Shown: one piece after another, positions 1-64,000 of the stretch
Layout: the number at the start of each line of letters is the position of its first letter
Numbering within the stretch: the first letter of the stretch is position 1
Origin: Actinoalloteichus fjordicus
Lineage (GTDB): Bacteria > Actinomycetota > Actinomycetes > Mycobacteriales > Pseudonocardiaceae
Direction: 5' to 3'
Assembly (NCBI RefSeq): GCF_001941625.1
Contig: NZ_CP016076.1
Span: forward strand, 5,626,001-5,690,000
DNA length: 64,000 bases
Notes under the pieces: model-generated
What the model was told of the DNA's origin: nothing
The model's database searches: none
The model's input: only the letters and a program-made list of their open reading frames with translations
Position numbers and translations under genes: made by a program

Positions 1-65
1 GACTGCCGGACACGGGAACCATGCGGGTGGCAGCAGACGACGCCGAGGCCCCGACCGAGGACGTT

Positions 66-1568
66 TCAGTCCAGTCTGCGGGCCGCGGCGTCGAAGTCCG
101 AGGCAGCTCCGCTCGGGGCGTACTCCCGCACCTCCTGCGTCGCGGCGACCAGCGCACGCATCGCCGTCAGATCGCCGACGCCGGAGCCGCCCGCCGCCCT
201 GGCCTGCACCAGCAGGTTGCCCAGCGCCGTGGCCTCGACCGGCCCGGCCACCACCGGAATCCCGCACGCATCGGCCGTCAACCGGCACAGCAGCTCGTTG
301 CGAGAGCCGCCGCCGACGATGTGCAGGACGTCGACCTCCCGACCGGACAGTGCGCAGGCCTGTCGCAGGGTGCGGCGATAGGCCAGGGCGAGACTCTCCA
401 GCACGCAGCGGACGAGCTGAGCCTGGGTCTCGGGGACCGGCTGCCCCGTCTCCCGACAGGCCTGGGCAATGCGCGCGGGCATGTCGCCGGGGGCGAGGAA
501 CCTCGGGTCGTCGGGGTCGACGATCGAGCGGAAAGGCTCGGCGCGGGCCGCGTCGGCGAGCAGTCCCGAGAGCTCGGCGGGTCGACCGGCGTCCGCCCAG
601 GTGCGCAGGGACTCCTGGAGCAGCCACAGCCCCATCACGTTGCGCAGGTATCGGGTCGTGCCGTCGACGCCGAGTTCGTTGGTGAAGTTGGCGGTCCGGC
701 CTGCCTCGGAGACCACGGGCGCGTCGAGTTCGAGTCCGACCAGCGACCACGTTCCGCAGGAGACGTAACCGAAACGCCGGGTGACGGTTGGCACCGCGAC
801 GATCGCCGACGCCGTGTCGTGGGAGCCGACCGCCACCACCGGCAGCTCCCCGCCGCCGAGTTCGGCCCGAGCCGTGCCGTCGACGAGTCCGATGCGCTCC
901 CCCGGTTCCCGCAACGGCGGCAGCAGCGTCTCGTCGATGCCCGCCGCGCGCACCAGCTCCCAGGCCCATTCCCGCCTGCGCACGTCGAGCAGCTGGGTCG
1001 TGGACGCGTTGGTGACCTCGGCGCCACGCTGTCCGGTGAGCCAGTAGCAGAGCAGGTCGGGGATCAGCAGGAGGCTCGACGCGGCAGTCAGGGCGGCCGT
1101 GTCTCTGGCGGCGACGAGTTGAATCAACGTGTTGATCGGCATGAACTGGATGCCGGTCGTCGCATAGATGCGCTCGGCGCCGAGGGTGGCACGCACCTGG
1201 TCCAGGACGCCGTCCGTCCGGGAGTCCCGGTAGTGGATCGGGTTGCCGAGCAGCTCGCCGTCCGCGTCGAGCAGCCCGTAGTCGACGGCCCACGAGTCGA
1301 TGCCGATGCTGTGCAGCTCCGCCGACGCCGACGCGATGCGCAGGCCCGCGAGGATGTCGCGGTAGAGCCCGAGGACGTTCCAGTGCAGCCGATCCCGTCC
1401 CGCGCCGCGCGCGATGCGGATCGGGGTGTTGTCGAAGCGGGCGACCTCGGTGGTGCTCAACTCACCGGCGCCGACGCGCCCCAGGATGACCCGTCCGCTG
1501 GACGCGCCGAGGTCGACTGCCGCGCAGGTCGCCGTCACCGCGCCGCCGACCGCACCCGATGTGCTCAC
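66..1568 (-). CDS. rhaB: L-rhamnulokinase
   Basis: This gene encodes a 500-residue FGGY-family sugar kinase that phosphorylates L-rhamnulose to L-rhamnulose 1-phosphate in the cytosol. The N-terminal phosphate-binding motif DLGASSGR begins at residue 19. It is followed by a GIDSWAVDYGL segment, a substrate-side HDTASA motif, and a C-terminal VGGGSRNELLC segment typical of the FGGY C domain. The length matches RhaB (about 490 residues). I chose the GTG at 1568 because AAGGA lies 7-8 bases upstream; the open frame continues to 2066, but that extension has no conserved sequence. It is the last visible gene of the minus-strand rhamnose block, about 620 bp after the small LuxR gene, so it may have its own promoter. 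The assignment follows from family motifs and from the neighbouring rhamnose genes. Confidence 0.93.
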   Translation of the reverse strand: MSTSGAVGGAVTATCAAVDLGASSGRVILGRVGAGELSTTEVARFDNTPIRIARGAGRDRLHWNVLGLYRDILAGLRIASASAELHSIGIDSWAVDYGLLDADGELLGNPIHYRDSRTDGVLDQVRATLGAERIYATTGIQFMPINTLIQLVAARDTAALTAASSLLLIPDLLCYWLTGQRGAEVTNASTTQLLDVRRREWAWELVRAAGIDETLLPPLREPGERIGLVDGTARAELGGGELPVVAVGSHDTASAIVAVPTVTRRFGYVSCGTWSLVGLELDAPVVSEAGRTANFTNELGVDGTTRYLRNVMGLWLLQESLRTWADAGRPAELSGLLADAARAEPFRSIVDPDDPRFLAPGDMPARIAQACRETGQPVPETQAQLVRCVLESLALAYRRTLRQACALSGREVDVLHIVGGGSRNELLCRLTADACGIPVVAGPVEATALGNLLVQARAAGGSGVGDLTAMRALVAATQEVREYAPSGAASDFDAAARRLD

Positions 1569-2189
1569 CCCTGATCCTTTCCGCTCGCCTGCTGCTGCCG
1601 TGTCGTCGTACACGCGGCCCGCCGCCGGGTGGCCGCGCGGACCCTGCGCTGCCGGTCGGTCTCCTCGACGGCGGTCGTCCTCGCCGCGCCGGTACCGACC
1701 GCACCGAGGGCAGGCGACCGACATCGCCGTCGGAGCCCTCCGCCTGCGGTGCCCAGAACCCGGAAGCCGTTCAGCTGGTGGCTGCCACGCGCCACGATCT
1801 GACGCCGCGCGCCGCGCGCTGCCGATGCGGTGGGCATCGGCCGTCGCGTGCCCGCCGAGTGCATCGACGCCGCCGCACGCATCGGCCGCCTTCGAGGCGA
1901 ACCGGCCGACGTGATCGAGTCGAGCCGACGACCGTCTACGCGGCCACCGCGCCGTCACGCGCGGCCCTGCCACCACCGCGCCCGACCGGAACATCCGCCG
2001 GGCCCGCACCGCAGGCCGAGCGCGGCACCACCGATGAGCCGCCATCGGGCAGCGCACCACGAGCATCGACGCCGACCCGACGCCGTCGGACGCCTCGGAC
2101 GAGCGGCCGCACGGCCGAGGCCGTCGCCCGCAGGCTCGATCGTCCGCCTCGCCGAAGCGGCGACGAGCAGGAGCGACCGAGAACCGCCC
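1569..2189. other. Non-coding stretch between rhaB and a small LuxR gene
   Basis: I find no open frame here with a ribosome-binding site or recognisable family. Both strands have long open frames only because the G+C is very high. The minus-strand frame continuous with rhaB is Arg/Ala/Pro-rich and looks non-coding. A promoter for rhaB probably lies in the part nearest 1568. Confidence 0.5.
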
Positions 2190-2465
2190 TCAGATCAGAC
2201 CTCGCCGCGCCGCCCACGCCACCGCCTGGATCGGCGTCTGCACGCCCAGCCGATCGCACACCCCGCGAATCCGCCTGCGCAGGGTCCGGTTCGACGTGCA
2301 CATCCGCCTGGCGATGCCGTCGAGAAGATAGCCGTCCGCGAGCAGCGCGAGGATCATGCGCTCCTCCCTGGTCAGCCGGACCTCGATGACCCGCTCGGGC
2401 CGGGTGAGCCTGCTCTGGCTCCGATCCGAGTCGGCCGTGATCGGCCGTACCGCCAACGCAACCAT
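2190..2465 (-). CDS. Small LuxR-type helix-turn-helix protein (91 aa)
   Basis: The 91-residue product consists almost entirely of a LuxR/GerE-type DNA-binding domain, residues about 30-91, with the usual LTREERMILALLADG start and a recognition helix region around SNRTLRRRIRGVCDRLG. It has no receiver, PAS or sensor domain. A strong AAGGAGGT lies five bases before the ATG. It lies between rhaEW and rhaB on the same strand, so it is probably co-transcribed with the rhamnose genes, 114 bp after the rhaEW stop. Single-domain LuxR proteins can act as transcription factors by themselves or modulate a larger regulator; which applies here cannot be seen. The DNA-binding call is firm and the target is unknown. 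Confidence 0.8.
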   Translation of the reverse strand: MVALAVRPITADSDRSQSRLTRPERVIEVRLTREERMILALLADGYLLDGIARRMCTSNRTLRRRIRGVCDRLGVQTPIQAVAWAARRGLI

Positions 2466-2579
2466 GGGGACCTCCTTGTCCTGGGCCTTCCCTCGCCGCC
2501 GTTCGTCGTGCTGCGGTCGTCATGTCGCTGTCGGGACCGGCGTGCTGCGGTGCCGTTCCCGGTCGCGGGCATCCCTGAT

Positions 2580-4634
2580 TCAGCGCAGGAAGGCCGCGGC
2601 GACGCCCGCGTCCACCGGGATGTGGAGTCCGGTGGTGTGCGTCAGGTCGCCGCCGGTCAGTGCGAACACCGCCGCCGCGACGTGCTCCGGCAGCACCTCC
2701 TGCTTGAGCAGGGTGCGCTGCGCGTAGAAACTGCCGAGCTCGGACTCCTCCACCCCGTAGACGGCCGCGCGCTGCGCGCCCCATCCGCCGGAGAAGATGC
2801 CCGAGCCGCGCACCACCCCGTCGGGATTGATGCCGTTGACCCGAATCCGGTGTCCGCCGAGTTCGGCGGCCAACAGCCGGACCTGATGAGCCTGGTCCGC
2901 CTTCGCCGCGCCGTAGGCGACGTTGTTGGGACCGGCGAACACGCCGTTCTTGCTGGCGATGTAGATGATGTCGCCGCCCATCGCCTGCGCGATGAGCACG
3001 CGGGCCGCGGAGCGGGACACGAGGAAGGAGCCGCGCGCCATGACGCCGTGCTGGATGTCCCAGTCCGCGTCGGTGGTCTCCAGCAGCGGCTTGGAGATGG
3101 ACAGCCCCGCGTTGTTGACGACCAGGTCGACGCCGCCGAAGGCCAGGCTGGCCTCGGCGAGCGCGGCGTCCACGGCGACCGAGTCCGTGACGTCGACGGC
3201 CACGGAGATCGCGACGTCGGCGGCGCGGTAGGCGCCTGCACCAAGCTCCTCGGCCGCCTCGCGGGCCCGGTCCGCGTCGCGGTCGGCGACGACGACGCAG
3301 GCGCCCTCGGCAACGAGCCTGCGCGCGGTGGCCAGGCCGATGCCGGAGGCACCGCCGGTCACCAGGGCCACGCGAGTGGCCAGCGGCTTGGCCTTGGGCC
3401 GCCGCCGCAGTTTGGCCTCCTCCAGCTCCCAGTACTCGATGCGGAACTTCTCGCCCTCGTCGATGGGCTGGTAGCGGGAGATCGCCTCGGCGCCCCGCAT
3501 GACGTTGATCGCGTTGACGTAGAACTCGCCCGCGACCCTGGCGGTCTGCTTGTCGGCGCCGAAGGAGAACATGCCGACCCCGGGCACCAGCACGATCGCC
3601 GGATCGGCACCGCGCATCGCCGGGGAGTCCTGGGTGGCGAACTGCTCGTAATAGGCGCGGTAGTCGGCGCGGTACTGCTCGTGCAGTTCACGCAGTCGAT
3701 CGATCACCGTGTCCAGCGGCGCGTCCGGGCCGAGGTCCAGCACCATCGGCCGGACCTTGGTCCGCAGGAAGTGATCCGGGCAGGAGGTGCCCAGGGCCGC
3801 CAGCTCCGGCATCCGCTCGCGCGAGACGAAGTCGAGGACGGCGGGCGAGTCGGTGAAGTGGCCGATCTGGCGTCGATCGGTGGAGGCGAGCCCGCGCAGC
3901 ACCGGGAACAGCGCCGCCGCCCGCTCCCGCCGCTGTGCCGAGGGCAGCGCCGACCGGCCCTCGACGACGGGCCCGAAGGGCTCGGCCGTGCCCCGCGTCT
4001 CGATGAACCGCTCGGCGGTGTCGATGATCTCCAGCGAGTTGGCCCGGCACTCCTCGGCGGTGTCACCCCAGGCAGTGATGCCGTGGCCGCCGAGGATGAC
4101 CCCGATGGCGGAGGGGTTGGCGCGCTTGATCTCGGCGATGTCCAGGCCGAGCTGGAAACCGGGCCGACGCCACGGCACCCAGGCCACTCGATCACCGAAG
4201 CACTCGGCGGTGAGCTTCTCGGAGTCGGCGGCGGTGGCCAGCGCGATGCCCGCGTCCGGGTGCAGGTGGTCGACGTGCGCCGCGTCGACGAGGCCGTGCA
4301 TGGCCGTGTCGATGGAGGGGGCCGCGCCGCCCTTGCCGTGCAGGCAGTAGTCGAAGGCCGCCACCATCTCGTCTTCGCGGTCCACCCCGGGGTAGACGTC
4401 GATGAGTGCGCGCAGCCGGTCGGTGCGCAGCACCGCGAGCCCCGCCTCTGTCAGGGTGCCGAGGTCGCCGCCCGATCCCTTGACCCACATGAGTTCGACG
4501 GGCTGCCCGGTCACCGGATCGACGTCGTCGGCCTTGACCGACGCGTTGCCGCCCGCGTAGTTGGTGTTGCGCGGGTCCGAGCCGAGCTCGTGACAGCGCT
4601 GGAGCAGCTTCTCGACTTCTGGGTGTGTGGTCAT
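2580..4634 (-). CDS. rhaEW: Bifunctional rhamnulose-1-phosphate aldolase / lactaldehyde dehydrogenase
   Basis: This 684-residue fusion has a class II aldolase N-terminal half and a short-chain dehydrogenase C-terminal half, the same layout and length as Bacillus subtilis RhaEW (YuxG). In the aldolase half the likely metal-binding HVDHLH cluster is at residues 120-125 and a GGHG motif at 182. In the SDR half the Rossmann motif TGGASGIG starts near 426, NNAG is near 507, and the catalytic S561, Y574 and K578 are present in an SK...YGAAK arrangement. It would split L-rhamnulose 1-phosphate to DHAP and L-lactaldehyde and then oxidise the aldehyde to lactate. It lies 113 bp downstream of rhaI, and a GAGAGACGAGAG purine run precedes the ATG. 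Function follows from family and context; confidence is high. Confidence 0.92.
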   Translation of the reverse strand: MTTHPEVEKLLQRCHELGSDPRNTNYAGGNASVKADDVDPVTGQPVELMWVKGSGGDLGTLTEAGLAVLRTDRLRALIDVYPGVDREDEMVAAFDYCLHGKGGAAPSIDTAMHGLVDAAHVDHLHPDAGIALATAADSEKLTAECFGDRVAWVPWRRPGFQLGLDIAEIKRANPSAIGVILGGHGITAWGDTAEECRANSLEIIDTAERFIETRGTAEPFGPVVEGRSALPSAQRRERAAALFPVLRGLASTDRRQIGHFTDSPAVLDFVSRERMPELAALGTSCPDHFLRTKVRPMVLDLGPDAPLDTVIDRLRELHEQYRADYRAYYEQFATQDSPAMRGADPAIVLVPGVGMFSFGADKQTARVAGEFYVNAINVMRGAEAISRYQPIDEGEKFRIEYWELEEAKLRRRPKAKPLATRVALVTGGASGIGLATARRLVAEGACVVVADRDADRAREAAEELGAGAYRAADVAISVAVDVTDSVAVDAALAEASLAFGGVDLVVNNAGLSISKPLLETTDADWDIQHGVMARGSFLVSRSAARVLIAQAMGGDIIYIASKNGVFAGPNNVAYGAAKADQAHQVRLLAAELGGHRIRVNGINPDGVVRGSGIFSGGWGAQRAAVYGVEESELGSFYAQRTLLKQEVLPEHVAAAVFALTGGDLTHTTGLHIPVDAGVAAAFLR

Positions 4635-4747
4635 CTCTCGTCTCTCGTGTCCACGGGATCGGCGGGCGGGTCGTCGTGCGCGGCGCTGGCGCGGTGGCGA
4701 GTCACGTCAGGTCCGGCGGCACCGGATCGATCCGACGGGCGGCTCGG

Positions 4748-5929
4748 TCAGGCGCCCCAGCCTGCGGCGTTCCCGCCGACGCGCTCTGCCACGATGCGCT
4801 GCTGGTAACCGGAGCGGTGGTAGGCGGCCATCGGGTCGGGGTCGATGCCCATGTCCTGACGCAGCTCGGCGAGCAGGGGTCGGACGTCGGTGTTGTAGGC
4901 GTCCATCAACACGGCGTTGGCCCCGAGGACGTCGCCTTCGGCCTGCGCCGCGCGCAGTGCGGCGGAGTCGACCAGCAGCGCCTTAGCGGTGGCCTCCTGG
5001 ACGTTGCACACCGAGCGGATCATGGCCGGGATCTTCGGCTCGATGTTGTGGCACTGGTCGAGCATGAACTCGACTCCGGTGGCCCGGTCGAGCCCGCCGC
5101 CCTGCGCCACCTCGTGCATGATCCGGAACAGCTGGAACGGGTCGGCCGCACCCGCGATCAGGTCGTCGTCGGCGTAGAACCGCGAGTTGAAGTGGAATCC
5201 GCCGAGCCGCCCGGCCCGCAGGAGGAAGGCCACGATGAACTCGATGTTGGTGCCGGGGGCGTGGTGTCCGGTGTCCACGAGCACCTGCGCGGCGGGGCCG
5301 AGTTCGAGACAGTGGGCCAGCGAGGTCCCCCAGTCGGGGATGTCGGTGGCGTAGAAGGCGGGCTCGAAGAACTTGTACTCCAGGAGCATCCGCATGCCCT
5401 CGGGCATCTGGCCGTAGACCTCGCGCAGTGCCTCGGCGAGCCGGTCCTGCCGCGCGCGCAGGTCGTCCTGCCCCGGGTAGTTGATGCCGTCGGCGAACCA
5501 CAGCGACAGCACCGAGGAGCCGGTCTGCTCCGCGACGGCCACGCATTCGAGCAGGTGGTCGACGGCCTTGCGACGCACCCCTGCGTCCGGGCTACACACG
5601 CTGCCAAGCCGGTAGTCGTCCTCCTGGAAGACATTGGGGTTGATCGCGCCGAGCGTGATGCCGACGCCGTCGGCGTGGGCACGCAGGGCCGCGTAGTCGT
5701 CCACCCGATCCCACGGGATGTGCAGCGCGACGCTGGGGGCGATACCGGTCAGCTCGTGAACCTTGGCGGCGTCCTCGATCTTCTCGACCGGGTTCCTCGG
5801 CACGCCGTCCTGCGCGAAGACCTTGAAGCGGGTCCCGGAGTTGCCGTACGCCCAGGAGGGCGTCTCGATCCGCTGGGTGCGCAGGACGTCGAACAGCGCC
5901 GCACGCCGGGACGGGTCGATGTCGGTCAT
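4748..5929 (-). CDS. rhaI: L-rhamnose isomerase
   Basis: The 393-residue product resembles the Pseudomonas stutzeri/Bacillus-type L-rhamnose isomerase rather than enteric RhaA. It interconverts L-rhamnose and L-rhamnulose on a metal-dependent TIM barrel. Conserved metal-ligand neighbourhoods are visible: LEYKFFEP, the VDTGHHAPGTN segment, GGFHFNSRFYADDD and MLDQCHNIEPK. The open frame continues to 6298, but the ATG at 5929 has GAGGAGAAGC in front and starts at the conserved N terminus. It follows the mutarotase gene by 59 bp and precedes rhaEW, so it belongs to the rhamnose operon. Confidence 0.93.
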   Translation of the reverse strand: MTDIDPSRRAALFDVLRTQRIETPSWAYGNSGTRFKVFAQDGVPRNPVEKIEDAAKVHELTGIAPSVALHIPWDRVDDYAALRAHADGVGITLGAINPNVFQEDDYRLGSVCSPDAGVRRKAVDHLLECVAVAEQTGSSVLSLWFADGINYPGQDDLRARQDRLAEALREVYGQMPEGMRMLLEYKFFEPAFYATDIPDWGTSLAHCLELGPAAQVLVDTGHHAPGTNIEFIVAFLLRAGRLGGFHFNSRFYADDDLIAGAADPFQLFRIMHEVAQGGGLDRATGVEFMLDQCHNIEPKIPAMIRSVCNVQEATAKALLVDSAALRAAQAEGDVLGANAVLMDAYNTDVRPLLAELRQDMGIDPDPMAAYHRSGYQQRIVAERVGGNAAGWGA

Positions 5930-5988
5930 CGTGCTTCTCCTCGAAGGACTGCCGGGGATCGTCGTCGACCCCCGAGAAGGCTGGCTGG

Positions 5989-6312
5989 TCACGGCAGGTG
6001 GAAGACCTCGGGGATCGCCTGCATCCCGGCGTCGGCGTTGCCACCGTCGAGGCCGACGAAGAACTCGGCCATCTCGGCCTGCCAGCGCGCGTTGACCTCG
6101 GTGGCGTCCATGGCCGCCTTGGCGGCGGCGAAGTCCTCGCACTCCAGGTAGCCGACGAGCATCCCGTCCGGGCGCAGGAAGAGGGAGTAGTTGTGCCAGC
6201 CCGACTCGGATAGCGCTTTCCGCATCTCCGGCCAGACATCGCGGTGCCGCTCGCGGTACTCCTCCAGGCGATCGGCTCGCACCTGGAGCACGAAGCACAC
6301 CCGTTCGGTCAC
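5989..6312 (-). CDS. rhaM: L-rhamnose mutarotase
   Basis: This 107-residue protein is close to the size of E. coli RhaM (104) and interconverts the alpha and beta anomers of L-rhamnose before isomerisation. The RhaM signature is clear: a YRERHRDVWPEM helix with Tyr19 and His23 in the positions of the catalytic pair, then a WHNYSLFL strand and a C-terminal acidic stretch. The GTG at 6312 is preceded by GAGGAGG at good spacing. It is the first gene of the minus-strand rhamnose block and faces the divergent LacI-type regulator; both share a 266-bp promoter region with two palindromes. Confidence 0.93.
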   Translation of the reverse strand: MTERVCFVLQVRADRLEEYRERHRDVWPEMRKALSESGWHNYSLFLRPDGMLVGYLECEDFAAAKAAMDATEVNARWQAEMAEFFVGLDGGNADAGMQAIPEVFHLP

Positions 6313-6363
6313 TCTCGACTCCTCCTCGGCGGTGTCGGCCCCTCGGCGATTTCAGCCGGGTTA

Positions 6364-6377
6364 ATGAATCGTTTCAA
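6364..6377. promoter_or_regulatory. LacI-type operator, site 1 (rhaM side)
   Basis: ATGAATCGTTTCAA contains the near-perfect palindrome TGAATCGTTTCA, centred on CG as in LacI/GalR operators. It is 52 bp upstream of the rhaM start codon. It shares the half-site CGTTTCAA with site 2 in the same divergent promoter region. Confidence 0.65.
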
Positions 6378-6505
6378 GCCGTCATCTTGGGCCAAGCTTG
6401 CGGCACGGGAGCGAGGACCGTCAACCTTTTCCGACAAGAACCGGACAGATTTCAGGTTGGTCACGATGATCTGAGGCATACTCCTCGCGGAGCATCCGCC
6501 GCACG

Positions 6506-6519
6506 TTGACACGTTTCAA
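6506..6519. promoter_or_regulatory. LacI-type operator, site 2 (regulator side)
   Basis: TTGACACGTTTCAA is a 14-bp palindrome with one mismatched pair, centred on CG. It includes a TTGACA -35-like hexamer, so binding would block a promoter of the LacI-type gene and allow autoregulation. It carries the same CGTTTCAA half-site as site 1. Confidence 0.65.
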
Positions 6520-6578
6520 CATCACATCGGGCGCCGCGCTCCGCCCAGGACACGACGATTCAGATCGAGGGAGACGCG

Positions 6579-7604
6579 GTGAACCCGACAGCGAGTATCC
6601 GGGAGGTCGCCGCCGCCGCGCGGGTCTCCGTCGGCACGGTCTCCAACGTGCTCAATCGGCCCACCGTGGTGGCGCCCGCGACCAGGGATCGGGTGCTCGC
6701 GGCCATCGAAGAGCTGGGTTTCGTCCGTAACGAGTCCGCAAGACAACTCCGCTCCGGCACCGCGCGGACGATCGGCCTGGTGGTGCTCGACGTCGGCAAC
6801 CCGTTCTTCACCGACGTCGCCAGAGGGGTGGAGGACTCCGCCACCGAGGCGGGACACGTCGTGATCCTCTGCAACAGCGACGAGTCCAGCGCACGCGAGA
6901 GCCGCTACCTGGACCTGCTGACCGAGCAACGGGCCCACGCCGTCCTGATCACGCCGGTCGGCGACTCGCTCGACCCGGTACGACGACTCCAGCGCAGAGG
7001 CGTCTCCGTGGTGCTGCTCGACCACCCGACCGCCTCGCAGGACGTCTGTTCGGTCTCGGTGGACGACGTGATCGGCGGCGATCTCGCCACCACCCACCTG
7101 CTCGCGGGCGGCCATGAGGACCTCGTCATGGTCACCGGCCCCGAGTCGATCCGGCAGTGCGCCGACCGGCTCGCCGGGGCCCGCCGCGCGCTGGCGCGAG
7201 CAGGCAGGCCTGCGGAGACGCTGCGGGCCGTCGAGGTCCCCGCGCTGAACGTCGTCTCGGGTCAGCGCGCCGCCGAGCAGCTCCTCGCCGGCCCCGCCCT
7301 GCCCGACGGCGTGTTCTGCGCGAACGACCTCCTCGCGCTGGGCCTGCTCCAGGTGCTCATGCGAGCAGGCATCCGGGTTCCGGAGGACGTCGCCCTGGTC
7401 GGCTACGACGACATCGACTTCGCCGCCGCAGCGGCCGTCCCGCTGACCTCGGTCCGGCAGCCGCGCTATCTGATCGGCCGCACGGCCGCCGATCTGGTCA
7501 TCGCCGAGACGCTGGCACCGGAGCAGCACACCCACCAGCACACGGTCTTCACCCCCGAACTGGTCGTCCGCGACTCCAGCCACCCGCGCCGCCACCGCCC
7601 CTGA
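6579..7604 (+). CDS. LacI-family transcriptional regulator, probable rhamnose repressor
   Basis: The 341-residue product has a LacI helix-turn-helix at residues 5-26 (SIREVAAAARVSVGTVSNVL), a hinge region, and a periplasmic-binding-protein-like sensor domain with IGLVVLDVGNPFF and the C-terminal VGYDDIDFAAAA and SVRQPRYLIGRTAADL segments. The GTG start has GAGGGAG upstream. It is divergent from the rhamnose operon across two LacI-type palindromes. It therefore most likely represses rhaM-rhaI-rhaEW and itself, with rhamnose, rhamnulose or a phosphate derivative as inducer. The inducer is inference; a different plant sugar cannot be excluded. A strong hairpin overlaps its stop codon. Confidence 0.85.
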   Translation: MNPTASIREVAAAARVSVGTVSNVLNRPTVVAPATRDRVLAAIEELGFVRNESARQLRSGTARTIGLVVLDVGNPFFTDVARGVEDSATEAGHVVILCNSDESSARESRYLDLLTEQRAHAVLITPVGDSLDPVRRLQRRGVSVVLLDHPTASQDVCSVSVDDVIGGDLATTHLLAGGHEDLVMVTGPESIRQCADRLAGARRALARAGRPAETLRAVEVPALNVVSGQRAAEQLLAGPALPDGVFCANDLLALGLLQVLMRAGIRVPEDVALVGYDDIDFAAAAAVPLTSVRQPRYLIGRTAADLVIAETLAPEQHTHQHTVFTPELVVRDSSHPRRHRP

Positions 7605-7624
7605 CGCCGAGGGGCTCGGCGTCA
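7602..7624. terminator. Bidirectional terminator between LacI-type gene and GH42 gene
   Basis: TGACGCCGAG and CTCGGCGTCA form a perfect 10-bp stem with a GGG loop. The hairpin overlaps the stop codon of the plus-strand regulator and lies 35 bp beyond the end of the convergent beta-galactosidase gene. There is no U-tract, as is common in actinobacteria. Confidence 0.7.
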
Positions 7625-7658
7625 GGTGGCGGGCGGCGCGCCGCAGTCGCGCGAATCG

Positions 7659-9746
7659 CTAGTCCGGCGAGGACGTCAGCACCGCGACGCCGTGCCTGGG
7701 CAGCCGAATCTCGATCATGGGCGAAGCCTCGGGCCCGGCGGTCCGAGCGAGGACGTCGGTCATCGGCTCGGGCAGCGCCACCTCCACAGGCTCGCCGCCG
7801 TGATTGAGCAGCAGCAGGAAGCGGGTGCCGTCGGCAGCGTGCCGGGTGACCGCCTGGACGCCTGCGGGCAACGGGAGGTCGGGCCCGACGCCTGCCGCCT
7901 CGCGGACGACGTCCAACAGGCCGCGCATCGAGGTCGCGTCCAGCCGGGTGCCGAGGTACCAGGCCGTGCCCGCCCCGAACCGGTGTCGGGTGATCGCAGG
8001 CGAGCCGCTCAGCTCGCCGTCGGCGAACTCGGCCAGTGACTCGGCACCCGCCAACCGGATCAGCTCGGACCAGATCCGCCCCGTCACGGGCGCACTCGTC
8101 GCGCCGGAGTCGGCCGCCGCAACCGCTCCGACTCGATCCGCCCCGAGCCCGGTGACGGCGATGGTGCCCGCCTCGGGCAGCGGCCAGAACTCCTCCACCC
8201 AGACGCCGAGGGTCTCCCGCAGCGCCGGAGACATCCCGCCCGCGTGGACGTGGTCGTTCTCGTCGACGATGCCGGAGAAGAAGGAGACGACGAGGTGCCC
8301 GCCGCCCCGGACGTAGTCACGGAGCCGCTCGGCAGCCGCGTCGCTCAGCAGGTAGAGATTGGGCACGACCACCAGCCGGTAGCCGGACAGATCCCGGTCC
8401 GGGTGCACGACGTCGCAGGTCACCCCCGCCTCGAACAACGGGGCGTAGTGCGCCATCTCGGCCTCGTGCCGCGTGACGTCGACGCTGGGATGCGAGTCGC
8501 GTTCCAACGCCCACCAGTTCGACCAGTCCAGCAGCAGCGCGGTCTCCGCGCGCACCCGACTGTCGACGAGCGCGGGCACCGAGGCGAGTTCGGCGCCCAG
8601 CTCGCAGACCTCACGGAAGATCCGGGTGTCGGTGCCGGTGTGCGGGACCATCGCGGCGTGGAACTTCTCGGTGCCGCCTCGCGAGGCGCGCCACTGGAAG
8701 AACATCACCGCGTCCGCGCCCTGTGCGACGGCCTGCCAGCTGCCCAGCCGCATCGCGCCGGGCAGCTTCATGGCATTGCGCTCCCGCCAGTTCACCGCCG
8801 CAGTGGCCTGCTCCATGAGGAACCACGGCTGTCCATGGCGCAGTGACCGCATCAGGTCGAAGTGAAAACCCGCGGCGATGTGACTGTCTGCCTCGAAGGG
8901 GTCGGGGTAGGCGTCGAAGGCGATGAGATCCTGATGGCCTGCCCAGTCGAAGAGGTCGATCGCGGGACCGTCGGTGATGAAGTTGGTGGTCACCGGCACG
9001 TCAGGCGTCAGTCGGAAGAGCACCTCCTTCTCCGCGAGGAAGCAGCCGAGGAACGCATCCGAGGTGAAGCGGGCGAAGTCGACGCTCTGCCCGGGATTCG
9101 GGTGATACGGCGCCAGGCTGGGCACCCCGATGTCGGCCCAGTCGGTGTAGCCCTGCGACCAGAAGTCGGTGTACCAGGCCTGGTTGAGCCGATCGAGATC
9201 GCCGTAGCGGTCGCGCAGCCAGTCACGGAACGCGGCGGCGGAGACGTCCGAATAGCAGGCGTTCATGTGACAGCCGTACTCATTGTTGACATGCCAGAGC
9301 GCCAGCGCCGGATGATCCCGATATCGAGTGGCGATCTGCTCGACGAGCCGGACGGCGTAGTCGCGGTAGACCTGGCTCGACGGACAGAACTGCTGGCGGG
9401 AGCCGGGAGCGAGGCGGACGCCGGTCGAGGTGACCGGCAACGTCTCCGGATGCAGCCGGGCCATCCACGGCGGAGGCGAGGCGGTCATGGTGGCCAGGCA
9501 CGCGCCGATGCCGTTGGCCGCCAGCAGATCCATCAACCGGTCGAACCAGCCGAAGTCGTACTTACCGGGCCTCGGCTCGATCTTCGCCCAGGAGAAGATG
9601 CCGATGCTGACCAGGTTGACCCCGGCCTGCCGCATCAGGCGCATGTCCTCGGCCCAGACCTCCTCCGGCCACTGCTCCGGGTTGTAGTCACAGCCGTAGG
9701 CAGGCCCGCCGAGACGTCGACGCAGCGCGGTCAGATCCGTGCTCAT
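7659..9746 (-). CDS. Beta-galactosidase, glycoside hydrolase family 42
   Basis: The 695-residue product has the GH42 three-domain length and starts with the typical YGCDYNPEQWPEEVW segment. The acid/base Glu is in LWHVNNEYG (Glu156) and the nucleophile Glu is in FLMEQATAAVNW (Glu312). A glutamine-amidotransferase-like central domain follows (VVVPNLYLLSD, GGGHLVVSFFSG). No signal peptide is visible, so it probably hydrolyses imported beta-galactosides, such as galactan oligosaccharides, in the cytosol. Two starts are possible: ATG 9746 with AGGAG 11 bases upstream, and ATG 9767 seven codons earlier, whose ribosome site is weaker. It lies 101 bp after the Gfo/Idh gene on the same strand. Family assignment is firm; the natural substrate is inferred. 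Confidence 0.92.
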   Translation of the reverse strand: MSTDLTALRRRLGGPAYGCDYNPEQWPEEVWAEDMRLMRQAGVNLVSIGIFSWAKIEPRPGKYDFGWFDRLMDLLAANGIGACLATMTASPPPWMARLHPETLPVTSTGVRLAPGSRQQFCPSSQVYRDYAVRLVEQIATRYRDHPALALWHVNNEYGCHMNACYSDVSAAAFRDWLRDRYGDLDRLNQAWYTDFWSQGYTDWADIGVPSLAPYHPNPGQSVDFARFTSDAFLGCFLAEKEVLFRLTPDVPVTTNFITDGPAIDLFDWAGHQDLIAFDAYPDPFEADSHIAAGFHFDLMRSLRHGQPWFLMEQATAAVNWRERNAMKLPGAMRLGSWQAVAQGADAVMFFQWRASRGGTEKFHAAMVPHTGTDTRIFREVCELGAELASVPALVDSRVRAETALLLDWSNWWALERDSHPSVDVTRHEAEMAHYAPLFEAGVTCDVVHPDRDLSGYRLVVVPNLYLLSDAAAERLRDYVRGGGHLVVSFFSGIVDENDHVHAGGMSPALRETLGVWVEEFWPLPEAGTIAVTGLGADRVGAVAAADSGATSAPVTGRIWSELIRLAGAESLAEFADGELSGSPAITRHRFGAGTAWYLGTRLDATSMRGLLDVVREAAGVGPDLPLPAGVQAVTRHAADGTRFLLLLNHGGEPVEVALPEPMTDVLARTAGPEASPMIEIRLPRHGVAVLTSSPD

Positions 9747-9847
9747 TGCCTGAAGTGCTCCTGTCATCGCCGAGCGGTGTCGTCGAGGTGTCCCGGTCGC
9801 CCGACCGCGACGACGGTCGAACCGTCGTCGCGGCGGGCCGTCGTCGA

Positions 9848-11176
9848 TCAGATCGGGAGCAGATCGCCGATCCGCACGAGTCCGCCGGTGCCGAAGGACT
9901 TCGTCGCCGCCAGACCGATCGCCAACGCCCGTGCCCCGGCGATGTGGTCCGCGCGCAACCCGAGCGGGTCGGCGGCGGGCGGGCCGAACAGCGCGTCGAG
10001 CATCAGGTCGTCGCCGCCGCCGTGACCGGGGCGCATCGGCTCGTCCAGCAGGACCTCGGCAGGCTGGAACAGCGGACGCAGCGTGATCGCCGTCCGCGTT
10101 GGCGCGACCTCCTCCACCGAACCGGGCGACACTCCCATCCGCGAGCCGTGCTCCAGCGGCGACCGGGCGTAGTCGTTCTCCAGGACGTCGAGCTCCAGCC
10201 TGCCCTTGGTGCCGTTGAACGACACGCGATATCCCTCGTAGGGCGCATAGGCGGTGAGCTGATAGGTCAGCGAGGCCCCGCCCCGGTACCGGGCCAGGAC
10301 CGACATGTCGTCCTCGATGTCGATGTCACCGGCGAAGACGTTGCGGTCGCGCTGATAACCGTCCTCGTGCTCGGCGTCCAGGTACAGCTCGGTGAGTCGG
10401 GGGGACGCGGCCATGTCCAGGGCGAAGGGATCGGTCGCAGCGGCCTGCGAGCCCGCAGCCCGCAGGTAGTCCTTGGCGTAGCCGTTGCGCGCGCCGCCCT
10501 CGGCGCCGTAGAAGAAGAGGTTCCCGAGTCCGACCACCGAGTCGGGTGCGTCGTCGAGCCACCAGTTGACCAGGTCGAAGTGGTGGCTGGACTTGTGCAC
10601 GAGCAGGCCGCCGGAGTTCTCCCGGTTGCGGTGCCAGCGCCGGAAGTAGTCCGCGCCGTGCTGCACGTCGAGCAGCCACTCGAAGTGCACGGAGCCGACG
10701 TCGCCGATCACCTGCTCGGCCAGCAGCTCACGAACCCGCTGGTGGACGGGGTTGTAGCGATAGTTGAAGGTGACCTCGATCCGGCCGCCGGTCCGCTGTT
10801 GCGCCGCCAGGATGCGGCGGGCCTTCTCGACGTCGGTGGTCATCGGCTTCTCGGTGACCGCCCGCAGTCCCGCCTCGACGGTGGCCACGAGATAGTCGTC
10901 GTGGGCGCTGTCGGTCGTGCAGACCATCACCGCGTCGACCCGCTCACGAGTGAGCATCTCGGTGAAGTCGGCAGGCGCATACGTCGGCAGGGCGGCCAGC
11001 CCGTGCTGCTCGCCGAGCCGACGATTGTGCACCCGCATCCGCGTCTCGTTGGTGTCACACAGGGCCACGAGCTGTGCGTTCGCGGGAAAGCGGGTAGCCA
11101 ACGCGTCGACGTACATGTCCGCCCGCGATCCGGTTCCGACGACCGCATAGCGAACCGGCGTCACACCCTCGCTCAC
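9848..11176 (-). CDS. Gfo/Idh/MocA-family oxidoreductase
   Basis: This roughly 442-residue protein has an N-terminal Rossmann fold (YAVVGTGSRADMY), the DSAHDDYLVATVEAGLRAV segment leading to the conserved TEKPMTT motif, and a C-terminal alpha/beta domain with HKSSHHFDLVNWW, where the second His is a likely catalytic residue. Such enzymes oxidise or reduce sugars and cyclitols with NAD(P). The GTG at 11176 has AGGGGAG eight bases upstream and is preferred over the GTG at 11197, which has no such site. It probably heads a two-gene transcript with the GH42 beta-galactosidase, which suggests that it processes the released sugar. The exact substrate cannot be read from the sequence. Confidence 0.85.
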   Translation of the reverse strand: MSEGVTPVRYAVVGTGSRADMYVDALATRFPANAQLVALCDTNETRMRVHNRRLGEQHGLAALPTYAPADFTEMLTRERVDAVMVCTTDSAHDDYLVATVEAGLRAVTEKPMTTDVEKARRILAAQQRTGGRIEVTFNYRYNPVHQRVRELLAEQVIGDVGSVHFEWLLDVQHGADYFRRWHRNRENSGGLLVHKSSHHFDLVNWWLDDAPDSVVGLGNLFFYGAEGGARNGYAKDYLRAAGSQAAATDPFALDMAASPRLTELYLDAEHEDGYQRDRNVFAGDIDIEDDMSVLARYRGGASLTYQLTAYAPYEGYRVSFNGTKGRLELDVLENDYARSPLEHGSRMGVSPGSVEEVAPTRTAITLRPLFQPAEVLLDEPMRPGHGGGDDLMLDALFGPPAADPLGLRADHIAGARALAIGLAATKSFGTGGLVRIGDLLPI

Positions 11177-11654
11177 CTGCACCACTCCCCTGTTCACCTC
11201 GGCCGTGTCCCGGCTGCACGCCTGTCCTGACAGGCCCGGTCGACCCCGTCGGATTCAACCGGCCGACCTTCGGACCACGCAAGCGTGTGCCGGGTGCCGG
11301 GCGAGAAGCGACCCATTACGGCCGGCAGTACGGGTCTGTCCGCGTGCCCCGGCGGAGCCGAGGGCGCCCTCGCGTCACCGGCCGGCCGCACGACGCTCGC
11401 TGAGCGACCTCGCCAGCATCCTGGACACGGATTCCCGACGTCGGTCCGAGGTATCGACGACCCGGGTCGGGTCCACAGGCGGCCAGACGCGCAGGCGGGT
11501 CAGCAGGACTCCGGACCAGCGGGCAGCCGAGGCGAGACAGCGAAGTCCGTCGCCTCCCGTGGACCGGACGCTAGCCGGCGGGATCACCGAGTGAAACGAT
11601 CGAAGTCGACTCCCCCGGGCAGCTCCGGACGCTCGCCCAGATCGGGGTACGACG
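11177..11654. other. Intergenic region between divergent genes
   Basis: This 478-bp stretch separates the minus-strand Gfo/Idh gene from the plus-strand lipoprotein gene and must hold both promoters. I see no gene, strong palindrome or hairpin in it. Confidence 0.5.
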
Positions 11655-12194
11655 ATGAGACGACGCCCCAGCACTCGGCTCGCCGTCGCCGCGCTCGCCG
11701 TCGCCGCGCTAGTCCTCGCCGCCGCAGGCTGCGGCCGTCCCGAGCCGCCCGCAGGACCCCTGGTCACCACGCTGAGCCTGGCGGCCACCGAGGCGGCGCG
11801 CCGAGGCACGATCGAACTCTCGGCCACGGAGATCGAGTCGCTGCCCCGCAGCCAGGCGCGCGAGGACAGCCCGCCCGACGACGTGGTGGCGATGCCGTGG
11901 GAGCTGATCGCAGTCGACGCGGACGACCGCAGCGTCGTGATCCGCTACCTGCCCTCCGTCGTCTGTCATCGGGCGGCGGGCATCTGGGCGCGACCCGACG
12001 ACGATGGCGTGCTGATCGCACCGCTCGCCCGCGCTCCGGGTTCGGCGACAGCCTGCTCCTTGGAGGCCCAGCCCGTCGTCACGACCGTCGTCGAACTCCC
12101 GATAAGCATCGGCGAGCGCGAACTTCGTGCACTGCTGGTCGACGACGAGCTGGCGCGAAGACTCGATGAGGAGCCTTTGTCTGCGCCCTCGTGA
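11655..12194 (+). CDS. Putative lipoprotein of unknown function
   Basis: The 179-residue product starts with a basic n-region (MRRRPSTR), a hydrophobic stretch of alternating Ala/Val/Leu, and a lipobox LAAAGC with Cys26, so it should be lipid-anchored on the outer face of the membrane. The mature part is about 150 residues, with an RSVVIRYLPSVVCHRA segment and several Cys residues; I do not recognise a family. Only a weak purine-rich site precedes the ATG. It stands alone, with the MDMPI-like gene converging on it from the right. Confidence 0.65.
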   Translation: MRRRPSTRLAVAALAVAALVLAAAGCGRPEPPAGPLVTTLSLAATEAARRGTIELSATEIESLPRSQAREDSPPDDVVAMPWELIAVDADDRSVVIRYLPSVVCHRAAGIWARPDDDGVLIAPLARAPGSATACSLEAQPVVTTVVELPISIGERELRALLVDDELARRLDEEPLSAPS

Positions 12195-12337
12195 CTGTTG
12201 TCGTGCGCGCTTCGCTGCTGCTCCCGTGCCGCGACGGGGCACCAACCACGACCGCCGACTACGTTCCGATGCGACGACGACGCAGCCCAGGACGAGATCA
12301 CGCGCCGACCGGTCCACCGCCCCAGACCGGTGTCCTC

Positions 12338-12913
12338 TCAGGCGGCCCACTGCGGATCGCGCCCGCTGAGTCCGAGGACCCGGTCGAACGACGAGGCCGA
12401 GTCGTGCACGGCGATCTCCGGTCCGAAGGAGCCCGATGCCCGGCCCTGTTCGGCCAGCCTGCCCATCACCGCCAACGCGGCATCGGCCGTCGCGGAGCCG
12501 CAGTCGTACGGCAGTCCCGCGGCGCGGGCGAGGTCCCAGCCATGCAGGATCAGCTCCACGAAGGCCAGCTCGCCCGCGAAGGTTGCCGGGAACTCGGAGC
12601 CCCCCGCGATCACCGTCGTCCCCGTCCAGGCCGCAGGCTCGCTCCAGGCCTTCGCCGTCTCGGACAGCCCGTCGGAGAGCCGCGCCCGCCAGTCGCCCGT
12701 CATCTGGTCCTCAGACCAGTCGACGTCGGTGGGAAACGGTTCCTTCCGGCCCGCGAGGCTCAGGATTCGCGTGGCCCAGATGACGTGGTTGAGCAACGCC
12801 CGCACGTCGAACTCCGCACACGGCGTGGGCGACGCGAAGTCGGCAGGCTCGATCCGCTCGGCCACTCCACGAAGCTCGTCGGCGCCGGCCGCCAGCATGG
12901 GGTGCAGTTCCAT
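12338..12913 (-). CDS. TIGR03086-type DinB/MDMPI-like metal-binding protein
   Basis: The 191-residue product matches the actinobacterial DinB/mycothiol-dependent maleylpyruvate isomerase-like family: a four-helix bundle with metal-binding His residues in LLNHVIWATRIL and in the hallmark VELILHGWDLARAAG motif, followed by a C-terminal helical part ending near GRDPQ. Members often use mycothiol or a related thiol; the substrate of this one is unknown. The start at 12913 has AGGAG four bases upstream; the open frame reaches 13117, but that leader has no conservation. It is divergent from the AraC-type regulator, which may control it. Confidence 0.78.
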   Translation of the reverse strand: MELHPMLAAGADELRGVAERIEPADFASPTPCAEFDVRALLNHVIWATRILSLAGRKEPFPTDVDWSEDQMTGDWRARLSDGLSETAKAWSEPAAWTGTTVIAGGSEFPATFAGELAFVELILHGWDLARAAGLPYDCGSATADAALAVMGRLAEQGRASGSFGPEIAVHDSASSFDRVLGLSGRDPQWAA

Positions 12914-13106
12914 GTCTCTCCTCATCGCTATCGCACGGGGGGTGCGCCTGCGACAGTAGGAGCCGGTGGGGTCGGGATTCTTGAACAAAGACGTCAGCCG
13001 CCGGGTCGGTGCCGCCGGACCGCTCCAGAGCCGGACCGGTGTCCGGACGCATCCCGCACCGCGGCGGCCCAGGGAAACCGTCCGACCGGGGACATAAGCT
13101 GCCGAC

Positions 13107-13967
13107 ATGACCATCACCGCAGGTCAGCGACACTCGAGCCAAGGGCGCCCCGGTCTGTCTCCCGCCGCGCCGGTCCGCAGTGCGGGCGTGCTGTACCGGG
13201 CCGTCGCCCACGAGAGCTTCCGACTCGGCAAGCACCTGCCCGCGCCCGAGATCGCCCCGTTCGTCGAGTACTACTGGACGATTCACTGGGACCTGCCCGA
13301 CGGGCGGTCCCACCGGCAATGGGTGATCCCGCACCCCACCGTGCATCTCGTCTTCGATCCGGCGGGCTCGGCGTTGTACGGGGTGATGCGCGGCCGCTAC
13401 TCCCGGCTGCTGTCCGGCACCGGCCACGTGCTGGGCGTGCGATTCCGCCCGGCGGGCGTCCGACCGTTCCTGACCGGCCCGGTCTCGGCGTTGACCGACC
13501 GGGTCCTGCCGGTGGCGGAGTCGTTCGGTCCTGTGGCTGACCAACAGGCACGGGCGGTGCTCGACGTCGCCGAGTCGAGTGCGCTGGTCGCGGCAGCGGA
13601 CGAGTTCCTCCGCCCGCGACTGCCCGAGAAGGACCCGATGACTCCGGTTGTCGCCGAGATGGTGCGGTCGATCGTCGAGGATCCCGGCATGGTCCGCGTC
13701 GACGCGGTGGCGGAGCGATTCGACATCGGCGTGCGCACCCTGCAACGCCTGTTCGCCGAGTACGTGGGCGTCCCGCCGAAATGGGTGCTCCTGCGCTCCC
13801 GAGTGCACGAGGCCGTCGAGCGAGCAGGCGACGGTGACATCGTGAACTGGGCACGGCTCGCCTGCGATCTCGGCTACAGCGACCAGGCACACCTGACCCG
13901 GGACTTCACTCGCGCCGTCGGCCAGTCGCCTGCCCGCTATGCGCGGGACTGCCGTTCGGGAGAATGA
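13107..13967 (+). CDS. AraC-family transcriptional regulator
   Basis: The 286-residue protein has an N-terminal DUF6597-like sensor domain (segments APFVEYYWTIHWDLP, QWVIPHPTVHLVFD and GVRFRPAGVRPFL) and a C-terminal AraC double helix-turn-helix with DIGVRTLQRLFAEYVGVPPK and LACDLGYSDQAHLTRDFTRAVGQSPARY. It is a cytosolic DNA-binding regulator whose ligand is unknown. It is transcribed away from the MDMPI-like gene, with 193 bp between the two starts, which makes that gene a likely target. The ATG at 13107 has only a weak ribosome site, and the first 25 residues look non-conserved, so an internal GTG is possible. A clear terminator overlaps its stop. Confidence 0.85.
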   Translation: MTITAGQRHSSQGRPGLSPAAPVRSAGVLYRAVAHESFRLGKHLPAPEIAPFVEYYWTIHWDLPDGRSHRQWVIPHPTVHLVFDPAGSALYGVMRGRYSRLLSGTGHVLGVRFRPAGVRPFLTGPVSALTDRVLPVAESFGPVADQQARAVLDVAESSALVAAADEFLRPRLPEKDPMTPVVAEMVRSIVEDPGMVRVDAVAERFDIGVRTLQRLFAEYVGVPPKWVLLRSRVHEAVERAGDGDIVNWARLACDLGYSDQAHLTRDFTRAVGQSPARYARDCRSGE

Positions 13968-13978
13968 CTTCTCCCTTT
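13958..13978 (+). terminator. Intrinsic terminator of the AraC-type gene
   Basis: GGGAGAA, a TGAC loop and TTCTCCC form a perfect 7-bp stem followed by TTT. The loop contains the stop codon of the AraC gene. Confidence 0.75.
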
Positions 13979-14221
13979 GCTGCGCCATTCGAGTGAGTGG
14001 CGAATCACGATTGCACCGCTTGGCGTAATGCACGATCGGCTGCCGACACCAACAGTCGACAGCCTGCGGCAAACAAGAGCTCTCAACCCGACCTGTTCGC
14101 GGCGCGCTGACCAACACCGCTAAGCTGCCCACCAGTGACGACCGATGCAGCCACGGCGAGTTCGGCCACGCGGTCGCATACTGCTGCCATCGAATGGTGC
14201 AATAGATCGCAGGGGGAGAAC

Positions 14222-14545
14222 ATGGTAGACGCGGTAGCGGATACCCAGGCAGTACTGGAACGGCTGGCGGAACGACGAGACAAGGTCCGAGAGCTTCGGC
14301 TGGGCGCAGCAGAGAAGCGGCACGAGTCGACGACCGCCGACGGACTCATCACCGTCGTAGTGGACGGCGCCGGACACATCATCGACATCACCATCAAGGA
14401 CGCCGAGGTCCGCACCCCCCATCCCACGAAGATCGGTGGTCGGGTGCTCGCAGTCATTCAGGAGGCCCGTCGCGCGGCCGCCGACGAGAGTCGGGCGGCC
14501 CTGGCCGAGATCATGCCGGGCTTCCTCGAGGACGAGGACCGGTGA
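14222..14545 (+). CDS. YbaB/EbfC-family protein (type VII cluster 1)
   Basis: The 107-residue product has the YbaB/EbfC pattern: an N-terminal helix with the AERRDKVRELRLGAAEKR segment, then beta-strands ending in LITVVVDGAGHIIDITI, and a C-terminal helix rich in Ala/Glu. Classical YbaB proteins bind DNA as dimers, but actinobacteria also carry copies beside EspC and WXG100-like genes where they are thought to serve type VII secretion substrates. The ATG at 14222 is preceded by AGGGGGAG three bases away; an upstream GTG frame from 14135 adds unconserved residues. The stop overlaps the next ATG as TGATG, so the two YbaB-like proteins are translationally coupled. Confidence 0.78.
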   Translation: MVDAVADTQAVLERLAERRDKVRELRLGAAEKRHESTTADGLITVVVDGAGHIIDITIKDAEVRTPHPTKIGGRVLAVIQEARRAAADESRAALAEIMPGFLEDEDR

Positions 14546-14853
14546 TGGACTCCTCCGAACAGATCAAGGAACGTCTTGTCCTGGCCCAGCAGAAATATGA
14601 GAGGGCGAAAGAGAAGGCGGCCCGACTCGCGAAAACGACTGTTGTCGAGGACCTCGAAGGAGACCTGGGTGCCGTCGTGGTGAGTGGTTATGGCCAGCTC
14701 AACGAAATCCGGATCAATCCGGCGGAGCTTCGTTACACCAACGGCCGGGGTCTGTCCGCCGCGTTGCTTCGATCCATCAAGCGAGCGGAGGCCAAGGCCG
14801 AAGCACTTCGCCAGGAGACTTCGACCGATGCCAGGGAAGGGCACCGACGATGA
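14545..14853 (+). CDS. Second YbaB/EbfC-like protein (type VII cluster 1)
   Basis: This 102-residue protein is another YbaB-like fold: a charged coiled-coil-forming N terminus (QQKYERAKEKAARLAKTT), a beta segment DLGAVVVSGYGQLNEIRI, and a C-terminal helix. It overlaps the preceding gene by one base (TGATG) and the next by four (ATGA), so the three are one translational unit. Two different YbaB-like proteins in tandem could form a heterodimer. A GTG three bases earlier (14542) is an alternative start. The role in secretion is inferred from context only. Confidence 0.7.
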   Translation: MDSSEQIKERLVLAQQKYERAKEKAARLAKTTVVEDLEGDLGAVVVSGYGQLNEIRINPAELRYTNGRGLSAALLRSIKRAEAKAEALRQETSTDAREGHRR

Positions 14854-15170
14854 CTGATTTCGAAGTCGTCCCGGAGGCACTGCGCAACAGCGTGCGATTC
14901 CTTCAGGAGGCGGCGGACTCCTGGGCGAGCGCACGCGACGACCTCACGGGGCAGGAACTCTCCGACACGGGCCTCGGTCTGCTCGGCAGCGAATCGGGAG
15001 CCACCCGAAGGTACGGAGAAGCATTGACCGAGGCGATGAGTCGACTCGGCGAGGGATCCGAGATACTGGAGGCTGCGGCCACCGCGCTCAAGGACGTGGC
15101 CGACGATTACGAGAGTCGGGACGCCGAGTTCTATGCGCAGTTCGACTACTTGACCAACGAACTGCCCTGA
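14850..15170 (+). CDS. EspC-like type VII secretion substrate family protein
   Basis: The 106-residue protein begins MTDFEVVPEALRN and continues as an all-helical sequence of about 100 residues, the pattern of the actinobacterial EspC/DUF2580 family. Its helices carry the heptad-like EAADSWASARDDL and LGEGSEILEAAATALKDVADDYE stretches. Proteins of this family are secreted or form filaments with ESX systems. It starts with ATGA overlap and is followed 31 bp later by a larger WXG-type gene. No secretion apparatus gene is present in the window. Confidence 0.72.
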   Translation: MTDFEVVPEALRNSVRFLQEAADSWASARDDLTGQELSDTGLGLLGSESGATRRYGEALTEAMSRLGEGSEILEAAATALKDVADDYESRDAEFYAQFDYLTNELP

Positions 15171-15201
15171 TCGCCGGACGCCGACGAAATTCGAGGTTGT
15201 C

Positions 15202-15870
15202 ATGAGTTACGAATCTCTGGACCCTTTCCCCGAATCGGACGCCGATAAAATAATCGAGTATGCCAACAAGGTCGGCGAACGCGCAGTCGAAGACATGATC
15301 AACACAATTCGAGACACCTTCGGACACCCGGAGGCAATTGAAACTCGAGTCGACGCCTGGGGATTTCACGCAAAACAGAAGCTCGATCAGTCACTTGACT
15401 CGATATCGAATTGCAGAGCAGACCTGAGCGCCTACTGGCAAGGTGGCGCATACGACAGCTTCACCATCTATCTGGATCACCTCGAAGGAATCTTCCAAAC
15501 CGCAGTCGATGTTTTCAAAGAAATGTCAGAGCACCTCAAGGACATTGCCAGCACCATGACTGACGTATACAATGAGGGAATCAGCTTCATCTACACCTGT
15601 GCAGGAATCATCGTCGAGGCGATGGGCGGGTTCGCTTCCGGAATCACAGAATTGTTCTTCGGCGTCGCCGAGGTAATCTGCGATGCTATCGCAGATTTTG
15701 TTCGAAAGTGCGGAGAAACCATAACAGTACTCAACACTGCAATTAGCGAATATCGAAGGACTGGCCAGAGTCTGCTTCATGGCGTCACCGACATCAGGGT
15801 TCCAGAGACAATTCCGCAATCTTCGGTGGACATTGGGGGGTGGAATGTCCGCGATCGAGTCACGCCCTAG
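15202..15870 (+). CDS. Large WXG100-like helical protein (222 aa)
   Basis: The N-terminal 110 residues look like an elongated WXG100 helical hairpin, with the turn motif Y-W-Q-G-G at SAYWQGGAYDSF. It is followed by an Ala/Gly-rich hydrophobic stretch (about residues 130-180, with IYTCAGIIVEAMGGFASGI) that could insert in a membrane, and a short polar tail. The gene is visibly less GC-rich than its surroundings, near 45-50% in places, and uses A/T-ending codons. That suggests recent acquisition or relaxed selection. A purine-poor region lies before the ATG, so translation may depend on upstream genes. Its last 26 bases overlap the next lipoprotein gene. Secretion by a type VII system is inferred. 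Confidence 0.7.
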   Translation: MSYESLDPFPESDADKIIEYANKVGERAVEDMINTIRDTFGHPEAIETRVDAWGFHAKQKLDQSLDSISNCRADLSAYWQGGAYDSFTIYLDHLEGIFQTAVDVFKEMSEHLKDIASTMTDVYNEGISFIYTCAGIIVEAMGGFASGITELFFGVAEVICDAIADFVRKCGETITVLNTAISEYRRTGQSLLHGVTDIRVPETIPQSSVDIGGWNVRDRVTP

Positions 15871-16474
15871 AAGCCAGAGGACAACTCGTGCCGCGCTCGT
15901 CGGCGGCCTCTCGGTAGTTCTGATGGTGTCGTGCACGACAGGCCCCATGCCAGCGCAAAACCAATCGACCGCCGATTTTTCGGAGCTGCCTTCTTCATGT
16001 GATCTGGTGCCGATAGAGCTGCGAGATCGGCTGGTGCCTGGCGCGCCAAGCGAGCCGGGTCGAACGACGAACATGGACTCATGCAGATGGGATTACATTT
16101 CAAAACCGGCGGTCGGTTCCGAAGACACCCCCACCAGGAACAGACTACACGTGTCCTGGCTGATTCACACTCCACCAGAATCATCAGATCTGAGCGCAGT
16201 CGCGATCGCAGATTCCGCCTTCAACAGAGCGCGGAATAATCAGGCAGATCCGCCGCCAGTAGATATCGCCGACCTGGGTGACGATGCATACGCCACGCCA
16301 CTTGAGAACAGCGGGCGCTCCATCAACTTTCGGCGCACGAACGTTAATGTGACCATCTCCTACTCTGTGCGTCGGACCGATCAGTCCAATAATGATCAAC
16401 CGGAAGAGGACCCGACACTCGAGGTCGCCCGCGCTGTCGATCAGGCCTTGCTGGGTCATATTGAAGGCGAGTAG
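15845..16474 (+). CDS. DUF3558-like putative lipoprotein (type VII cluster 1)
   Basis: The 209-residue product has a signal sequence ending in the lipobox LMVSC (Cys30), followed by a Ser/Thr/Pro-rich linker. The SCDLVPIELRDRLVPGAP segment and a later SCRWDY motif resemble the Cys-containing DUF3558 fold of actinobacterial surface lipoproteins. The ATG at 15845 has GGGGGTGGA directly upstream and lies inside the 3' end of the preceding gene. An equivalent lipoprotein is present in the second type VII cluster at 46444-47064, which supports a shared role on the outer membrane face. The molecular function is unknown. Confidence 0.72.
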   Translation: MSAIESRPRSQRTTRAALVGGLSVVLMVSCTTGPMPAQNQSTADFSELPSSCDLVPIELRDRLVPGAPSEPGRTTNMDSCRWDYISKPAVGSEDTPTRNRLHVSWLIHTPPESSDLSAVAIADSAFNRARNNQADPPPVDIADLGDDAYATPLENSGRSINFRRTNVNVTISYSVRRTDQSNNDQPEEDPTLEVARAVDQALLGHIEGE

Positions 16475-16747
16475 CCCGAGTTCATCGAAAAGAAGGGGGT
16501 GTAGCGCTCAAAGAGGTCGGTGGGGGCATCTTGTCGTACTTGTGGAGCCGTGATCCTTGGCCGGACGTCACACGACGGCGCAGCCGATGCCGACCACGCC
16601 GTTCAGATAGCCGCCCCACCGATCGTGAAAATCTCCCTCCACAACGTCGGACGAATGCTCATTCGATGATCCCTCGTCGAAGTGCCATCGACGAGTCGTC
16701 GAATACCAAGCTTCCGATAGTTAGTCACCAACATATTGCCTACAGTG

Positions 16748-16777
16748 TTGACAGGACCAATAACGATTGTCTAACAT
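16748..16777 (+). promoter_or_regulatory. Sigma70-type promoter of the pectate lyase gene
   Basis: TTGACA (16748-16753) and TAACAT (16772-16777) are separated by 18 bases, a good match to a housekeeping actinobacterial promoter. The predicted start of transcription falls at or beside the palindrome at 16786-16799. Confidence 0.6.
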
Positions 16778-16785
16778 AGGCGGCG

Positions 16786-16799
16786 GGAAAGCGCTTTCC
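16786..16799. promoter_or_regulatory. LacI-type operator of the pectate lyase gene
   Basis: GGAAAGCGCTTTCC is a perfect 14-bp palindrome centred on GC, typical of LacI-family operators of sugar-utilisation genes. It lies eight bases after the -10 box and 43 bp before the start codon, a position where a bound repressor would block initiation. It differs from the rhamnose-region palindromes, so a different regulator is likely. Confidence 0.7.
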
Positions 16800-16841
16800 G
16801 GATATCGATCCGATACGAGAGCAGAGTAAGGAGCCCCAGCG

Positions 16842-17639
16842 ATGTGGTCTTCTCCGACGGCTTCTCATCGAACACGATCAGTGCTGGCAGCGCTGATCAC
16901 CACCCCGCTCGCCGCTGCCGCGCTGGTCCTCAGTCCGGCAGCAGGCGTTGCCGAACCGAGCGCGACGGCCCTCGACGAGCCGGTGTCCGAGACGATCGTG
17001 CTCACCGAGGATTTCGACGGCGGTGGCACCAGGTATTACGGCGAGGGCGACCTCGGTGACGGCGGACAGGGTGAGGGCGGCGACCCGCTCTTCGAGCTCG
17101 AAGACGGAGTCACCCTGAGCAATGTCGTGCTCGGCAGCCCGGCGGCGGACGGCGTCCACTGCGAGGGAAGCTGCACCCTGCGCAACGTCGTCTGGGAGGA
17201 CGTCGGCGAGGACGCCGCCACCTTCCGTGCCGACTCGGCGTCCGCGCAGTTCCGGGTCGAGGGCGGCAGCGCCGCGGCAGCCGAGGACAAGGTGTTCCAG
17301 CACAACGGCCCCGGCACCCTGACCGTCACCGGCTTCACGGTGGAGGACTTCGGTGCGCTGTACCGATCGTGCGGCAACTGCAGCAGCATGTACGAGCGGC
17401 ATGTGGTCCTCGACGACATCACCGTGAACACGCCGGGGGATCGCCTCGTCGGCATCAACGAGAACTACGGCGACACCGCGACGCTGTCGAACATCACGAT
17501 CATCGGCGATGACGACCGCGACATCACCATCTGCCAGCGGTACGAGGGCAATGACGACGGCGACGAGCCGGACGAGACCGGCGAAGGTCCGGACGGCACG
17601 CACTGCCTCTACGAGGAGTCGGACATCACCTACCAGTGA
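16842..17639 (+). CDS. Secreted pectate lyase, polysaccharide lyase family 3
   Basis: The 265-residue product has a cleavable signal peptide of about 38 residues ending near SPAAGVAEP, then a single PL3-type right-handed beta-helix domain. Family features include the FELEDGVTLSNVVLG start of the helix, VHCEGSCTLRNVVWEDVGEDA, a Lys in the EDKVFQHNGPGTLTV segment, and the Cys-containing RSCGNCSSMYERHV turn. PL3 enzymes cleave de-esterified polygalacturonate by calcium-dependent beta-elimination outside the cell. AAGGAG precedes the ATG by eight bases. Promoter and LacI-type operator are clear upstream, and a strong hairpin lies about 105 bp downstream. With the rhamnose and galactosidase genes it suggests pectin use. 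Confidence 0.9.
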   Translation: MWSSPTASHRTRSVLAALITTPLAAAALVLSPAAGVAEPSATALDEPVSETIVLTEDFDGGGTRYYGEGDLGDGGQGEGGDPLFELEDGVTLSNVVLGSPAADGVHCEGSCTLRNVVWEDVGEDAATFRADSASAQFRVEGGSAAAAEDKVFQHNGPGTLTVTGFTVEDFGALYRSCGNCSSMYERHVVLDDITVNTPGDRLVGINENYGDTATLSNITIIGDDDRDITICQRYEGNDDGDEPDETGEGPDGTHCLYEESDITYQ

Positions 17640-17744
17640 GCCGACCGGTCCGACCGGCCGTGACGGCCCGGCCGTGACGAACCCGATCGCGACGACTCGA
17701 CCGCGACGACTCGATCAGGGCGACCGTCGACGTCGCCGGTCAGC

Positions 17745-17779
17745 CGAGGACACCCGCCCGCATCGGGCGGGTGTCCTCG
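17745..17779. terminator. Strong hairpin downstream of the pectate lyase gene
   Basis: GAGGACACCCGCCCG and its exact complement form a stem of 15 bp, extended to 16 by a flanking C-G pair, with a CAT loop. It lacks a U-tract but is the strongest simple hairpin in the area. Confidence 0.75.
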
Positions 17780-17818
17780 TCGGCGCCCAAGACACTCCAC
17801 TCGATCGATATCTTGCAC

Positions 17819-17840
17819 TGATCGAACACCTGTTCGATCA
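17819..17840. promoter_or_regulatory. SOS (LexA) box-like palindrome
   Basis: TCGAACACCTGTTCGA at 17822-17837 fits the Gram-positive/actinobacterial LexA consensus TCGAAC-N4-GTTCGA exactly, and the perfect inverted repeat extends to 10 bp on each arm with two central bases. No obvious gene starts directly downstream on either strand; the nearest DNA-repair-type gene, dnaQ-like, ends rather than starts here. Confidence 0.65.
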
Positions 17841-18261
17841 TCGTGTCATGGTCATCCACCGCACCCCGGCAACGTGCCCAACCCTCGTCTCCCGCCGCTC
17901 ACAGGGCCGCCCCTGCCCCCCGGACCGTGAGCCGTCCTCATGCCCGACGTGGCAGGCGGACGAAGCGCGGCCCGGAACGGCGTCTGTCAGCTCGGTGCGC
18001 AACCGCACCCGCGCTCGCTCCAGGCCCCTTGCCGGTGCCCGCACCGACGTCCCGGCACGGCTCCGCTCAGCCGCCGCCGGGCCCGCCCGCCTCGCCGTCG
18101 AACCCGCCGCACGGCTCGCATCGGTGGCACGCCGCCTGGCCGCGCCGCCGGACCGGTTCCGAAAACTCCGCCGACGGTCGATTCATGTCCTGGGAGCCGC
18201 AATGCGGCAACTGCTCCGAGCCGTCGCCAGACCGCAGGCTCCTCCGGACGACCACCCGGCG

Positions 18262-19578
18262 TCACGCGCCGCCCGCAGGCCGAGGCTGCCCGGCGGACAT
18301 CATGCGGTCCAGCAGCAGTGCGAAGGCGTCCTCCGTGACGATCGGGATGCCGTAGTTCCTGGCCTTCCTGGCCTTCCCCGACAACGAATCCGGGTCGGCC
18401 GCCACGACGAGCCGCGTCTTCCTCGTCACGTGCCCCACCTCCACGAGGCCTGCGGACGTGGTCCGCAACGTCCACCGTTCACGCGGTGCCCGCGTCTGTC
18501 CGGTGAAGACGATGCGGTCGCCTGCACACAGGCGGAACCGACCCCAGCTCGGCCCGGTCCTGGCCTCGTCGACGACGTCCGAGTCGTCCTGGGGCGCGCC
18601 ATCCGGGAACACCTCCGGCGTAGGCGGCGGCACGGCAGGCGGCACGATCGAGCCGCGCAGTGCACGGTCCACGTCGGGCTCACGAAGGCCGATCAGGGCG
18701 GCGATCCTCATCAGGTCCGTACGGTCCGCCTGCGAGGCGGCGGCGCGGGCGACCACGGCGAGATACCGACGGTGCGCACCGAGGGCTTCCACACGGCTGA
18801 GCCCGGCCGCCAACGCCAACTCCACCAGGCAGTCCTCTTCACTGAGCGAGAGATGCCGGTCCACCAGCGCGGCGTCCAGCATGGTCAGGTAGTCCTCGAC
18901 AGAGCCCAGGTCGGCAGGATGGCCGCCGAGGGCAGGCAGCCTGCTGAGGAAGTGCTCGCGTGGGCCTGCGGCAGCGCCACGGCGGGCGACCCGACCGGTC
19001 GCAGGCGGCAGCCGGGGCCAACGCCAGGCGGCGGCCTCCGAGAGCAGATCTCGCCAAGGCTCGGGTGTTCCGGCAGCCTGGAGATACCCGACCAGCAGCC
19101 CGGCCGCCGCATACGCGTCGTGCAATGCCGAATGTGCCTCGGTCAAGGGCACGCCTGCGGCGGCGCAGCAGGCCGCCAACGATCGGGCAGAGGCTCGCAG
19201 ATAACGATTGGCGAGTCGCATGGTGCACAGACCTGGCATCACCGCCAAGGGAACGTCGAGCCCGACCCGTCCGTACTCGGCGGCCAGGAAGTCCACGTCG
19301 AACGACAGGTTGTGCGCGACGACGACCCGTCCCGCCAACCGGGCGGCCAGGTCACCGGCGATGTCGGCGAACACCGGCGCATGCCGAACGTCCGCCGAGG
19401 TGATCCCGTGCACATGCTGCGGTCCGAGGTCCCGTTCGGGGTTGATCAGTGTGCACCACTCGTCCACCACCGTCCCGTCCTCATCGAGCTGCACGACGCC
19501 GATCTCGACGACCCGATGCCAGCCCGGCGTGAAGCCGGTCGTCTCCGTGTCCAGTACTGCATATCCCACTGTCCTCAC
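18262..19578 (-). CDS. DnaQ-like 3'-5' exonuclease with C-terminal BRCT domain
   Basis: The 438-residue product starts with a DEDDh exonuclease domain (residues 1-175): ExoI motif AVLDTETTGF with Asp10 and Glu12, ExoII in VVAHNLSFDVDFL, and ExoIII HSALHDAYAA. A middle helical region of about 180 residues follows. The last 80 residues form a BRCT-type domain with GDRIVFTGQTRAPRE and VTRKTRLVVAADPDSLSGKA. Stand-alone actinobacterial proteins of this layout probably act in DNA repair or end trimming, with BRCT mediating protein contacts. The start is uncertain: GTG 19578 and GTG 19569 share the GGGGAG site. The upstream extension to 19689 is not conserved. Confidence 0.85.
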   Translation of the reverse strand: MRTVGYAVLDTETTGFTPGWHRVVEIGVVQLDEDGTVVDEWCTLINPERDLGPQHVHGITSADVRHAPVFADIAGDLAARLAGRVVVAHNLSFDVDFLAAEYGRVGLDVPLAVMPGLCTMRLANRYLRASARSLAACCAAAGVPLTEAHSALHDAYAAAGLLVGYLQAAGTPEPWRDLLSEAAAWRWPRLPPATGRVARRGAAAGPREHFLSRLPALGGHPADLGSVEDYLTMLDAALVDRHLSLSEEDCLVELALAAGLSRVEALGAHRRYLAVVARAAASQADRTDLMRIAALIGLREPDVDRALRGSIVPPAVPPPTPEVFPDGAPQDDSDVVDEARTGPSWGRFRLCAGDRIVFTGQTRAPRERWTLRTTSAGLVEVGHVTRKTRLVVAADPDSLSGKARKARNYGIPIVTEDAFALLLDRMMSAGQPRPAGGA

Positions 19579-20575
19579 TGCTCCCCCCGCGTCGATCAGT
19601 CGCGACGCCCAGCCCACGGGAATTCGCCCATAGCCGTGATCATCCCTGGGGGGTACGACGAAGAGCGTGCCGACGACACGGCACGCCACCCGATCGACCT
19701 CGGTGAGGAGACCACCGTCCTCATCCGGGGGTCTCCGTCGTCAACGATCACCTGCGAGCCCTACCACGGCGTACCCGCCGGGTGTATACGCCGAAGTCAT
19801 CGTCGATCTCGCTTGAGGGGGCGACGCAGGAAACCTCGTTTCCTGAGGGCAACCGGAGCAGGCGATGAATGGTTGGGCGAGCAGCCGGTGATGACAGCAG
19901 AGCCCCTCGCTCCAACGCGCAGACAGAGCCGGGACGACTCGGCGTTCGGGTCCCGCCCGAGTGGTCCCCCGAACAGATCTGCGCCGGCCAAGGACCATCC
20001 AGACGAATCCCGACCGCTGTGGAGATCGTTCGAGCTGCCAAGGACCCGCTGAATTTGATCCTCCGTCTCCATGGGCCGGCGATCTCGTCGAGAAGACTGG
20101 GGCCGTTACGACTGCCCACGCAGCGCGACCGTGATCGCACTGGGCCATGTTCACGTGGTGAGCGTGTCTGCACTCGCGTTCCGCCTCGTTGAGCGTGCTG
20201 CCGACGTGCGTCGTCTTGCGAACCACCTGGCGCACCGACGGCTCCTCGATGCCCATGACGACCGGCTAGTCGTCAGCCGCCGCCGCAAGAAAGGATCAGC
20301 TCAAGGTGACGATGAATCTCCTCTTTCCCGGCCCGACGGACCTGAAGAAGAGGCCAGAATTCATGGGTAATGAAGCTACGGCATCCACAGTTTCAATACG
20401 AGCAGGGCGGAGAGCAGACCTTTACCTCGAAATAGCAGCGAGGGCGCCGCACCGCTGAGAGGGGCGCCTGCGTGAGGCTCTCACCAGGCTGCTCATGACG
20501 GGGCGGAATCAGACTCGCAGCCTGGTGAGAGCAGCAGAAACCAACCCGGTGAACCGCCTTGATCCCGACGGGTGC
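19579..20575. other. Unassigned stretch with fragmentary open frames
   Basis: This is nearly 1 kb without a recognisable gene. Minus-strand frames (for example 19741-20256, beginning MGIEEPSVRQVVRKTTHV) and a plus-strand frame (20071-20370) are open but have no clear ribosome site or family, and composition is AT-richer after 20340. A CAGGAAA/TTTCCTG hairpin is at 19827-19845, and a strong inverted repeat at 20477-20532 is annotated separately. It may be the remains of a decayed gene. Confidence 0.4.
20477..20532. terminator. Long inverted repeat, probable terminator of the TrmB-LuxR gene
   Basis: GCTCTCACCAGGCTGC (20477-20492) and GCAGCCTGGTGAGAGC (20517-20532) are exact complements, giving a 16-bp stem with a 24-base loop. 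It lies 44 bp beyond the stop codon of the minus-strand regulator gene, the right place for a terminator. Confidence 0.6.
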
Positions 20576-21823
20576 TCATTCGTCAGTCGCCCCCGCCAAC
20601 CACCCCTGCCGCTGCGCCATGACACCGGCCTGGAACCGGGTGCGGGAGTTCAGGACGTCGAGCATGTCCGCGACGCGGCGACTGACAGTACGGGTGCTGA
20701 CGCCGAGCTGACGAGCGATGGCCTCATCTTTCAGCCCGGCGGCCAGCAGCGTCAACAGTCGTTGGTCGGAGTCGATGACGACGGCAGAGTCGTCGTGGAC
20801 TTCAGCGTGCGCCCACGGGCGGCCGACTTCCCCTGGAGTCCCCGTGCCGCCGACGAGGCTCGCCATGACACCGATCTCCGACGCACCCCTCAACGGACCC
20901 GCCGCATCCGCCTCCGCACTCACCACAGGACGGTTCACCACAGAAGGACTCACCACCGAAGCAGGCCGGGGCCCGGTACCCGCCACTGTCCTTCGCTGTC
21001 CCGAGATCGGGCTGCACATCCCCGCCGTGACCCGAGAAGCCGCGTCGCCCCTCCCCCGCCGCGCGCCCGCCCCCGACCCCGCCAGAGGCACCGCCAGCTG
21101 CCAGACCAGTTCGAACAAGGCGACCAGCGCATCCAGGAGGGCGGAGGAGTGCACGACCAGCGCACTGTCCATCTGATCTTCGATCACCAACGGCAACAGG
21201 GCCGCCCGACGGTCGAAGATGGCGAGTTTCATCGGGATCGCGGGGTGCATCCGGGATTGTTCGCCGAGCCTGGCCGCAGCCAGCGCCGCTTCTAGGGCGC
21301 CCGGCAGCTCCATCGACTCCGGGGTGTAGACGCCACGCACCGTGGTTCCGACATTCAGGAGCCCGACCACCTGCCGATTGCTTCGATCATAGTCACCCGC
21401 ATACGGGGGCCGGTCGAACACCAGCAGCTCTTCGCGAGTCGTCTGGAGAAGCTGGGCGAACCGGGCGGACACTGCAGACCGGCCCGCCAGGATCTCCACG
21501 AGCTGATCGGGGCGATGCTGCTGATCGGCGGGCATCTCGCTCAGCAGTCGCCGGGCCTCCAGTCGCACCTGGCCCAGTTCCTCCCGTCGTCGGGCGACCA
21601 GTGCATCCACGGCGACGTCGGGGCGGGCAGCGATCAGCCGGACCGGCCGACCGGCCACTCGGCTGGCCAGCCCGAGGCGTTCCAGGGCGGTCGTCGCGCG
21701 CCGTACCGCGTCGGTGCCGTGCCCGCAGCGCCGCGCCAGTTCGGCCACCGTCTGTCTCGGCGCAGACAACAAGGCCCGGTAGACCGCCTCCTCGATCGGA
21801 CTGACACCCACGGCTTCCAACAT
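20576..21823 (-). CDS. TrmB/LuxR-type transcriptional regulator
   Basis: The 415-residue protein combines an N-terminal TrmB-like winged helix (EEAVYRALLSAPRQTVAELARRCG), a TrmB-type effector-like domain up to about residue 230 (KLAIFDRRAALLPLVIED), a long Ala/Gly/Pro/Ser-rich linker and a C-terminal LuxR helix-turn-helix (LLTLLAAGLKDEAIARQLGVSTRTVSR). This architecture is characteristic of actinobacteria, where such genes often regulate a neighbouring secreted enzyme. It is divergent from a subtilase gene with only 88 bp between starts, so control of that protease is likely. No convincing ribosome site precedes the ATG at 21823, which may therefore be a leaderless start. The ligand is unknown. 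Confidence 0.82.
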   Translation of the reverse strand: MLEAVGVSPIEEAVYRALLSAPRQTVAELARRCGHGTDAVRRATTALERLGLASRVAGRPVRLIAARPDVAVDALVARRREELGQVRLEARRLLSEMPADQQHRPDQLVEILAGRSAVSARFAQLLQTTREELLVFDRPPYAGDYDRSNRQVVGLLNVGTTVRGVYTPESMELPGALEAALAAARLGEQSRMHPAIPMKLAIFDRRAALLPLVIEDQMDSALVVHSSALLDALVALFELVWQLAVPLAGSGAGARRGRGDAASRVTAGMCSPISGQRRTVAGTGPRPASVVSPSVVNRPVVSAEADAAGPLRGASEIGVMASLVGGTGTPGEVGRPWAHAEVHDDSAVVIDSDQRLLTLLAAGLKDEAIARQLGVSTRTVSRRVADMLDVLNSRTRFQAGVMAQRQGWLAGATDE

Positions 21824-21911
21824 CTCGACATGCTGGCGAGTAGCTGCCGTGGCGACAACACGCCAGCCGATTTCGTATCAGATTCGATAGGCGGCCAGGT
21901 ACGAAAACCCC

Positions 21912-24900
21912 ATGCATCTTGGCCGATCACCACGCCGACTGTTCGCCGGAATCGTGTGTTCCGCCATCGCCGTCTCGACGCTGCCCGCCATGGCCGCCGC
22001 GCAGCCCGAGAGCTCTACCACCGCGATCTCGGAACCGAGCATCACCCACGCGGCGGTCACCCTGCTCACCGGAGACGTCGTCGCGATCGACTCCGCAGGC
22101 ACCGGGCAACCCACCGTGACGATCCATCCCGCACCGCGAACCGACATCGGCGTCGGCTTCCAGACCTGGCACTCCGACGAGGGTGACACCTTCGTCATCC
22201 CCCATGACGTGGCCGCGCTCGTCCCCGATGTGCTCGATCTCGCCCTGTTCAACGTCAGTGGGCTGATCGCCGCAGGGTATGACGACGCGAGTCGCGACAC
22301 GCTGCCGCTGATCCTGCAAGGCCGGGATTCAGGGGCCGTTCACACGCTCAACGCTGCCGAAGTCCTCCCCGCTGTGGATTCGACACTGTCGCTGCCGGTG
22401 ATCGACGCCGTAGCCGCCGAGGTCACCAAGGCGACTGCGCCGGAACTCGGGGACACGCTCGCCGCCCTTGCCGACGGCTCGGGAGCCTCTGACCCGGCCG
22501 TCTCGGCGGCCACGGCGATCGAGAAGGTATGGCTGGACACCGCAGTCGACGTCGCGGAGTGGGACCGCAACCTGGATCAGATCTCGGCCCCGACCGCCTG
22601 GGACACCGGGCTGAGCGGTACGGGTGTCAGCGTGGCAGTGCTCGACACCGGCGTGGACATCGAGCACCCCGACCTGACAGGGGTGGTGACCGCAGCGGAG
22701 AACTTCACCGCCGCGGATTCAGCTGCGGACGGACACGGGCACGGCACGCACGTCGCCTCGGTGATCGCAGGCAGCGGTGCCGCGGCGGACGGCGCGCGGC
22801 GAGGCGTTGCGCACGGCGCGCAACTGCTCGCCGGGAAGGTGCTCGGGGATGACGGCCGCGGGCAGGTCTCCTGGTTGATCGAGGGCATGCAGTGGGCCGT
22901 GGACCAGGGCGCCGACATCGTCAACCTCAGTCTGGGCACACCGGCGGGCGACGAGGATGACCCGGTCGCCCAGGCGTTGGACCGACTTGCGCAGGAGAGC
23001 GACACGCTGTTCGTCGTGGCAGCAGGTAATTCCGGTCCCGATGCGGGGACCGTGGAGTCGCCGGGCATCGCCGCACACGCGCTGACCGTCGGCGCGGTCG
23101 ACGCCGACGACCGTCTGACCGGCTTCTCCAGTACCGGGCCGACGCGGGGCTCCGGTCGTCTCAAACCAGAGATCGTCGCGCCCGGCTCGGAGATCGTCGG
23201 CGCTCGCGCGGGCGGCGGGACGGCCGAGCCGTACACCGCGATGTCGGGGACCTCGCAGGCCGCGCCGCATGTGGCGGGCGCTGCGGCGCTACTGCGGGAG
23301 CGACATCCGCACCTTGGCTGGGCACAGCTTCGCTCCGCTCTGGTGGGCACCGCCGTCCCGGTCTGGGGGTCCCGCTGGCAGCAGGGCGGCGGACGGATCG
23401 ATCTCGAATCGGCGGTCACGACGTCCTTGGTCGCCGATGTGGACACCCTCGATCTCGGCGTGCTGCGGGCCGAGTCCTCCGATCCGATTCGAGTCGATGT
23501 CACGCTGACCAATCTCGGTGAGGAGCCTGCCGAACTGACGGTGACGGACGAGATCGCCGATGCCGACCTGGTGGCCGTCCCCGCCGAGCTGGTGACCGTC
23601 TCCCCGGCGACCGTCGCACTCGCACCGGGCGAGTCGACGCAGGTCACCGTCACCCTCGCCCAGGAGGGTCTCGGCGCGGGCCAGTTCAGCGGCACGGTGA
23701 CCGTGTCGGGCGCCGACGGGGCGATGCTGCACATCCCGACCGGGTTCCTGATCGAGCCCGAGCGTCACGAGCTGCGAGTCTCGGTGCTGGATCGGCGCGG
23801 CGAGCCGCTGTCGGGCGGCGTTGTCGAGGTGTTGCGGGGCGAGGACTTCGTGGGCGGATTCTTCCCGGCGGCCCGGCTCGACGAGCACGGTCAGGCAGTC
23901 CTGGACGTGGTGCCGGGGCATTACAGCGTGATGGCACGGGTGACCACCCCGGCGCGCGGCGGCGAGGCTGAGACGCTGTCGGTGGCCGGAACGGCAGAAC
24001 TGCTCGTCGAGGAGGACACCGAATACGTCGTGGACGCACGGCGTGCGGAGCGGATGAGAGCGATGACGGTGCAGGGCGTGCCCACCACGCCGCTGGAGGG
24101 CATGCTCGGGTACAGCCGGGGCGACGGCAGCCGCAGTTACACCGCGCTGATGTTCCCCGAGTTGAGCGCCTTCGCGGGCGGGCAGGTCTTCGCGCAGCCG
24201 ACCAGACCCGTGACCAGCGGCATGTTCCGCACCGAGGGCCGCTGGCGGTTGGAGAGCCAACGTCGGCTCGGCGATCGGCAGGAGATCTACGACCTGGTGT
24301 CGGTGGAGGATCACTATCCCAGTCCGCCCTCCTCGGTGCTGACCTGGCGCGAGTCGCTGCGGCTCGCGCGAGTCGAGACCGTGTTCGAGGCACCTGCTGA
24401 GGCGGAGTATCTGGAGTACCGGTCGTACCACACCCCGTTCGGCGGGACGGCGATCATCTGGCTGCACGATCTTCCGGTGCCGGGGCGCCGGACCGAGCTG
24501 ATCAGTGTCGACCCGTCGGTGACCTGGCAGCAGTGTGTGATCGATCCCGCCGAGCTGACCCGGCGGGTCTGCGATCGGCATGATCCGGCGTACCGGGAGG
24601 GTGAATGGCGTACGTCGACGTGGCGGTCGCGGTTGACGCCGGTGACCAGGTCGGTGTGGCAGGGCGACGCCGCCCTCGTCGCGGACATCCACTTCGGCAA
24701 CGGTGCGCATGGCGGGCTGCTGGAGCACGAGCAACTCGAGGAGACCACACTGCGGCTCTATCGAGACGAGGAACTGGTCGGCGAGCGGCAGAGCACCTAC
24801 GGGCATTTCTTCACCTCTCCGGAGGAGGCATCGTTCCGTCTGGAGCTGGACGCGACGGTCGCCGACGGGGTCCTACCGGCAGGCGCCCGAACCAGCACCG

Positions 24901-25286
24901 CATGGGAGTTCCGCTCACACGGACCGACCGAGGACACCATGACCGGCTTCAGTCCTGCGCTGCTGGACCTCGACTATCGCCCCGACGTCGACGAATTCGG
25001 CCGCGCGAGATCAGGGCGGGCGCTGCCGATGTCGTTGCGGGTCGACTCGAGCGGACCGGATCGTGCACGGCCCGCGATGTCTCGGGTTCGGCTGTGGATC
25101 TCGACCGACGGCGGTCGGCGGTGGCATGAGCAGCTGCTGCTGCCGGGCCTGGACGGAGCCAGGCACACGGTGATCCCGGCACTCCGACTCCGCAACGCCG
25201 ATGCGGTGTCGACCAGGGTGGCGGCGACGGCCAAGGATGGTCGCACCATCGAGCAGACCGTGATCGACGCCGTACCGCTGTACTGA
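21912..25286 (+). CDS. Secreted subtilisin-like serine protease (S8), 1124 aa
   Basis: A signal peptide (about residues 1-30, ending AMAAAQ) is followed by a pro-region. The S8 domain spans residues 235-500 with the triad Asp245 (VLDTGVDIEHPDLTG), His280 (GHGTHVASVIAG) and Ser448 (SGTSQAAPHVAG), and the oxyanion Asn in AAGNSGPD. The remaining 600 residues contain Ig/Fn3-like beta domains (LGEEPAELTVTDEI, LAPGESTQVTVTLAQEGL) and an extended beta-rich C terminus without a recognised domain. It would act outside the cell as an endopeptidase, as in kexin-like streptomycete subtilases of about 1,100 residues. Translation signals before the ATG are weak. It is divergent from the TrmB-LuxR regulator. 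Confidence 0.9.
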   Translation: MHLGRSPRRLFAGIVCSAIAVSTLPAMAAAQPESSTTAISEPSITHAAVTLLTGDVVAIDSAGTGQPTVTIHPAPRTDIGVGFQTWHSDEGDTFVIPHDVAALVPDVLDLALFNVSGLIAAGYDDASRDTLPLILQGRDSGAVHTLNAAEVLPAVDSTLSLPVIDAVAAEVTKATAPELGDTLAALADGSGASDPAVSAATAIEKVWLDTAVDVAEWDRNLDQISAPTAWDTGLSGTGVSVAVLDTGVDIEHPDLTGVVTAAENFTAADSAADGHGHGTHVASVIAGSGAAADGARRGVAHGAQLLAGKVLGDDGRGQVSWLIEGMQWAVDQGADIVNLSLGTPAGDEDDPVAQALDRLAQESDTLFVVAAGNSGPDAGTVESPGIAAHALTVGAVDADDRLTGFSSTGPTRGSGRLKPEIVAPGSEIVGARAGGGTAEPYTAMSGTSQAAPHVAGAAALLRERHPHLGWAQLRSALVGTAVPVWGSRWQQGGGRIDLESAVTTSLVADVDTLDLGVLRAESSDPIRVDVTLTNLGEEPAELTVTDEIADADLVAVPAELVTVSPATVALAPGESTQVTVTLAQEGLGAGQFSGTVTVSGADGAMLHIPTGFLIEPERHELRVSVLDRRGEPLSGGVVEVLRGEDFVGGFFPAARLDEHGQAVLDVVPGHYSVMARVTTPARGGEAETLSVAGTAELLVEEDTEYVVDARRAERMRAMTVQGVPTTPLEGMLGYSRGDGSRSYTALMFPELSAFAGGQVFAQPTRPVTSGMFRTEGRWRLESQRRLGDRQEIYDLVSVEDHYPSPPSSVLTWRESLRLARVETVFEAPAEAEYLEYRSYHTPFGGTAIIWLHDLPVPGRRTELISVDPSVTWQQCVIDPAELTRRVCDRHDPAYREGEWRTSTWRSRLTPVTRSVWQGDAALVADIHFGNGAHGGLLEHEQLEETTLRLYRDEELVGERQSTYGHFFTSPEEASFRLELDATVADGVLPAGARTSTAWEFRSHGPTEDTMTGFSPALLDLDYRPDVDEFGRARSGRALPMSLRVDSSGPDRARPAMSRVRLWISTDGGRRWHEQLLLPGLDGARHTVIPALRLRNADAVSTRVAATAKDGRTIEQTVIDAVPLY

Positions 25287-25618
25287 AAGGCTGCGGCCCG
25301 ACTCCGAGGGGGCGCGGCGGCGCCTGCGACGGGCCTGCTTCCACAGGACGGCAGGAACCGATCGAAGCCATCTCCGAGTCGGCCCGCCGGCCTCCGCCCG
25401 GACGACCGGCCCGACCACGACCTCTAGGACGGCGCCGCTGCCGATGTCGTCTCCGGACCTCAGCTGGATTCGACGGCATCGCGTGACCGGAGCACGACAT
25501 TCGCCCAAGATGATCACCACATCGGGCGACTTGACTACGGCTGATCGGGGGACGAAGTACTTGATATGACGTGGAACGAAATCGACGACGGCGTCGAAAT
25601 CGGCGCCAGGGACCGACG
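25287..25618. other. Intergenic region with possible leader ORF
   Basis: No large gene is visible. An 18-codon open frame, ATG at 25566 to TGA at 25622 (MTWNEIDDGVEIGARDRR), overlaps the start of the next gene as ATGA, which would allow translational coupling. It has no good ribosome site. Confidence 0.35.
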
Positions 25619-27367
25619 ATGACGGCAATGGCGGCCTGCCCGCCGGAGACGTCGTCCGTCCCCTGTGCCGAGGAGTCGACGGAAGGGAGGCCCCGGCACG
25701 CGGAATCTGTCCCCGTGACGGGACCCCGACACGCGAGTTCGGACCGGTACGGCCTCCCCGTGATCACCTTCGCGGTGCTGCGAGAGACGATCACGCAGCG
25801 GTTAGCACAGTGTCGTGCCGACGAGACGCCGGAGAGCTGGCGCGGACTGCTGGACATCGTGGCGAGACTGTCCGAGAACGACACAGCTGCGGCCCGCATT
25901 GCCGACGCCGCCCCCGGGGCCGATGCGGACACCGCAGGCCGCACCGAGGCGGGCGGCCCGGTGCCCGGTCCGAGTCCCGCAGCCCACTCCGAGGACAAGC
26001 CGCCGGCGTGTCTGCTCAAGCCGGTGGGAATGGACCCGACGTACCCGGTGTCTTCGGGCCGGTCGAGGTTCGCCCCTCCTGCGTCAGCGCATCGAGGCAG
26101 GCGGATCGGTGACGGCCGCGACCGACCGGCCGGGATGCCTGCGCTCGGTCCCTCGGTCACCGCAGTGCGCACCGCGGTGGAAGAGTCGATACGACAGGCG
26201 CAGGAAGCGCTGTCGGAGTTCCACCGCGGTTCTGACCAGGCGCGGCGCGCGCTGGCGCAGGCCGACGGTCGTCACGCCCGACCGAACGTCCCCCCGCTGC
26301 CGTTGCCGACCTGGCCGGATGCCGACACCGACATCGATCGCTGGTGGTTCCGGGCTGGCCTCGCCGCTGAGGCCCGCGCCCTGCCGCAGCTTGCGGGTGA
26401 TCTGGAAGAACGGGCCCGCCGGATCGCGCGGCAGACGCTGGCGGCGATCGCGGCATGGGAACGGCCGGCCGGGTATTCGAAGCAGGTGGCGGCAGGAGCG
26501 CCGCAACGGCAGCAGACTCCACCGTCGATGCATGTCACCGTCGGCGACGGCATTCACCGCTGCCGGCGGATCACGATCTTCGGCGCTCCGGTACGCCTGC
26601 CCGCCGATCCGGCGGGCGACGGCTGTGCGCGCGAAGGCAGCAACGCGGCCGGCTACGGAGATCTCGCCACGGACACAGAGCGCGGCCAGGGCATGAACGT
26701 GGAGAACGATGACGGCGCAGGCGACGGCCTCCGCAGCCCGCATGACCTCGGTTCCGGCGCAGCCGACGGGGCGGGCGCTACGGAGGATCACGATCACGGC
26801 TGGCTCACCCGACTCAACGGCGACGCCTCCCTGGCGAGCCTGCGCTCCGCTGAGGGTAGGGACCTCCGGAACGCCCTGGCGGACCTCGACGCGTTGGTGG
26901 CCTTCGAACTCATGCCGGTCGACCGGCTGACGATCGGATCGAACGGGGAGTCCGCGCTGCCGGACGGGCTGATCACCCGATTCCTGACCAGCGAGTCCCG
27001 GCTCGGCGGTGATCGGCTGCTGCGGGAGTCCGCCGGGGAGTTGTGCGACTTCCTGCTGTCTGCGAGGTTCCCCGCAATGGTTCGGGCCGCGCACGATCGG
27101 CTCGATCGCGACCGGCGTTGGCAGGCCGACCGCCGCGCCGCATTGGCGCCGCTGCTGACGGCGGCCCGGTCATACGGCCCCGAGGCCCGGCTGTTGCGCC
27201 GCCGGATCGAGATCGGAATGCGGTTCATGGCGCTGGAGATCGAGTTCACGGCCGCGCGGGCCCGGATTCGTGCGGGCAGTACCCGGCACGGCGCCGAGAA
27301 GGCGGCCGTAGACGTCGACCCACGTCCGAGGATCATCGGTCCGTGCAGGCCGCTCCCCCGGCGTTGA
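25619..27367 (+). CDS. Protein of unknown function (582 aa)
   Basis: I do not recognise this protein. It has no signal peptide or membrane segment. The first 90 residues contain a helical region (VLRETITQRLAQCR, SWRGLLDIVARLSENDTAAARIADAA). A Pro/Gly-rich linker follows, then a central helical part from about 180 to 290 (VRTAVEESIRQAQEALSEF, the WWFRAGLAAEARALPQLAG segment), another disordered linker, and a C-terminal helical domain with Arg-rich helices (AAHDRLDRDRRWQADRRAAL). Codon use is normal for the genome, supporting a real gene. The ATG at 25619 has AGGGA upstream; a GTG at 25571 is an alternative. It converges on the S9 peptidase gene across a strong terminator. Confidence 0.6.
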   Translation: MTAMAACPPETSSVPCAEESTEGRPRHAESVPVTGPRHASSDRYGLPVITFAVLRETITQRLAQCRADETPESWRGLLDIVARLSENDTAAARIADAAPGADADTAGRTEAGGPVPGPSPAAHSEDKPPACLLKPVGMDPTYPVSSGRSRFAPPASAHRGRRIGDGRDRPAGMPALGPSVTAVRTAVEESIRQAQEALSEFHRGSDQARRALAQADGRHARPNVPPLPLPTWPDADTDIDRWWFRAGLAAEARALPQLAGDLEERARRIARQTLAAIAAWERPAGYSKQVAAGAPQRQQTPPSMHVTVGDGIHRCRRITIFGAPVRLPADPAGDGCAREGSNAAGYGDLATDTERGQGMNVENDDGAGDGLRSPHDLGSGAADGAGATEDHDHGWLTRLNGDASLASLRSAEGRDLRNALADLDALVAFELMPVDRLTIGSNGESALPDGLITRFLTSESRLGGDRLLRESAGELCDFLLSARFPAMVRAAHDRLDRDRRWQADRRAALAPLLTAARSYGPEARLLRRRIEIGMRFMALEIEFTAARARIRAGSTRHGAEKAAVDVDPRPRIIGPCRPLPRR

Positions 27368-27393
27368 CTACAAGATCGACGCGGGACGGATCA

Positions 27394-27432
27394 ACGTCAC
27401 GTCGACCGCGACCGCCGGAGTCGACGTGACGT
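27394..27432. terminator. Bidirectional terminator between convergent genes
   Basis: ACGTCACGTCGAC and GTCGACGTGACGT form a perfect 13-bp stem with a 13-base loop. It lies 27 bp after the plus-strand stop and 56 bp after the end of the minus-strand peptidase gene. Confidence 0.75.
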
Positions 27433-27487
27433 CCTCCGCGTCACCCGGCAGCGGAGGAGGCGGCCGGCGAGGCTGCGGGACCCTCCC

Positions 27488-29566
27488 TCACCCGAGCAGC
27501 GTCGGCCGCACCCACTCCCTGCCGTGCACATGCTGGTCGAGGAACGCGAAGACGGTGGCGTACCAGGCCTTCGCATGATTCGGCGTCAGGATCCAATGGT
27601 TCTCGTCCGGGTAGTACAGGAACTTGTGCGGGTTCGGCGTGTCGCCCGAGGTCGAGTGCACGAGCAGGTCCCGGAAGAGACGCAGGGACTCCCCGACCAC
27701 CGCCCGGTAGTCCTTGTCGCCGTGGATGACGAGCATCGGCGTGGTGATGGCATCGACGAAGTGATGCGGCGAGTTGGCGTCCGCCGTCTCGGGCGTCATC
27801 TCTCGGACGAACTCGTAGGCGATGTCGCCGACCTCGTTCGCGTCCTTGAGCATCCAGTCCGAGGCGTGGGTGACGATCGCGGCGAACCGGTCCGTGTGGC
27901 CCGCCACCCAGTTGGCCATGTACCCGCCGAAGGAACCGCCCATCGCGGCGATGCGATCGGAGTCGATGTCGGAGCGCTGCACCGCCGCGTCGGTGGCGGC
28001 CATCAGGTCGGTGTAGGGCCTGCCACCCCATTCGTTCCAGCCACGTCGAATGAAGTCGAGGCCGTAACCGGTGGACAACGCGGGGTCCGGTTGCAGCACC
28101 GCATAGCCCTGAGCTGCGGCGATCCAGGGGTTCCACCGCCACGACCACGAGTTGCTCGACATGACCGGTCCGCCGTGGATCCACAACAGCAGCGGCGCGG
28201 GTGTCGCCTCGCTTGCGCCCGTGGGCAGGCTGAGCCAGGCCCGCAGCCGCGTGCCGTCCGCCGCGGTGGTGACGACCTCGGTCACCGTGCCGGGCAGCGG
28301 GGCGACCTTGCCCAGCGCCTCCGCCGGGCCGGGCAGGGGCTCCACCGTCCGTCCGCCCGGCAGCGGGACCCGGACCACGGTGGGCGGACTGTCGACGGCC
28401 GACCGCAGCGCATAGACCCACTGGCCGTCGGGTGACACCTGGAGGTCGGTGTACGAGCCGTCGTCGGTGAGCCGGGTGGGCGTGCCGGTGGTCGCGTCCA
28501 GCCGCCACAGCGGGGCACGACCGTCGTCGTCCGCGACCACGATGAGCGCGGTGCCGTCGGGCGTCCACTGTGCCGAGCGCGGCCAGCGGTCCCAGTCCTC
28601 GCCGAGCATCCGCAGCGGCCCGCCCTCGACGGGCAGGACTCCCAACGCCAACTCGTAGGGCCGCTCCGGTGTGGAGCGGCGGTGGACGACCACGGCGATG
28701 TGCCGTCCGTCCGGGGAGATCAGCGGCGACTCGTACTCGAAGTCGGCGTCGTCGGCGAGGGTGCGACGCTCGCCGGTCTCGACGTCGATCGCGACCAGGG
28801 TGTAGCGCTGCGACGCCCGAGGCTCCGCCACCGCCCAGCCCGTCACCACGGTGCGCCCGTCCGGGGTGATGTCCCAGACCACGTCGTCGCCCAGGGCACG
28901 GCCGACGTGTCCGGTGAGGTCACGCAGCGGCCACCGGCCGTCGGCGTCGGCGAGGTCTTCGCGGCCGTCGGCGATGATCAGGCGGTTCCGATCCGGACCG
29001 AGGTGGTGATCCCAGTGCCGGATCGGGAACTCCTCGTGAAGGATCACCGACACCGTCGTGTCCTTGCGCAGCGCCCGGATCTGCGCATCCTGGGCCAGGT
29101 CTGCGGCCGAGGGCATCACCGAGGAGCCGAACAGCACCGTCCCGGCCGGGGTGACGACGACGTCGTGCGCACCGCCGGGCGGCGCGGCCACCACGTGTGC
29201 GTCACCGTCGCCGGGCAGGCGCCACAGGGCGGCCGCCGAAGCCGGTTCGTCGTCGTCGGGACCGGGCCGGGTGGACAGGAAGAGCAGTTCTCCGGACGGG
29301 GTGAAGCCAGCCGCCGACTCACCCTGGGCGCTGCGCGTGAGACGGCGAGCGGGTCGAACGCCGGTCGGGTCGACCTCCCACACGGCGGAGACATGCCGCG
29401 TCCTGGCTGAGTTCACCGTGGTCACGCCGACGACGAGCCTGCTGCCGTCCGGGGCGAGGCGGAGCCCCGCAAGCCTGGGCAGGTCCAGATAGTCGTCGAG
29501 GTCGGCGAAGGGCGTGTCGGGGCGCTCATTCCGGCCGGGGTCAGTGGTCACACGCTTTCTTAGCAC
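27488..29566 (-). CDS. S9-family serine peptidase (acylaminoacyl-peptidase-like)
   Basis: The roughly 692-residue product has an N-terminal seven-bladed beta-propeller (WD40-like PD40 repeats such as DLQVSPDGQWVYALRS and FEYESPLISPDGRHIAVV) and a C-terminal alpha/beta-hydrolase catalytic domain. The triad is Ser545 in MGGSFGGYMANW, Asp617 in VIHGDKDYR and His657 in YYPDENHWI. Such enzymes remove dipeptides or acylated residues from short peptides in the cytosol; no signal peptide is visible. GTG 29566 has GGGGGA six bases upstream and is preferred. GTG 29551, starting VTTDPGRN, is also plausible, and the frame extends to 29632. Confidence 0.9.
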   Translation of the reverse strand: MLRKRVTTDPGRNERPDTPFADLDDYLDLPRLAGLRLAPDGSRLVVGVTTVNSARTRHVSAVWEVDPTGVRPARRLTRSAQGESAAGFTPSGELLFLSTRPGPDDDEPASAAALWRLPGDGDAHVVAAPPGGAHDVVVTPAGTVLFGSSVMPSAADLAQDAQIRALRKDTTVSVILHEEFPIRHWDHHLGPDRNRLIIADGREDLADADGRWPLRDLTGHVGRALGDDVVWDITPDGRTVVTGWAVAEPRASQRYTLVAIDVETGERRTLADDADFEYESPLISPDGRHIAVVVHRRSTPERPYELALGVLPVEGGPLRMLGEDWDRWPRSAQWTPDGTALIVVADDDGRAPLWRLDATTGTPTRLTDDGSYTDLQVSPDGQWVYALRSAVDSPPTVVRVPLPGGRTVEPLPGPAEALGKVAPLPGTVTEVVTTAADGTRLRAWLSLPTGASEATPAPLLLWIHGGPVMSSNSWSWRWNPWIAAAQGYAVLQPDPALSTGYGLDFIRRGWNEWGGRPYTDLMAATDAAVQRSDIDSDRIAAMGGSFGGYMANWVAGHTDRFAAIVTHASDWMLKDANEVGDIAYEFVREMTPETADANSPHHFVDAITTPMLVIHGDKDYRAVVGESLRLFRDLLVHSTSGDTPNPHKFLYYPDENHWILTPNHAKAWYATVFAFLDQHVHGREWVRPTLLG

Positions 29567-29819
29567 TGCCGTTCCCCCGAAACCAGGGACGGCAGGCGGG
29601 GATCGGGTCAGGCGCGGAAGTCCTCCCCGCACCCGGGAAAGCGGGCCATGGCAGGCCGACAGGACCGGCGGCCCGCCGTCGCAGGGCGGGCGGCCGGTCG
29701 CGAAAGCTGGGATCGGTAGGTGATCGAGCGAGCCCAGGATCGACGGCGACGGGCCTACTCAGCGACGGGGGGCGGGCGGCCCCCTCGCATCGCCGACACC
29801 GCGAAGGGAACGAGTCAGC

Positions 29820-30221
29820 ATGGGACTGTTCGGCAGGAGGAAGAGCCGTGCGAAGAAGACCGTCGAGATCACCGACAAGGTGGTCAGGGGATTCTGCGGC
29901 AGGCCGAGCAGGTCGTTCCTCGGCGCGGAGAATTCGTCGCCGTCCGGGAGTCGGTCGGCGCGTGGCACGCGGGCGCCGATGCCGAGCGGGCTGAGGCGAT
30001 GAGCGCTCCGACGATGCTCACCCCGGTCGTCTCGATCACCGACGCGGGCGGCTGGTCGACTTCGATCCGATCGCCGGGCTCGTCGGGCTCCCGGAGACCG
30101 GCAGCTGGCGATGCAGAGTCTCGTGCCCAAGCTGCAGCTCCCTCGTCCGGGAGAACGCGTGCTGTTGGTGGCCGCCCCGGCGCACCCGGCGGCTGGCTGT
30201 ACGCAGACGTCACACGCTGAG
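29820..30221 (+). pseudogene. Frameshifted gene of unknown function
   Basis: An ATG at 29820 with AGGGA upstream begins MGLFGRRKSRAKKTVEITDK in good codon usage. Near 29890 the coding signal (GC-rich third positions) moves to the next frame (ILRQAEQVVPRRGEFVAVRE...). Near 30050 it moves to the third (RLVDFDPIAGLVGLPETGSW), then again near 30110 (LVPKLQLPRPGERVLLVAAP), ending GGWLYADVTR at 30220. Joined, these make one protein-like sequence of about 130 residues. I do not recognise the family. At least three frameshifts mean either a recently inactivated gene or sequencing errors. It lies between the S9 peptidase and the two-component genes. Confidence 0.4.
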
Positions 30222-30298
30222 GTCCGGGCGGGTACGGACCGGGGTGGCTGCACGCCTGCCGGGCGGCGCACACGCCAGATCCGGCGCGCGCCGCTGCG

Positions 30299-30964
30299 TC
30301 ATCTCGTCTCCCCCGCACCCGGGGTGATGATCCCCCGTTCGTAGGCATAGATCACGGCCTGCACGCGATCACGACCGCCGAGCTTGGCGAGCAGGCTGCC
30401 GACGTGGGTCTTGATCGTCGACGGGCTCACCACGAGCTGCTCGGCGATCTCCGCGTTGGACAGACCCTTGGCGACCAGCAGCAGAGTCTCGTACTCGCGC
30501 GTGGTCAACTCCGTCGGCGGCGGCGCAGGCTGGGGTGCAGGCAGAGATCGGGCGAACTCCGCGATCAGCCTGCGGGTCACCCGCGAGGCCACCAGTCCCT
30601 CCCCCGATGCCACGACGCGAACGGCCGCCACCAGGTCGTCGGGTTCGACGTCCTTGAGCAGGAAACCGCTCGCGCCTGCCCGCAGTGCGGCGAAGACGTA
30701 CTCGTCGAGGTCGAAGGTCGTCACGATCAGGACCGGGATGCCGGTCTCCCCCACCAGCTCGCGGGTGGCCGCGATCCCGTCGAGGCGCGGCATCCGCACG
30801 TCCATCAGGACCAGGTCGGGACGCAGCGTTCGAGCCGCGTCGATCGCCTGCCTGCCGTCGCTCGCCTCACCGACCACGACGATGTCCGGCTCGGCCTCCA
30901 AGATCGTGCGAAATCCCGCGCGGACCACAGCCTGGTCGTCGGCCAGCACCACCCGAAGGGTCAT
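30299..30964 (-). CDS. NarL/FixJ-type response regulator
   Basis: The 221-residue protein has an N-terminal receiver domain with acidic pair DD at 9-10, phospho-acceptor Asp55 in LVLMDVRMP, and the Thr/Lys positions in VTTFDLDEY and FLLKDVEPDD. A C-terminal LuxR helix-turn-helix follows (LTTREYETLLLVAKGLSNAEIAEQL region). ATG 30964 overlaps the stop of the histidine kinase gene as ATGA, so the pair is translationally coupled; the frame reaches 31009 but starts are poorer there. It is cytosolic, activated by the adjacent kinase. The target genes are unknown; the nearby DUF418 gene is a candidate. Confidence 0.92.
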   Translation of the reverse strand: MTLRVVLADDQAVVRAGFRTILEAEPDIVVVGEASDGRQAIDAARTLRPDLVLMDVRMPRLDGIAATRELVGETGIPVLIVTTFDLDEYVFAALRAGASGFLLKDVEPDDLVAAVRVVASGEGLVASRVTRRLIAEFARSLPAPQPAPPPTELTTREYETLLLVAKGLSNAEIAEQLVVSPSTIKTHVGSLLAKLGGRDRVQAVIYAYERGIITPGAGETR

Positions 30965-32235
30965 GTCACCCCCGATTCGCCGAACGGCAGACGTGCGTCG
31001 ATCTGCCATTCTCCGGCCGCCGTCCGGCCCGCCGACAGCCTGCCGCCCGCATGGGCCACCCGCTCGCGCATCCCCACCAGGCCGTGCCCGTCACTCACCG
31101 AGGGCAGTACCACGGGCTCGGTGCCGGGTCCGTTGCGGACCACGACACGCAGCTCGGCTCCGGAGTATCGAAGCAGCACCGACACCGCCGCGCCCGGCGC
31201 GTGCCGCCGTGCGTTGGTCAGTGCCTCCTGCACGAGGCGGTAGGCGGCCAGATCGACCACGGTAGACAGCGGCACCGGCTCGCCCTCGGTGGTGGACTCC
31301 ACCGTCATCCCCGCCCGCCGGGCAACGGCGATCAGGTCCGCAAGTCTGGACACGGTCGGCTGCGGCGCAAGCTCCGCCGGGTCCTCGGACTCGTGTGGTC
31401 CAGAGGCTCGCATGATGCCCGCCAGACCCCGCAGCGCCGTCAGTGTCTCCCTGCCTTGGGCGCGGATCGCCCGCAGCGACTCCCTCGCCTTCGCCGGATC
31501 TCGTTCGACGAGCCGGTCCGTCGCGCCTGCCTGCACGACGATGGCCGACAGGTCGTGTGCGGCGACGTCGTGCAGTTCGCGAGCGATCCGACGGCGCTCT
31601 TCGGCGACGGCCTCCCAGGCTCGCAGCTCCCGCTCGGCGTCCGACCGCTCGAGCCTGGCTGCAAGTTCGGCGATGTAGACACGGCGGGTCTGGATGTACA
31701 GGCCGAACAGGCCAGGAAGGCCGTAGGCGAGCAGCGACGCGAGGACCAGGTCGGTCGGCGTGCTGCCATCGTTTCCCAGGAACGTGATCAGAGTCGACAG
31801 ACTGCCGCCGAGTGACACTGTGATCGCGCCGCCGACCGCGTGGACAAGACCGAACCCGATCAGACTGGTGAGAGCGCTCCGCCGAGACAGCAGCGTCCCC
31901 GCTGAATAGGCGCACACCAGCACACCGATGCCCGTCCCGGCGAATGCCGTCGGCAGCGCCGAGCTCGCCAATACCACGGCCGTCGCCAGCCCCAACGCGA
32001 TGCGAGGAGCCCGCCGACGGATCGCGATCGTCGCCAGATCCGCGACCGTCGGCAGGTTCGCCACCACGAACAACGGCCACGAACCGGGAAAGGTCCCCCC
32101 GCCGGTGACCAGACCGAACACCGTGCGCACCACCAGGACCAGCACGATCGCCACGACGGCCGCCGCCGTGTCCCGACCCCACGGCGTATGCCCGCCGAGG
32201 CTCCCCGGCCAGCGCAGGAAGTCGATCATCGGCAT
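30961..32235 (-). CDS. Sensor histidine kinase of the NarL-type pair
   Basis: The protein of about 424 residues has a membrane domain of six or so hydrophobic helices (AAAVVAIVLVLVVRTVFGL, GLATAVVLASSALPTAF and others). It is followed by a HisKA_3 dimerisation domain with phospho-acceptor His in RRRIARELHDVAAHDLSAIV, and an HATPase domain with LVQEALTNARRHAP (N box) and GHGLVGMRERV (G box). It senses an unknown signal and phosphorylates the coupled response regulator. The start is uncertain: ATG 32235 or 32229 begin MPMIDFLRWPG, while the frame continues to 32388 through an unconserved Pro/Ser-rich leader. GGAA is the only purine cluster before it. Confidence 0.88.
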   Translation of the reverse strand: MPMIDFLRWPGSLGGHTPWGRDTAAAVVAIVLVLVVRTVFGLVTGGGTFPGSWPLFVVANLPTVADLATIAIRRRAPRIALGLATAVVLASSALPTAFAGTGIGVLVCAYSAGTLLSRRSALTSLIGFGLVHAVGGAITVSLGGSLSTLITFLGNDGSTPTDLVLASLLAYGLPGLFGLYIQTRRVYIAELAARLERSDAERELRAWEAVAEERRRIARELHDVAAHDLSAIVVQAGATDRLVERDPAKARESLRAIRAQGRETLTALRGLAGIMRASGPHESEDPAELAPQPTVSRLADLIAVARRAGMTVESTTEGEPVPLSTVVDLAAYRLVQEALTNARRHAPGAAVSVLLRYSGAELRVVVRNGPGTEPVVLPSVSDGHGLVGMRERVAHAGGRLSAGRTAAGEWQIDARLPFGESGVT

Positions 32236-32490
32236 CGGCGCCGTTCCGGTTCGAGCGGGAGTGTGTGGATCACGCGAACTGGGCGCGCAGCTCGACGGCG
32301 GGCTCACCGGGCTCGGAGCGGTGTGGGGCACGGCCACCACTGTGCCGGGTGCGGCACGGCGTCCCGCCGCCCACCCGGTCATCGGCACGACGACCGTAGC
32401 CGTCCACCTCGACGACGCAGGTCCAGGTCCGATCCCCGTGACCGGACGCCGAGCCGCGCCGGGCCTCGGCTGCGTTGCCGCCGTGCCTTC

Positions 32491-33516
32491 TCATGCTGCG
32501 CCGACGTCTGTCCGCGGCCGGATCTCGTCGACGTCCGAGGAGACGGCGGGCCGGATGGGCAGCAGCCGCCAGTAGGTGACACAGCGCCAAGCCCACTCCA
32601 GCGGACCGTAGCGGAAGCTACGCAGCCACAGCGGACTCCACACCGCTTGCACGACCAGGATGGCCGTGCCCAGCAGCGCGGCCGTGCCCCAGTCGTCGGA
32701 GCCACGCAGGCCTAGCAGCGCGCCGAACGTCACGAAGAGCACGGTCGCGGAGAGATAGTTGGTGAGCGCGAGCCTGCCGAGCGGGGCGAACAGTCCGGAG
32801 AGCACCGGCCCTACCGGGGTGCGCAACAGCAGCAGGAACAGCGAGGCATAGGCCAGGGACATCGTCAGCGAGAACACCAGGCCGAGTCGCTGGCCGACCA
32901 CGGCGGGCACGACGCCCACCACGAGCCAGTAAGAGGCCCCGGCGATCACGGCGAACACCGCCGCCGCCCCGGCTAGCGTGCCGGTGCGGCTCGGCAGTTG
33001 TTCGGCAGTGCCAAGTGTGGCCATCGCGAAACCCAGGGCGAACAGCCCCGGCAGCAGGGCGAGCCCGCCGACACCGGCAAGGAGCCCCACAGCGGTGAGG
33101 AGCAGCCCCAGGACGAGCGAAAGCCTCGCCGTCGCGAAGCTCAAGGGCAGCAGGACCACCAGACCGGTGATCGCGAAGGGCAACAGCACCTCCCCCGGTT
33201 GCATCAGATGGTGTGCCGCGCCGGCCACGGCCAGTGCCAGGAGACGACGGATCAACAGGACGCGAGGTCGGTCGCTGCGCCGGGCAGCCGAGCGGAGGAA
33301 CAGTCCGAAGCCGACGCCGAACAGCAGGAAGAAGATCGGGTAGAACCGGCCGAGGACGAAGACACGCAGCCCGTCGGGCGCGGAGGAGAGATCCGGCAGC
33401 ATGTCCAGCGTCTGCGGGATGTTGATGAAGATGATCCCGCAGAGTGCGAAACCCCGTAGCGCGTCCACCGCGTCGATCCGGCGGCCGGGCTGCGTCGGCC
33501 CGGGTGTGTTCGACAT
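32491..33516 (-). CDS. DUF418-domain membrane protein
   Basis: The 341-residue protein starts with RIDAVDALRGFALCGIIFINI, the conserved entry of the DUF418/YeiB-like family, followed by about eight to ten transmembrane helices. The C-terminal DUF418 signature is present as GRLALTNYLSATVLF and GPLEWAWRCVTYWR. Members are multi-pass membrane proteins of unknown function related to acyltransferase-3-like proteins. ATG 33516 is preferred; the frame extends to 33552. It is separated from the histidine kinase gene by about 255 bp on the same strand, so it could be in the same transcript. Confidence 0.82.
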   Translation of the reverse strand: MSNTPGPTQPGRRIDAVDALRGFALCGIIFINIPQTLDMLPDLSSAPDGLRVFVLGRFYPIFFLLFGVGFGLFLRSAARRSDRPRVLLIRRLLALAVAGAAHHLMQPGEVLLPFAITGLVVLLPLSFATARLSLVLGLLLTAVGLLAGVGGLALLPGLFALGFAMATLGTAEQLPSRTGTLAGAAAVFAVIAGASYWLVVGVVPAVVGQRLGLVFSLTMSLAYASLFLLLLRTPVGPVLSGLFAPLGRLALTNYLSATVLFVTFGALLGLRGSDDWGTAALLGTAILVVQAVWSPLWLRSFRYGPLEWAWRCVTYWRLLPIRPAVSSDVDEIRPRTDVGAA

Positions 33517-33634
33517 GACCGATATCGTGCCGCTGACGAGCACAGCCCGCATCGCCTGCGAGGCCGGACCCGGGCGGGCCCTACGGGGGAGAAGACTCGA
33601 CCGCCTTCTCCACCCGCAGGAGGAGTCCCTGCGC

Positions 33635-33696
33635 CGCTGCCGTGGTCGCCGACCGTCCGACGTCGGCGCGCAGGCTCCGACGCGACCACGGCAGCG
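33635..33696 (-). terminator. Terminator of the ABC importer operon
   Basis: GCTGCCGTGGTCGC (33636-33649) and GCGACCACGGCAGC (33682-33695) are exact complements, extended to 15 bp by a flanking C-G pair. The 32-base loop contains a smaller CCGACGTCGG palindrome. It starts 14 bp after the permease stop codon. Confidence 0.75.
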
Positions 33697-33709
33697 ACTC
33701 GGCCGAGGC

Positions 33710-34555
33710 TCAGCCGCCGAAACGCCGGGTCAGTCGGCGTTCCAGCAGTCCGACCAGTGAATAGAGCAGCCAGCCGATCAGGCACAGCAGGATCAGACAG
33801 ATCATCACGACCTGGACGTCGTCGTTGTCCTGCGCCTGCTTCTCCAGGTAGCCAAGCCCTGCGGTGGCACCGATGAACTCACCGATGACGGCGGCGGTGA
33901 CGGCCTGGAGCACGCCGACGCGCAGCCCGGCGGCGATCGCGGGGAGGCTGTAGGGCAGCTCGATGGTCAGCAGTCGGCGGGTTCCGCCGATGTCGAGCAC
34001 GTCGGCCAGGTCGTGCAGGGACTCCGACATGCCCCGCAGCCTGGTGACCATGGTGATCAGGATCGGGTAGAAGGTCACCAGGGCGATCAGAGTGATCTTC
34101 GATCCGATGCCGAGCCCCAGCCACAGCACGATCAGCGGGGCGATGGAGATCTTCGGCGTCACCTGCACCACGACGATGACGGGCATGAGCAGGCGCTCCA
34201 CCCACTGGACCCGGACGAACAGCACGGCGATCAGGACGCCGATCACCCCGCCGATGACCACGCCCTGGAGCACCTCGGCCAGCGTCTCCAGCAGGTGGAT
34301 CGCCAGGCCGCCCGTCTGCCAGAGGGAGACGGTCCTCGTCAGCAGTGCTCCGGGCGTCGGAAGCATGTGGTCTGGGACGCCGGAGAACGCGGCGATCAGC
34401 CACCACAGTGCGACGCCGCCTGCCAGGGACAGGGCGCCGACGAGCACCGGAGCAGGTCCGCCGTGATGGGCGTCGCGCGCGGGCCCGCTGCGGCCGGACC
34501 GGCCGCCGCTCCGCTTCGTCAGCCGATCGTCGACGCGGTCACTTGTCGATGTCAT
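33710..34555 (-). CDS. ABC transporter permease 2 (NitT/TauT family)
   Basis: The 281-residue protein has six predicted membrane helices after a polar N-terminal tail of about 35 residues. The BPD_transp_1 signature with the EAA-type loop is at SLHDLADVLDIGGTRRLLTIELPYSLPAIAAGLRVG. It resembles SsuC/TauC/ThiX-type permeases for small nitrogen, sulfur or pyrimidine compounds. It is the last gene of the four-gene importer operon and overlaps the binding-protein gene by 17 bp. Together with permease 1 it probably forms a heterodimeric channel, unlike Ssu or Tau systems, which use one permease. Confidence 0.88.
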   Translation of the reverse strand: MTSTSDRVDDRLTKRSGGRSGRSGPARDAHHGGPAPVLVGALSLAGGVALWWLIAAFSGVPDHMLPTPGALLTRTVSLWQTGGLAIHLLETLAEVLQGVVIGGVIGVLIAVLFVRVQWVERLLMPVIVVVQVTPKISIAPLIVLWLGLGIGSKITLIALVTFYPILITMVTRLRGMSESLHDLADVLDIGGTRRLLTIELPYSLPAIAAGLRVGVLQAVTAAVIGEFIGATAGLGYLEKQAQDNDDVQVVMICLILLCLIGWLLYSLVGLLERRLTRRFGG

Positions 34556-35579
34556 CTGCGTTCCTCACCAGGTCGGCGGCGTCGAAGGTCTCCTCGATCA
34601 GGCCGAACTCCGCCTGGGAGTCGATGGCGGCCTGCCACCGGTCCAGGTCGCCGTGGCCGAGGCCGTGCTCCCTCGTCTGATCGGACTGCCACAACTCGGC
34701 GACGAAGACCTCCCGCACGACGTCGGCGATCTCCGCGTTCTGTCCCTCGAAGGTCGGCGCGTACTTCTCGATCGCCATGTCGACGGTCTCCTCGACGTTG
34801 TCGATCGTGTGCTGGATGCCCGCGTCGAGCGCACGGGCGAAGCCGCCCGCCACCTGCGGCCGCAGCGAGGCCGTCTCCGGCCCGGTGATCAGGACGTTCC
34901 CGAAGGACGGCAGGTACTCGTCGCTGAGGATCTGTCCGACGTCCACTCCCGCCGTCCGCAGCGCGAAGTAGCGGAGTCGCGAGAAGGCGATCGCGTCGAC
35001 CTCGCCGTTCTGCAACGCCTGGACGATCGCGCCGGTCCCGATGGTGCGTAGCTGGACGTCGTCCAGGCTCAGCCCCTCTCGGGCGAGCATGGCCTGCAGC
35101 TGCGCATAGTTCGGGCTGCCCAGGTCCGTGACCGCCACCGAGCGACCCGCCAGGTCGGCGGGCGAGGAGATCCCGGAGGCGTTGTCGAACAGCAGCGCGC
35201 CGATGCCGCGCTGGTAGGTGGTGTGCACGACGGAGGTTCGGACGCCGTTCGCGCGGGCGGTGATCACCGAGTCGGCGTTGGGGAAGCCGAAGTCGACGTT
35301 GCCCGCCGCGACGTTCTGCACGATGTCCGCGCCGTTGGCGTAGCTGAACTCGACGTCCAGCCCCTCGTCGGCGAAGTAGCCCTGCTCGACCGCCGCGTAC
35401 AACGGGGCGTAGTAGGGCACCGCCGAGCCGTCGATCTGAATCGTGACGGCGGTCGTGTCACCCCCGCCCGCCAGCGAGGAGTCCCGCAGCATCGCGGCGG
35501 GACTGCACGCGCCGACCGCCAGCGCGGCGACGACGCCGAGCGCGGCCACGACGCGCGCGCCGAGTCGAGGAAGGTGCAT
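34539..35579 (-). CDS. ABC transporter substrate-binding lipoprotein (NMT1/THI5-like)
   Basis: The 346-residue product has a lipoprotein signal peptide with lipobox AVGAC (Cys25). The mature part is an NMT1/THI5-like or SsuA/TauA-type binding protein: VPYYAPLYAAVEQGYFADEGLDVEF, GNVDFGFPNADSVI and DLAGRSVAVTDLGSPNYA. This family binds pyrimidine-type compounds, sulfonates, nitrate and others. AAAGGA stands eight bases before the ATG at 35579. Because the operon is divergent from dihydroorotate-processing genes, a pyrimidine such as orotate or dihydroorotate is the best guess for its ligand, but this is inference from position. Confidence 0.87.
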   Translation of the reverse strand: MHLPRLGARVVAALGVVAALAVGACSPAAMLRDSSLAGGGDTTAVTIQIDGSAVPYYAPLYAAVEQGYFADEGLDVEFSYANGADIVQNVAAGNVDFGFPNADSVITARANGVRTSVVHTTYQRGIGALLFDNASGISSPADLAGRSVAVTDLGSPNYAQLQAMLAREGLSLDDVQLRTIGTGAIVQALQNGEVDAIAFSRLRYFALRTAGVDVGQILSDEYLPSFGNVLITGPETASLRPQVAGGFARALDAGIQHTIDNVEETVDMAIEKYAPTFEGQNAEIADVVREVFVAELWQSDQTREHGLGHGDLDRWQAAIDSQAEFGLIEETFDAADLVRNADDIDK

Positions 35580-35635
35580 CGGTCGGGTCCTTTCGGCAGG
35601 TCGCGACGGCCCGGCAGGTCGCGACGACGGTGCGG

Positions 35636-36460
35636 TCATCGCCATGGCAGCGCTCGCTTCTCCCACGCCGCAACGAGGGCGAATCCGGTGAGTCCGACGA
35701 TCACGGTGAGGACCACCGCCGCCAGGAGCTGCGGGGTGTCGTAGGTGCTGCGGCCCTGCACCATCAGGAAGCCGAGGCCCTGCTGCGCCGAGATGTACTC
35801 GGCGAGAAAGGCGCCGGTCATGGCGTCGACGACGGCGATCCTGGCCCCGGAGAACAGGGCGGGCAGGGCGGTGGGGAGCTGGATGACGGTGAAGAAGCGC
35901 CCAGGACCGAGATCCAGGACCCGCCCGAGGGCACGCTGCTCGTCGGTGACCTCACCGAGCCCGAGCATCATCGCGATCATCATCGGGAAGAAGGCGAGCA
36001 GCACGATCAGGGTGAGCTGCGAACCGAGACCGAGGCCGAACCACAGCACCAGCAGCGGCGCCAGCGCGATCTTGGGTGCGGCCTGGAGGATCACCACGTA
36101 CGGCGCGAGCACCATCCGCACGGTGCGGAAGGAGCTGAGCAGCCAGCCCAGCAACGAGCCGATGACCACGCCCGCCGCCAGGCCGATGACGATGTTGCGC
36201 AGGGTGTAGAAGAGGTGCGGCCACAGCTCGCCGCTCGTCATCAGGCCGCCGATCGAGGCCAGGACGGCCGTCGGTCCGGGCAGCAGGTAGGCGGGCACGT
36301 CCGCGACGGTGACGTAGAGCTGCCAGAGCAGCAGGACGACCGCGAGATACCCGAGGCCGACGGCGACGCGCCGCGCAGGGGACCGCTTCACCGGGGGGCC
36401 GGGTCGTCGGACTCGTGCCCTGCGCTGCGGGGCCGCGATGCGCTGTCGAACCGCGGTCAT
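35636..36460 (-). CDS. ABC transporter permease 1 (NitT/TauT family)
   Basis: The 274-residue protein has six membrane helices and the inner-membrane-component signature with the EAA-type loop at EQRALGRVLDLGPGRFFTVIQLPTALPALFSGARI. It starts inside the 3' end of the ATPase gene (ATGA overlap) and precedes the binding-protein gene by 56 bp. It is clearly related to permease 2 but not a close duplicate, so the importer probably uses a permease heterodimer. Confidence 0.88.
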   Translation of the reverse strand: MTAVRQRIAAPQRRARVRRPGPPVKRSPARRVAVGLGYLAVVLLLWQLYVTVADVPAYLLPGPTAVLASIGGLMTSGELWPHLFYTLRNIVIGLAAGVVIGSLLGWLLSSFRTVRMVLAPYVVILQAAPKIALAPLLVLWFGLGLGSQLTLIVLLAFFPMMIAMMLGLGEVTDEQRALGRVLDLGPGRFFTVIQLPTALPALFSGARIAVVDAMTGAFLAEYISAQQGLGFLMVQGRSTYDTPQLLAAVVLTVIVGLTGFALVAAWEKRALPWR

Positions 36461-37254
36461 CGCAGCTCACCTCGCAGCATGCCGACGAAGCGGGCGAACT
36501 CGGGAAGCTCACGGGTGGCAGCGGACCGGTTCCGGTCCAGCGGCACGTCGTGCACCGCCTGCAGCCGTCCCGGCCGAGGCGACATCACCACGACGCGGTC
36601 GGCCAGGTAGGCGGCCTCCTCCACGCTGTGCGTGACGAACACGATCGTCTTCCTGGTCTCCTCCCAGATGCGCAGGATGTCGTCGTGCAGGCGGTCCCTG
36701 GTGATGGCGTCGAGCGCGCCGAAGGGCTCGTCCATCAGCAGAATCCTCGGGTCGTAGGCCAGGGCACGCACGATCGCGACCCGTTGCCGCATCCCGCCGG
36801 ACAGCTCCTTGGGGAAGGACTTGGCGAAGCCGCTGAGTCCGACGAGTTCCAGCAGGGTGGCGACCCGCTCGTCGGCCCGGTCGAGCCGTTCCTTCTGCAC
36901 CTCGATGCCCAGGCGCACGTTGCGCTCGACCGTGCGCCAGGGCAGCAGCGCGGGCTCCTGGAACACGAAGCCGATGTCCCGTCCGGGCCGGGGCGGCCGT
37001 TCCCAGACGATCTCGCCGTCGTAGTCGTCGTCGAGTCCGGCGAGCATGCGCAGCAGAGTGGACTTGCCGCAGCCGGACGGGCCGATGATCGCGATGATCT
37101 CGCCCTCGTCGACCGTGAGGTTGACGTCGTCGAGTGCGTGCACGGTCTCGCCGTGCAGGCTCGTGTAGTCCTTGCTGACGCCCCGGACCGCCAGCAGGCC
37201 GCGCCCGGTGTCGGGCGACGAGGGCGGTGGGCTCGCATAGGCGTTGTGCGTCAC
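36457..37254 (-). CDS. ABC transporter ATP-binding protein (NitT/TauT family)
   Basis: This 265-residue cytosolic ATPase has Walker [10 protein letters not shown] (residues 58-66), a Q-loop in [10 protein letters not shown], signature LSGGMRQRV, Walker [13 protein letters not shown] and switch His in VTHSVEEA. The pattern is typical of the SsuB/TauB/ThiZ group. It is the first gene of the importer operon; the GTG start has GGAG seven bases upstream. Its promoter region of 302 bp is shared with the divergent uridine phosphorylase operon, so both units are probably controlled together by the IclR-type regulator. Confidence 0.9.
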
Positions 37255-37333
37255 GGTGCAGCTCCAGGGGATCGTCGCAAAACCTGGTCACAAATCGCGT
37301 TCGGTGCTGATTGAGCGTCGACGATAGGCATTG

Positions 37334-37350
37334 CTTCCGCGTTACGGAAG
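37334..37350. promoter_or_regulatory. IclR-type operator candidate, site 1
   Basis: CTTCCGCGTTACGGAAG has perfect 6-bp arms (CTTCCG/CGGAAG) around five bases. It lies 80 bp upstream of the importer ATPase gene. Site 2 repeats the same pattern in front of the other operon. Confidence 0.6.
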
Positions 37351-37531
37351 TGTTTGCCCGAAATTAGATCCGGCGAGATGCCCGCAGCCACGTGAGGTGG
37401 ATCTCCGACATACTCGCGACGTCTTGGCTGATCAGAGCGGAATGTATGCGATCCGTCACGGAGAAGAACGAGTCGGGAGCGGTTGACTCCAGACCTCGAC
37501 CACCCGCAGACTGTGCGATCTGAACAATGCT

Positions 37532-37548
37532 CTTCCATCTGACGGAAG
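37532..37548. promoter_or_regulatory. IclR-type operator candidate, site 2
   Basis: CTTCCATCTGACGGAAG repeats the CTTCC-N7-GGAAG layout of site 1, with 11 of 12 arm bases identical. It ends eight bases before the GTG of the uridine phosphorylase gene and overlaps its AAGGA ribosome site, so binding would block this operon directly. Confidence 0.6.
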
Positions 37549-37556
37549 GATGACCG

Positions 37557-38345
37557 GTGACTCGGAGTGCCGCTGATCCCTGGCTGAACGGCAGGCCCCC
37601 GCACCTCCCGATCTCCTCGGAGGAGGGCCTGCCCGCGATCTGTCTGCTTCCGGGCGACCCGGCTCGAGTGGACCGCGCCGGTCAGGTGCTCGACGACTTC
37701 CGGCTGCTCGGCCAGAACCGGGAGTTCCGCCTCGGTGTCGGCCGCGTCGGCGCCGTCGAGGTCGCGGTGTGCTCGACCGGCATCGGCGGACCGTCGACCG
37801 AGATCGCGCTCGTCGAGCTGGCCAGGCTGGGCGTCCACACCGTCATCCGGACCGGCGGCATGGGCGCGCTCGCCGCGCACATCGCCCCCGGCGACCTGTG
37901 CGTGGTGACCACGGCGGTACGGGACGGCGGCGCCGCCGCGTGCTACGCCGATCCGGCCACGCCCGCACAGTCCTCGCCCGAGGTGAGCGCGGCGCTGCGC
38001 GCCGCCGCGGCCTCCGCAGGGGAGACCCCGCACGACATCGGCGTGATCTCCTGCGACTCCTACTACGTCGGCGAGGGCAGGCCCGTCCCCGGCCTGGAAG
38101 GTCGAGCCGCCGCCCGGCTGGCCGAGATCGAGTCCCGGTCGGTGGACGGCATGGACATGGAGTGCGAGACGGTGCTCGTCGTCGGCGCCGCACTCGGACT
38201 CCGGGTCGGCGGCATCCTCGTCGCCCATGCCTCCCGAGCCACCGACCAGTGGCTGGAGGACTACGAGCCCGCGCAGCTCCGGATGCTGCGCGTCGCCGTG
38301 ACCGCAGCAGGCGAGCTGGGCCGGGCTCCGACGGAGGCCCGATGA
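37557..38345 (+). CDS. Uridine phosphorylase-type nucleoside phosphorylase
   Basis: The 262-residue product belongs to the PNP/UDP superfamily: ICLLPGDPARVDRA at the phosphate-binding N terminus, CSTGIGGPSTEIALVEL, RTGGMGAL, and the catalytic-site GMDMECETVLVVGAALGLRVGG. It would split a pyrimidine nucleoside into base and ribose 1-phosphate in the cytosol. The GTG start has AAGGA six bases upstream and overlaps the proposed operator. It is the first gene of the pyrimidine operon and overlaps the dihydroorotate dehydrogenase gene by ATGA. Uridine is the family substrate; here an orotate nucleoside is conceivable from context. Confidence 0.85.
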   Translation: MTRSAADPWLNGRPPHLPISSEEGLPAICLLPGDPARVDRAGQVLDDFRLLGQNREFRLGVGRVGAVEVAVCSTGIGGPSTEIALVELARLGVHTVIRTGGMGALAAHIAPGDLCVVTTAVRDGGAAACYADPATPAQSSPEVSAALRAAAASAGETPHDIGVISCDSYYVGEGRPVPGLEGRAAARLAEIESRSVDGMDMECETVLVVGAALGLRVGGILVAHASRATDQWLEDYEPAQLRMLRVAVTAAGELGRAPTEAR

Positions 38346-39379
38346 GTGCTTCCCCCGCACACGTCCTGCCCGATGAGGACGGCGTCGCCGGGCACCACGG
38401 CGACGCGCGCGACCGGTTCTTCGCCGATGCCGCTGCGCTCGACGTCGACATGTCGGTGGACCTCGGGCCGCTGCGGCTGCGCAATCCGGTCATGCCCGCC
38501 TCCGGCTGCTTCGGCCCCGAACTCGCGCCGCTGGTCCCGATGCACGAGGTCGGCGCAAGCGTCACCAAGACGGTCTTCTCCGGGCGGCGTGGCGGGAACC
38601 CGGCCCACCGACTCACCGAGACCAGCACGGGGATGATCAACAGCGTCGGCATCCCCAGCCTGGGCACCCCGACGTTCCTCCGCGACGTGCTGCCCCGGTA
38701 CCGGGCGCTCGGCGTGCCCGTCGTGGTCAGTCTCGGCGGCCTGACGGTCGCGGAGTACCTGACCGTGGCGGAGGAGCTGACCGACGCGGAGGGCGACACG
38801 GGAACGGCGGAGCCGCCCGGCCGGTTCGAGGCCGTCGAGGTGAACGTCTCCTGCCCGAACCTGGAGGGCGGCGGCCTGGAGATCGGGACCGATCCGGCGA
38901 CGGTCGCCGCGGTGGTCGCCGGAGTCGTGGCCCGCGTCGACGTGCCCGTGCTGGTCAAGCTGACCCCGATGGTGTCCTCCATCGAGGAGGTGGCCCGCGC
39001 CGCCGAGGAGGCAGGCGCGGCCGGGCTGACCGTCGCCAACTCCTTTCCCGGCATGGTCCTCGACCGACACACCCGACGTCCCGTGCTCGGCAACCGGGTC
39101 GGCGGCGTGTCCGGACCGGCCGTGAAGCCCCTCGCACTCCGGCTCGCCTGGACCGCGGCACAGGCCGTCGACATCCCCGTCATCGGCTGCGGCGGCATCG
39201 AGACGGCCCACGACGCCCTCGACTTCCTCGAAGTGGGCGCCGCAGCCGTCCAGATCGGCACCGCTCACTTCACGAAGCCCTACATCATGGTGGAGATCAT
39301 CCGTGAGCTCGCCGCCATGACCAGGGCGGCGGGCGCGACACGGCTCACCGACTACGTCCAAGGACTGGGGCGCAGATGA
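38342..39379 (+). CDS. pyrD: Dihydroorotate dehydrogenase, class 1B catalytic subunit
   Basis: The 345-residue FMN TIM-barrel protein has the class 1 hallmarks: LRNPVMPASGCFG at the N terminus, the catalytic Cys171 in VEVNVSCPNLEGGG, LVKLTP, and the phosphate-binding GCGGIETAHDALDFLEVGAAAVQIGT split over two loops. A cysteine base and the presence of a PyrK-type gene four genes downstream place it in class 1B, which exchanges electrons with NAD. Class 1B enzymes can run in either direction; the catabolic neighbours suggest reduction of orotate to dihydroorotate. The ATG overlaps the upstream stop (ATGA), and its own stop overlaps the IclR start. It is unlikely to be the only biosynthetic PyrD of the genome. 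Confidence 0.9.
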   Translation: MSASPAHVLPDEDGVAGHHGDARDRFFADAAALDVDMSVDLGPLRLRNPVMPASGCFGPELAPLVPMHEVGASVTKTVFSGRRGGNPAHRLTETSTGMINSVGIPSLGTPTFLRDVLPRYRALGVPVVVSLGGLTVAEYLTVAEELTDAEGDTGTAEPPGRFEAVEVNVSCPNLEGGGLEIGTDPATVAAVVAGVVARVDVPVLVKLTPMVSSIEEVARAAEEAGAAGLTVANSFPGMVLDRHTRRPVLGNRVGGVSGPAVKPLALRLAWTAAQAVDIPVIGCGGIETAHDALDFLEVGAAAVQIGTAHFTKPYIMVEIIRELAAMTRAAGATRLTDYVQGLGRR

Positions 39380-40179
39380 CCGCCGACAAGCCCATGCAGG
39401 TCGTCGTGAGAGCACTCGACGTACTCACGTCGCTCACCGAATCGGACCGAGGGAAGACCCTCCAAGACCTGCACGAGGAGCTGGGCATCCCGCTGGGCAG
39501 CCTGCACCGGCTGCTCGCGACGCTGGTGGATCGGTACTTCGTCAGCCGATCGCCCGTGAACAAGCGGTACTTCCTCGGCCCGGCCGCACGGAAGCTGGGC
39601 GGCTTCGCCGCAGGCGGCGGAAGCAGCCTGGTCGCGCCGCCGCCCGCACTGGCCTCGGCGGCGGCCGAGAGCGGCGAGACCGTCTTCGCCACCGAGATGA
39701 TCGGACGGGAACCGGTGTGCGTCGCGCTGGTGGAGGCCCGCCACCCGCTCCGGCTGTTCGTCCGCATCGGCCAGGAGATGCCACTGCACGCGGCGGCGGC
39801 GAGCCGATCGATCCTCGCCTTCCTGCCGGAGGACCTCGTTCGATCCTTACTGGAGTCGACCACCCTGACCGGCTTCACCACCGACACCCCGCGCACCGTC
39901 GACGAGGTGATGGCCCACCTGAAGACGGTGCGGGCACAGGGGTACGACGTCTGCTCCGACGAACTCGATCGGAACGTGTGGGCGGTGGCCGCTCCGGTGA
40001 TCGCCGCCGACCAGACGGTCACATCCAGCGTCACCCTGGCGGCGGCGTCCTCCCGGATGACCAGTCCGTTGGCCAGGACCCGCGCCATCGAGATCACCCT
40101 GCGCACGGCCAGGGAGCTGTCGCTCGGCCTCGGCTGGTCGGACGAGGAGGCACTGGCTATGGAGAGAGGACGGCAATGA
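39376..40179 (+). CDS. IclR-family regulator of the pyrimidine operon
   Basis: The 267-residue protein has an IclR winged helix at residues 8-70 (VVRALDVLTSLTESDRGKTL, LGIPLGSLHRLLATLVDR) and an IclR effector domain with the usual GQEMPLHAAAASRSILAFL segment and a C-terminal AAPVIAADQTVTSSVTLA strand. It binds a small effector and DNA in the cytosol. It is embedded in the operon, with ATGA overlaps on both sides, so its level follows operon expression. The two CTTCC-N7-GGAAG palindromes in the divergent promoter are natural targets. Effector candidates are orotate, dihydroorotate or carbamoyl-aspartate; this is inference. Confidence 0.9.
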   Translation: MTADKPMQVVVRALDVLTSLTESDRGKTLQDLHEELGIPLGSLHRLLATLVDRYFVSRSPVNKRYFLGPAARKLGGFAAGGGSSLVAPPPALASAAAESGETVFATEMIGREPVCVALVEARHPLRLFVRIGQEMPLHAAAASRSILAFLPEDLVRSLLESTTLTGFTTDTPRTVDEVMAHLKTVRAQGYDVCSDELDRNVWAVAAPVIAADQTVTSSVTLAAASSRMTSPLARTRAIEITLRTARELSLGLGWSDEEALAMERGRQ

Positions 40180-40739
40180 GCACCCGAACGGCACCGGACG
40201 CCCCGACCCGCGTCGCCATCGGACCTGCCGGGTCCGGCGCAGGCGCGCACGGCGGATCAGACGGGCTCGACCTGACCGAACTCCGGGCAGACCTGCTCGC
40301 CACGGCCGTCGTCCCGGGCCCCACCCCGGAGCAGACCCTGGCCCGCACCCTCGACGACCCCGGCTGGGTGGTCCGGCCCTCGCTGCTGCGCCGCGCCGCC
40401 GAGGTGCTGGCGCGCGAGCTGCCCCGATCCGTCGATCGCGTCATCGCCCCGCGACCGGCGGACGCCGCACTGGCCACGGCCGTCTCGCTGCACACCGGTC
40501 TCCCCTTCGCGGTGCTGGGCACGGGGGCGGCGATCGGTTCGCCGACGTCGACCGGCACCGAGCAGGCGCCATCGGCCGCCGACGCGCCTGTCGTGATCCT
40601 CGGCGAGGTGCACGGGCTCGAGACCGTCGCGCTGATCGGAGCGGTCCCCGCCCCCGCGAGGTTCGAACTGGAGAGCTGGGTCGCCCGGCAGCGCCTCACC
40701 GTCGCGCGCTGGTCGACCCTCCTCCACGCGCTGAGCTGA
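40176..40739 (+). CDS. Phosphoribosyltransferase-like protein A, no PRPP loop
   Basis: The 187-residue product looks like the orotate phosphoribosyltransferase fold: VRPSLLRRAAEVLARELP helix, RVIAPRPADAALATAVSLHTGLPFAVL in the place where OPRT has its FGPAYKGI region, and a later strand APVVILGEVHGLETVALIGA. In active enzymes that last strand carries the acidic PRPP motif (VDDVITTG-type); here the two adjacent acids and the TG are missing. The protein may therefore bind a pyrimidine without PRPP chemistry, or be a partner of protein B. The first 30 residues are Ala/Gly-rich and probably disordered. ATG overlaps the IclR stop. Fold assignment is by pattern only. Confidence 0.6.
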   Translation: MSTRTAPDAPTRVAIGPAGSGAGAHGGSDGLDLTELRADLLATAVVPGPTPEQTLARTLDDPGWVVRPSLLRRAAEVLARELPRSVDRVIAPRPADAALATAVSLHTGLPFAVLGTGAAIGSPTSTGTEQAPSAADAPVVILGEVHGLETVALIGAVPAPARFELESWVARQRLTVARWSTLLHALS

Positions 40740-40804
40740 CCGCGAGAACCGCCCGTATCGCGATCCCCACCACAGATCGCGCCGCCGTACGAGGGAGAGA
40801 ACCG

Positions 40805-41251
40805 ATGAACAGTCCCATCCCACGCGCCGACGTCGTGGCCGCGGCGCGCGAGCTGATCGACACCGCCGAGGATCAGACCGGCGCCACGCTGGACCTCTCG
40901 CGCTCGCCCGCCGCAGCCGAGCGGCTCGGCCGGATCGCGGCCGCCGAACTGCGCAGCCACGCGGTGGACCTCGTCGTCGCCTGGGACGACGCCCGCGACG
41001 CCGTGCTGAGCCACATCGCGGCGCGGGAACTCGGCGTGGCGCGGGTGACGGTGTACGAGGATCTCGGCCAGGTGATCGTCGCGGCGCACCGTCTGCACGG
41101 GGCACGACTCGGCGTGGTGTTCGCGACCGAGGACGATCGACACGATCTGGGACCGCTCACCGCGATCACGACCCGCGGCGGCGGCGAGGTCGTCGCGACC
41201 GTGGTCGCCGTCCGGTCCGACGAGCTGGCCGCAGCATCGGAGCGGTCGTGA
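40805..41251 (+). CDS. Phosphoribosyltransferase-like protein B, no PRPP loop
   Basis: This 148-residue protein also follows the OPRT-like layout: LGRIAAAELRSHAVDLVVAW, an acidic turn, then AVLSHIAARELGVARVTVYE and a final ARLGVVFATEDDRHDLGPL where the PRPP loop would be. The TEDD sequence keeps acids but not the T-x-x-T-G pattern. It follows protein A after 65 bp with its own GAGGGAGAG ribosome site. Its stop overlaps the GTG of the M20 hydrolase gene. A pair of half-degenerate PRTase-like proteins suggests a heteromer or ligand sensors. Function unknown. Confidence 0.6.
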   Translation: MNSPIPRADVVAAARELIDTAEDQTGATLDLSRSPAAAERLGRIAAAELRSHAVDLVVAWDDARDAVLSHIAARELGVARVTVYEDLGQVIVAAHRLHGARLGVVFATEDDRHDLGPLTAITTRGGGEVVATVVAVRSDELAAASERS

Positions 41252-42594
41252 CCCCCGTCGGGCCGCCTGCCACGGCGGCCGTCGAAGCAGTGAGCGAGCC
41301 GACCGGCACGCCTCGTCGCCTGGCCCCCCGAGCCGATCGTATTCGCGCCGACCTCGAGCATTTCGCGACGCTGAGCGAGCCGGGACCTGGCGTGACCAGG
41401 CTGGCCTTCACGGAGCTGGAACGGGCGGCGCACCGGTACGCCGCCGAGGAACTGGCGGCGCTGGGCTGCCGGGTGCACACCGACGTCGCAGGCAACACGA
41501 TCGCCGAGCTGCCGGGCTCCGTGGCCGGGGCGCCTGCGATCGGCAGCGGGTCCCACCTGGACAGCGTCCCGTCGGGCGGGCGCTTCGACGGCATCGCGGG
41601 CGTGGTCGCCGCCGTGGAGGTGGCCCGGCTGCTGGCCGAATCCGACATCCGACTCCGTCACCCCTATCGCGTGGTCGTCTTCGCCGCCGAGGAGGGCGCC
41701 CGCTTCGGCCAGGCCTGCACCGGCAGCCGCATCGTCGCCGGGCTGACCGACTCGGCCGACCTCGATCGGCTCACCGATCACGAGGGGACCACGATGGCCG
41801 AGGCGATGCGCTCGGTCGGGCTGGCCCCGGACCGCGCCGGCGAGGCCCGGTGGGACGCCGCCGACTGGCTGGCCTTCCTCGAACTGCACATCGAGCAGGG
41901 CAGCGTGCTGGAGTCCTCGGACCTGCCGTTGGGGATCGTCGACGTGATCTCCGGCAGCACCCGGCTGGAGATCACGCTGAGCGGGGTGGCCTCGCACACC
42001 GGCGGAACGCCGATGCACCTGCGGTCGGACGCCCTCGCGGCGGCCGCCGAACTGGTGCTGGCGGCGGAGTCGTTGGCCTGGGACTCCCGGCATCACGGCA
42101 CCAGGGCCACGGTCGGACGGCTGACGGTGCTGCCGGGCGCGCTGACGACCATCCCCGGCTCGGTCGTCCTCGGCGTGGACGTCCGCGACGTCGACAGCGT
42201 CCGGCAACGGGCCACCGTCCGCGAGTTCCTCGACCATGCGGCGGGTGTGGCCGTCCGGCGCGGCGTCGGCTTCTCGCATCGTCTGCTGGCCGACACCTCC
42301 CCCGTCGTCCTGCCCGCCGGGCTGCGGGCGCAGCTCATCGGCGCGGCGGAGCGCACCGGGACGGCGTATCGCGTCATGCCCAGCGGGGCCAGCCACGACA
42401 GCCAGATGGTCAACCGCGTCGTGCCTGCCGGGATGCTCTTCGTGCCGAGCCGCGACGGTCTCAGTCACACCCCCGCCGAGTGGACGTCGGTGGAGCAGAT
42501 CGTCGAGGGCACCGCCGTACTCGCCGAGGCGGTCCTCGGCATGGACTCGGCAGACGGCCTCGAACCAGGACCCGCCCAGGACGGCGGATCATGA
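41248..42594 (+). CDS. M20-family N-carbamoyl amino acid hydrolase
   Basis: The 448-residue protein is in the M20 subgroup of allantoate amidohydrolases, beta-ureidopropionases and N-carbamoyl-L-amino acid hydrolases. Metal ligands are visible: His103 in SGSHLDSVPSGG, bridging Asp114 in RFDG, the Glu pair in FAAEEGARFG, His in LELHIEQGSVLE, and a late His in LSHTPAEW. The SGASHDSQMVNRV segment is typical of the subgroup. In this operon its logical substrate is N-carbamoyl-L-aspartate made by dihydroorotase, releasing aspartate, ammonia and CO2 (ureidosuccinase activity). The GTG overlaps the upstream stop and the end overlaps the PyrK-like ATG. Family call is firm; substrate is inferred. Confidence 0.85.
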   Translation: MTPVGPPATAAVEAVSEPTGTPRRLAPRADRIRADLEHFATLSEPGPGVTRLAFTELERAAHRYAAEELAALGCRVHTDVAGNTIAELPGSVAGAPAIGSGSHLDSVPSGGRFDGIAGVVAAVEVARLLAESDIRLRHPYRVVVFAAEEGARFGQACTGSRIVAGLTDSADLDRLTDHEGTTMAEAMRSVGLAPDRAGEARWDAADWLAFLELHIEQGSVLESSDLPLGIVDVISGSTRLEITLSGVASHTGGTPMHLRSDALAAAAELVLAAESLAWDSRHHGTRATVGRLTVLPGALTTIPGSVVLGVDVRDVDSVRQRATVREFLDHAAGVAVRRGVGFSHRLLADTSPVVLPAGLRAQLIGAAERTGTAYRVMPSGASHDSQMVNRVVPAGMLFVPSRDGLSHTPAEWTSVEQIVEGTAVLAEAVLGMDSADGLEPGPAQDGGS

Positions 42595-43454
42595 CGGGCC
42601 CCGTGACCCCCCGGGGAATCGTGGACCGGATCGCGGCCCTGCCCGAGGCGACGCGGCCGACGCCGACCTGGGACGAGTGCGCGGTGCTGCGCCACGAGCA
42701 TCTCGGGGACGCGCATCACCGGCTGGTCCTCCGCTCTCCGACGATCTCCGAACGCACTCGGGCGGGCCAGTTCGTGATGGTCACGATCCCGGCAGGGGTG
42801 GCGGCCCGCTCGGTGCTGCCCAGGCCGATGGCCGTCCATCGCAGACGGGCATCCGACGACTCCTTCGAGATCGTCTACCGGGCGGGCGGCGCGGGCACGC
42901 GGGCGCTGACCGCCGTCCGCCCCGGCGAGTCGCTGCTGATCACCGGCCCGCTGGGGCAGGGCTTCACGCTGTCGCCGGAGACGGATCGACTGCTCGTGGT
43001 CGGACGCGGCATCGGCGTCTGCTCGATCATGACGGTGGTCGAGGACGCGGTGCGACACGAGGTCGCGGTGACCGGCGTCCTCAGCGCCAGGACCGAGGAG
43101 GCCCTGGTGGGCGGCGCGGACCTGGCGGAGCTCGGCGTCACCGAGGCGGTCACCGTGACGGACGAGGCGGGGACGAGCGACGTCGACCGCCTGGCGAGGA
43201 GACTGCGCACGCTGCTCGACGAGCGCCCTCCGCAGCAGATCATGGTCTGTGGATCGGATCGGCTCGCGCGGCTCTGCGGCGAGCTGGCGGCCCGCTGGGG
43301 CTCGACGGTGCAGGTCTCCCTGGAGGCGCACATGGCCTGCGGACTGGGCTACTGCCACGGCTGCGCGAGCGCCGCAGCCACCACCGAGGGCGAGAGCCCG
43401 CTCATCTGCGCCGACGGCCCGGTCTTCGCGCTGACCGACGGGGAGCGGACGTGA
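42591..43454 (+). CDS. pyrK: Dihydroorotate dehydrogenase electron-transfer subunit (PyrK-like)
   Basis: The 287-residue protein has a ferredoxin-reductase-type FAD domain (RPMAVHR, YRAGGAGTRAL), an NAD-binding domain (LLVVGRGIGVCSIM) and a C-terminal [2Fe-2S] domain with the PyrK pattern C-x4-C-x2-C...C in ACGLGYCHGC and LICADGPVF. It passes electrons between NAD(H) and the FMN subunit PyrD. ATGA overlap with the M20 gene and GTGA overlap with the dihydroorotase gene show tight coupling. Unusually it is separated from pyrD by four genes. It begins about 30 residues earlier than typical PyrK proteins (VTPRGIVDRIAALPEATRPT region). Confidence 0.88.
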   Translation: MTGPVTPRGIVDRIAALPEATRPTPTWDECAVLRHEHLGDAHHRLVLRSPTISERTRAGQFVMVTIPAGVAARSVLPRPMAVHRRRASDDSFEIVYRAGGAGTRALTAVRPGESLLITGPLGQGFTLSPETDRLLVVGRGIGVCSIMTVVEDAVRHEVAVTGVLSARTEEALVGGADLAELGVTEAVTVTDEAGTSDVDRLARRLRTLLDERPPQQIMVCGSDRLARLCGELAARWGSTVQVSLEAHMACGLGYCHGCASAAATTEGESPLICADGPVFALTDGERT

Positions 43455-44722
43455 CGAGCCTGCGACTACGTCGAGTACGGCCGTTGGGCGGCCCCGCCGT
43501 GGACGTCGAGGTCACCGCCGGGCGGATCAGCGCGATCGGGGAGCCGTCGACGGGCCCGCTGGGGGCCGGGGAGATCGACGGTCGGGACGCGGTGCTGCTG
43601 CCCGGCCTGGTCGACCTGCACACCCACCTCCGAGAGCCGGGCGGGGAGGACGCCGAGACCGTCCGCTCCGGTACGGCGTCCGCAGCGGCGGGCGGCTTCA
43701 CCGACGTGTTCGCCATGGCCAACACCTCGCCGGTCACCGACACCGTCGCCCGCGTTGAGCAGCTCGCCGACCTCGCCGACGGCGCCTCGACCAGGGTGCA
43801 CCCGGTCGCCGCCGTGACGGTCGGGCTTAACGGCGAACGGCTCACCGACCTGGCGGCACTGCGAGCCGCAGGCGTGCGGATGTTCTCCGACGACGGCCGC
43901 TGCGTCGACAACACGCGTCTGGTCGATCAGGCCCTGCGACGGCTCGGGCCGCTGGGCGGTGTCCTGGCCCAGCACGCCCAGAGCGAGGCGCTGGCGGCAG
44001 GCGGCCAGATCGATGCGAGCATCGCGGGCGCGCTCGGGCTGACCCCGTGGCCGATGGTCGCCGAGGACGTCGTGGTGGCCAGGGACGTCCTGCTGGCGAT
44101 GGAGCATGACGCACCGCTGCACGTCTGCCATGTCTCCTCCCCCGGCACTCTCGCGGTGCTGGACTGGGCACGGCGACGCGGCGCCCGCGTCACGGCCGAG
44201 GTGACGCCCCACCACCTGCTGCTCGACACGGACGCCTGCGCCACCGCCGACCCCTCGGTGAAGGTCAATCCGCCGCTACGCCCGCCCGCCGTGCCGCCGC
44301 TGTTGCGGCAGGCACTCCGCGAGGGCGTCATCGACGTCGTCGCCACCGATCACGCTCCCCATCCCGACCATCGCAAGCGTGGTACGTGGGCGGCGGCGGC
44401 CTTCGGCCTGACCGGTCTGGAGACCGCGTTGGCCGTGGTCGCCGAGGTGTTCACCGAGAAGTCCGGAGTGGACTGGACGGGCGTCGCCCGCGTCCTCTCG
44501 CACCGACCCGCTGTCATCGGCGACATCGCCGACCGCGCGGGCCGCCCGCCTGCCGTGGGCGAAACCGCGAGCTTCTGCCTGGTCGCCTCGGACACGCCGT
44601 GGGAAGTGCGGGCGGACGAGACACGCAGCGCCTCCCGGAACTCTCCGTTCATCGGCCGCGTCTTCGCGCACCGGGTGACGTTGACGGTCTGTGCGGGGCG
44701 AATCACCTTCTCGGCCGACTGA
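43451..44722 (+). CDS. pyrC: Dihydroorotase, class I
   Basis: The 423-residue amidohydrolase has the metal motif LHTHLREPG with His57, His59 and Arg61 as in dihydroorotases, FSDDGRCV, AQHAQSEALA, HVCHVSSPGTL, VTAEVTPHHLLL and DVVATDHAPHP with the catalytic Asp. It opens dihydroorotate to N-carbamoyl-aspartate reversibly. These motifs fit dihydroorotase better than dihydropyrimidinase, which has a different His-x-His context and a carboxylated Lys. It is the last gene of the operon; the GTG overlaps the PyrK-like stop. In a catabolic setting it would work in the hydrolytic direction, pulled by the M20 hydrolase. Confidence 0.9.
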   Translation: MTSLRLRRVRPLGGPAVDVEVTAGRISAIGEPSTGPLGAGEIDGRDAVLLPGLVDLHTHLREPGGEDAETVRSGTASAAAGGFTDVFAMANTSPVTDTVARVEQLADLADGASTRVHPVAAVTVGLNGERLTDLAALRAAGVRMFSDDGRCVDNTRLVDQALRRLGPLGGVLAQHAQSEALAAGGQIDASIAGALGLTPWPMVAEDVVVARDVLLAMEHDAPLHVCHVSSPGTLAVLDWARRRGARVTAEVTPHHLLLDTDACATADPSVKVNPPLRPPAVPPLLRQALREGVIDVVATDHAPHPDHRKRGTWAAAAFGLTGLETALAVVAEVFTEKSGVDWTGVARVLSHRPAVIGDIADRAGRPPAVGETASFCLVASDTPWEVRADETRSASRNSPFIGRVFAHRVTLTVCAGRITFSAD

Positions 44723-45040
44723 ACCCACCGCGAGGCTTCAGCCGTCCGGGGCGGACGACAGGCCGGATTCCGACCCTGCGGGCGGAGTCTCGGCGAGGTC
44801 ACGCCCGCCTCGGACTTGCGCGGCTGCGGCGGCACCGCAGGCGCTGCCGCCGCGAGGTCGACACGCCTCACGGGACGGCGTCCCGCCGACCACCAGGCGA
44901 GCCAGACCGGCGTCCGGCGAGGAGACGGCCTCCGACGATCCTGCGCGCACCGAACGAGGAAGGCGGTCTCGGTGCCGCAGGGCGCGAGTCGTCACCCGGC
45001 GGCCGCCCGACGATCTGCGGCTACGGTGTCCGGCTGTCTC
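44723..45040. other. Intergenic region between convergent genes
   Basis: This 318-bp region separates the 3' ends of the dihydroorotase and PPE-like genes. It has a CGTCCG-GGG-CGGACG mini-hairpin near 44743 and the hairpin at 44826-44853, but no gene. Confidence 0.5.
44826..44853. terminator. Hairpin, possible terminator of the pyrimidine operon
   Basis: GCGGCGGCA and TGCCGCCGC form a perfect 9-bp GC-rich stem with a 10-base loop, about 100 bp after the dihydroorotase stop. Confidence 0.45.
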
Positions 45041-46429
45041 TCAGGCGCCGAAGACCGGCGGGGCCACCTTGCGGTCGTCACCGAAGACATCGGCGTCCTC
45101 CAGCAGATAGTCCGCGCGCTGGTGTTCCTTGTCTTCCTCGCCGTCGCCGCCACGCCCACCCGCGCCGCCGCCTGCCATGCCCGCACCGCCTGCCGCACCG
45201 CCGCCTGCCGGGCCGAACCCGCCGCCGGGCAGTCGGCCACCCGAGGAACCGCCGACACCGCTCGGCCCGCCAGGACCGAAACCACCGCCGGGACTACCGG
45301 GACCACCAGGCCCGAAACCAGCACCCGGGCCGAAACCACCCGGCATCCGCCCCCCGTTGAGGCCACCGGGCACCCTGCCGCCGGGGCCCCCGCCCGGGCC
45401 GAAACCGCCAGGCCGGCCGCCAGGAGGCCCACCAGGTCCACCCGCTCGTCCGCCACCCGGAACTCCAGGACCGCCGAACCCGCCACCCGGGGCGAAACCG
45501 CCTTGACCAGGCGGTGGTCCACCGGGTGGGTAGCCGCCGGGATGGGGAAGGTTGCCGCCGGGTGCGACGGGAACGCTCGGGCCGCCGCCAGGGGCGTTCG
45601 AATCCGTGCCGATGCCCGGCGCGGGCGCCGGTCCGTATCCGCCGGGCCGTGATCCACCGCCATTGGAACCGTCGGGGCCGGCGATGCCTCCCGAGCCGCC
45701 GCCGAAGCCGGAGCCGCTGCCGCCGGAGCCGCCAGAACCATCAGGTCCAGCGGGGAGCGCGTTGTTCGGCGACGTCCAGCCACCACCCGGCCCGCCGTCG
45801 TTCCCACCCCCAGGAGAACTCGGGCTCAGCGACGGATCGCCGTTCTCCAGCGGAGTCGCGATCGCATCACTGCCCAATGCGTAGTCGGCAGGCGGCGGCG
45901 GAGCGAAGGCCGGGATGCTCTGCAGACGCGCGTTGGACTCGTCCTGGTAGGCGGACATCGCCTGGCGAGCGACTCGGTTCTCCTCCTCATAGACGTCGAC
46001 CCGATCGGAGTGTCCGGTCCATTCGGAAGGCAGGAAACTCTCGAAACCCTCCTTGGCGGGCGGTCCGGCAGCGGGGTTCTCCGGTGTGTCCCAGCGGACG
46101 CTCCGGTGGGCGAGGCCTTGCACCGAGACGGTGCTGCCGATCGCCAATGCCTGTTCCCGCGCCTGTCGGGTGTACTCGGCGAGCGGCGTGACCGCAGCCT
46201 GTGAGGCATCGGCGGCCGTCCCGGTGTGGGCGGCGGCCGCCTTCTTGATCGCCGTGTCGAGGTACTCCCCGATCCGATCGAAGTCGGCGGCTACATCACT
46301 CCACTGGCGGAACAATTCGCCGAAATCACCGCCATTTCCAGGAGCGTCGAGCTGCTGCCTCAACTGGTGCGCAGTTCGACTCTCAAAATTGACATCTGTT
46401 GTCTCTAGACGCTCCGCAGGCCCATCCAT
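45041..46429 (-). CDS. PPE-like protein with long Gly/Pro-rich region (type VII cluster 2)
   Basis: The 462-residue protein has an N-terminal helical domain of about 180 residues resembling actinobacterial PPE/WXG substrates (FGELFRQWSDVAADFDRIGEYLD, helical AAVTPLAEYTRQAREQALA). About 240 residues of Gly/Pro/Ser low-complexity sequence follow, built on repeats such as GGFGPGG. It ends in a conserved-looking acidic tail, ADYLLEDADVFGDDRKVAPPVFGA in two parts. Such tails end many Pseudonocardiales PPE-like proteins and may be a secretion or chaperone signal. ATG 46429 has GGAGG seven bases upstream. It follows the lipoprotein gene by 14 bp in the same transcript. Secretion by a type VII system is inferred. 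Confidence 0.72.
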   Translation of the reverse strand: MDGPAERLETTDVNFESRTAHQLRQQLDAPGNGGDFGELFRQWSDVAADFDRIGEYLDTAIKKAAAAHTGTAADASQAAVTPLAEYTRQAREQALAIGSTVSVQGLAHRSVRWDTPENPAAGPPAKEGFESFLPSEWTGHSDRVDVYEEENRVARQAMSAYQDESNARLQSIPAFAPPPPADYALGSDAIATPLENGDPSLSPSSPGGGNDGGPGGGWTSPNNALPAGPDGSGGSGGSGSGFGGGSGGIAGPDGSNGGGSRPGGYGPAPAPGIGTDSNAPGGGPSVPVAPGGNLPHPGGYPPGGPPPGQGGFAPGGGFGGPGVPGGGRAGGPGGPPGGRPGGFGPGGGPGGRVPGGLNGGRMPGGFGPGAGFGPGGPGSPGGGFGPGGPSGVGGSSGGRLPGGGFGPAGGGAAGGAGMAGGGAGGRGGDGEEDKEHQRADYLLEDADVFGDDRKVAPPVFGA

Positions 46430-46443
46430 CAATCCACCTCCAC

Positions 46444-47064
46444 TCACGCATCCGGAAGTTCTGGAACAACGGCTTCAGCTAGACGAAATGCCTGGTCGCA
46501 AGAATCTAGATCATCTGGCTGATCCGGACCGCGCGACGACCGGAACGAGATGTACTGCGAGTCAGACAGACCAACGTGCACATCACAGATAGAGGAGTCG
46601 TCCGACCCGCCGATCGTGGCCTGCACCCCAGGATTTCCGCCGACCGAGAACTCGGTAAAATCAGAGAAGAGTTCTTCCTGGTCGTAAAACAAGGATAGAC
46701 CGCCACGATCGTCCCTGACGTTCACACTGACCCCAGCAAGCGAATCATCCAGCGGGGCCCAGCGGCACGCCTCATAGCCCTCGGCCTCGTCACGCCGCCC
46801 CGAAGGATCGAATCCGGCAGTAGCAGCAGCAGCGGGGGAGACGAGTTCACAGACGTCCAAACCAGTGGCATCCTTCGGATCCCGCACCACAGGAACAGAG
46901 GGGTCAGCAGACTGTCCCGACACATCAGGCTCAGTCGCGCCGGTCTCATCGGCCGCACTCGTGACAGCCGGCGATGCCGAGCCACCACTTTCCACACTAC
47001 AGGCACTTAGTATCAGAAAATACAGTCCCACCAAGGAAAGCCGTCGCAACGAAGTGATATTCAT
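46444..47064 (-). CDS. DUF3558-like putative lipoprotein (type VII cluster 2)
   Basis: The 206-residue product has a signal peptide with lipobox ILSAC (Cys22), a Ser/Thr/Asp-rich linker of about 55 residues, and a C-terminal DUF3558-like domain with the paired-Cys segments LDVCELVSPAAAATAGFD and YEACRWAPLDD, a QATIGGSDDSSICDVHVG strand and a last Cys-containing helix. ATG 47064 is preceded by GGGAG. It lies between a helical protein and the PPE-like protein in one transcript. Its position and domain match the lipoprotein at 15845-16474 in the first cluster, so each cluster carries its own surface lipoprotein. Confidence 0.75.
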   Translation of the reverse strand: MNITSLRRLSLVGLYFLILSACSVESGGSASPAVTSAADETGATEPDVSGQSADPSVPVVRDPKDATGLDVCELVSPAAAATAGFDPSGRRDEAEGYEACRWAPLDDSLAGVSVNVRDDRGGLSLFYDQEELFSDFTEFSVGGNPGVQATIGGSDDSSICDVHVGLSDSQYISFRSSRGPDQPDDLDSCDQAFRLAEAVVPELPDA

Positions 47065-47092
47065 CCGACTCCCATTCGGATCAAGTAATTCA

Positions 47093-47506
47093 TTAGACCG
47101 CAGTCTGCCTATTGCCGTCACGGCGTCCATTATGCGCCGCCTGCCGCTCCCAATATCCAGTAGCCTGGGGCACCTCGGACGCAGAAAGGTCGTAATCCGG
47201 GAGCTGATTGACGTCCTCTAGTTCCAGGTAGTCGGCAAGCATTCTTTTAAATTTCGCACGTGTTTCAGAGATGGCGTCCGTCAGCCCTCGCCCGGTAGCC
47301 GCAAGAGAACCGACAGTCGGGTCATCGGCAAGTCGATTCAGTTGCACGGCAGCGTTATCACTTACCTCGTCGACGCCATTGCCAGGCCTGATCAGCGCCA
47401 TATCTCGACTTCGCTCCAGCAGTGCCTGCGCCGCAATGTACGCCGCTTCCAGGTCTGCGATTGCCTGAGGCAGCTTCTCTGGGTCGAGCTCGTATGCGTC
47501 AGTCAC
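47093..47506 (-). CDS. Helical type VII-associated protein (137 aa)
   Basis: The protein starts VTDAYELDPEKLPQAIADLEAAY and continues as two long helices, with RPGNGVDEVSDNAAVQLNRLA between them, like the start of EspC-like or WXG-type accessory proteins. No WXG motif is visible. GTG 47506 is preceded by GGGGTGG two to three bases away; GTG 47512 is an alternative, and the frame reaches 47563. It heads the second type VII cluster, 28 bp before the lipoprotein gene. Function is inferred from position. Confidence 0.65.
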   Translation of the reverse strand: MTDAYELDPEKLPQAIADLEAAYIAAQALLERSRDMALIRPGNGVDEVSDNAAVQLNRLADDPTVGSLAATGRGLTDAISETRAKFKRMLADYLELEDVNQLPDYDLSASEVPQATGYWERQAAHNGRRDGNRQTAV

Positions 47507-47965
47507 GTCCACCCCATGCACACACTGTCGACGGCCCCGCCCGTCGATCTCACCGTGAGCCATAGCCTAGTCACCCGGGGCACAGCGTGTCTCTCGGTTG
47601 AGCGGGTGACCTGGCGAAGGAAGCGTAGATCACCTTCTCTGTAGCCGAGTTCACCCCGAACCAGGCGACACCGCACTACCACGACCCCGGCCAGCATCCG
47701 CGCTCCATCAGAGTCCAGTCGGGACAGACCTCGGCCCGCGATCACCCGCCTCCGGTCGACCAAGAGCCGTCGCCCCCCTGCCGCGGAGCACCCGAATCAT
47801 TACGACCACACCAGACGAACCCGAACCACCACCACAGGGACAGACCACACCCCGGAAGTCCCCACCACGCCCGCCGGACGCCAGGCCCATCCCACAGCCC
47901 TCTACCATCGCAGCCGACCCTTGACCAGCTTGTAGCACCTGCGTGATCATTGTTCCGCCGAACGG
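47507..47965. other. Divergent intergenic region
   Basis: This 459-bp stretch holds the promoters of the second type VII cluster (minus strand) and of the helicase gene (plus strand). I see no gene or strong hairpin in it. Confidence 0.5.
47921..47949 (+). promoter_or_regulatory. Candidate promoter of the helicase-nuclease gene
   Basis: TTGACC (47921-47926) and TGATCA (47944-47949) are 17 bases apart. Transcription would start only about 10 bases before the GTG at 47966, which would explain the absence of a ribosome site by near-leaderless translation. The -10 match is weak. Confidence 0.35.
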
Positions 47966-50900
47966 GTGACCGACCGACCGACCGGCAGGCCCGGCCCTGT
48001 CTCCTTCGACGATCGCCCGCCGGTCCTGCTTACCGAGCAGTCCGCGCACATCGCGATCAGCTCACGGCTTTCGAGGATGACCTCATTGCTCAATCGACGG
48101 AACGACCCTGCCCTACGCGACAAGGTCTCCCGGCTGATGGCCTTCATGCGTCGTCTCTCCATCGCCCGATCCCAACCCGTCCGCCATGTCGATCGACATC
48201 CGAGACTGCTGTGGCTGGAGCAGATCCGCGACATCGGCGGCGTCACCGTCGCCGTCGACGCCGGACCGGGCGGGGTGCTGCTGCGGGTGCCCAACACCGC
48301 GCAGCAGCCTGAGCCGCCGACGCCGGACGACCTCCAGGGGTGGGTGCAGCGGCCCCTTCCGTCCGGGTTGACACCGCCGGAGCCGACGCTGCATTCGCAG
48401 GGCAGGCCGCCGGGTTCGGCCGCGGCGGTGCCGATCTCGCAGGCACCAGAGGTCCCGCTCGGCTTCGTGAAGTGGTTGGAGCGCACCTGGCGGCCGTGGG
48501 CGAGTCGGGAGGCGGTGCGGCAGCTCCACATTCGACTGTTCGAGCTGCACCAGCTGAGCAACGACCAGCCGGAGTCCATCGAACTGGTGCTCGCGGGCGG
48601 CCTGCTGCACCTGCCCGGCGTCGAGGACGAGCCGCCGCTGCACATCCACCTGCTCAGCCAGCCGGTCCGCATCGAGCGGGATCAGGAGACCGGCGACCTG
48701 CTGTGCACTCTCGACGTCGAGACGCCGGTCCGGCTGGAGGCCGACGAGGTCCTGCACGGCGAGAGGTGGTTCGACCAGACCCGCGATCCGGTGCTGCGGC
48801 ATCAGCTCGTCGCCGGAGTCGGCTCGGTGCTCGATCCGGCACTGCCGGAGTTCCTGCGGTCCTGGGCAGAGCAGGCCGCGCAGATCGAGGTGTCCGTGTC
48901 CGACAGGTGGGAGCCGCCCACCGGGCAGGCCCCGCTGCTGTCATTGGCCCCCGCCCTGCTGGCCCGCAGACGCGGTGCGTTCGCGCTTCAGGAGTACTAC
49001 CACCGCATCACCCGGGCGATCGACGATCCCACGACGCCGATCCCGCTGGGACTGGCGCAGTTGATCGAGCCGATCGAGACCGAGGATCGGGTGACCTGGT
49101 TCGGCGAGTCGGCCGCGCCGGTGTCCGATCCCGTCGAGGAGCCGCTGTTCCCGCTGCCCGCCAACGCGGAGCAGCGCAAGATCATCGACGGTCTGTCCCG
49201 TGATGACGGCGTGGTGGTGGAGGGTCCGCCCGGCACCGGCAAGACCCACACCATCGCCAACCTGGTGAGCGCCCTGCTCGCCAGGGGACAGCGGGTCCTG
49301 GTGACCAGCGAGAAGAACCAGGCACTGCGGGTACTGCGGGACAAGCTGCCGCCGGAGATCCAGGATCTCTGCGTCGCGCTCACCGGCGACACCGCGCGCG
49401 GAGACGCCGCCTTCGACCGGAGTGTCAACACCATCGCGGGCCGCAAGAGCGACCACGACCCGCAGGCGTCGGCAAGCGAGATCGAGGAGCTGACCTTCCT
49501 CCGAGAGGCCTTACGCCGCCACCGTGCCGACCTGCTCGACCAGATCCGCGCGCTGCGGGAGTCCGAGCTGTTCGAACATCCCGAGGTCGCGCCTGGCTAT
49601 CGCGGGACCCTGGCCGCGATAGCCAGGACGCTGACCGCCGATCCCGAGTGGGTGCGCTGGGTCCCCGGCCCCGCCGAGGGGCCGCCCCCGCTGAGCACCG
49701 GCGAGCTGCGCGAGCTGATCGACCTGTTCGCCACCGCCGATCCGACGCGGGAGTCGCGACGCACCCAGCAGTTCCCGCCTGCGGACATGCTGCCCGCCGA
49801 CGCGCGAGTGGCGGAGCTGTCCGATCTCGTCGAGATCGGCCGGGCCGCGAAGACCGGCGAGACCGGGGCGCTGGTCGAGACCCTCGGCACCCTCGACGAC
49901 GACCGGCTGGACCGGCTCGGCCCGGTCTGTCAGCGGGTCATGGACGCCTGGGCCGAGCTGGACAGGCTGCCCGCCGATCGAGAATGGGCGCTGGAGCAGG
50001 TGGACCCCCTGCTCAGCGGGACCTCGCTGCACGGCTGGCAGCGGGCCGCCGAGCGACTGGCGCTCGTCGAGAAGGCCGAGGAGGCCGAACGGCGACTCGA
50101 CTTCGTGCCCGTGCAGATCACCGAGGGCGTCGATCCCTTCACCGCAGGACCGGCGTTCGAGCGCTGGGCCGAGCATCTCGGCGCGGGCAACCGCCCCAAG
50201 CGGCTGCTGCGCAGCAACGAGCAGAAGACCGTCGAGCAGTACGCCGCCTCGGTCCTGGTCAAGGGCGAACCGGTGTCCGACGCCCGCACCGCGAGCATCG
50301 CCGCCGCCTACCTGCGGCTGCTGGCGATCGTGCAGGAGATCACTGCCGCCTTCGTCCCCATCGGGCTCACCCTGGTCGTGCCCACCGAGCCCGGTGCCGC
50401 CGTGCAGCGACTCCTGCATCTGCGCACCGCCTGTCTGCGGCTCAGCGCGCTGCTGAGCGCCAGGAACGATCTCATCGACCTGCTGAGCGGCATCCCAGTC
50501 GTCCGGCGGCCCCGGCTGGACAGCCTGGCCGGGGTGCGGCGGACCTGCGACACAGTGCTGGCCGTGGCCGAGCATCGACGTGGGGCGGCCGCCCGGCTCG
50601 AACTCGACGAGGCGGTGGAGCGACTCGCGGCCGCCGTCCCGGCCGATCAGCGCCCGCCGGAGCTGACCAGGCTGGGCCGGGCGCTCTCCGATGTCGACGC
50701 CGAGGGCTATGCCGTCGCCAGGCGGGCGCTGTCGGCGGCGCGGGAGCAGCAGGCCGCCCAGCTCCGCTGCGACGAGCTGTCCCACCGGCTGCGCGACTCC
50801 GCACCGGTGCTCTTCACCCGGTTGCGCGACGCGCCGCGCGACCCCGCCTGGACCGATCGGCTGTCGAGTTGGGAGCCGGGTTGGGCGCGGGCGTGCGCGC

Positions 50901-52786
50901 GGAGCTGGATCGACCGGCAGACCACCCCCGGCAGAGAGACCGAGCTGGAGAACGGGCTCACCGCCGCCGACCAGGACCTCGCCCTGGTGACCACCCGGCT
51001 GGTCGCCGCCCGCGCCTGGCAGGCCTGTCTCGGTCGGATGACCGAACACCAGGCACAGGCGCTGCGGTCGTATCGATCGGCGATGGGCAGCGTGGGTAGG
51101 GGGACCGGCAGGTACACCGAGCGGTATCGCCGGTCGGCGCGCGAGGCCATGCAGATCTCGCAGGCCGCCGTGCCCGCCTGGGTGATGCCGATCCGGCAGG
51201 TCCTCGACTCGGTGCCCGCGCAGCCGGACTCCTTCGACGTGGTGATCATCGACGAGGCCAGTCAGGTGAGCATCACCAGTCTCTTCCTGCTGTGGCTGGC
51301 GCCCAGGGTGATCGTGGTCGGCGACGACCGGCAGTGCACGCCGTCGGAGGTCGGCAGCGGCGCGCTGGACGCCGTCTTCGAGCGGCTGGACGCCGAGCTG
51401 CCGGATCTCCCGCACTACCTCCGTACCGAGTTCACGCCGCGCTCGAGTGCGTTCTCCCTGCTGCGGACTCGCTTCAGCCAGGTCATCCGGCTGCGGGAGC
51501 ACTTCCGCTCCATGCCGGAGATCGTCGACTGGTCGTCGAACGAGTTCTACCAGGACGCCCCGCTGGAGCCGGTGCGGCAGTTCGGCGCCGACCGACTTCC
51601 GCCGCTGCGGTCCACCCACGTGGAGAACGGACAGGTCGAGGGCACCGGTCAGCGCCTGATCAACCGGCCGGAGGCCGAGGCGGTCGTGGACTCGGTGGTG
51701 GCGTGTCTGCAGGACCCCGCCTACGCGGGGCGGACCTTCGGCGTCATCGCGTTGCAGGGTCACGCGCAGGCCGAGCTGATCAACACGATGCTGCTGGACC
51801 GGGTCGACGCCGAGGACTTCGAGGAGCGACAGCTCCGAGTGGGCACTCCGCCGGACTTCCAGGGCGACGAACGTCATGTCGTCTGGCTGTCGATGGTGGT
51901 CGCGCCGGAGCAGCGGTTCAAGGCACTGACCCGTCGGGAGTTCCAGCAGCGGTTCAACGTGGCCGCGACGAGGGCGCAGGACCAGCTCTGGCTGTTCCAC
52001 TCCGTCACCTCGGAGCGGCTGCGGAGCGTCGACCTGCGACGCTCCCTGTTGACCTACGTGGAGTCGACGGGATCGGTGCCGCTGCAGGAGATGCTCGCCG
52101 ACGTCGACCGGACCGATCGACATCGCGCCTTCGACTCGCTTTTCGAGCAGCGCGTGTATCTCGACCTCGCGGCCAGGGGCTTCCACGTCACCCCACAGGT
52201 GGAGACCAACGGGAAGCGGATCGATCTGGTCGTGACCGGTCCCGCAGGCAGGCTCGCGGTGGAGTGCGACGGCGACGCCTTCCACTCGACACCGGAGCAG
52301 CGCCGGTCCGACCTGCATCGGGAACAGGAGTTGAAGCGCTGCGGCTGGCGGTTCTGGCGGGTCAGGGAGTCCACTTACCATCTCGATCCGGTGGTCGCCC
52401 TGCAACCGCTGTGGGCGAAGCTGGAGCGGCTCGGGATCACCCCGTTCGGGCCGGTCCCGTCGGACGGCGCGAGCGGCGAACCCGCCCCCGCCGCAGGCAC
52501 GGAGTCCGACCGGAGCGCAAGCGCCGAAGCAGACCCCGAGCTGGATTCGGCCGCTCACCAGGACGCCGCCGCCCGGGCCGCGCAGGAACCGGGCGGCGCC
52601 CAGAAGACCGCGCCGAACGTGGGGCCGAGGGCGCGGTCCGGGCCCGGCGGCACCACCTGGCGACGGGCCAGGGAGCGGGACGAGCCCGAGGACGTCGGCG
52701 CCTGGGAGACGGAGATCGACGAGCCGCCCCGAATCGTGGAGGGGCAGGTCGTCGAGAGCCGGGTCGTCAGGGTCGTCGAGACCTGA
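47966..52786 (+). CDS. Large SF1 helicase with C-terminal Vsr/DUF559-type nuclease
   Basis: The 1606-residue protein has an N-terminal region of about 400 residues without a recognised domain. A UvrD/Upf1-like SF1 helicase core then begins with Walker A EGPPGTGKTHT near residue 419. It is interrupted by about 600 helical residues and resumes with Walker B VVIIDEASQVS near 1092, VVGDDRQCTPSE (motif III) and NVAATRAQDQLW (motif VI) near 1330. A C-terminal nuclease domain near 1385-1470 carries RIDLVV...AVECDGDAFH, like the Vsr/REase_MTES_1575 group. The last 120 residues are disordered. This layout resembles helicase-Vsr antiviral proteins (hhe type), but an N-terminal DUF4011 is not evident. 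DNA cleavage coupled to translocation is likely; a defence role is inference. Confidence 0.85.
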   Translation: MTDRPTGRPGPVSFDDRPPVLLTEQSAHIAISSRLSRMTSLLNRRNDPALRDKVSRLMAFMRRLSIARSQPVRHVDRHPRLLWLEQIRDIGGVTVAVDAGPGGVLLRVPNTAQQPEPPTPDDLQGWVQRPLPSGLTPPEPTLHSQGRPPGSAAAVPISQAPEVPLGFVKWLERTWRPWASREAVRQLHIRLFELHQLSNDQPESIELVLAGGLLHLPGVEDEPPLHIHLLSQPVRIERDQETGDLLCTLDVETPVRLEADEVLHGERWFDQTRDPVLRHQLVAGVGSVLDPALPEFLRSWAEQAAQIEVSVSDRWEPPTGQAPLLSLAPALLARRRGAFALQEYYHRITRAIDDPTTPIPLGLAQLIEPIETEDRVTWFGESAAPVSDPVEEPLFPLPANAEQRKIIDGLSRDDGVVVEGPPGTGKTHTIANLVSALLARGQRVLVTSEKNQALRVLRDKLPPEIQDLCVALTGDTARGDAAFDRSVNTIAGRKSDHDPQASASEIEELTFLREALRRHRADLLDQIRALRESELFEHPEVAPGYRGTLAAIARTLTADPEWVRWVPGPAEGPPPLSTGELRELIDLFATADPTRESRRTQQFPPADMLPADARVAELSDLVEIGRAAKTGETGALVETLGTLDDDRLDRLGPVCQRVMDAWAELDRLPADREWALEQVDPLLSGTSLHGWQRAAERLALVEKAEEAERRLDFVPVQITEGVDPFTAGPAFERWAEHLGAGNRPKRLLRSNEQKTVEQYAASVLVKGEPVSDARTASIAAAYLRLLAIVQEITAAFVPIGLTLVVPTEPGAAVQRLLHLRTACLRLSALLSARNDLIDLLSGIPVVRRPRLDSLAGVRRTCDTVLAVAEHRRGAAARLELDEAVERLAAAVPADQRPPELTRLGRALSDVDAEGYAVARRALSAAREQQAAQLRCDELSHRLRDSAPVLFTRLRDAPRDPAWTDRLSSWEPGWARACARSWIDRQTTPGRETELENGLTAADQDLALVTTRLVAARAWQACLGRMTEHQAQALRSYRSAMGSVGRGTGRYTERYRRSAREAMQISQAAVPAWVMPIRQVLDSVPAQPDSFDVVIIDEASQVSITSLFLLWLAPRVIVVGDDRQCTPSEVGSGALDAVFERLDAELPDLPHYLRTEFTPRSSAFSLLRTRFSQVIRLREHFRSMPEIVDWSSNEFYQDAPLEPVRQFGADRLPPLRSTHVENGQVEGTGQRLINRPEAEAVVDSVVACLQDPAYAGRTFGVIALQGHAQAELINTMLLDRVDAEDFEERQLRVGTPPDFQGDERHVVWLSMVVAPEQRFKALTRREFQQRFNVAATRAQDQLWLFHSVTSERLRSVDLRRSLLTYVESTGSVPLQEMLADVDRTDRHRAFDSLFEQRVYLDLAARGFHVTPQVETNGKRIDLVVTGPAGRLAVECDGDAFHSTPEQRRSDLHREQELKRCGWRFWRVRESTYHLDPVVALQPLWAKLERLGITPFGPVPSDGASGEPAPAAGTESDRSASAEADPELDSAAHQDAAARAAQEPGGAQKTAPNVGPRARSGPGGTTWRRARERDEPEDVGAWETEIDEPPRIVEGQVVESRVVRVVET

Positions 52787-52898
52787 GCGGACACCCCTCC
52801 GGTGCGGTTGTCACCGTCGGCCCGTCGCCCCCGCGAAGGGCGCGGACGAGGGGCCCGGCCTGCGGGGCGACCGGACGTCAGGCCGAGGGCGCGGCCGG

Positions 52899-53378
52899 TC
52901 AGCCCTCGTCGTCGACGCCTCGGCTGCGCGCCGCCGCGATCTCCGGGCCGTGCTCGAAGGCCCAGTCCGCCAGCGCCGACAGCGGGACGAGCAGGGTGCG
53001 ACCCAGCGGGGTGAGGCTGTACTCGACGCTCGGCGGCACCGTGGGGGTCACCTCGCGGTGCACCAGCCCGTCTTGGACGAGGGTGCGCAGGGTACGGGTC
53101 AGCATCCGCTGGCTGATGCCGTCGACGGCACGGTGCAGCTCGTTGAACCGCCGAGGCCGATCGCCGAGCAGGACGATGACGAGGACGCTCCACTTCTCGC
53201 CGATCCGCCGCAGCACGTCGCCCACCGGACACACCGCGGGCTCCACCGGGCCCATCGGGACCGTCAACCCGCCGACCCACGGGAGCGGCGCGGCGCCCGT
53301 CGCGTCAGCCGCCGACATCGCGTCCTCGGCAGGCACATATCGCTCGTGAGCAGGCACATCGGTGTGCGTTACTGACAT
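52899..53378 (-). CDS. HxlR-family transcriptional regulator
   Basis: The 159-residue protein has the HxlR winged helix from about residue 47: CPVGDVLRRIGEKWSVLVIVLLGDRPRRFNEL in its two parts, then GISQRMLTRTLRTLVQDGLV and EYSLTPLGRTLL. The N-terminal 45 residues are unusual for the family and probably disordered. GGGAAGAAGG precedes the ATG. It is divergent from an SDR gene, and a TGATG-N6-CATCA palindrome lies between them. HxlR proteins respond to aldehydes, quinones or oxidative stress; control of the SDR gene is the likely job. Confidence 0.88.
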   Translation of the reverse strand: MSVTHTDVPAHERYVPAEDAMSAADATGAAPLPWVGGLTVPMGPVEPAVCPVGDVLRRIGEKWSVLVIVLLGDRPRRFNELHRAVDGISQRMLTRTLRTLVQDGLVHREVTPTVPPSVEYSLTPLGRTLLVPLSALADWAFEHGPEIAAARSRGVDDEG

Positions 53379-53415
53379 CAGAATGCCTTCTTCCCTGGTC
53401 GTCGACGATTGCCGA

Positions 53416-53431
53416 TGATGCGATCACATCA
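53416..53431. promoter_or_regulatory. Operator candidate between HxlR and SDR genes
   Basis: TGATGCGATCACATCA is a 16-bp palindrome with 14 matching positions. It lies 37 bp before the HxlR start and 20 bp before the SDR start, and an ACATCAGAAT decamer is repeated beside it near 53375 and 53427. Confidence 0.55.
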
Positions 53432-53451
53432 GAATTCCTCAGGAGGATCTC

Positions 53452-54312
53452 GTGGTCGCACCGACCGGCAAGACCGTCGTCGTCAGCGGAGGCACCGACG
53501 GAATGGGGCGTGCCGTGGCGCTGGACCGGCTCCGCCGCGGTGACACCGTGGTGGTGTTGGGAAGCAACGAGGCGAAGGGCCGGACTCTCCAGGAGACCGC
53601 AGGCGCCGACGCGAGCAGGCTGCGCTTCCTTCGGGCCGATCTGAGCCTGATCGCCGAGAACGAACGGGTGATCGCGAACATCGCCGACCATCATCGGCGA
53701 GTCGACGCGCTGGTCCTGTGCGCGAACCGGCAGAGCCCACGACGGCAGGAGACCGCCGAGGGCCTGGAGTTCGTCTTCGCGCTCTACTACCTGAGCCGCT
53801 ATCTGCTCTCCTACGGCCTGCGCCCCCAGTTCGAGCAGGCGGAGGCCCCGGTGATCGTCAGCATCGCCGGGGTTGGGCTCACCGCAGGCTCGATCGACTT
53901 CTCTGACCTGCAGCAGACCAGCAAGTACAACGCGATCAAGGCTCAGCTGCAGGCAGGTCGGGCGAACGACCTGTTGGGCGTCGCCTTCGCAGAGCAGGCG
54001 GAGAGCCGCGCACGTTTCGTCATGTATCACCCGGGCTTCACCCGAAGCGGCGATGTCTCGGTGCTCGGACCGGTGACCAGGACGGCGATTCGAGTGCTCG
54101 CCATGGTCGGGGCCCGCTCCGTCGACAAGGCGATCGCCCCGGTGCTGGGCTTCCTGGACGAGCCGCCGCAGGCGCCGCTCACCGCGCGCGACCGGCACAA
54201 GACGGTGCCGTCGAGCCTGCCGACGCTCGATCCGGAACGAGCCCGCAGGCTCGCGGCCCACACCGAGGCACTGCTCGGCCGAGTACGCGGGTCCGGGGAG
54301 GCCCTGAGCTGA
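53452..54312 (+). CDS. Short-chain dehydrogenase/reductase
   Basis: The 286-residue product has an SDR Rossmann fold: TVVVSGGTDGMGRAVAL as the nucleotide-binding motif, DLSLIAENERVIANI, then VDALVLCANR, where the usual NNAG is replaced by CANR. The YxxxK pair is present in SKYNAIKAQLQ, after VIVSIAGVG. It looks like a retinol/light-dependent-reductase-type SDR of unknown substrate. AGGAGGATCTC precedes the GTG. It is divergent from the HxlR regulator and likely controlled by it. Confidence 0.85.
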   Translation: MVAPTGKTVVVSGGTDGMGRAVALDRLRRGDTVVVLGSNEAKGRTLQETAGADASRLRFLRADLSLIAENERVIANIADHHRRVDALVLCANRQSPRRQETAEGLEFVFALYYLSRYLLSYGLRPQFEQAEAPVIVSIAGVGLTAGSIDFSDLQQTSKYNAIKAQLQAGRANDLLGVAFAEQAESRARFVMYHPGFTRSGDVSVLGPVTRTAIRVLAMVGARSVDKAIAPVLGFLDEPPQAPLTARDRHKTVPSSLPTLDPERARRLAAHTEALLGRVRGSGEALS

Positions 54313-54446
54313 TCAGCCTGCCGTCTCAGGGTCGTCTGGGGGACACTCCCCGTGGTCGCCGAGCGGATCGTTCGGGAAGATAGTCCATACCGATTAATCC
54401 GTTCTACCGTGATCCAGGAGTGACTCGACGAGATGAAGGTCGATCG

Positions 54447-55970
54447 ATGAACGCACGCGTGAGACGGCGCCGGTTTCGCATTCTCAAGATCCTCATCGGA
54501 TTGAGCCTGGTAACGGGCCTCGTGGTGGGCGCGGGGGCCCTTGTCCTGTGGTCCACCGCCGTGGTCGACACCGCAGACGAGATGGAGTTCGACACGCCGT
54601 TGTCGGTGCCGCCGCTGGCGGAGTCCACGGTGGACGGCGAGGGGCGCCGGGTATTCGACCTGGAGGTTCGCGAGGGCAGCCACGAGTTCACCGCAGGCCG
54701 ATCGACACCCACCTGGGGAGTGAACGGCGATTACCTCGGCCCCACGCTGCGGGCGAGCCGGGGCGAGGAGGTGCTCGTCAACGTCACCAACGACGTCGGC
54801 GAGCCCACGACCCTGCACTGGCACGGGATGCACCTGCCCGCGCGGATGGACGGCGGGCCGCACCAGATGATCGACCCTGGTGAGACGTGGTCGCCGACCT
54901 GGCGGATCGAACAGCCCGCCGCCTCGCTCTGGTACCACCCGCACCTGCACGGCTCCACCCAGGAGCACGTGTACCGGGGCGTCGCGGGGATGTTCCTGCT
55001 CGACGACGAGCGGTCGGGTCAGGTCGGCCTGCCCGACGAGTACGGCGTCGACGACTTCCCGCTCGTCGTCCAGGACAAGAAGTTCGCGGCCGACGGCACG
55101 CTGGACACCGACGAGGGCATGGTCGCGCCCAGCGGGCTCCTCGGCGACACCGTCGCGGTGAACGGCACCGTCGGCGGCTATCTCGACGTGACCACGGAGA
55201 AGGTGCGGCTGCGGCTGCTCAACGGCTCCGGCGGCCGGTTCTACGACTTCGGCCTCGCCGACGGCGGCACGGTGACCATGGTCGCCTCCGACGGCGGGCT
55301 GCTGCCCGCTCCACTGGAGATCGATCGGGTGCTGCTCTCCCCCGGTGAACGCGCCGAGATCGTCGTCGAGATGGCGCCCGGCGAGGAGAAGGTGCTGCGC
55401 AGCCACCCGACCGACCTGGGTCTGGGCGCCTGGGACAGCCGATTCACCGGGGCCGAGGACACGTTCGACCTCGTGCAGCTTCGGGCGGCCGAGTCGCTGG
55501 CACCCTCGGCGGAGATCGCCGCCGAGCTGGCGCCCGCACCCGATCTCCGTGCGGAGGACGCGAGCGAGACCAGGCGGTTCCGGCTCAGTGGGAACAACAT
55601 CAACGGGCGGCGGATGGACATGGACCGGATCGACGAGGTCGTCACGGTCGGCGACACCGAGATCTGGGAGGTCAGCAACTCCAACGGTGGGACCCCGCAC
55701 AACTTCCACGTGCACGACGTGCAGTTCCGAGTGCTCGACCTCGAAGGGACACCGCCCCCACCCGAACTGAGCGGCTGGAAGGACACCCTCTACATCAGGC
55801 CGAACACCACGGCCCGGATCGTGATGCGCTTCGAGGACTACACCGATCCGGACTATCCCTACATGTTCCACTGTCACCTGCTCCAGCACGAGGACCGGGG
55901 CATGATGGGCCAGTTCGTGGTGGTGGAGGAGGGCGGCTCGGCGGGCACCCCGCCCGCCCACGACCACTGA
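54447..55970 (+). CDS. Multicopper oxidase (CueO/SpoA-like)
   Basis: The 507-residue protein has an N-terminal membrane anchor or signal (MNARVRRRRFRILKILIGLS and a following hydrophobic stretch) and three cupredoxin domains. All copper motifs are visible: TLHWHGMHLP, LWYHPHLHGSTQEH, TPHNFHVHDVQF and the type 1 motif MFHCHLLQHEDRGMMGQF with its Cys and axial Met. It oxidises phenols or metal ions at the cell surface with reduction of oxygen. ATG 54447 has AAGG seven bases upstream; an earlier GTG at 54420 is possible. The arginines at the N terminus resemble a Tat-type signal without the full motif. It stands alone. Confidence 0.92.
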   Translation: MNARVRRRRFRILKILIGLSLVTGLVVGAGALVLWSTAVVDTADEMEFDTPLSVPPLAESTVDGEGRRVFDLEVREGSHEFTAGRSTPTWGVNGDYLGPTLRASRGEEVLVNVTNDVGEPTTLHWHGMHLPARMDGGPHQMIDPGETWSPTWRIEQPAASLWYHPHLHGSTQEHVYRGVAGMFLLDDERSGQVGLPDEYGVDDFPLVVQDKKFAADGTLDTDEGMVAPSGLLGDTVAVNGTVGGYLDVTTEKVRLRLLNGSGGRFYDFGLADGGTVTMVASDGGLLPAPLEIDRVLLSPGERAEIVVEMAPGEEKVLRSHPTDLGLGAWDSRFTGAEDTFDLVQLRAAESLAPSAEIAAELAPAPDLRAEDASETRRFRLSGNNINGRRMDMDRIDEVVTVGDTEIWEVSNSNGGTPHNFHVHDVQFRVLDLEGTPPPPELSGWKDTLYIRPNTTARIVMRFEDYTDPDYPYMFHCHLLQHEDRGMMGQFVVVEEGGSAGTPPAHDH

Positions 55971-56035
55971 CCGCAGGCAGGTGGCGCCGCGCCGGGTCTC
56001 GACAGGTTCACGAGGTCGAGCCCGGCGAAACGCCG

Positions 56036-56392
56036 TCACCGCCGCGAGCGAGCCGCGTTCCGTGCCTGGACCACCAACGACAGGCCCTCCTCCGCGGTGC
56101 GCTCCGCGAGCCGGAACTCCTCGGTGCTCGACGCCGTGGCCAGGATCGCGCCGGTGCTGTTCCAGCGTTCCCGTGCTCGGCGGGCCTGCACGGCACCCGC
56201 CGAGGCGCGGTCCGCACCGCTCGTCTCGGCGGCGGCCAGCAGGTCGACCTGGTGGCCGAGCCGCTCATAGCGCGATCGAGCACGGGCCTCGGCGCCCGCC
56301 GTGCCCCGGCCTGCCCACCAGCGGCCCGCCACGGGCGCGACAGCGCCGAGCAGCAGCAGGACACCACCCGACACCCACACCAGCAGGTCCAT
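56036..56392 (-). CDS. Small membrane-anchored protein of unknown function (118 aa)
   Basis: The protein starts MDLLVWVSGGVLLLLGAVAP, a single membrane segment of about 20 residues, followed by a basic helical domain (SRYERLGHQVDLLAAAETSG, ARERWNSTGAILATASSTEEFRLAERTAEEGL) of about 90 residues. I do not recognise a family, though small actinobacterial proteins with one helix and a similar TAESVEEF-like motif are common. It starts just after the frameshifted membrane gene, with TGATG at the junction, so the two were probably translationally coupled. Confidence 0.6.
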   Translation of the reverse strand: MDLLVWVSGGVLLLLGAVAPVAGRWWAGRGTAGAEARARSRYERLGHQVDLLAAAETSGADRASAGAVQARRARERWNSTGAILATASSTEEFRLAERTAEEGLSLVVQARNAARSRR

Positions 56393-56940
56393 CAGTGCCG
56401 CCCGCCGCGACGGCCGCGTCGGCGAGCAGCCGAGTCCCGGCGGCGTCCCGCGCGGCGATCTCGACGGTGACCAGCAGGGCACTGAGGCGGGTGATCTCCG
56501 CCAGTGCCTCGGCCCGCAGCGCCCGCAAGGCGCTCGCCTCGGATCGGCGACGGCGCATCGCGGCCCGTGCCCACCACAGCAGCGAGCCGCCGCCCAACGC
56601 GAGGGCACTGAGTCCGAAGACCCCCGGCGCAGGCCGCTCGAACACCTCCCTGGTCAGGGCCGGCTGCACCTGCGGCCTGCCGAAGGGCTCGCCGACCCGG
56701 AGTTCGCCGAGCCGCAGCAGGGACTGATGGAGCAGCCCGTCCATGGGGGCGCCCAGAGCGCGAAGCCGCTCTCCCAATGACCGAGGGCGTAGTACCGGGC
56801 AGCGTCGACCTCCGCCTGTTCGGGACCCGCTGCCTCCAGCCAACGGCCGTGGATCACCACCACCAGACCTGCCCCGCGCCGATGAGCAACAGGCAGGCGA
56901 CGAGCAGCGAACCGCCGGATCGCCGTAAGCCGCGCCGCAT
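56393..56940 (-). pseudogene. Frameshifted membrane protein gene
   Basis: ATG 56940 begins MRRGLRRSGGSLLVACLLLI, a membrane segment, but hits TGA at 56854 within a run of TGG repeats. The coding signal continues in another frame (VVVIHGRWLEAAGPEQAEVDAARYYALGHW in two parts) up to a CCCCC run near 56747. It then continues in the third frame (MDGLLHQSLLRLGELRVGEP, a second membrane segment GLSALALGGGSLLWWARAAM, then helices), ending at the start of the 118-aa gene. Both shifts occur at slippage-prone repeats. It is either a fresh pseudogene or an assembly error; a family was not recognised. Confidence 0.5.
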
Positions 56941-57498
56941 GGCGAAACACCCCCGGGCATCGTGACCAGCACGGACGCTGACCGCCAAGGAGAGTAGGCG
57001 GTCGGCGGCGGTGCCACGGGCGCGGAGTCCGAGTCGTGACGTGCCGAGAGTGAGGCGTCGACCCTTGATCGCCGTCGTGGTGTGCGGGATCTGCCCGTCG
57101 AGGAGACCTCGTGACCGTGCCGCCTCGGTGTCGGCGAGTCCTCGGCCCGCCCCTCACTCCTGGTCGGCGCGCCGTCCGTTCCCGACGGGAGGTCATCCGG
57201 TCAGGGATGAAGTTCACCGGTTCGTCGGGGGCAGCCGCTGCGTTCGGCGGGTCGTTCTCCCGGCGGCGGTCGCCACGGGCCTGAGTCGCGTGCCGGTCGG
57301 CAGGCGGGGCGGCCCTCCGTGCGACCGGGCCGCAGACCCCGGCCCACCAGCGGACATCTCGGATACGCGCGGCGTCAGCGGGTCGGGACGTCCCGTCGAA
57401 CCGGGCGGCCGCGCGCACCGAAGCTCGCGCAAGCCGGCGACGCGGCGGCCGGACCGACTCGACCGGCGACGACGACGGCCCGACACGAGGCTGAACAG
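56941..57498. other. Divergent intergenic region
   Basis: This 558-bp stretch lies between the minus-strand frameshifted gene and the plus-strand secreted protein gene. Its open frames are Arg/Pro-rich and without ribosome sites; I see no gene and no strong palindrome. Confidence 0.45.
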
Positions 57499-58419
57499 AT
57501 GAGACGACGGTTCCTGCTCGTCGGAGCGCTGCTCATGCTCGCGGTCACAGGCATCGAGGTTCCGCCTGTCGCCGCGCAGACCGCTTCCGGCCACACGGCA
57601 GACATCACGGTGAGCCCCACCGGCATCACCGCGCCCGACACGCTGCCCACCGGCAGCGTCACCCTCGACGTCAGCACGAACGATCCCGACGGCGCCTGGC
57701 TGGTCCTCGTCCGGCTCAATCCGGACATGCCGTTGGAGACCTACCTCGACAACCTGCGGACGGCCTACGGAGACGACGAGGAGGCCGCCCTGGTCGCCAG
57801 GCGATCGATCGCGGCGGGGGTGCAGATGCTGGGCGGGGCGATCCTGTCCGACATCCCGGCGTCGGTGACCACGATCGTGACCCCGGGCGTCCACTACCTG
57901 GTGGACATCCAGGACGCCACCGAACCCGACCTCGCCGAGCGAGTGCGCCCGGTGCGCGTCGTGCCGGTGCGGGCGGAGGACGTTTCCCAGCCCCAGCAGG
58001 CCCCCGCGCTGCTCACCATGGTCGACACCGAGGACGGCCCACGATTCCGGGTGCCGGAACGGCTGGTCGCGAACCGGCCGATCATCATGCTGAACCGGGG
58101 TGATCAGCCTTACGAGGCGATTCTGGCTCCAGTGCGCCCCGGCACCACGCCGGAGGACCTCGACGAGTTCTTCGGGAGCCTCGACGACAGCCGGCCTGCG
58201 CAGACACAGCCGCCCTTCATCGGTGACGGGACCGGATCGTCGCCGCTTTCCCCCGACCGACTGATGACCTTCGAAGCGGAGCTGCCGCCGGGCGACTACG
58301 CGATCATCAGCTGGGTAGCGGACCTCGCGACCGGCCGGATCTCCTCGGCGCTGGGCCTGCACGCCCTGGTCACCATCGTCGATCCCGCAGCCGAGGCCGC
58401 TGCGGAGTCTGCCCCGTAG
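57499..58419 (+). CDS. Secreted protein of unknown function (306 aa)
   Basis: The 306-residue product starts with a signal peptide (MRRRFLLVGALLMLAVTGIE, cleavage likely near VAAQTA). The mature protein is beta-rich, with two cupredoxin-like or Ig-like segments: ITAPDTLPTGSVTLDVSTND, and later VANRPIIMLNRGDQPYEAIL with PGDYAIISWVADLATG. The duplication of a DTLPTG/LPPGDY-type pattern suggests two related domains, but I do not recognise a family. GAGG stands eight bases before the ATG; the frame extends to 57319. A 12-bp-stem hairpin follows about 140 bp after its stop. Confidence 0.65.
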   Translation: MRRRFLLVGALLMLAVTGIEVPPVAAQTASGHTADITVSPTGITAPDTLPTGSVTLDVSTNDPDGAWLVLVRLNPDMPLETYLDNLRTAYGDDEEAALVARRSIAAGVQMLGGAILSDIPASVTTIVTPGVHYLVDIQDATEPDLAERVRPVRVVPVRAEDVSQPQQAPALLTMVDTEDGPRFRVPERLVANRPIIMLNRGDQPYEAILAPVRPGTTPEDLDEFFGSLDDSRPAQTQPPFIGDGTGSSPLSPDRLMTFEAELPPGDYAIISWVADLATGRISSALGLHALVTIVDPAAEAAAESAP

Positions 58420-58736
58420 CCCTCCGGCGGCCGACCGAGGACGGCCGAGGCGCGTGACCGCGACGACCGGCCGTCGGTCCCGTCCGGACGAGAAGAGTCC
58501 CGTACGGAAAGGACGGGCCTGCTCGGACCGCCTCGACGACACGTAGGACACCGCCGCACCCGACACCCTCGTGTGATCACCACGCGCGAGGGTGTCGGCA
58601 CGTGGGCATCCGTTCGGGTTCACTCGAACTGATCACCGCTGTCGGTCACCAGACCTACTCTCTTGCCACATCGACCGCGAGGGGGTGGGAAGTCAGCCGA
58701 CCTCGCCGGAACGACAGCAGCGAGGGAGCATCCATC
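58420..58736. other. Intergenic region upstream of the WGR gene
   Basis: It contains the hairpin at 58560-58598 and the promoter and GAGGGAG ribosome site of the WGR-domain gene; no other gene is seen. Confidence 0.5.
58560..58598. terminator. Terminator hairpin after the secreted protein gene
   Basis: CGACACCCTCG (58561-58571) and CGAGGGTGTCG (58587-58597) pair perfectly, extended to 12 bp by a flanking C-G pair, with a 15-base loop. Confidence 0.65.
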
Positions 58737-60191
58737 ATGCCCAGCAGTGCCGCGCACGCCGACCAGGTCACCTACCTGGAACTGTCCGAGGACGGCGGCG
58801 GCGCACACAAGTTCTACGAGGTGCGCGTCGCGGGTACCGAGGTGACGATCACCTACGGGCGGATCGGGGACACGGGTCAGATCCGGTCCAGCTCCTTCCC
58901 CTCCCACGAGAAGGCCCTGGCCGCAGCGGCCCGCAAACTCGCCGAGAAGAAGCGGAAGGGCTACGGGCCTGCGGTGCGCGGTGTCCGGCAGCGCCGCGCG
59001 GTCACCCGACGCGAGATCGTCAGCACCAGGTCATCGGCCAACCAGGCGCCGGTCCTGTGGCGGTTCGACTCCGGAGCGGCCGCCTTCGGCATCTACGTCG
59101 ACGACGATCACGCCTGGGTCGGCAACCAGTCCGGCGACGTCTACACCCTCGCCCACGACGGGACCGTGACCGGCCGGTTCGGCCTGCCCGACGGTGTGAA
59201 GTGCATCGTCTCCGACGACTTCTGGATCTACGCGGGCTGTGACGACGGTCGGGTCTACGACCTCGGCGGCAAGGTGCCGCACGTCGCCTACGAGATCGCC
59301 GACGACGTCGACATCTACTGGCTCGACATCAACGACGGGGTGCTCGGCGTGTCCGACCGCCTCGGCGGTATCACCACCGTCGACCACGAGGACGAGTTCC
59401 AGTGGCGTCGCCGGAGCCTCGGCAGCGGCGGCTGGATGGTGCGCTGCGACGACGACGGCGTCTACCACGGCCATGAGAAGGGCGTCACGCGCTACGGATC
59501 GCGCGACGGCGAGCAGATCTGGCACACCTCGACCGTCGGACAGGTGCTGTTCGGCTGGCAGGAGGAGACCGAGGTGTTCGCGGGCACCTCACGCGGCTGG
59601 GTGCACGCCATCGCCAAGCATGACGGCGCCGAGCGCACCCGATACCGCTGCGACGCCGCCGTCTACTCCTGCGCGACCTCACCAGACGGTCGCTTCGTCT
59701 TCGCAGGCGACAATCACTCCTCCATCTACTGTTTCGCCGCCGACGGCACCCGCCTGTGGAAGCTGGGCACCGGCTGCGGTTCGGCGTTCTCCATGCAGTA
59801 CCACCAGGAACGTCTCTACGTCGTCACCACCCACGGCACGCTGGCCTGTATCGACGCCGCCGAAAGTGCCATCAGCGACGCAGAGGACGGCCACCTGCCG
59901 ATGGCCGCCGACATCAAGGCGACCGGCTGGGAACGGGTCACCCCGGCAGCGCAGGTCGAGACGGTGACCGTGGCGCAGGCCCGCGGCGCGGGCGGTGTCG
60001 AGGTCGAGTGCGTGCAGGACGGCAGCCGCACGCGAATCCGGGTGACCTCCCCGGGATTCGACCCCACCTGGCGCGTCCAGTTCCCCAAGAACATCCGGGT
60101 TCCCGGCGCTCGTTACCTGGTCACCGAGGTGCTGCCCTCGGATCGAGGCGGCTTCTACCGCGCGAGGGGCGAGATCCGGCGGCTGCTCTGA
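58737..60191 (+). CDS. WGR domain-beta-propeller fusion protein
   Basis: The 484-residue protein has an N-terminal WGR domain (residues about 10-75) with YLELSEDGGGAHKFYEVRV and the core motif TYGRIGDTGQ, where Trp of WGR is Tyr. A basic linker follows, then a PQQ/WD-like propeller of repeated blades: FGIYVDDDHAWVGNQSGDVY, IYAGCDDGRVYDL, VFAGTSRGWVHAI, VFAGDNHSSIYCF and LYVVTTHGTLACI. The C-terminal 80 residues contain another beta domain. WGR domains bind DNA or proteins in PARPs and bacterial regulators. There is no signal peptide, so the protein is cytosolic. GAGGGAG precedes the ATG. It stands alone; its role is unknown. Confidence 0.8.
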   Translation: MPSSAAHADQVTYLELSEDGGGAHKFYEVRVAGTEVTITYGRIGDTGQIRSSSFPSHEKALAAAARKLAEKKRKGYGPAVRGVRQRRAVTRREIVSTRSSANQAPVLWRFDSGAAAFGIYVDDDHAWVGNQSGDVYTLAHDGTVTGRFGLPDGVKCIVSDDFWIYAGCDDGRVYDLGGKVPHVAYEIADDVDIYWLDINDGVLGVSDRLGGITTVDHEDEFQWRRRSLGSGGWMVRCDDDGVYHGHEKGVTRYGSRDGEQIWHTSTVGQVLFGWQEETEVFAGTSRGWVHAIAKHDGAERTRYRCDAAVYSCATSPDGRFVFAGDNHSSIYCFAADGTRLWKLGTGCGSAFSMQYHQERLYVVTTHGTLACIDAAESAISDAEDGHLPMAADIKATGWERVTPAAQVETVTVAQARGAGGVEVECVQDGSRTRIRVTSPGFDPTWRVQFPKNIRVPGARYLVTEVLPSDRGGFYRARGEIRRLL

Positions 60192-60200
60192 CGTCGATCG

Positions 60201-60229
60201 GCCGCGCCGGGGCCACCATCCGGCGCGGC
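60201..60229. terminator. Bidirectional terminator between convergent genes
   Basis: GCCGCGCCGG and CCGGCGCGGC form a perfect 10-bp stem with a 9-base loop, nine bases after the WGR gene stop and about 60 bp beyond the end of the minus-strand small gene. Confidence 0.65.
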
Positions 60230-60289
60230 GGCCGGACGCGGGTCCGTCCCTGCTCCTCGGCGGGGCGGCCGAGCGCACCACAACGGGGC

Positions 60290-60655
60290 TCACCATCGCC
60301 CGCCTCGCGTCCGTGGCGGCCGATACTGGCCTGGCAGGTACACGCCGTCATGCGCACGGGTCGGTTGGCGGGGCGCGCCCCTGGTCCTCGGATCGGGCAG
60401 CGAGAGCAGTTCCAGCACCGCGTCCTGGAAAGTGCCGTCGAAACTCCAGATCACCCGTCCGATTCCGCCCTGGGCGGCGTCCTCGGATCGCCAGGCCGTG
60501 GCGTCGTCCTCTGATCGGACATGTAGTGCGTCGATATGACCGGGCCAGCCGAAGGTGGCGACCAATGTGAAGGGAACGGCGGCGTCCCCCGGTGCACGCG
60601 AGAACTGGAAACCGCGTTTCATCAGTTGATCGAGAAGATCATCTACCGGAGCCAT
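60290..60655 (-). CDS. Small protein of unknown function (121 aa)
   Basis: The 121-residue product begins MAPVDDLLDQLMKRGFQFSR and has a compact alpha/beta region with VPFTLVATFGWPGHIDALHV, RVIWSFDGTFQDAVLELLSL and a charged, Pro/Arg-rich tail. I do not recognise the family. The start is well supported by AGGAG five bases before the ATG at 60655; the frame extends to 60769 without conservation. It is transcribed toward the WGR gene and ends at a shared terminator region. Confidence 0.6.
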   Translation of the reverse strand: MAPVDDLLDQLMKRGFQFSRAPGDAAVPFTLVATFGWPGHIDALHVRSEDDATAWRSEDAAQGGIGRVIWSFDGTFQDAVLELLSLPDPRTRGAPRQPTRAHDGVYLPGQYRPPRTRGGRW

Positions 60656-62135
60656 GCGAACTCCTGAATATCGTGACGCGGGGTCGGATAAGCAGCCACG
60701 TTCATCGACCGAGTGCTCGACACACGGGCACGATGAATCGCGACAAGTACTCCGAAGCGGCCTCGACAACGGTCGATCAGTCGTTTCATCAGAACATCGT
60801 CGCTGGTCACAGACGTGACCGGCTCGCTGATGAAAGTAAGGTCGACTCGTGCGAGACTGCCGGGAGCGCTACTCGACGACCGGCGAAGACTTTACCGATA
60901 AACGGCGGCACTCAGTTCTGGAGCACCCACACCGTACGCGGGAAGGGGCAGCAAGCAGCGACCCTGGACGAGGGCGGCCGGGCACCGGGACGTCCGGCCC
61001 TCGAGATGCCGACAATGCGGCGGTGTCACAAAGCTGAGGAGGGCCTACGACGATCACCCGGCGAGAGACCGCTCTCGGCGGGATCGCTCTTCATCGCCAC
61101 GGGGTTCACGCGAGGAAGGGCACACCAGAGAGCACGGAGAAGTCTGACCGGAATCGAGCACCCCGAGTATGCCCTATCAACCGGCCGATGGTCTACACCT
61201 GCGAAGTGAAATGCACCGAATTCGTGGTTCACCAGCAGATTCTCGGTCCGACTGGAACGCGGACATCGGGAGAATCGGGGGCCCGCGTTTCCATTGCAAT
61301 CGACAGACCTGCGTTCGATCGATTGTGGAGCACCGGACACCTGGCCCGCCGATGAGATCACCTACGACCGGCCGCAGGCGGTCCCGCACTGGTCACCAAG
61401 GCCCTCCACCAGCGAATAACGGCACGTGATCACGCCGGTCGACGGGTTCGGGCGAAGACCGAGTACGACCGACTTCCGCCCGCCGCACTCGTCCGCCGAG
61501 AGATGAACACAATCGCGATCGCATACATTCGCCGCAGTGATCGGTCGCCACGGTGATCGAACCCGCAGTGATCGAACCCGCAGTGATCGGCCATAGCAGG
61601 CCGAGAGAGCCCCCATCGACCGGGCCGCGGCGATCGGCCTGCCGCCGACCGTCGAGCGGCACCGCGACGCGGCCTCATCGACCGTCGAGCCCGACACGCG
61701 GAGATCGCGACGAAGACTCGTCTGCCGCCGCAGGACAACGCGAGACGGTCGATACCGGGCACCGAGGAGCGGCGTCCCGGGCGGCCCGAGGCGGCAGGCC
61801 CTCCTCCTGCCGTGGCGACGCGGCGGAGTCCAGGCCGTCGGGCCCGGCCCGGCCGACCAGCCGCGTCGACCCGCCTCGGGCCGCCACTCCCCCTTGGAGC
61901 CTGTTTCTCATCCCCGCTTTCGGAGTTGCGCGGGGCCTGCGTGGCGATCTGCGGCGTCGTCGTCGCCTCACCATGACTGGAGTCATGGCTCGCGCCTGTC
62001 GCCTGGCAGCTCGTCCACGCCGATCCCCGCTCACGGCGGAGGATGAAGAACAGGCTCTCAGCCGGCGACGCGATCCCACCCCGTCGGCGCCCTTCCGGGG
62101 TGTCCGTCCCCTGCGGGTCGCGTCGCCCGATGCCG
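60656..62135. other. 1.5-kb stretch without convincing genes
   Basis: The region is AT-richer to about 61400 and then GC-rich and repetitive. Open frames here (for example 60592-61209 on the plus strand) lack ribosome sites and family signals. A 55-codon frame at 61188-61355 (MVYTCEVKCTEFVVHQQIL...) is protein-like but has no ribosome site. GTGATCGAACCCGCA repeats and a CCATGACT-GG-AGTCATGG palindrome at 61971-61988 are present. It may be a decayed gene region or carry an untranslated RNA. Confidence 0.4.
61535..61590. repeat. Short tandem repeats (GTGATCGAACCCGCA)
   Basis: GTGATCGAACCCGCA occurs twice in direct tandem at 61553-61567 and 61568-61582, followed by a partial third unit, and GCAGTGATCG is also present at 61534-61543. 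The function is unknown. Confidence 0.6.
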
Positions 62136-63446
62136 TCAACTCCTGGTGAGCACCTCGACCGGGATGCCGTCCCTGGGGCGCAGTGCCGCGAAGCTGACGG
62201 GGCGCACGCGGCCTGCGACGGGACGCAGGGTCGTCCTGGCCAGCAGCCGAGCGAGCATGACCGTCAGCTCGGTGGTGGCCATCGTGGAGCCGAGGCAGCG
62301 GTGTGCACCGCCGCCGAAGGGCAGGAACTCGTGCGGTCCCGGCTTGCGGTGTCCCGGTTCCGCGGGGTCCCACCGCTGCGGACGAAAACTCAGCGGCTCC
62401 GCCCACACCTCGGGCAGCCGGTGCGTCACGTACGGGCTGAAGATCATCAGCGGGCCCGCGTGCACCGTGCGTCCGGCGAACTCGAAGTCTTGAACGATCT
62501 TGCGCGCCGAGATGACGGCGGGCGGCCACAACCGCAGCGTCTCCTGGACGACACCACCGAGGTAGGTCAGCCTGCGCAGGTCGTCACGGGTGGGGACGCG
62601 GTCGCCGAGCACCGAGCGCACCTCCTCGGCGGCCCGTTCCCAGACGCCGGGCACGGTCAGCATGGCGTGCACCGCCCAGCCGAACACGCCGCTGGTGGTC
62701 TCGTAGCCCGCCGCGATCAGCGAGGCCGTCTGATCGCGGATCTCGACGTCGCTCAGCGCGTCGCCGTCCTCGCCTCGGCCGTTGACGAGGGTGGCCAGCA
62801 CGTTGTCGTCACCGTCGACCTCGCCGCGCCGGGTCCGGGCGATCTCGGCGTAGATGCGCTCGTCGACCACCGCACGGTCGACGACCGCCCGGCGCCACGC
62901 CGCCGTCCGAAACCGGCGCCGCAGGGCCAGCACGGTCGGCAGGTCGTTCATCAGCGACAGCAGCGACTGGAGATGCCGACCGAAGAAGTCGGCGTCGGCG
63001 GCGAGCCTGCGGCCGAAGAGCGACTCGATCGTGGTGCGCCGGATCGCCGCGCGGAACTCCTGGTAGGCGTCCACGGTCTGGCCGGGATTCCAGGCGTCCA
63101 GCGTCGCGTCCGCATGGGCCGCCATGATCGACAGGTAGCCGTCGATCTGCCGGTGGTGCAGCGCGGGCGCCATCAGTCGGCGACGACGGCGGTGGACGTC
63201 ACCGTCACTGAGCAGCAGCGAACTCTCGCCGTTGACCGGCACGAGCACCTCGAACGCCTCCCGCGTCCGGAAGAGCCCGGCGTTGGCGAAGATGAAGGAG
63301 TTCGCCTCCGGTCCCATCAGATACACGAATCCCCGCCGACCGACGCCCGCCCGCATCAGCGGTCCGAAGCGCCGATGCATGGCCGCCAGTGTGTCTCCCG
63401 GCCGGTAGCCGATCGTCGGCCCCGACGCCCCCGTGATCTCCGACAT
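62136..63446 (-). CDS. Cytochrome P450
   Basis: The 436-residue product has all P450 hallmarks: I-helix AGYETTSG with the oxygen-activating acid-Thr pair, K-helix ETLRLWPP (ExxR), FRPQRWDP, and the heme motif FLPFGGGAHRCLGS with the axial Cys384. It lacks a membrane anchor, so it is a soluble class I-type enzyme that needs a ferredoxin and reductase; none is encoded in the window. The sequence is closer to the CYP4/102-like or fatty-acid/terpene-type branch than to macrolide CYP105/107 by the GGGAHRC form. ATG 63446 has GGGGGA seven bases upstream. A palindrome lies just upstream. The substrate is unknown. Confidence 0.92.
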   Translation of the reverse strand: MSEITGASGPTIGYRPGDTLAAMHRRFGPLMRAGVGRRGFVYLMGPEANSFIFANAGLFRTREAFEVLVPVNGESSLLLSDGDVHRRRRRLMAPALHHRQIDGYLSIMAAHADATLDAWNPGQTVDAYQEFRAAIRRTTIESLFGRRLAADADFFGRHLQSLLSLMNDLPTVLALRRRFRTAAWRRAVVDRAVVDERIYAEIARTRRGEVDGDDNVLATLVNGRGEDGDALSDVEIRDQTASLIAAGYETTSGVFGWAVHAMLTVPGVWERAAEEVRSVLGDRVPTRDDLRRLTYLGGVVQETLRLWPPAVISARKIVQDFEFAGRTVHAGPLMIFSPYVTHRLPEVWAEPLSFRPQRWDPAEPGHRKPGPHEFLPFGGGAHRCLGSTMATTELTVMLARLLARTTLRPVAGRVRPVSFAALRPRDGIPVEVLTRS

Positions 63447-63469
63447 CACGCATTCCCCCAGCCCGTTCC

Positions 63470-63483
63470 GCTACAGATGTAGC
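63470..63483. promoter_or_regulatory. TetR-type operator candidate upstream of the P450 gene
   Basis: GCTACAGATGTAGC is a palindrome with perfect 6-bp arms around GA, 24 bp before the P450 start codon. The partial TetR-type gene at the right edge is a natural partner. Confidence 0.5.
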
Positions 63484-63878
63484 AATCACGATACGGGAGG
63501 GCGCCCGCGCCGAGGACGGGAACCCGAGTTTCACCGGTGGACTCCGCCGTGCGGCCGATCGCCGGGGAGTGCTGGCGGCCGGGCCGACGCGTTGGCCCGG
63601 CCCGGTCCGGAACGCACTGCGGTCTCGGTTGCGCTCAGCCCTGAGCGGGCTGTCCTCTTCGGAGCTGTGCGTCGATCGGCCGGGCAGTCGGGGTCAGGAG
63701 CGACCGCCTCCCGGCGTCGAGTCGATCAGCGCCTGCCCGACGCCGGCAGGCCGTGCCCCTGCCTGCGGCAGCGCGGGAGACCCGATCGGCGACGCACGGA
63801 GTAGGGCGCCTGCGTGGCGAACTCCCGCCGAATGAGCCGGGGACGCCCGAGACCGGCCTGGTCGGGTCGCCCTCGCCA
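63484..63878. other. Intergenic region between TetR-type and P450 genes
   Basis: This 395-bp stretch separates the end of the TetR-type gene from the P450 promoter, both on the minus strand. Open frames in it have no ribosome site or family signal. Confidence 0.45.
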
Positions 63879-64000
63879 TCAGGGCACGAATCCTCGCAGC
63901 ATCACCTCCACCGAACGGCGCAGGCCGGCTCGTTCGGCGCCGCCGAGGAACGGCCGGGCCAGTGCGGAGTAGAGGATTCCGTCGAGGCCCGCGAGCAGCA
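63879..64000 (-). CDS. TetR-family regulator, C-terminal part (runs off the window)
   Basis: Only the last 40 codons are present. They read LLAGLDGILYSALARPFLGG and AERAGLRRSVEVMLRGFVP before a stop at 63879, the typical end of a TetR C-terminal helical domain with an Arg-rich last helix. The start and DNA-binding domain lie beyond position 64000. It is upstream of the P450 gene on the same strand and is the likely regulator acting on the GCTACA-type palindrome. The family call rests on a short segment and is tentative. Confidence 0.6.
   Translation of the reverse strand, partial: LLAGLDGILYSALARPFLGGAERAGLRRSVEVMLRGFVP

Follow-up and report, generated by a model that had tools for sequence, protein, structure and literature searches.

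A divergent gene cluster of Actinoalloteichus fjordicus, located within the 64,000-nucleotide stretch of DNA analysed here (the window), probably forms a regulated operon for the breakdown of orotate and, in the version found here, probably of the nucleoside orotidine as well. An NMT1/THI5-type ABC importer would take up a pyrimidine compound, a phosphorylase would convert the nucleoside to free orotate and a sugar phosphate, and PyrD1B-PyrK would use NADH to reduce orotate to dihydroorotate. A second dihydroorotase would then open the ring to give N-carbamoyl-L-aspartate, and an M20 hydrolase would release aspartate, CO2, and ammonia, thereby pulling the chain. An IclR regulator may control both divergent promoters via two palindromes, and two PRTase-fold proteins, PRTL1 and PRTL2, would most likely pair together, bind orotate, PRPP, or a nucleotide, and tune the pathway, PRTL2 possibly via the M20 enzyme. 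Because class 1B PyrD and dihydroorotase can both work in reverse, the direction of the pathway cannot be read from sequence; we infer both the direction and the exact substrate, which may be orotate, dihydroorotate, or orotidine.

Gene organization and the separate biosynthetic set

The divergent arrangement proposed in the first-pass annotation, a four-gene importer beside an eight-gene plus-strand operon with ATGA or GTGA overlaps at most junctions, was recovered with the same coordinates and families. The 4-base overlaps occur at six of the seven plus-strand junctions, the sole exception being a 65-base gap between the PRTL1 and PRTL2 genes. The features are as follows.

33710..34555, minus strand: ABC importer permease 1, BPD_transp_1 (L069 orthologue, 94%)
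34539..35666, minus strand: substrate-binding protein, NMT1/THI5 family (PF09084, 6.8e-37; start codon uncertain)
35636..36460, minus strand: ABC importer permease 2 (BPD_transp_1)
36457..37254, minus strand: ABC importer ATPase, NitT/TauT type (PF00005)
37334..37350, no strand: palindrome CTTCCGCGTTACGGAAG, candidate IclR operator near the importer promoter
37532..37548, no strand: palindrome CTTCCATCTGACGGAAG, second candidate IclR operator, 8 bases 5' of the phosphorylase start
37557..38345, plus strand: nucleoside phosphorylase, divergent and uridine-phosphorylase-like, candidate orotidine phosphorylase (PF01048, 1.7e-26)
38342..39379, plus strand: PyrD class 1B, dihydroorotate dehydrogenase catalytic subunit (NF005574)
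39376..40179, plus strand: IclR-family regulator (PF01614 and PF09339)
40176..40739, plus strand: PRTL1, putative decayed PyrE (OPRT) homologue without PRPP motif
40805..41251, plus strand: PRTL2, second PRTase-fold pseudo-enzyme, directly 5' of the M20 gene
41248..42594, plus strand: M20 N-carbamoyl-L-amino-acid hydrolase, proposed N-carbamoyl-aspartate hydrolase (ureidosuccinase) (TIGR01879)
42591..43454, plus strand: PyrK, FAD/[2Fe-2S] electron-transfer subunit for PyrD 1B (PF10418)
43451..44722, plus strand: class I dihydroorotase, the genome's second copy (TIGR00857)

A congener (L069, 65 to 96% identity) and Actinoalloteichus caeruleus (L070 = L075, 40 to 80%) have every gene in the same order, which is therefore not due to chance. 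The suggestion that the pathway is separate from the biosynthetic pyr genes also holds: elsewhere the genome carries pyrR-pyrB-pyrC-carA-carB-pyrF (including a second dihydroorotase), a class 2 quinone PyrD, and a housekeeping PyrE, so that the window does not contain the only pyrD and pyrC genes. The PyrK-type Fe-S domain, within this genome, is found in the window only.

Enzymes of the predicted pathway

The window PyrD passes the class 1 models (NF005574, 310.1 bits against a cut-off of 269; TIGR01037, 271.4 against 270). Residues Lys76, Asn100, Asn168, Cys171, Asn173, Lys206, and Asn233 are kept in 77 to 78 of 78 aligned rows, the class 1B catalytic Cys171 in all 78, and the GMxNSVGIPS loop is retained. 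PyrK, encoded in the same operon, passes PF10418 (37.8 against 23.9), and its cysteines 250, 255, 258, and 273 are invariant in a seven-row alignment; FAD_binding_6 (18.2 of 21.1) and every PRK00054 model fall below cut-off, and it is therefore a divergent PyrK. By model, cysteine, and partner, PyrD-PyrK is a class 1B dihydroorotate dehydrogenase, with predicted NAD-linked activity.

The dihydroorotase passes TIGR00857 (329.5 against 279), misses the stricter NF006836 (485 of 538), and is 50% identical to the biosynthetic copy of the genome. Its HxH motif, Arg61, and Asn91 are kept in 22 to 26 of 27 rows; over the full set of metal ligands and substrate-carboxylate residues (Arg and Asn), the range is 20 to 26. 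The M20 protein belongs to the hydantoinase/carbamoylase subfamily (TIGR01879, 370.9 against 204) and its metal and catalytic residues are kept in 43 of 45 rows, the nearest solved structure being 3n5f, an N-carbamoyl-L-amino acid hydrolase (8e-76). Its proposed activity as an N-carbamoyl-L-aspartate hydrolase (ureidosuccinase) follows from gene context.

Relatives and distribution

A search for the conserved cluster in other actinobacteria, recommended in the first-pass annotation, yielded relatives across genera. Among 81 related loci inspected from actinobacteria and Chloroflexota, 40 contain PyrD1B, PyrK, and M20 together (the core loci), 33 of them with an IclR gene; no ring opener was found within the flank in nine of the 40. 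In the tree, the PyrKs of the core loci form a clade of their own, starred 100/99, from which 29 biosynthetic PyrKs are separate. Actinobacterial biosynthetic pyrD-pyrK loci use the same PyrD and PyrK families, PyrK being ∼30% identical, but all 29 adjoin PyrD and carB or pyrF and none has M20 within the fetched 3.0 to 3.8 kb.

The clade as a whole comprises 71 loci. That all of these are catabolic was rejected, as 22 Cryobacterium loci hold PyrD-PyrK alone though they fall in the same PyrK clade. Their PyrD is not the sole copy: more than one PyrD-family match above cut-off was found in nine of nine Cryobacterium genomes tested (in G597 the matches are split pieces) and in four of five Chloroflexota genomes tested (G600, a 2.2-Mb assembly, shows one). 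Distribution of the cluster is uneven: of two congeners examined, one lacks PyrD1B at an E value of 1e-50. No relative was found in viral contigs searched with the window PyrD. Type 2 clusters have an allantoinase-like (allantoinase/hydantoinase-like) enzyme as ring opener, and most of them also encode MmgE/PrpD, a cyclodeaminase-like protein, and asparaginase; these additions are not obviously needed for orotate catabolism and count against that reading.

Importer, phosphorylase, and regulation

Among NCBIfam models, the best matches of the NitT/TauT-type ATPase, taurine and nitrate ATPases among them, do not reach their cut-offs. Compared with solved structures, the binding protein matches 3qsl, which has no assigned function, and then the pyrimidine binders 3ix1 (3.4e-15) and THI13/THI5; by homology, it is related to pyrimidine binders. 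The phosphorylase belongs to the PF01048 superfamily with uridine phosphorylase as its nearest relative. Identity as a uridine phosphorylase was dropped because the curated cut-off was missed (TIGR01718, 156 of 280 bits); a second uridine phosphorylase model also scored below cut-off (132 of 262), and alignment with Escherichia coli Udp revealed no decisive residue. The gene occurs in 10 of 13 NitT/TauT loci against 0 of 18 MFS loci (Fisher 6e-6, overstated since the genomes are related); one of the three NitT loci without it, L080, ends at the importer by the contig end. It is a candidate orotidine phosphorylase.

Both palindromes sit in the divergent promoter region, one by each promoter. 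Two copies occur in 64 kb, against 0.02 expected, and none of 100 shuffles contained two. The palindrome CTTCCGCGTTACGGAAG is kept in L069 and is present as TTCCGTGTTGCGGAA in L070, and 17 of 70 relatives have palindromes upstream of genes of the cluster. Control half-sites gave 0 to 5 matches, except for GGAA with eight, all upstream, and a TTCC half-site with a 4-base spacer gave 14, of which 11 were upstream; because these two controls also match upstream, the operator definition is not exclusive.

PRTase-fold proteins PRTL1 and PRTL2

The first-pass annotation had recognized two PRTase-like proteins. Profile and fold agree, and the first derives from the PyrE family, with the correction that neither PRTL1 (187 residues) nor PRTL2 (148 residues) matches any Pfam model. 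The window proteins have the fold of the type I PRTase superfamily and detectable homology to it, but as PyrE enzymes they fail on both model and motif, with no match to TIGR00336 (PyrE) at an E value of 0.01. The window PRTL1 lacks the PRPP motif, which 11 of 32 PRTL1 proteins and 0 of 44 PRTL2 proteins contain, yet the predicted structure of PRTL2 is confidently that of a PRTase. In the PRTL1 slot, the PyrE cut-off is passed in G023 (127 against 107 bits), in seven of seven Chloroflexota scanned, and in one member of the Nitriliruptorales. Judged by this homology, the window PRTL1 is a decayed PyrE.

The view that the two proteins are unrelated to each other was abandoned, as iterative profiles merged both; since such profiles can drift, the relationship was also examined with hhalign, using canonical PyrE as the reference and including two unrelated controls for PRTL2. 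In its fold, and in profile comparison with solved structures, PRTL2 lies closer to APRT than to OPRT; its assignment to the OPRT family was dropped and the label kept for PRTL1 only.

The new element here is the occurrence of these proteins in core loci, PRTL1 in 28 of 40, PRTL2 in 38, and either in 39. In a class sample, 12 genomes (the source genome included) had PRTL1 matches in mixed neighbourhoods: six fetched neighbourhoods (L021 to L026) adjoin M20, and five (L027 to L031) contain no cluster gene at an E value of 1e-4. Three features were not reported in the first-pass annotation, namely, the decayed PyrE in the PRTase-like pair, the phosphorylase-importer link, and the operator palindromes.

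We infer that PRTL1 and PRTL2 form a heterodimer. A tentative and rather doubtful extension is that this pseudo-PRTase pair senses the level of orotate, PRPP, or nucleotide and gates the carbamoyl-aspartate hydrolase, such that orotate would be burned only once nucleotide synthesis is satisfied. On the same tentative footing, a Chloroflexota PyrE would have decayed stepwise into an actinobacterial sensor, and the NitT/TauT version would have gained a new orotidine phosphorylase and importer.

Alternative explanations

The regulated orotate-type pyrimidine-scavenging locus with importer, as first proposed, is supported by the separate biosynthetic set, by the cross-genus relatives, and by the PyrE-family genes, which point to orotate rather than uracil; this PyrE argument does not cover the 12 core loci in which PRTL1 is missing. 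Reductive uracil or thymine catabolism, with PyrD-PyrK as dihydropyrimidine dehydrogenase, the ring opener as dihydropyrimidinase, M20 as β-ureidopropionase, and the phosphorylase freeing uracil from uridine, is unlikely. The chemistry is parallel, M20 is homologous to β-alanine synthase, the phosphorylase is closest to uridine phosphorylase, type 2 clusters have their allantoinase/hydantoinase-like enzyme, PRTL2 is not clearly an OPRT, and a passage in PMC9585004 indicates that fungal class I DHODH-like dihydrouracil oxidases exist. However, PyrD passes the DHODH model while scoring only 116 of 335 bits with that of PreA, and it retains the class 1B cysteine and loop. Likewise, the ring opener keeps the dihydroorotase Arg and Asn and reaches 124 of 393 bits with the dihydropyrimidinase model, and PRTL1 of the PyrE family fits orotate, not uracil.

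Salvage or back-up biosynthesis, in which orotate or OMP would be made from imported dihydroorotate or carbamoyl-aspartate, is quite improbable: the M20 carbamoyl hydrolase would destroy carbamoyl-aspartate, the PRPP motif is missing from both PRTL proteins of the window, the biosynthetic genes are already in the genome, and neither carA, carB, nor pyrB was found at an E value of 1e-10 within the fetched flanks of the 71 PyrK-clade loci. It would nevertheless accommodate PyrE above cut-off in Chloroflexota and G023 and PyrF within the flank of 3 of the 71 loci. Little probability is likewise given to the breakdown of another cyclic ureide (such as a hydantoin or modified pyrimidine acid) with enzymes co-opted from pyrimidine metabolism, as both the redox and ring-opening partners in the window are of the dihydroorotate type with conserved substrate residues; this is set against the score of M20 with ErtE, a carbamoyl-glutamate hydrolase (404 of 520 bits), and against relatives (L022 to L026) in which M20 and a PRTL gene are coupled to other amidohydrolases or UbiD, without PyrD.

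Comparison with known systems

Clostridium (Zymobacterium) oroticum ferments orotate anaerobically in the reductive direction, with dihydroorotase and a carbamoyl-aspartate hydrolase step. The gene content proposed here for orotate catabolism fits that fermentation (class 1B DHODH, dihydroorotase, and carbamoyl-aspartate hydrolysis), the likeness being drawn at the level of the pathway; the DHODH of C. oroticum appears as class 1B in a listing within PMC10395836. The present loci belong to actinobacteria and Chloroflexota and include an importer, IclR, a phosphorylase, and two PRTase-fold pseudo-enzymes. The reductive uracil pathway (PreTA/Pyd) has the same sequence of reduction, ring opening, and carbamoyl hydrolysis, but here the reductase is of the PyrD DHODH type and the ring opener of the dihydroorotase type.

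To our knowledge, few genes have been linked to the biochemical pathway of orotate degradation, and a literature search, with subscription journals mostly outside its coverage, found no paper describing such a gene cluster. If correct, our reading would provide a set of genes to search for, complete with importer, regulator, and candidate operator, in Streptomyces (such as S. niveus, L104) and Actinoalloteichus that can be cultured. It would also suggest which gene encodes N-carbamoyl-aspartate hydrolase, perhaps likewise for orotidine phosphorylase, and would add a widely kept pseudo-enzyme family whose function is directly testable. Before copies of PyrD, PyrK, or dihydroorotase in genomes of this kind are annotated as biosynthetic, their neighbours should be checked.

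Bacillus subtilis PurR is a PRTase-fold regulator that is not known to be catalytic. Unlike PurR, PRTL1 and PRTL2 are small (187 and 148 residues) and have no Pfam DNA-binding match, and the regulator here is IclR.

Separation from the biosynthetic pyrimidine genes

The window lies in a single-contig genome of 7.12 Mb. The gene content and coordinates of the putative orotate/dihydroorotate locus given in the first-pass annotation were both confirmed, and the overlaps that it reported at most operon junctions were borne out: six of the seven plus-strand junctions, read from the sequence, have four-base overlaps.

33710-37254, minus strand: four-gene importer (two permeases, NMT1/THI5-type binding protein, ATPase)
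37557-44722, plus strand: operon for PNP_UDP_1 phosphorylase, class 1B PyrD, IclR regulator, small PRTase-like proteins PRTL1 and PRTL2, M20 (N-carbamoyl-amino-acid hydrolase), PyrK and class I dihydroorotase

This cluster is not the biosynthetic set. In the same genome, pyrR, pyrB, pyrC, carA, carB, and pyrF form one run (L019), each above its curated cut-off, and there is also a class 2 quinone-type PyrD (552 bits; cut-off, 433) and a PyrE at 6955160 (112.7 bits; cut-off, 106.8). The proposal of a pathway separate from biosynthesis therefore withstood the search for a second pyr set. The PyrK-type Fe-S domain occurs once in the genome, inside the window.

The PyrK phylogeny (111 rows) contains a clade (100/99) of 44 M20-linked sequences, three of which (L076, L124, and L131) are without PyrD in the fetched piece, and 27 others; 29 further PyrKs, from the class, fall outside it. 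All 29 of the latter adjoin PyrD and carB or pyrF, and M20 was absent from the 3.0 to 3.8 kb fetched around each. No carA, carB, or pyrB was found in the 71 loci of the clade, window included, and pyrF was found in three. The pyrF homologue lies inside the fetched flank of L127, L128, and L130, which would be consistent with a branch for salvage to UMP. M20 linkage is uneven within the clade, requiring seven changes on the tree, in part because 22 Cryobacterium loci hold only PyrD-PyrK. These class 1B pairs (e.g., L084, L089, L103, and L112) are nested within the same clade.

Enzymes and proposed pathway

Conserved residues and solved relatives suggest that the window enzymes are competent and of the dihydroorotate type. 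Of 78 PyrD rows, which take in biosynthetic outgroups, 77 or 78 keep the class 1B cysteine and the active-site lysines and asparagines; dihydroorotase retains HxH, with the substrate-carboxylate arginine in 25 of 27 rows and asparagine in 22 of 27; and the M20 metal and catalytic residues are conserved in 43 of 45 rows, these roles being assumed from family knowledge. The closest solved structures are DHODH 5ue9 (8e-64) and then B enzyme 1ep1 (5.5e-63) for PyrD, dihydroorotase 3mpg (7e-73) for dihydroorotase, and N-carbamoyl-L-amino acid hydrolase 3n5f (8e-76) for M20.

We propose that the substrate would be imported, phosphorolyzed where it is a nucleoside, and reduced to dihydroorotate by PyrD-PyrK; the second dihydroorotase would open the ring, and M20 would hydrolyze N-carbamoyl-L-aspartate to aspartate, CO2, and ammonia. 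That hydrolysis is irreversible chemistry and would set the direction of the pathway. The same logic operates in orotate fermenters such as Clostridium oroticum. The DHODH of C. oroticum is class 1B, according to PMC10395836, and PMC4016543 deals with parallel reaction modules in purine and pyrimidine metabolism. The literature searched contained no paper describing this gene cluster, whether as a defined cluster of actinobacteria and Chloroflexota or through its pseudo-PRTase pair, phosphorylase-importer link, or palindromes.

Distribution of the cluster

The search for a conserved cluster in other actinobacteria, advised in the first-pass annotation, was successful. Gene order is identical in a congener and in A. 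caeruleus. PyrD1B (E, 1e-50) was found in 7 of 200 genomes of the family, own genome included, being present in one congener at 90% identity and absent from another. PRTL2 (E, 1e-6) was found in 3 of 394 sampled genomes of the class, own included, and the cluster genes are infrequent across the class as a whole.

An alignment of PyrK searched against 84,980 named genomes gave 135 relatives; the best 80 of these and six family relatives, minus five repeats, gave 81 inspected loci, 40 of which (core loci) hold PyrD, PyrK, and M20 at 90 bits or more. The hosts are Actinoalloteichus, Wenjunlia, Streptomyces, Nonomuraea, Pseudonocardia, Prauserella, Sciscionella, Saccharopolyspora, Micromonospora, Microbacterium and other Microbacteriaceae (including one Cryobacterium and one Naasia), a Nitriliruptorales MAG, and Chloroflexota MAGs. 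The ring opener of core loci is of dihydroorotase type in 19 and allantoinase type in 12, with none in reach in 9; IclR is present in 33; and the transporter is a NitT/TauT importer in 13, MFS in 18, and neither in 9.

The phosphorylase accompanies 10 of 13 NitT/TauT loci and none of the 18 MFS loci or of the 9 loci lacking both transporters (NitT/TauT versus MFS, Fisher 6e-6, uncorrected for kinship among loci). The NitT/TauT loci without it are L080, where the contig ends at the importer, and two from Micromonospora, of which the one read, L119, has a LacI-type regulator adjoining the importer. The window phosphorylase scores well under uridine-phosphorylase cut-offs. The simplest reading is that the importer may also take up a nucleoside, e.g., orotidine, which the phosphorylase would then cleave. 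Among solved relatives of the binding protein, the formyl-aminopyrimidine binder 3ix1 and THI13/THI5 rank after the unassigned exported protein 3qsl.

Candidate IclR operators

The 64 kb contain two copies of CTTCCN7GGAAG, both within the 302-base divergent promoter region (0.02 copies expected; two copies in 0 of 100 shuffles). Both copies are retained in the congener (L069) and one in A. caeruleus (L070). Across 70 relatives, TTCCRN5YGGAA gave 25 matches in 21 loci, compared with 0 to 8 for 11 control half-sites; 20 matches, spread over 17 loci that include several near relatives, were upstream of a cluster gene. GGAA control half-sites (8 matches, all upstream) and a 4-base-spacer version (14 matches, 11 upstream) were also prominent. 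TTCC/GGAA half-sites agree with IclR-family operators, and we regard the palindromes as candidate IclR operators with a provisional consensus. Such a palindrome lies upstream of pyrD in seven of the 22 Cryobacterium PyrD-PyrK loci (L089, L091, L103, L112, L113, L115, and L120).

Variant loci and other window genes

In a second cluster type (L071 to L074, L109, L116, L117, L129, and L132), asparaginase and IclR are divergent from cyclodeaminase-like, allantoinase-like, MmgE/PrpD, PyrD1B, MFS, PRTL2, M20, and PyrK genes; its asparaginase and MmgE/PrpD are not accounted for by orotate breakdown. L024 (genome G217) has dihydroorotase-M20-PRTL2 and IclR without PyrD, together with a UbiD-family decarboxylase, an NMT1-type binding protein, and a maleate-isomerase-like protein (the last read from translation). 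In L022, L023, L025, and L026, a PRTL1-M20 pair adjoins amidohydrolases without PyrD or PyrK, and the PRTL1-type protein of L023 still reaches 61 bits against the PyrE model.

Other genes of the window are as follows.

45041-46447, minus strand: glycine-rich protein without Pfam match, adjoining the next
46444-47130, minus strand: DUF3558 lipoprotein
47966-52786, plus strand: SF1-type helicase (1606 residues) with C-terminal MTES_1575 nuclease domain, resembling defence-type helicase-nucleases
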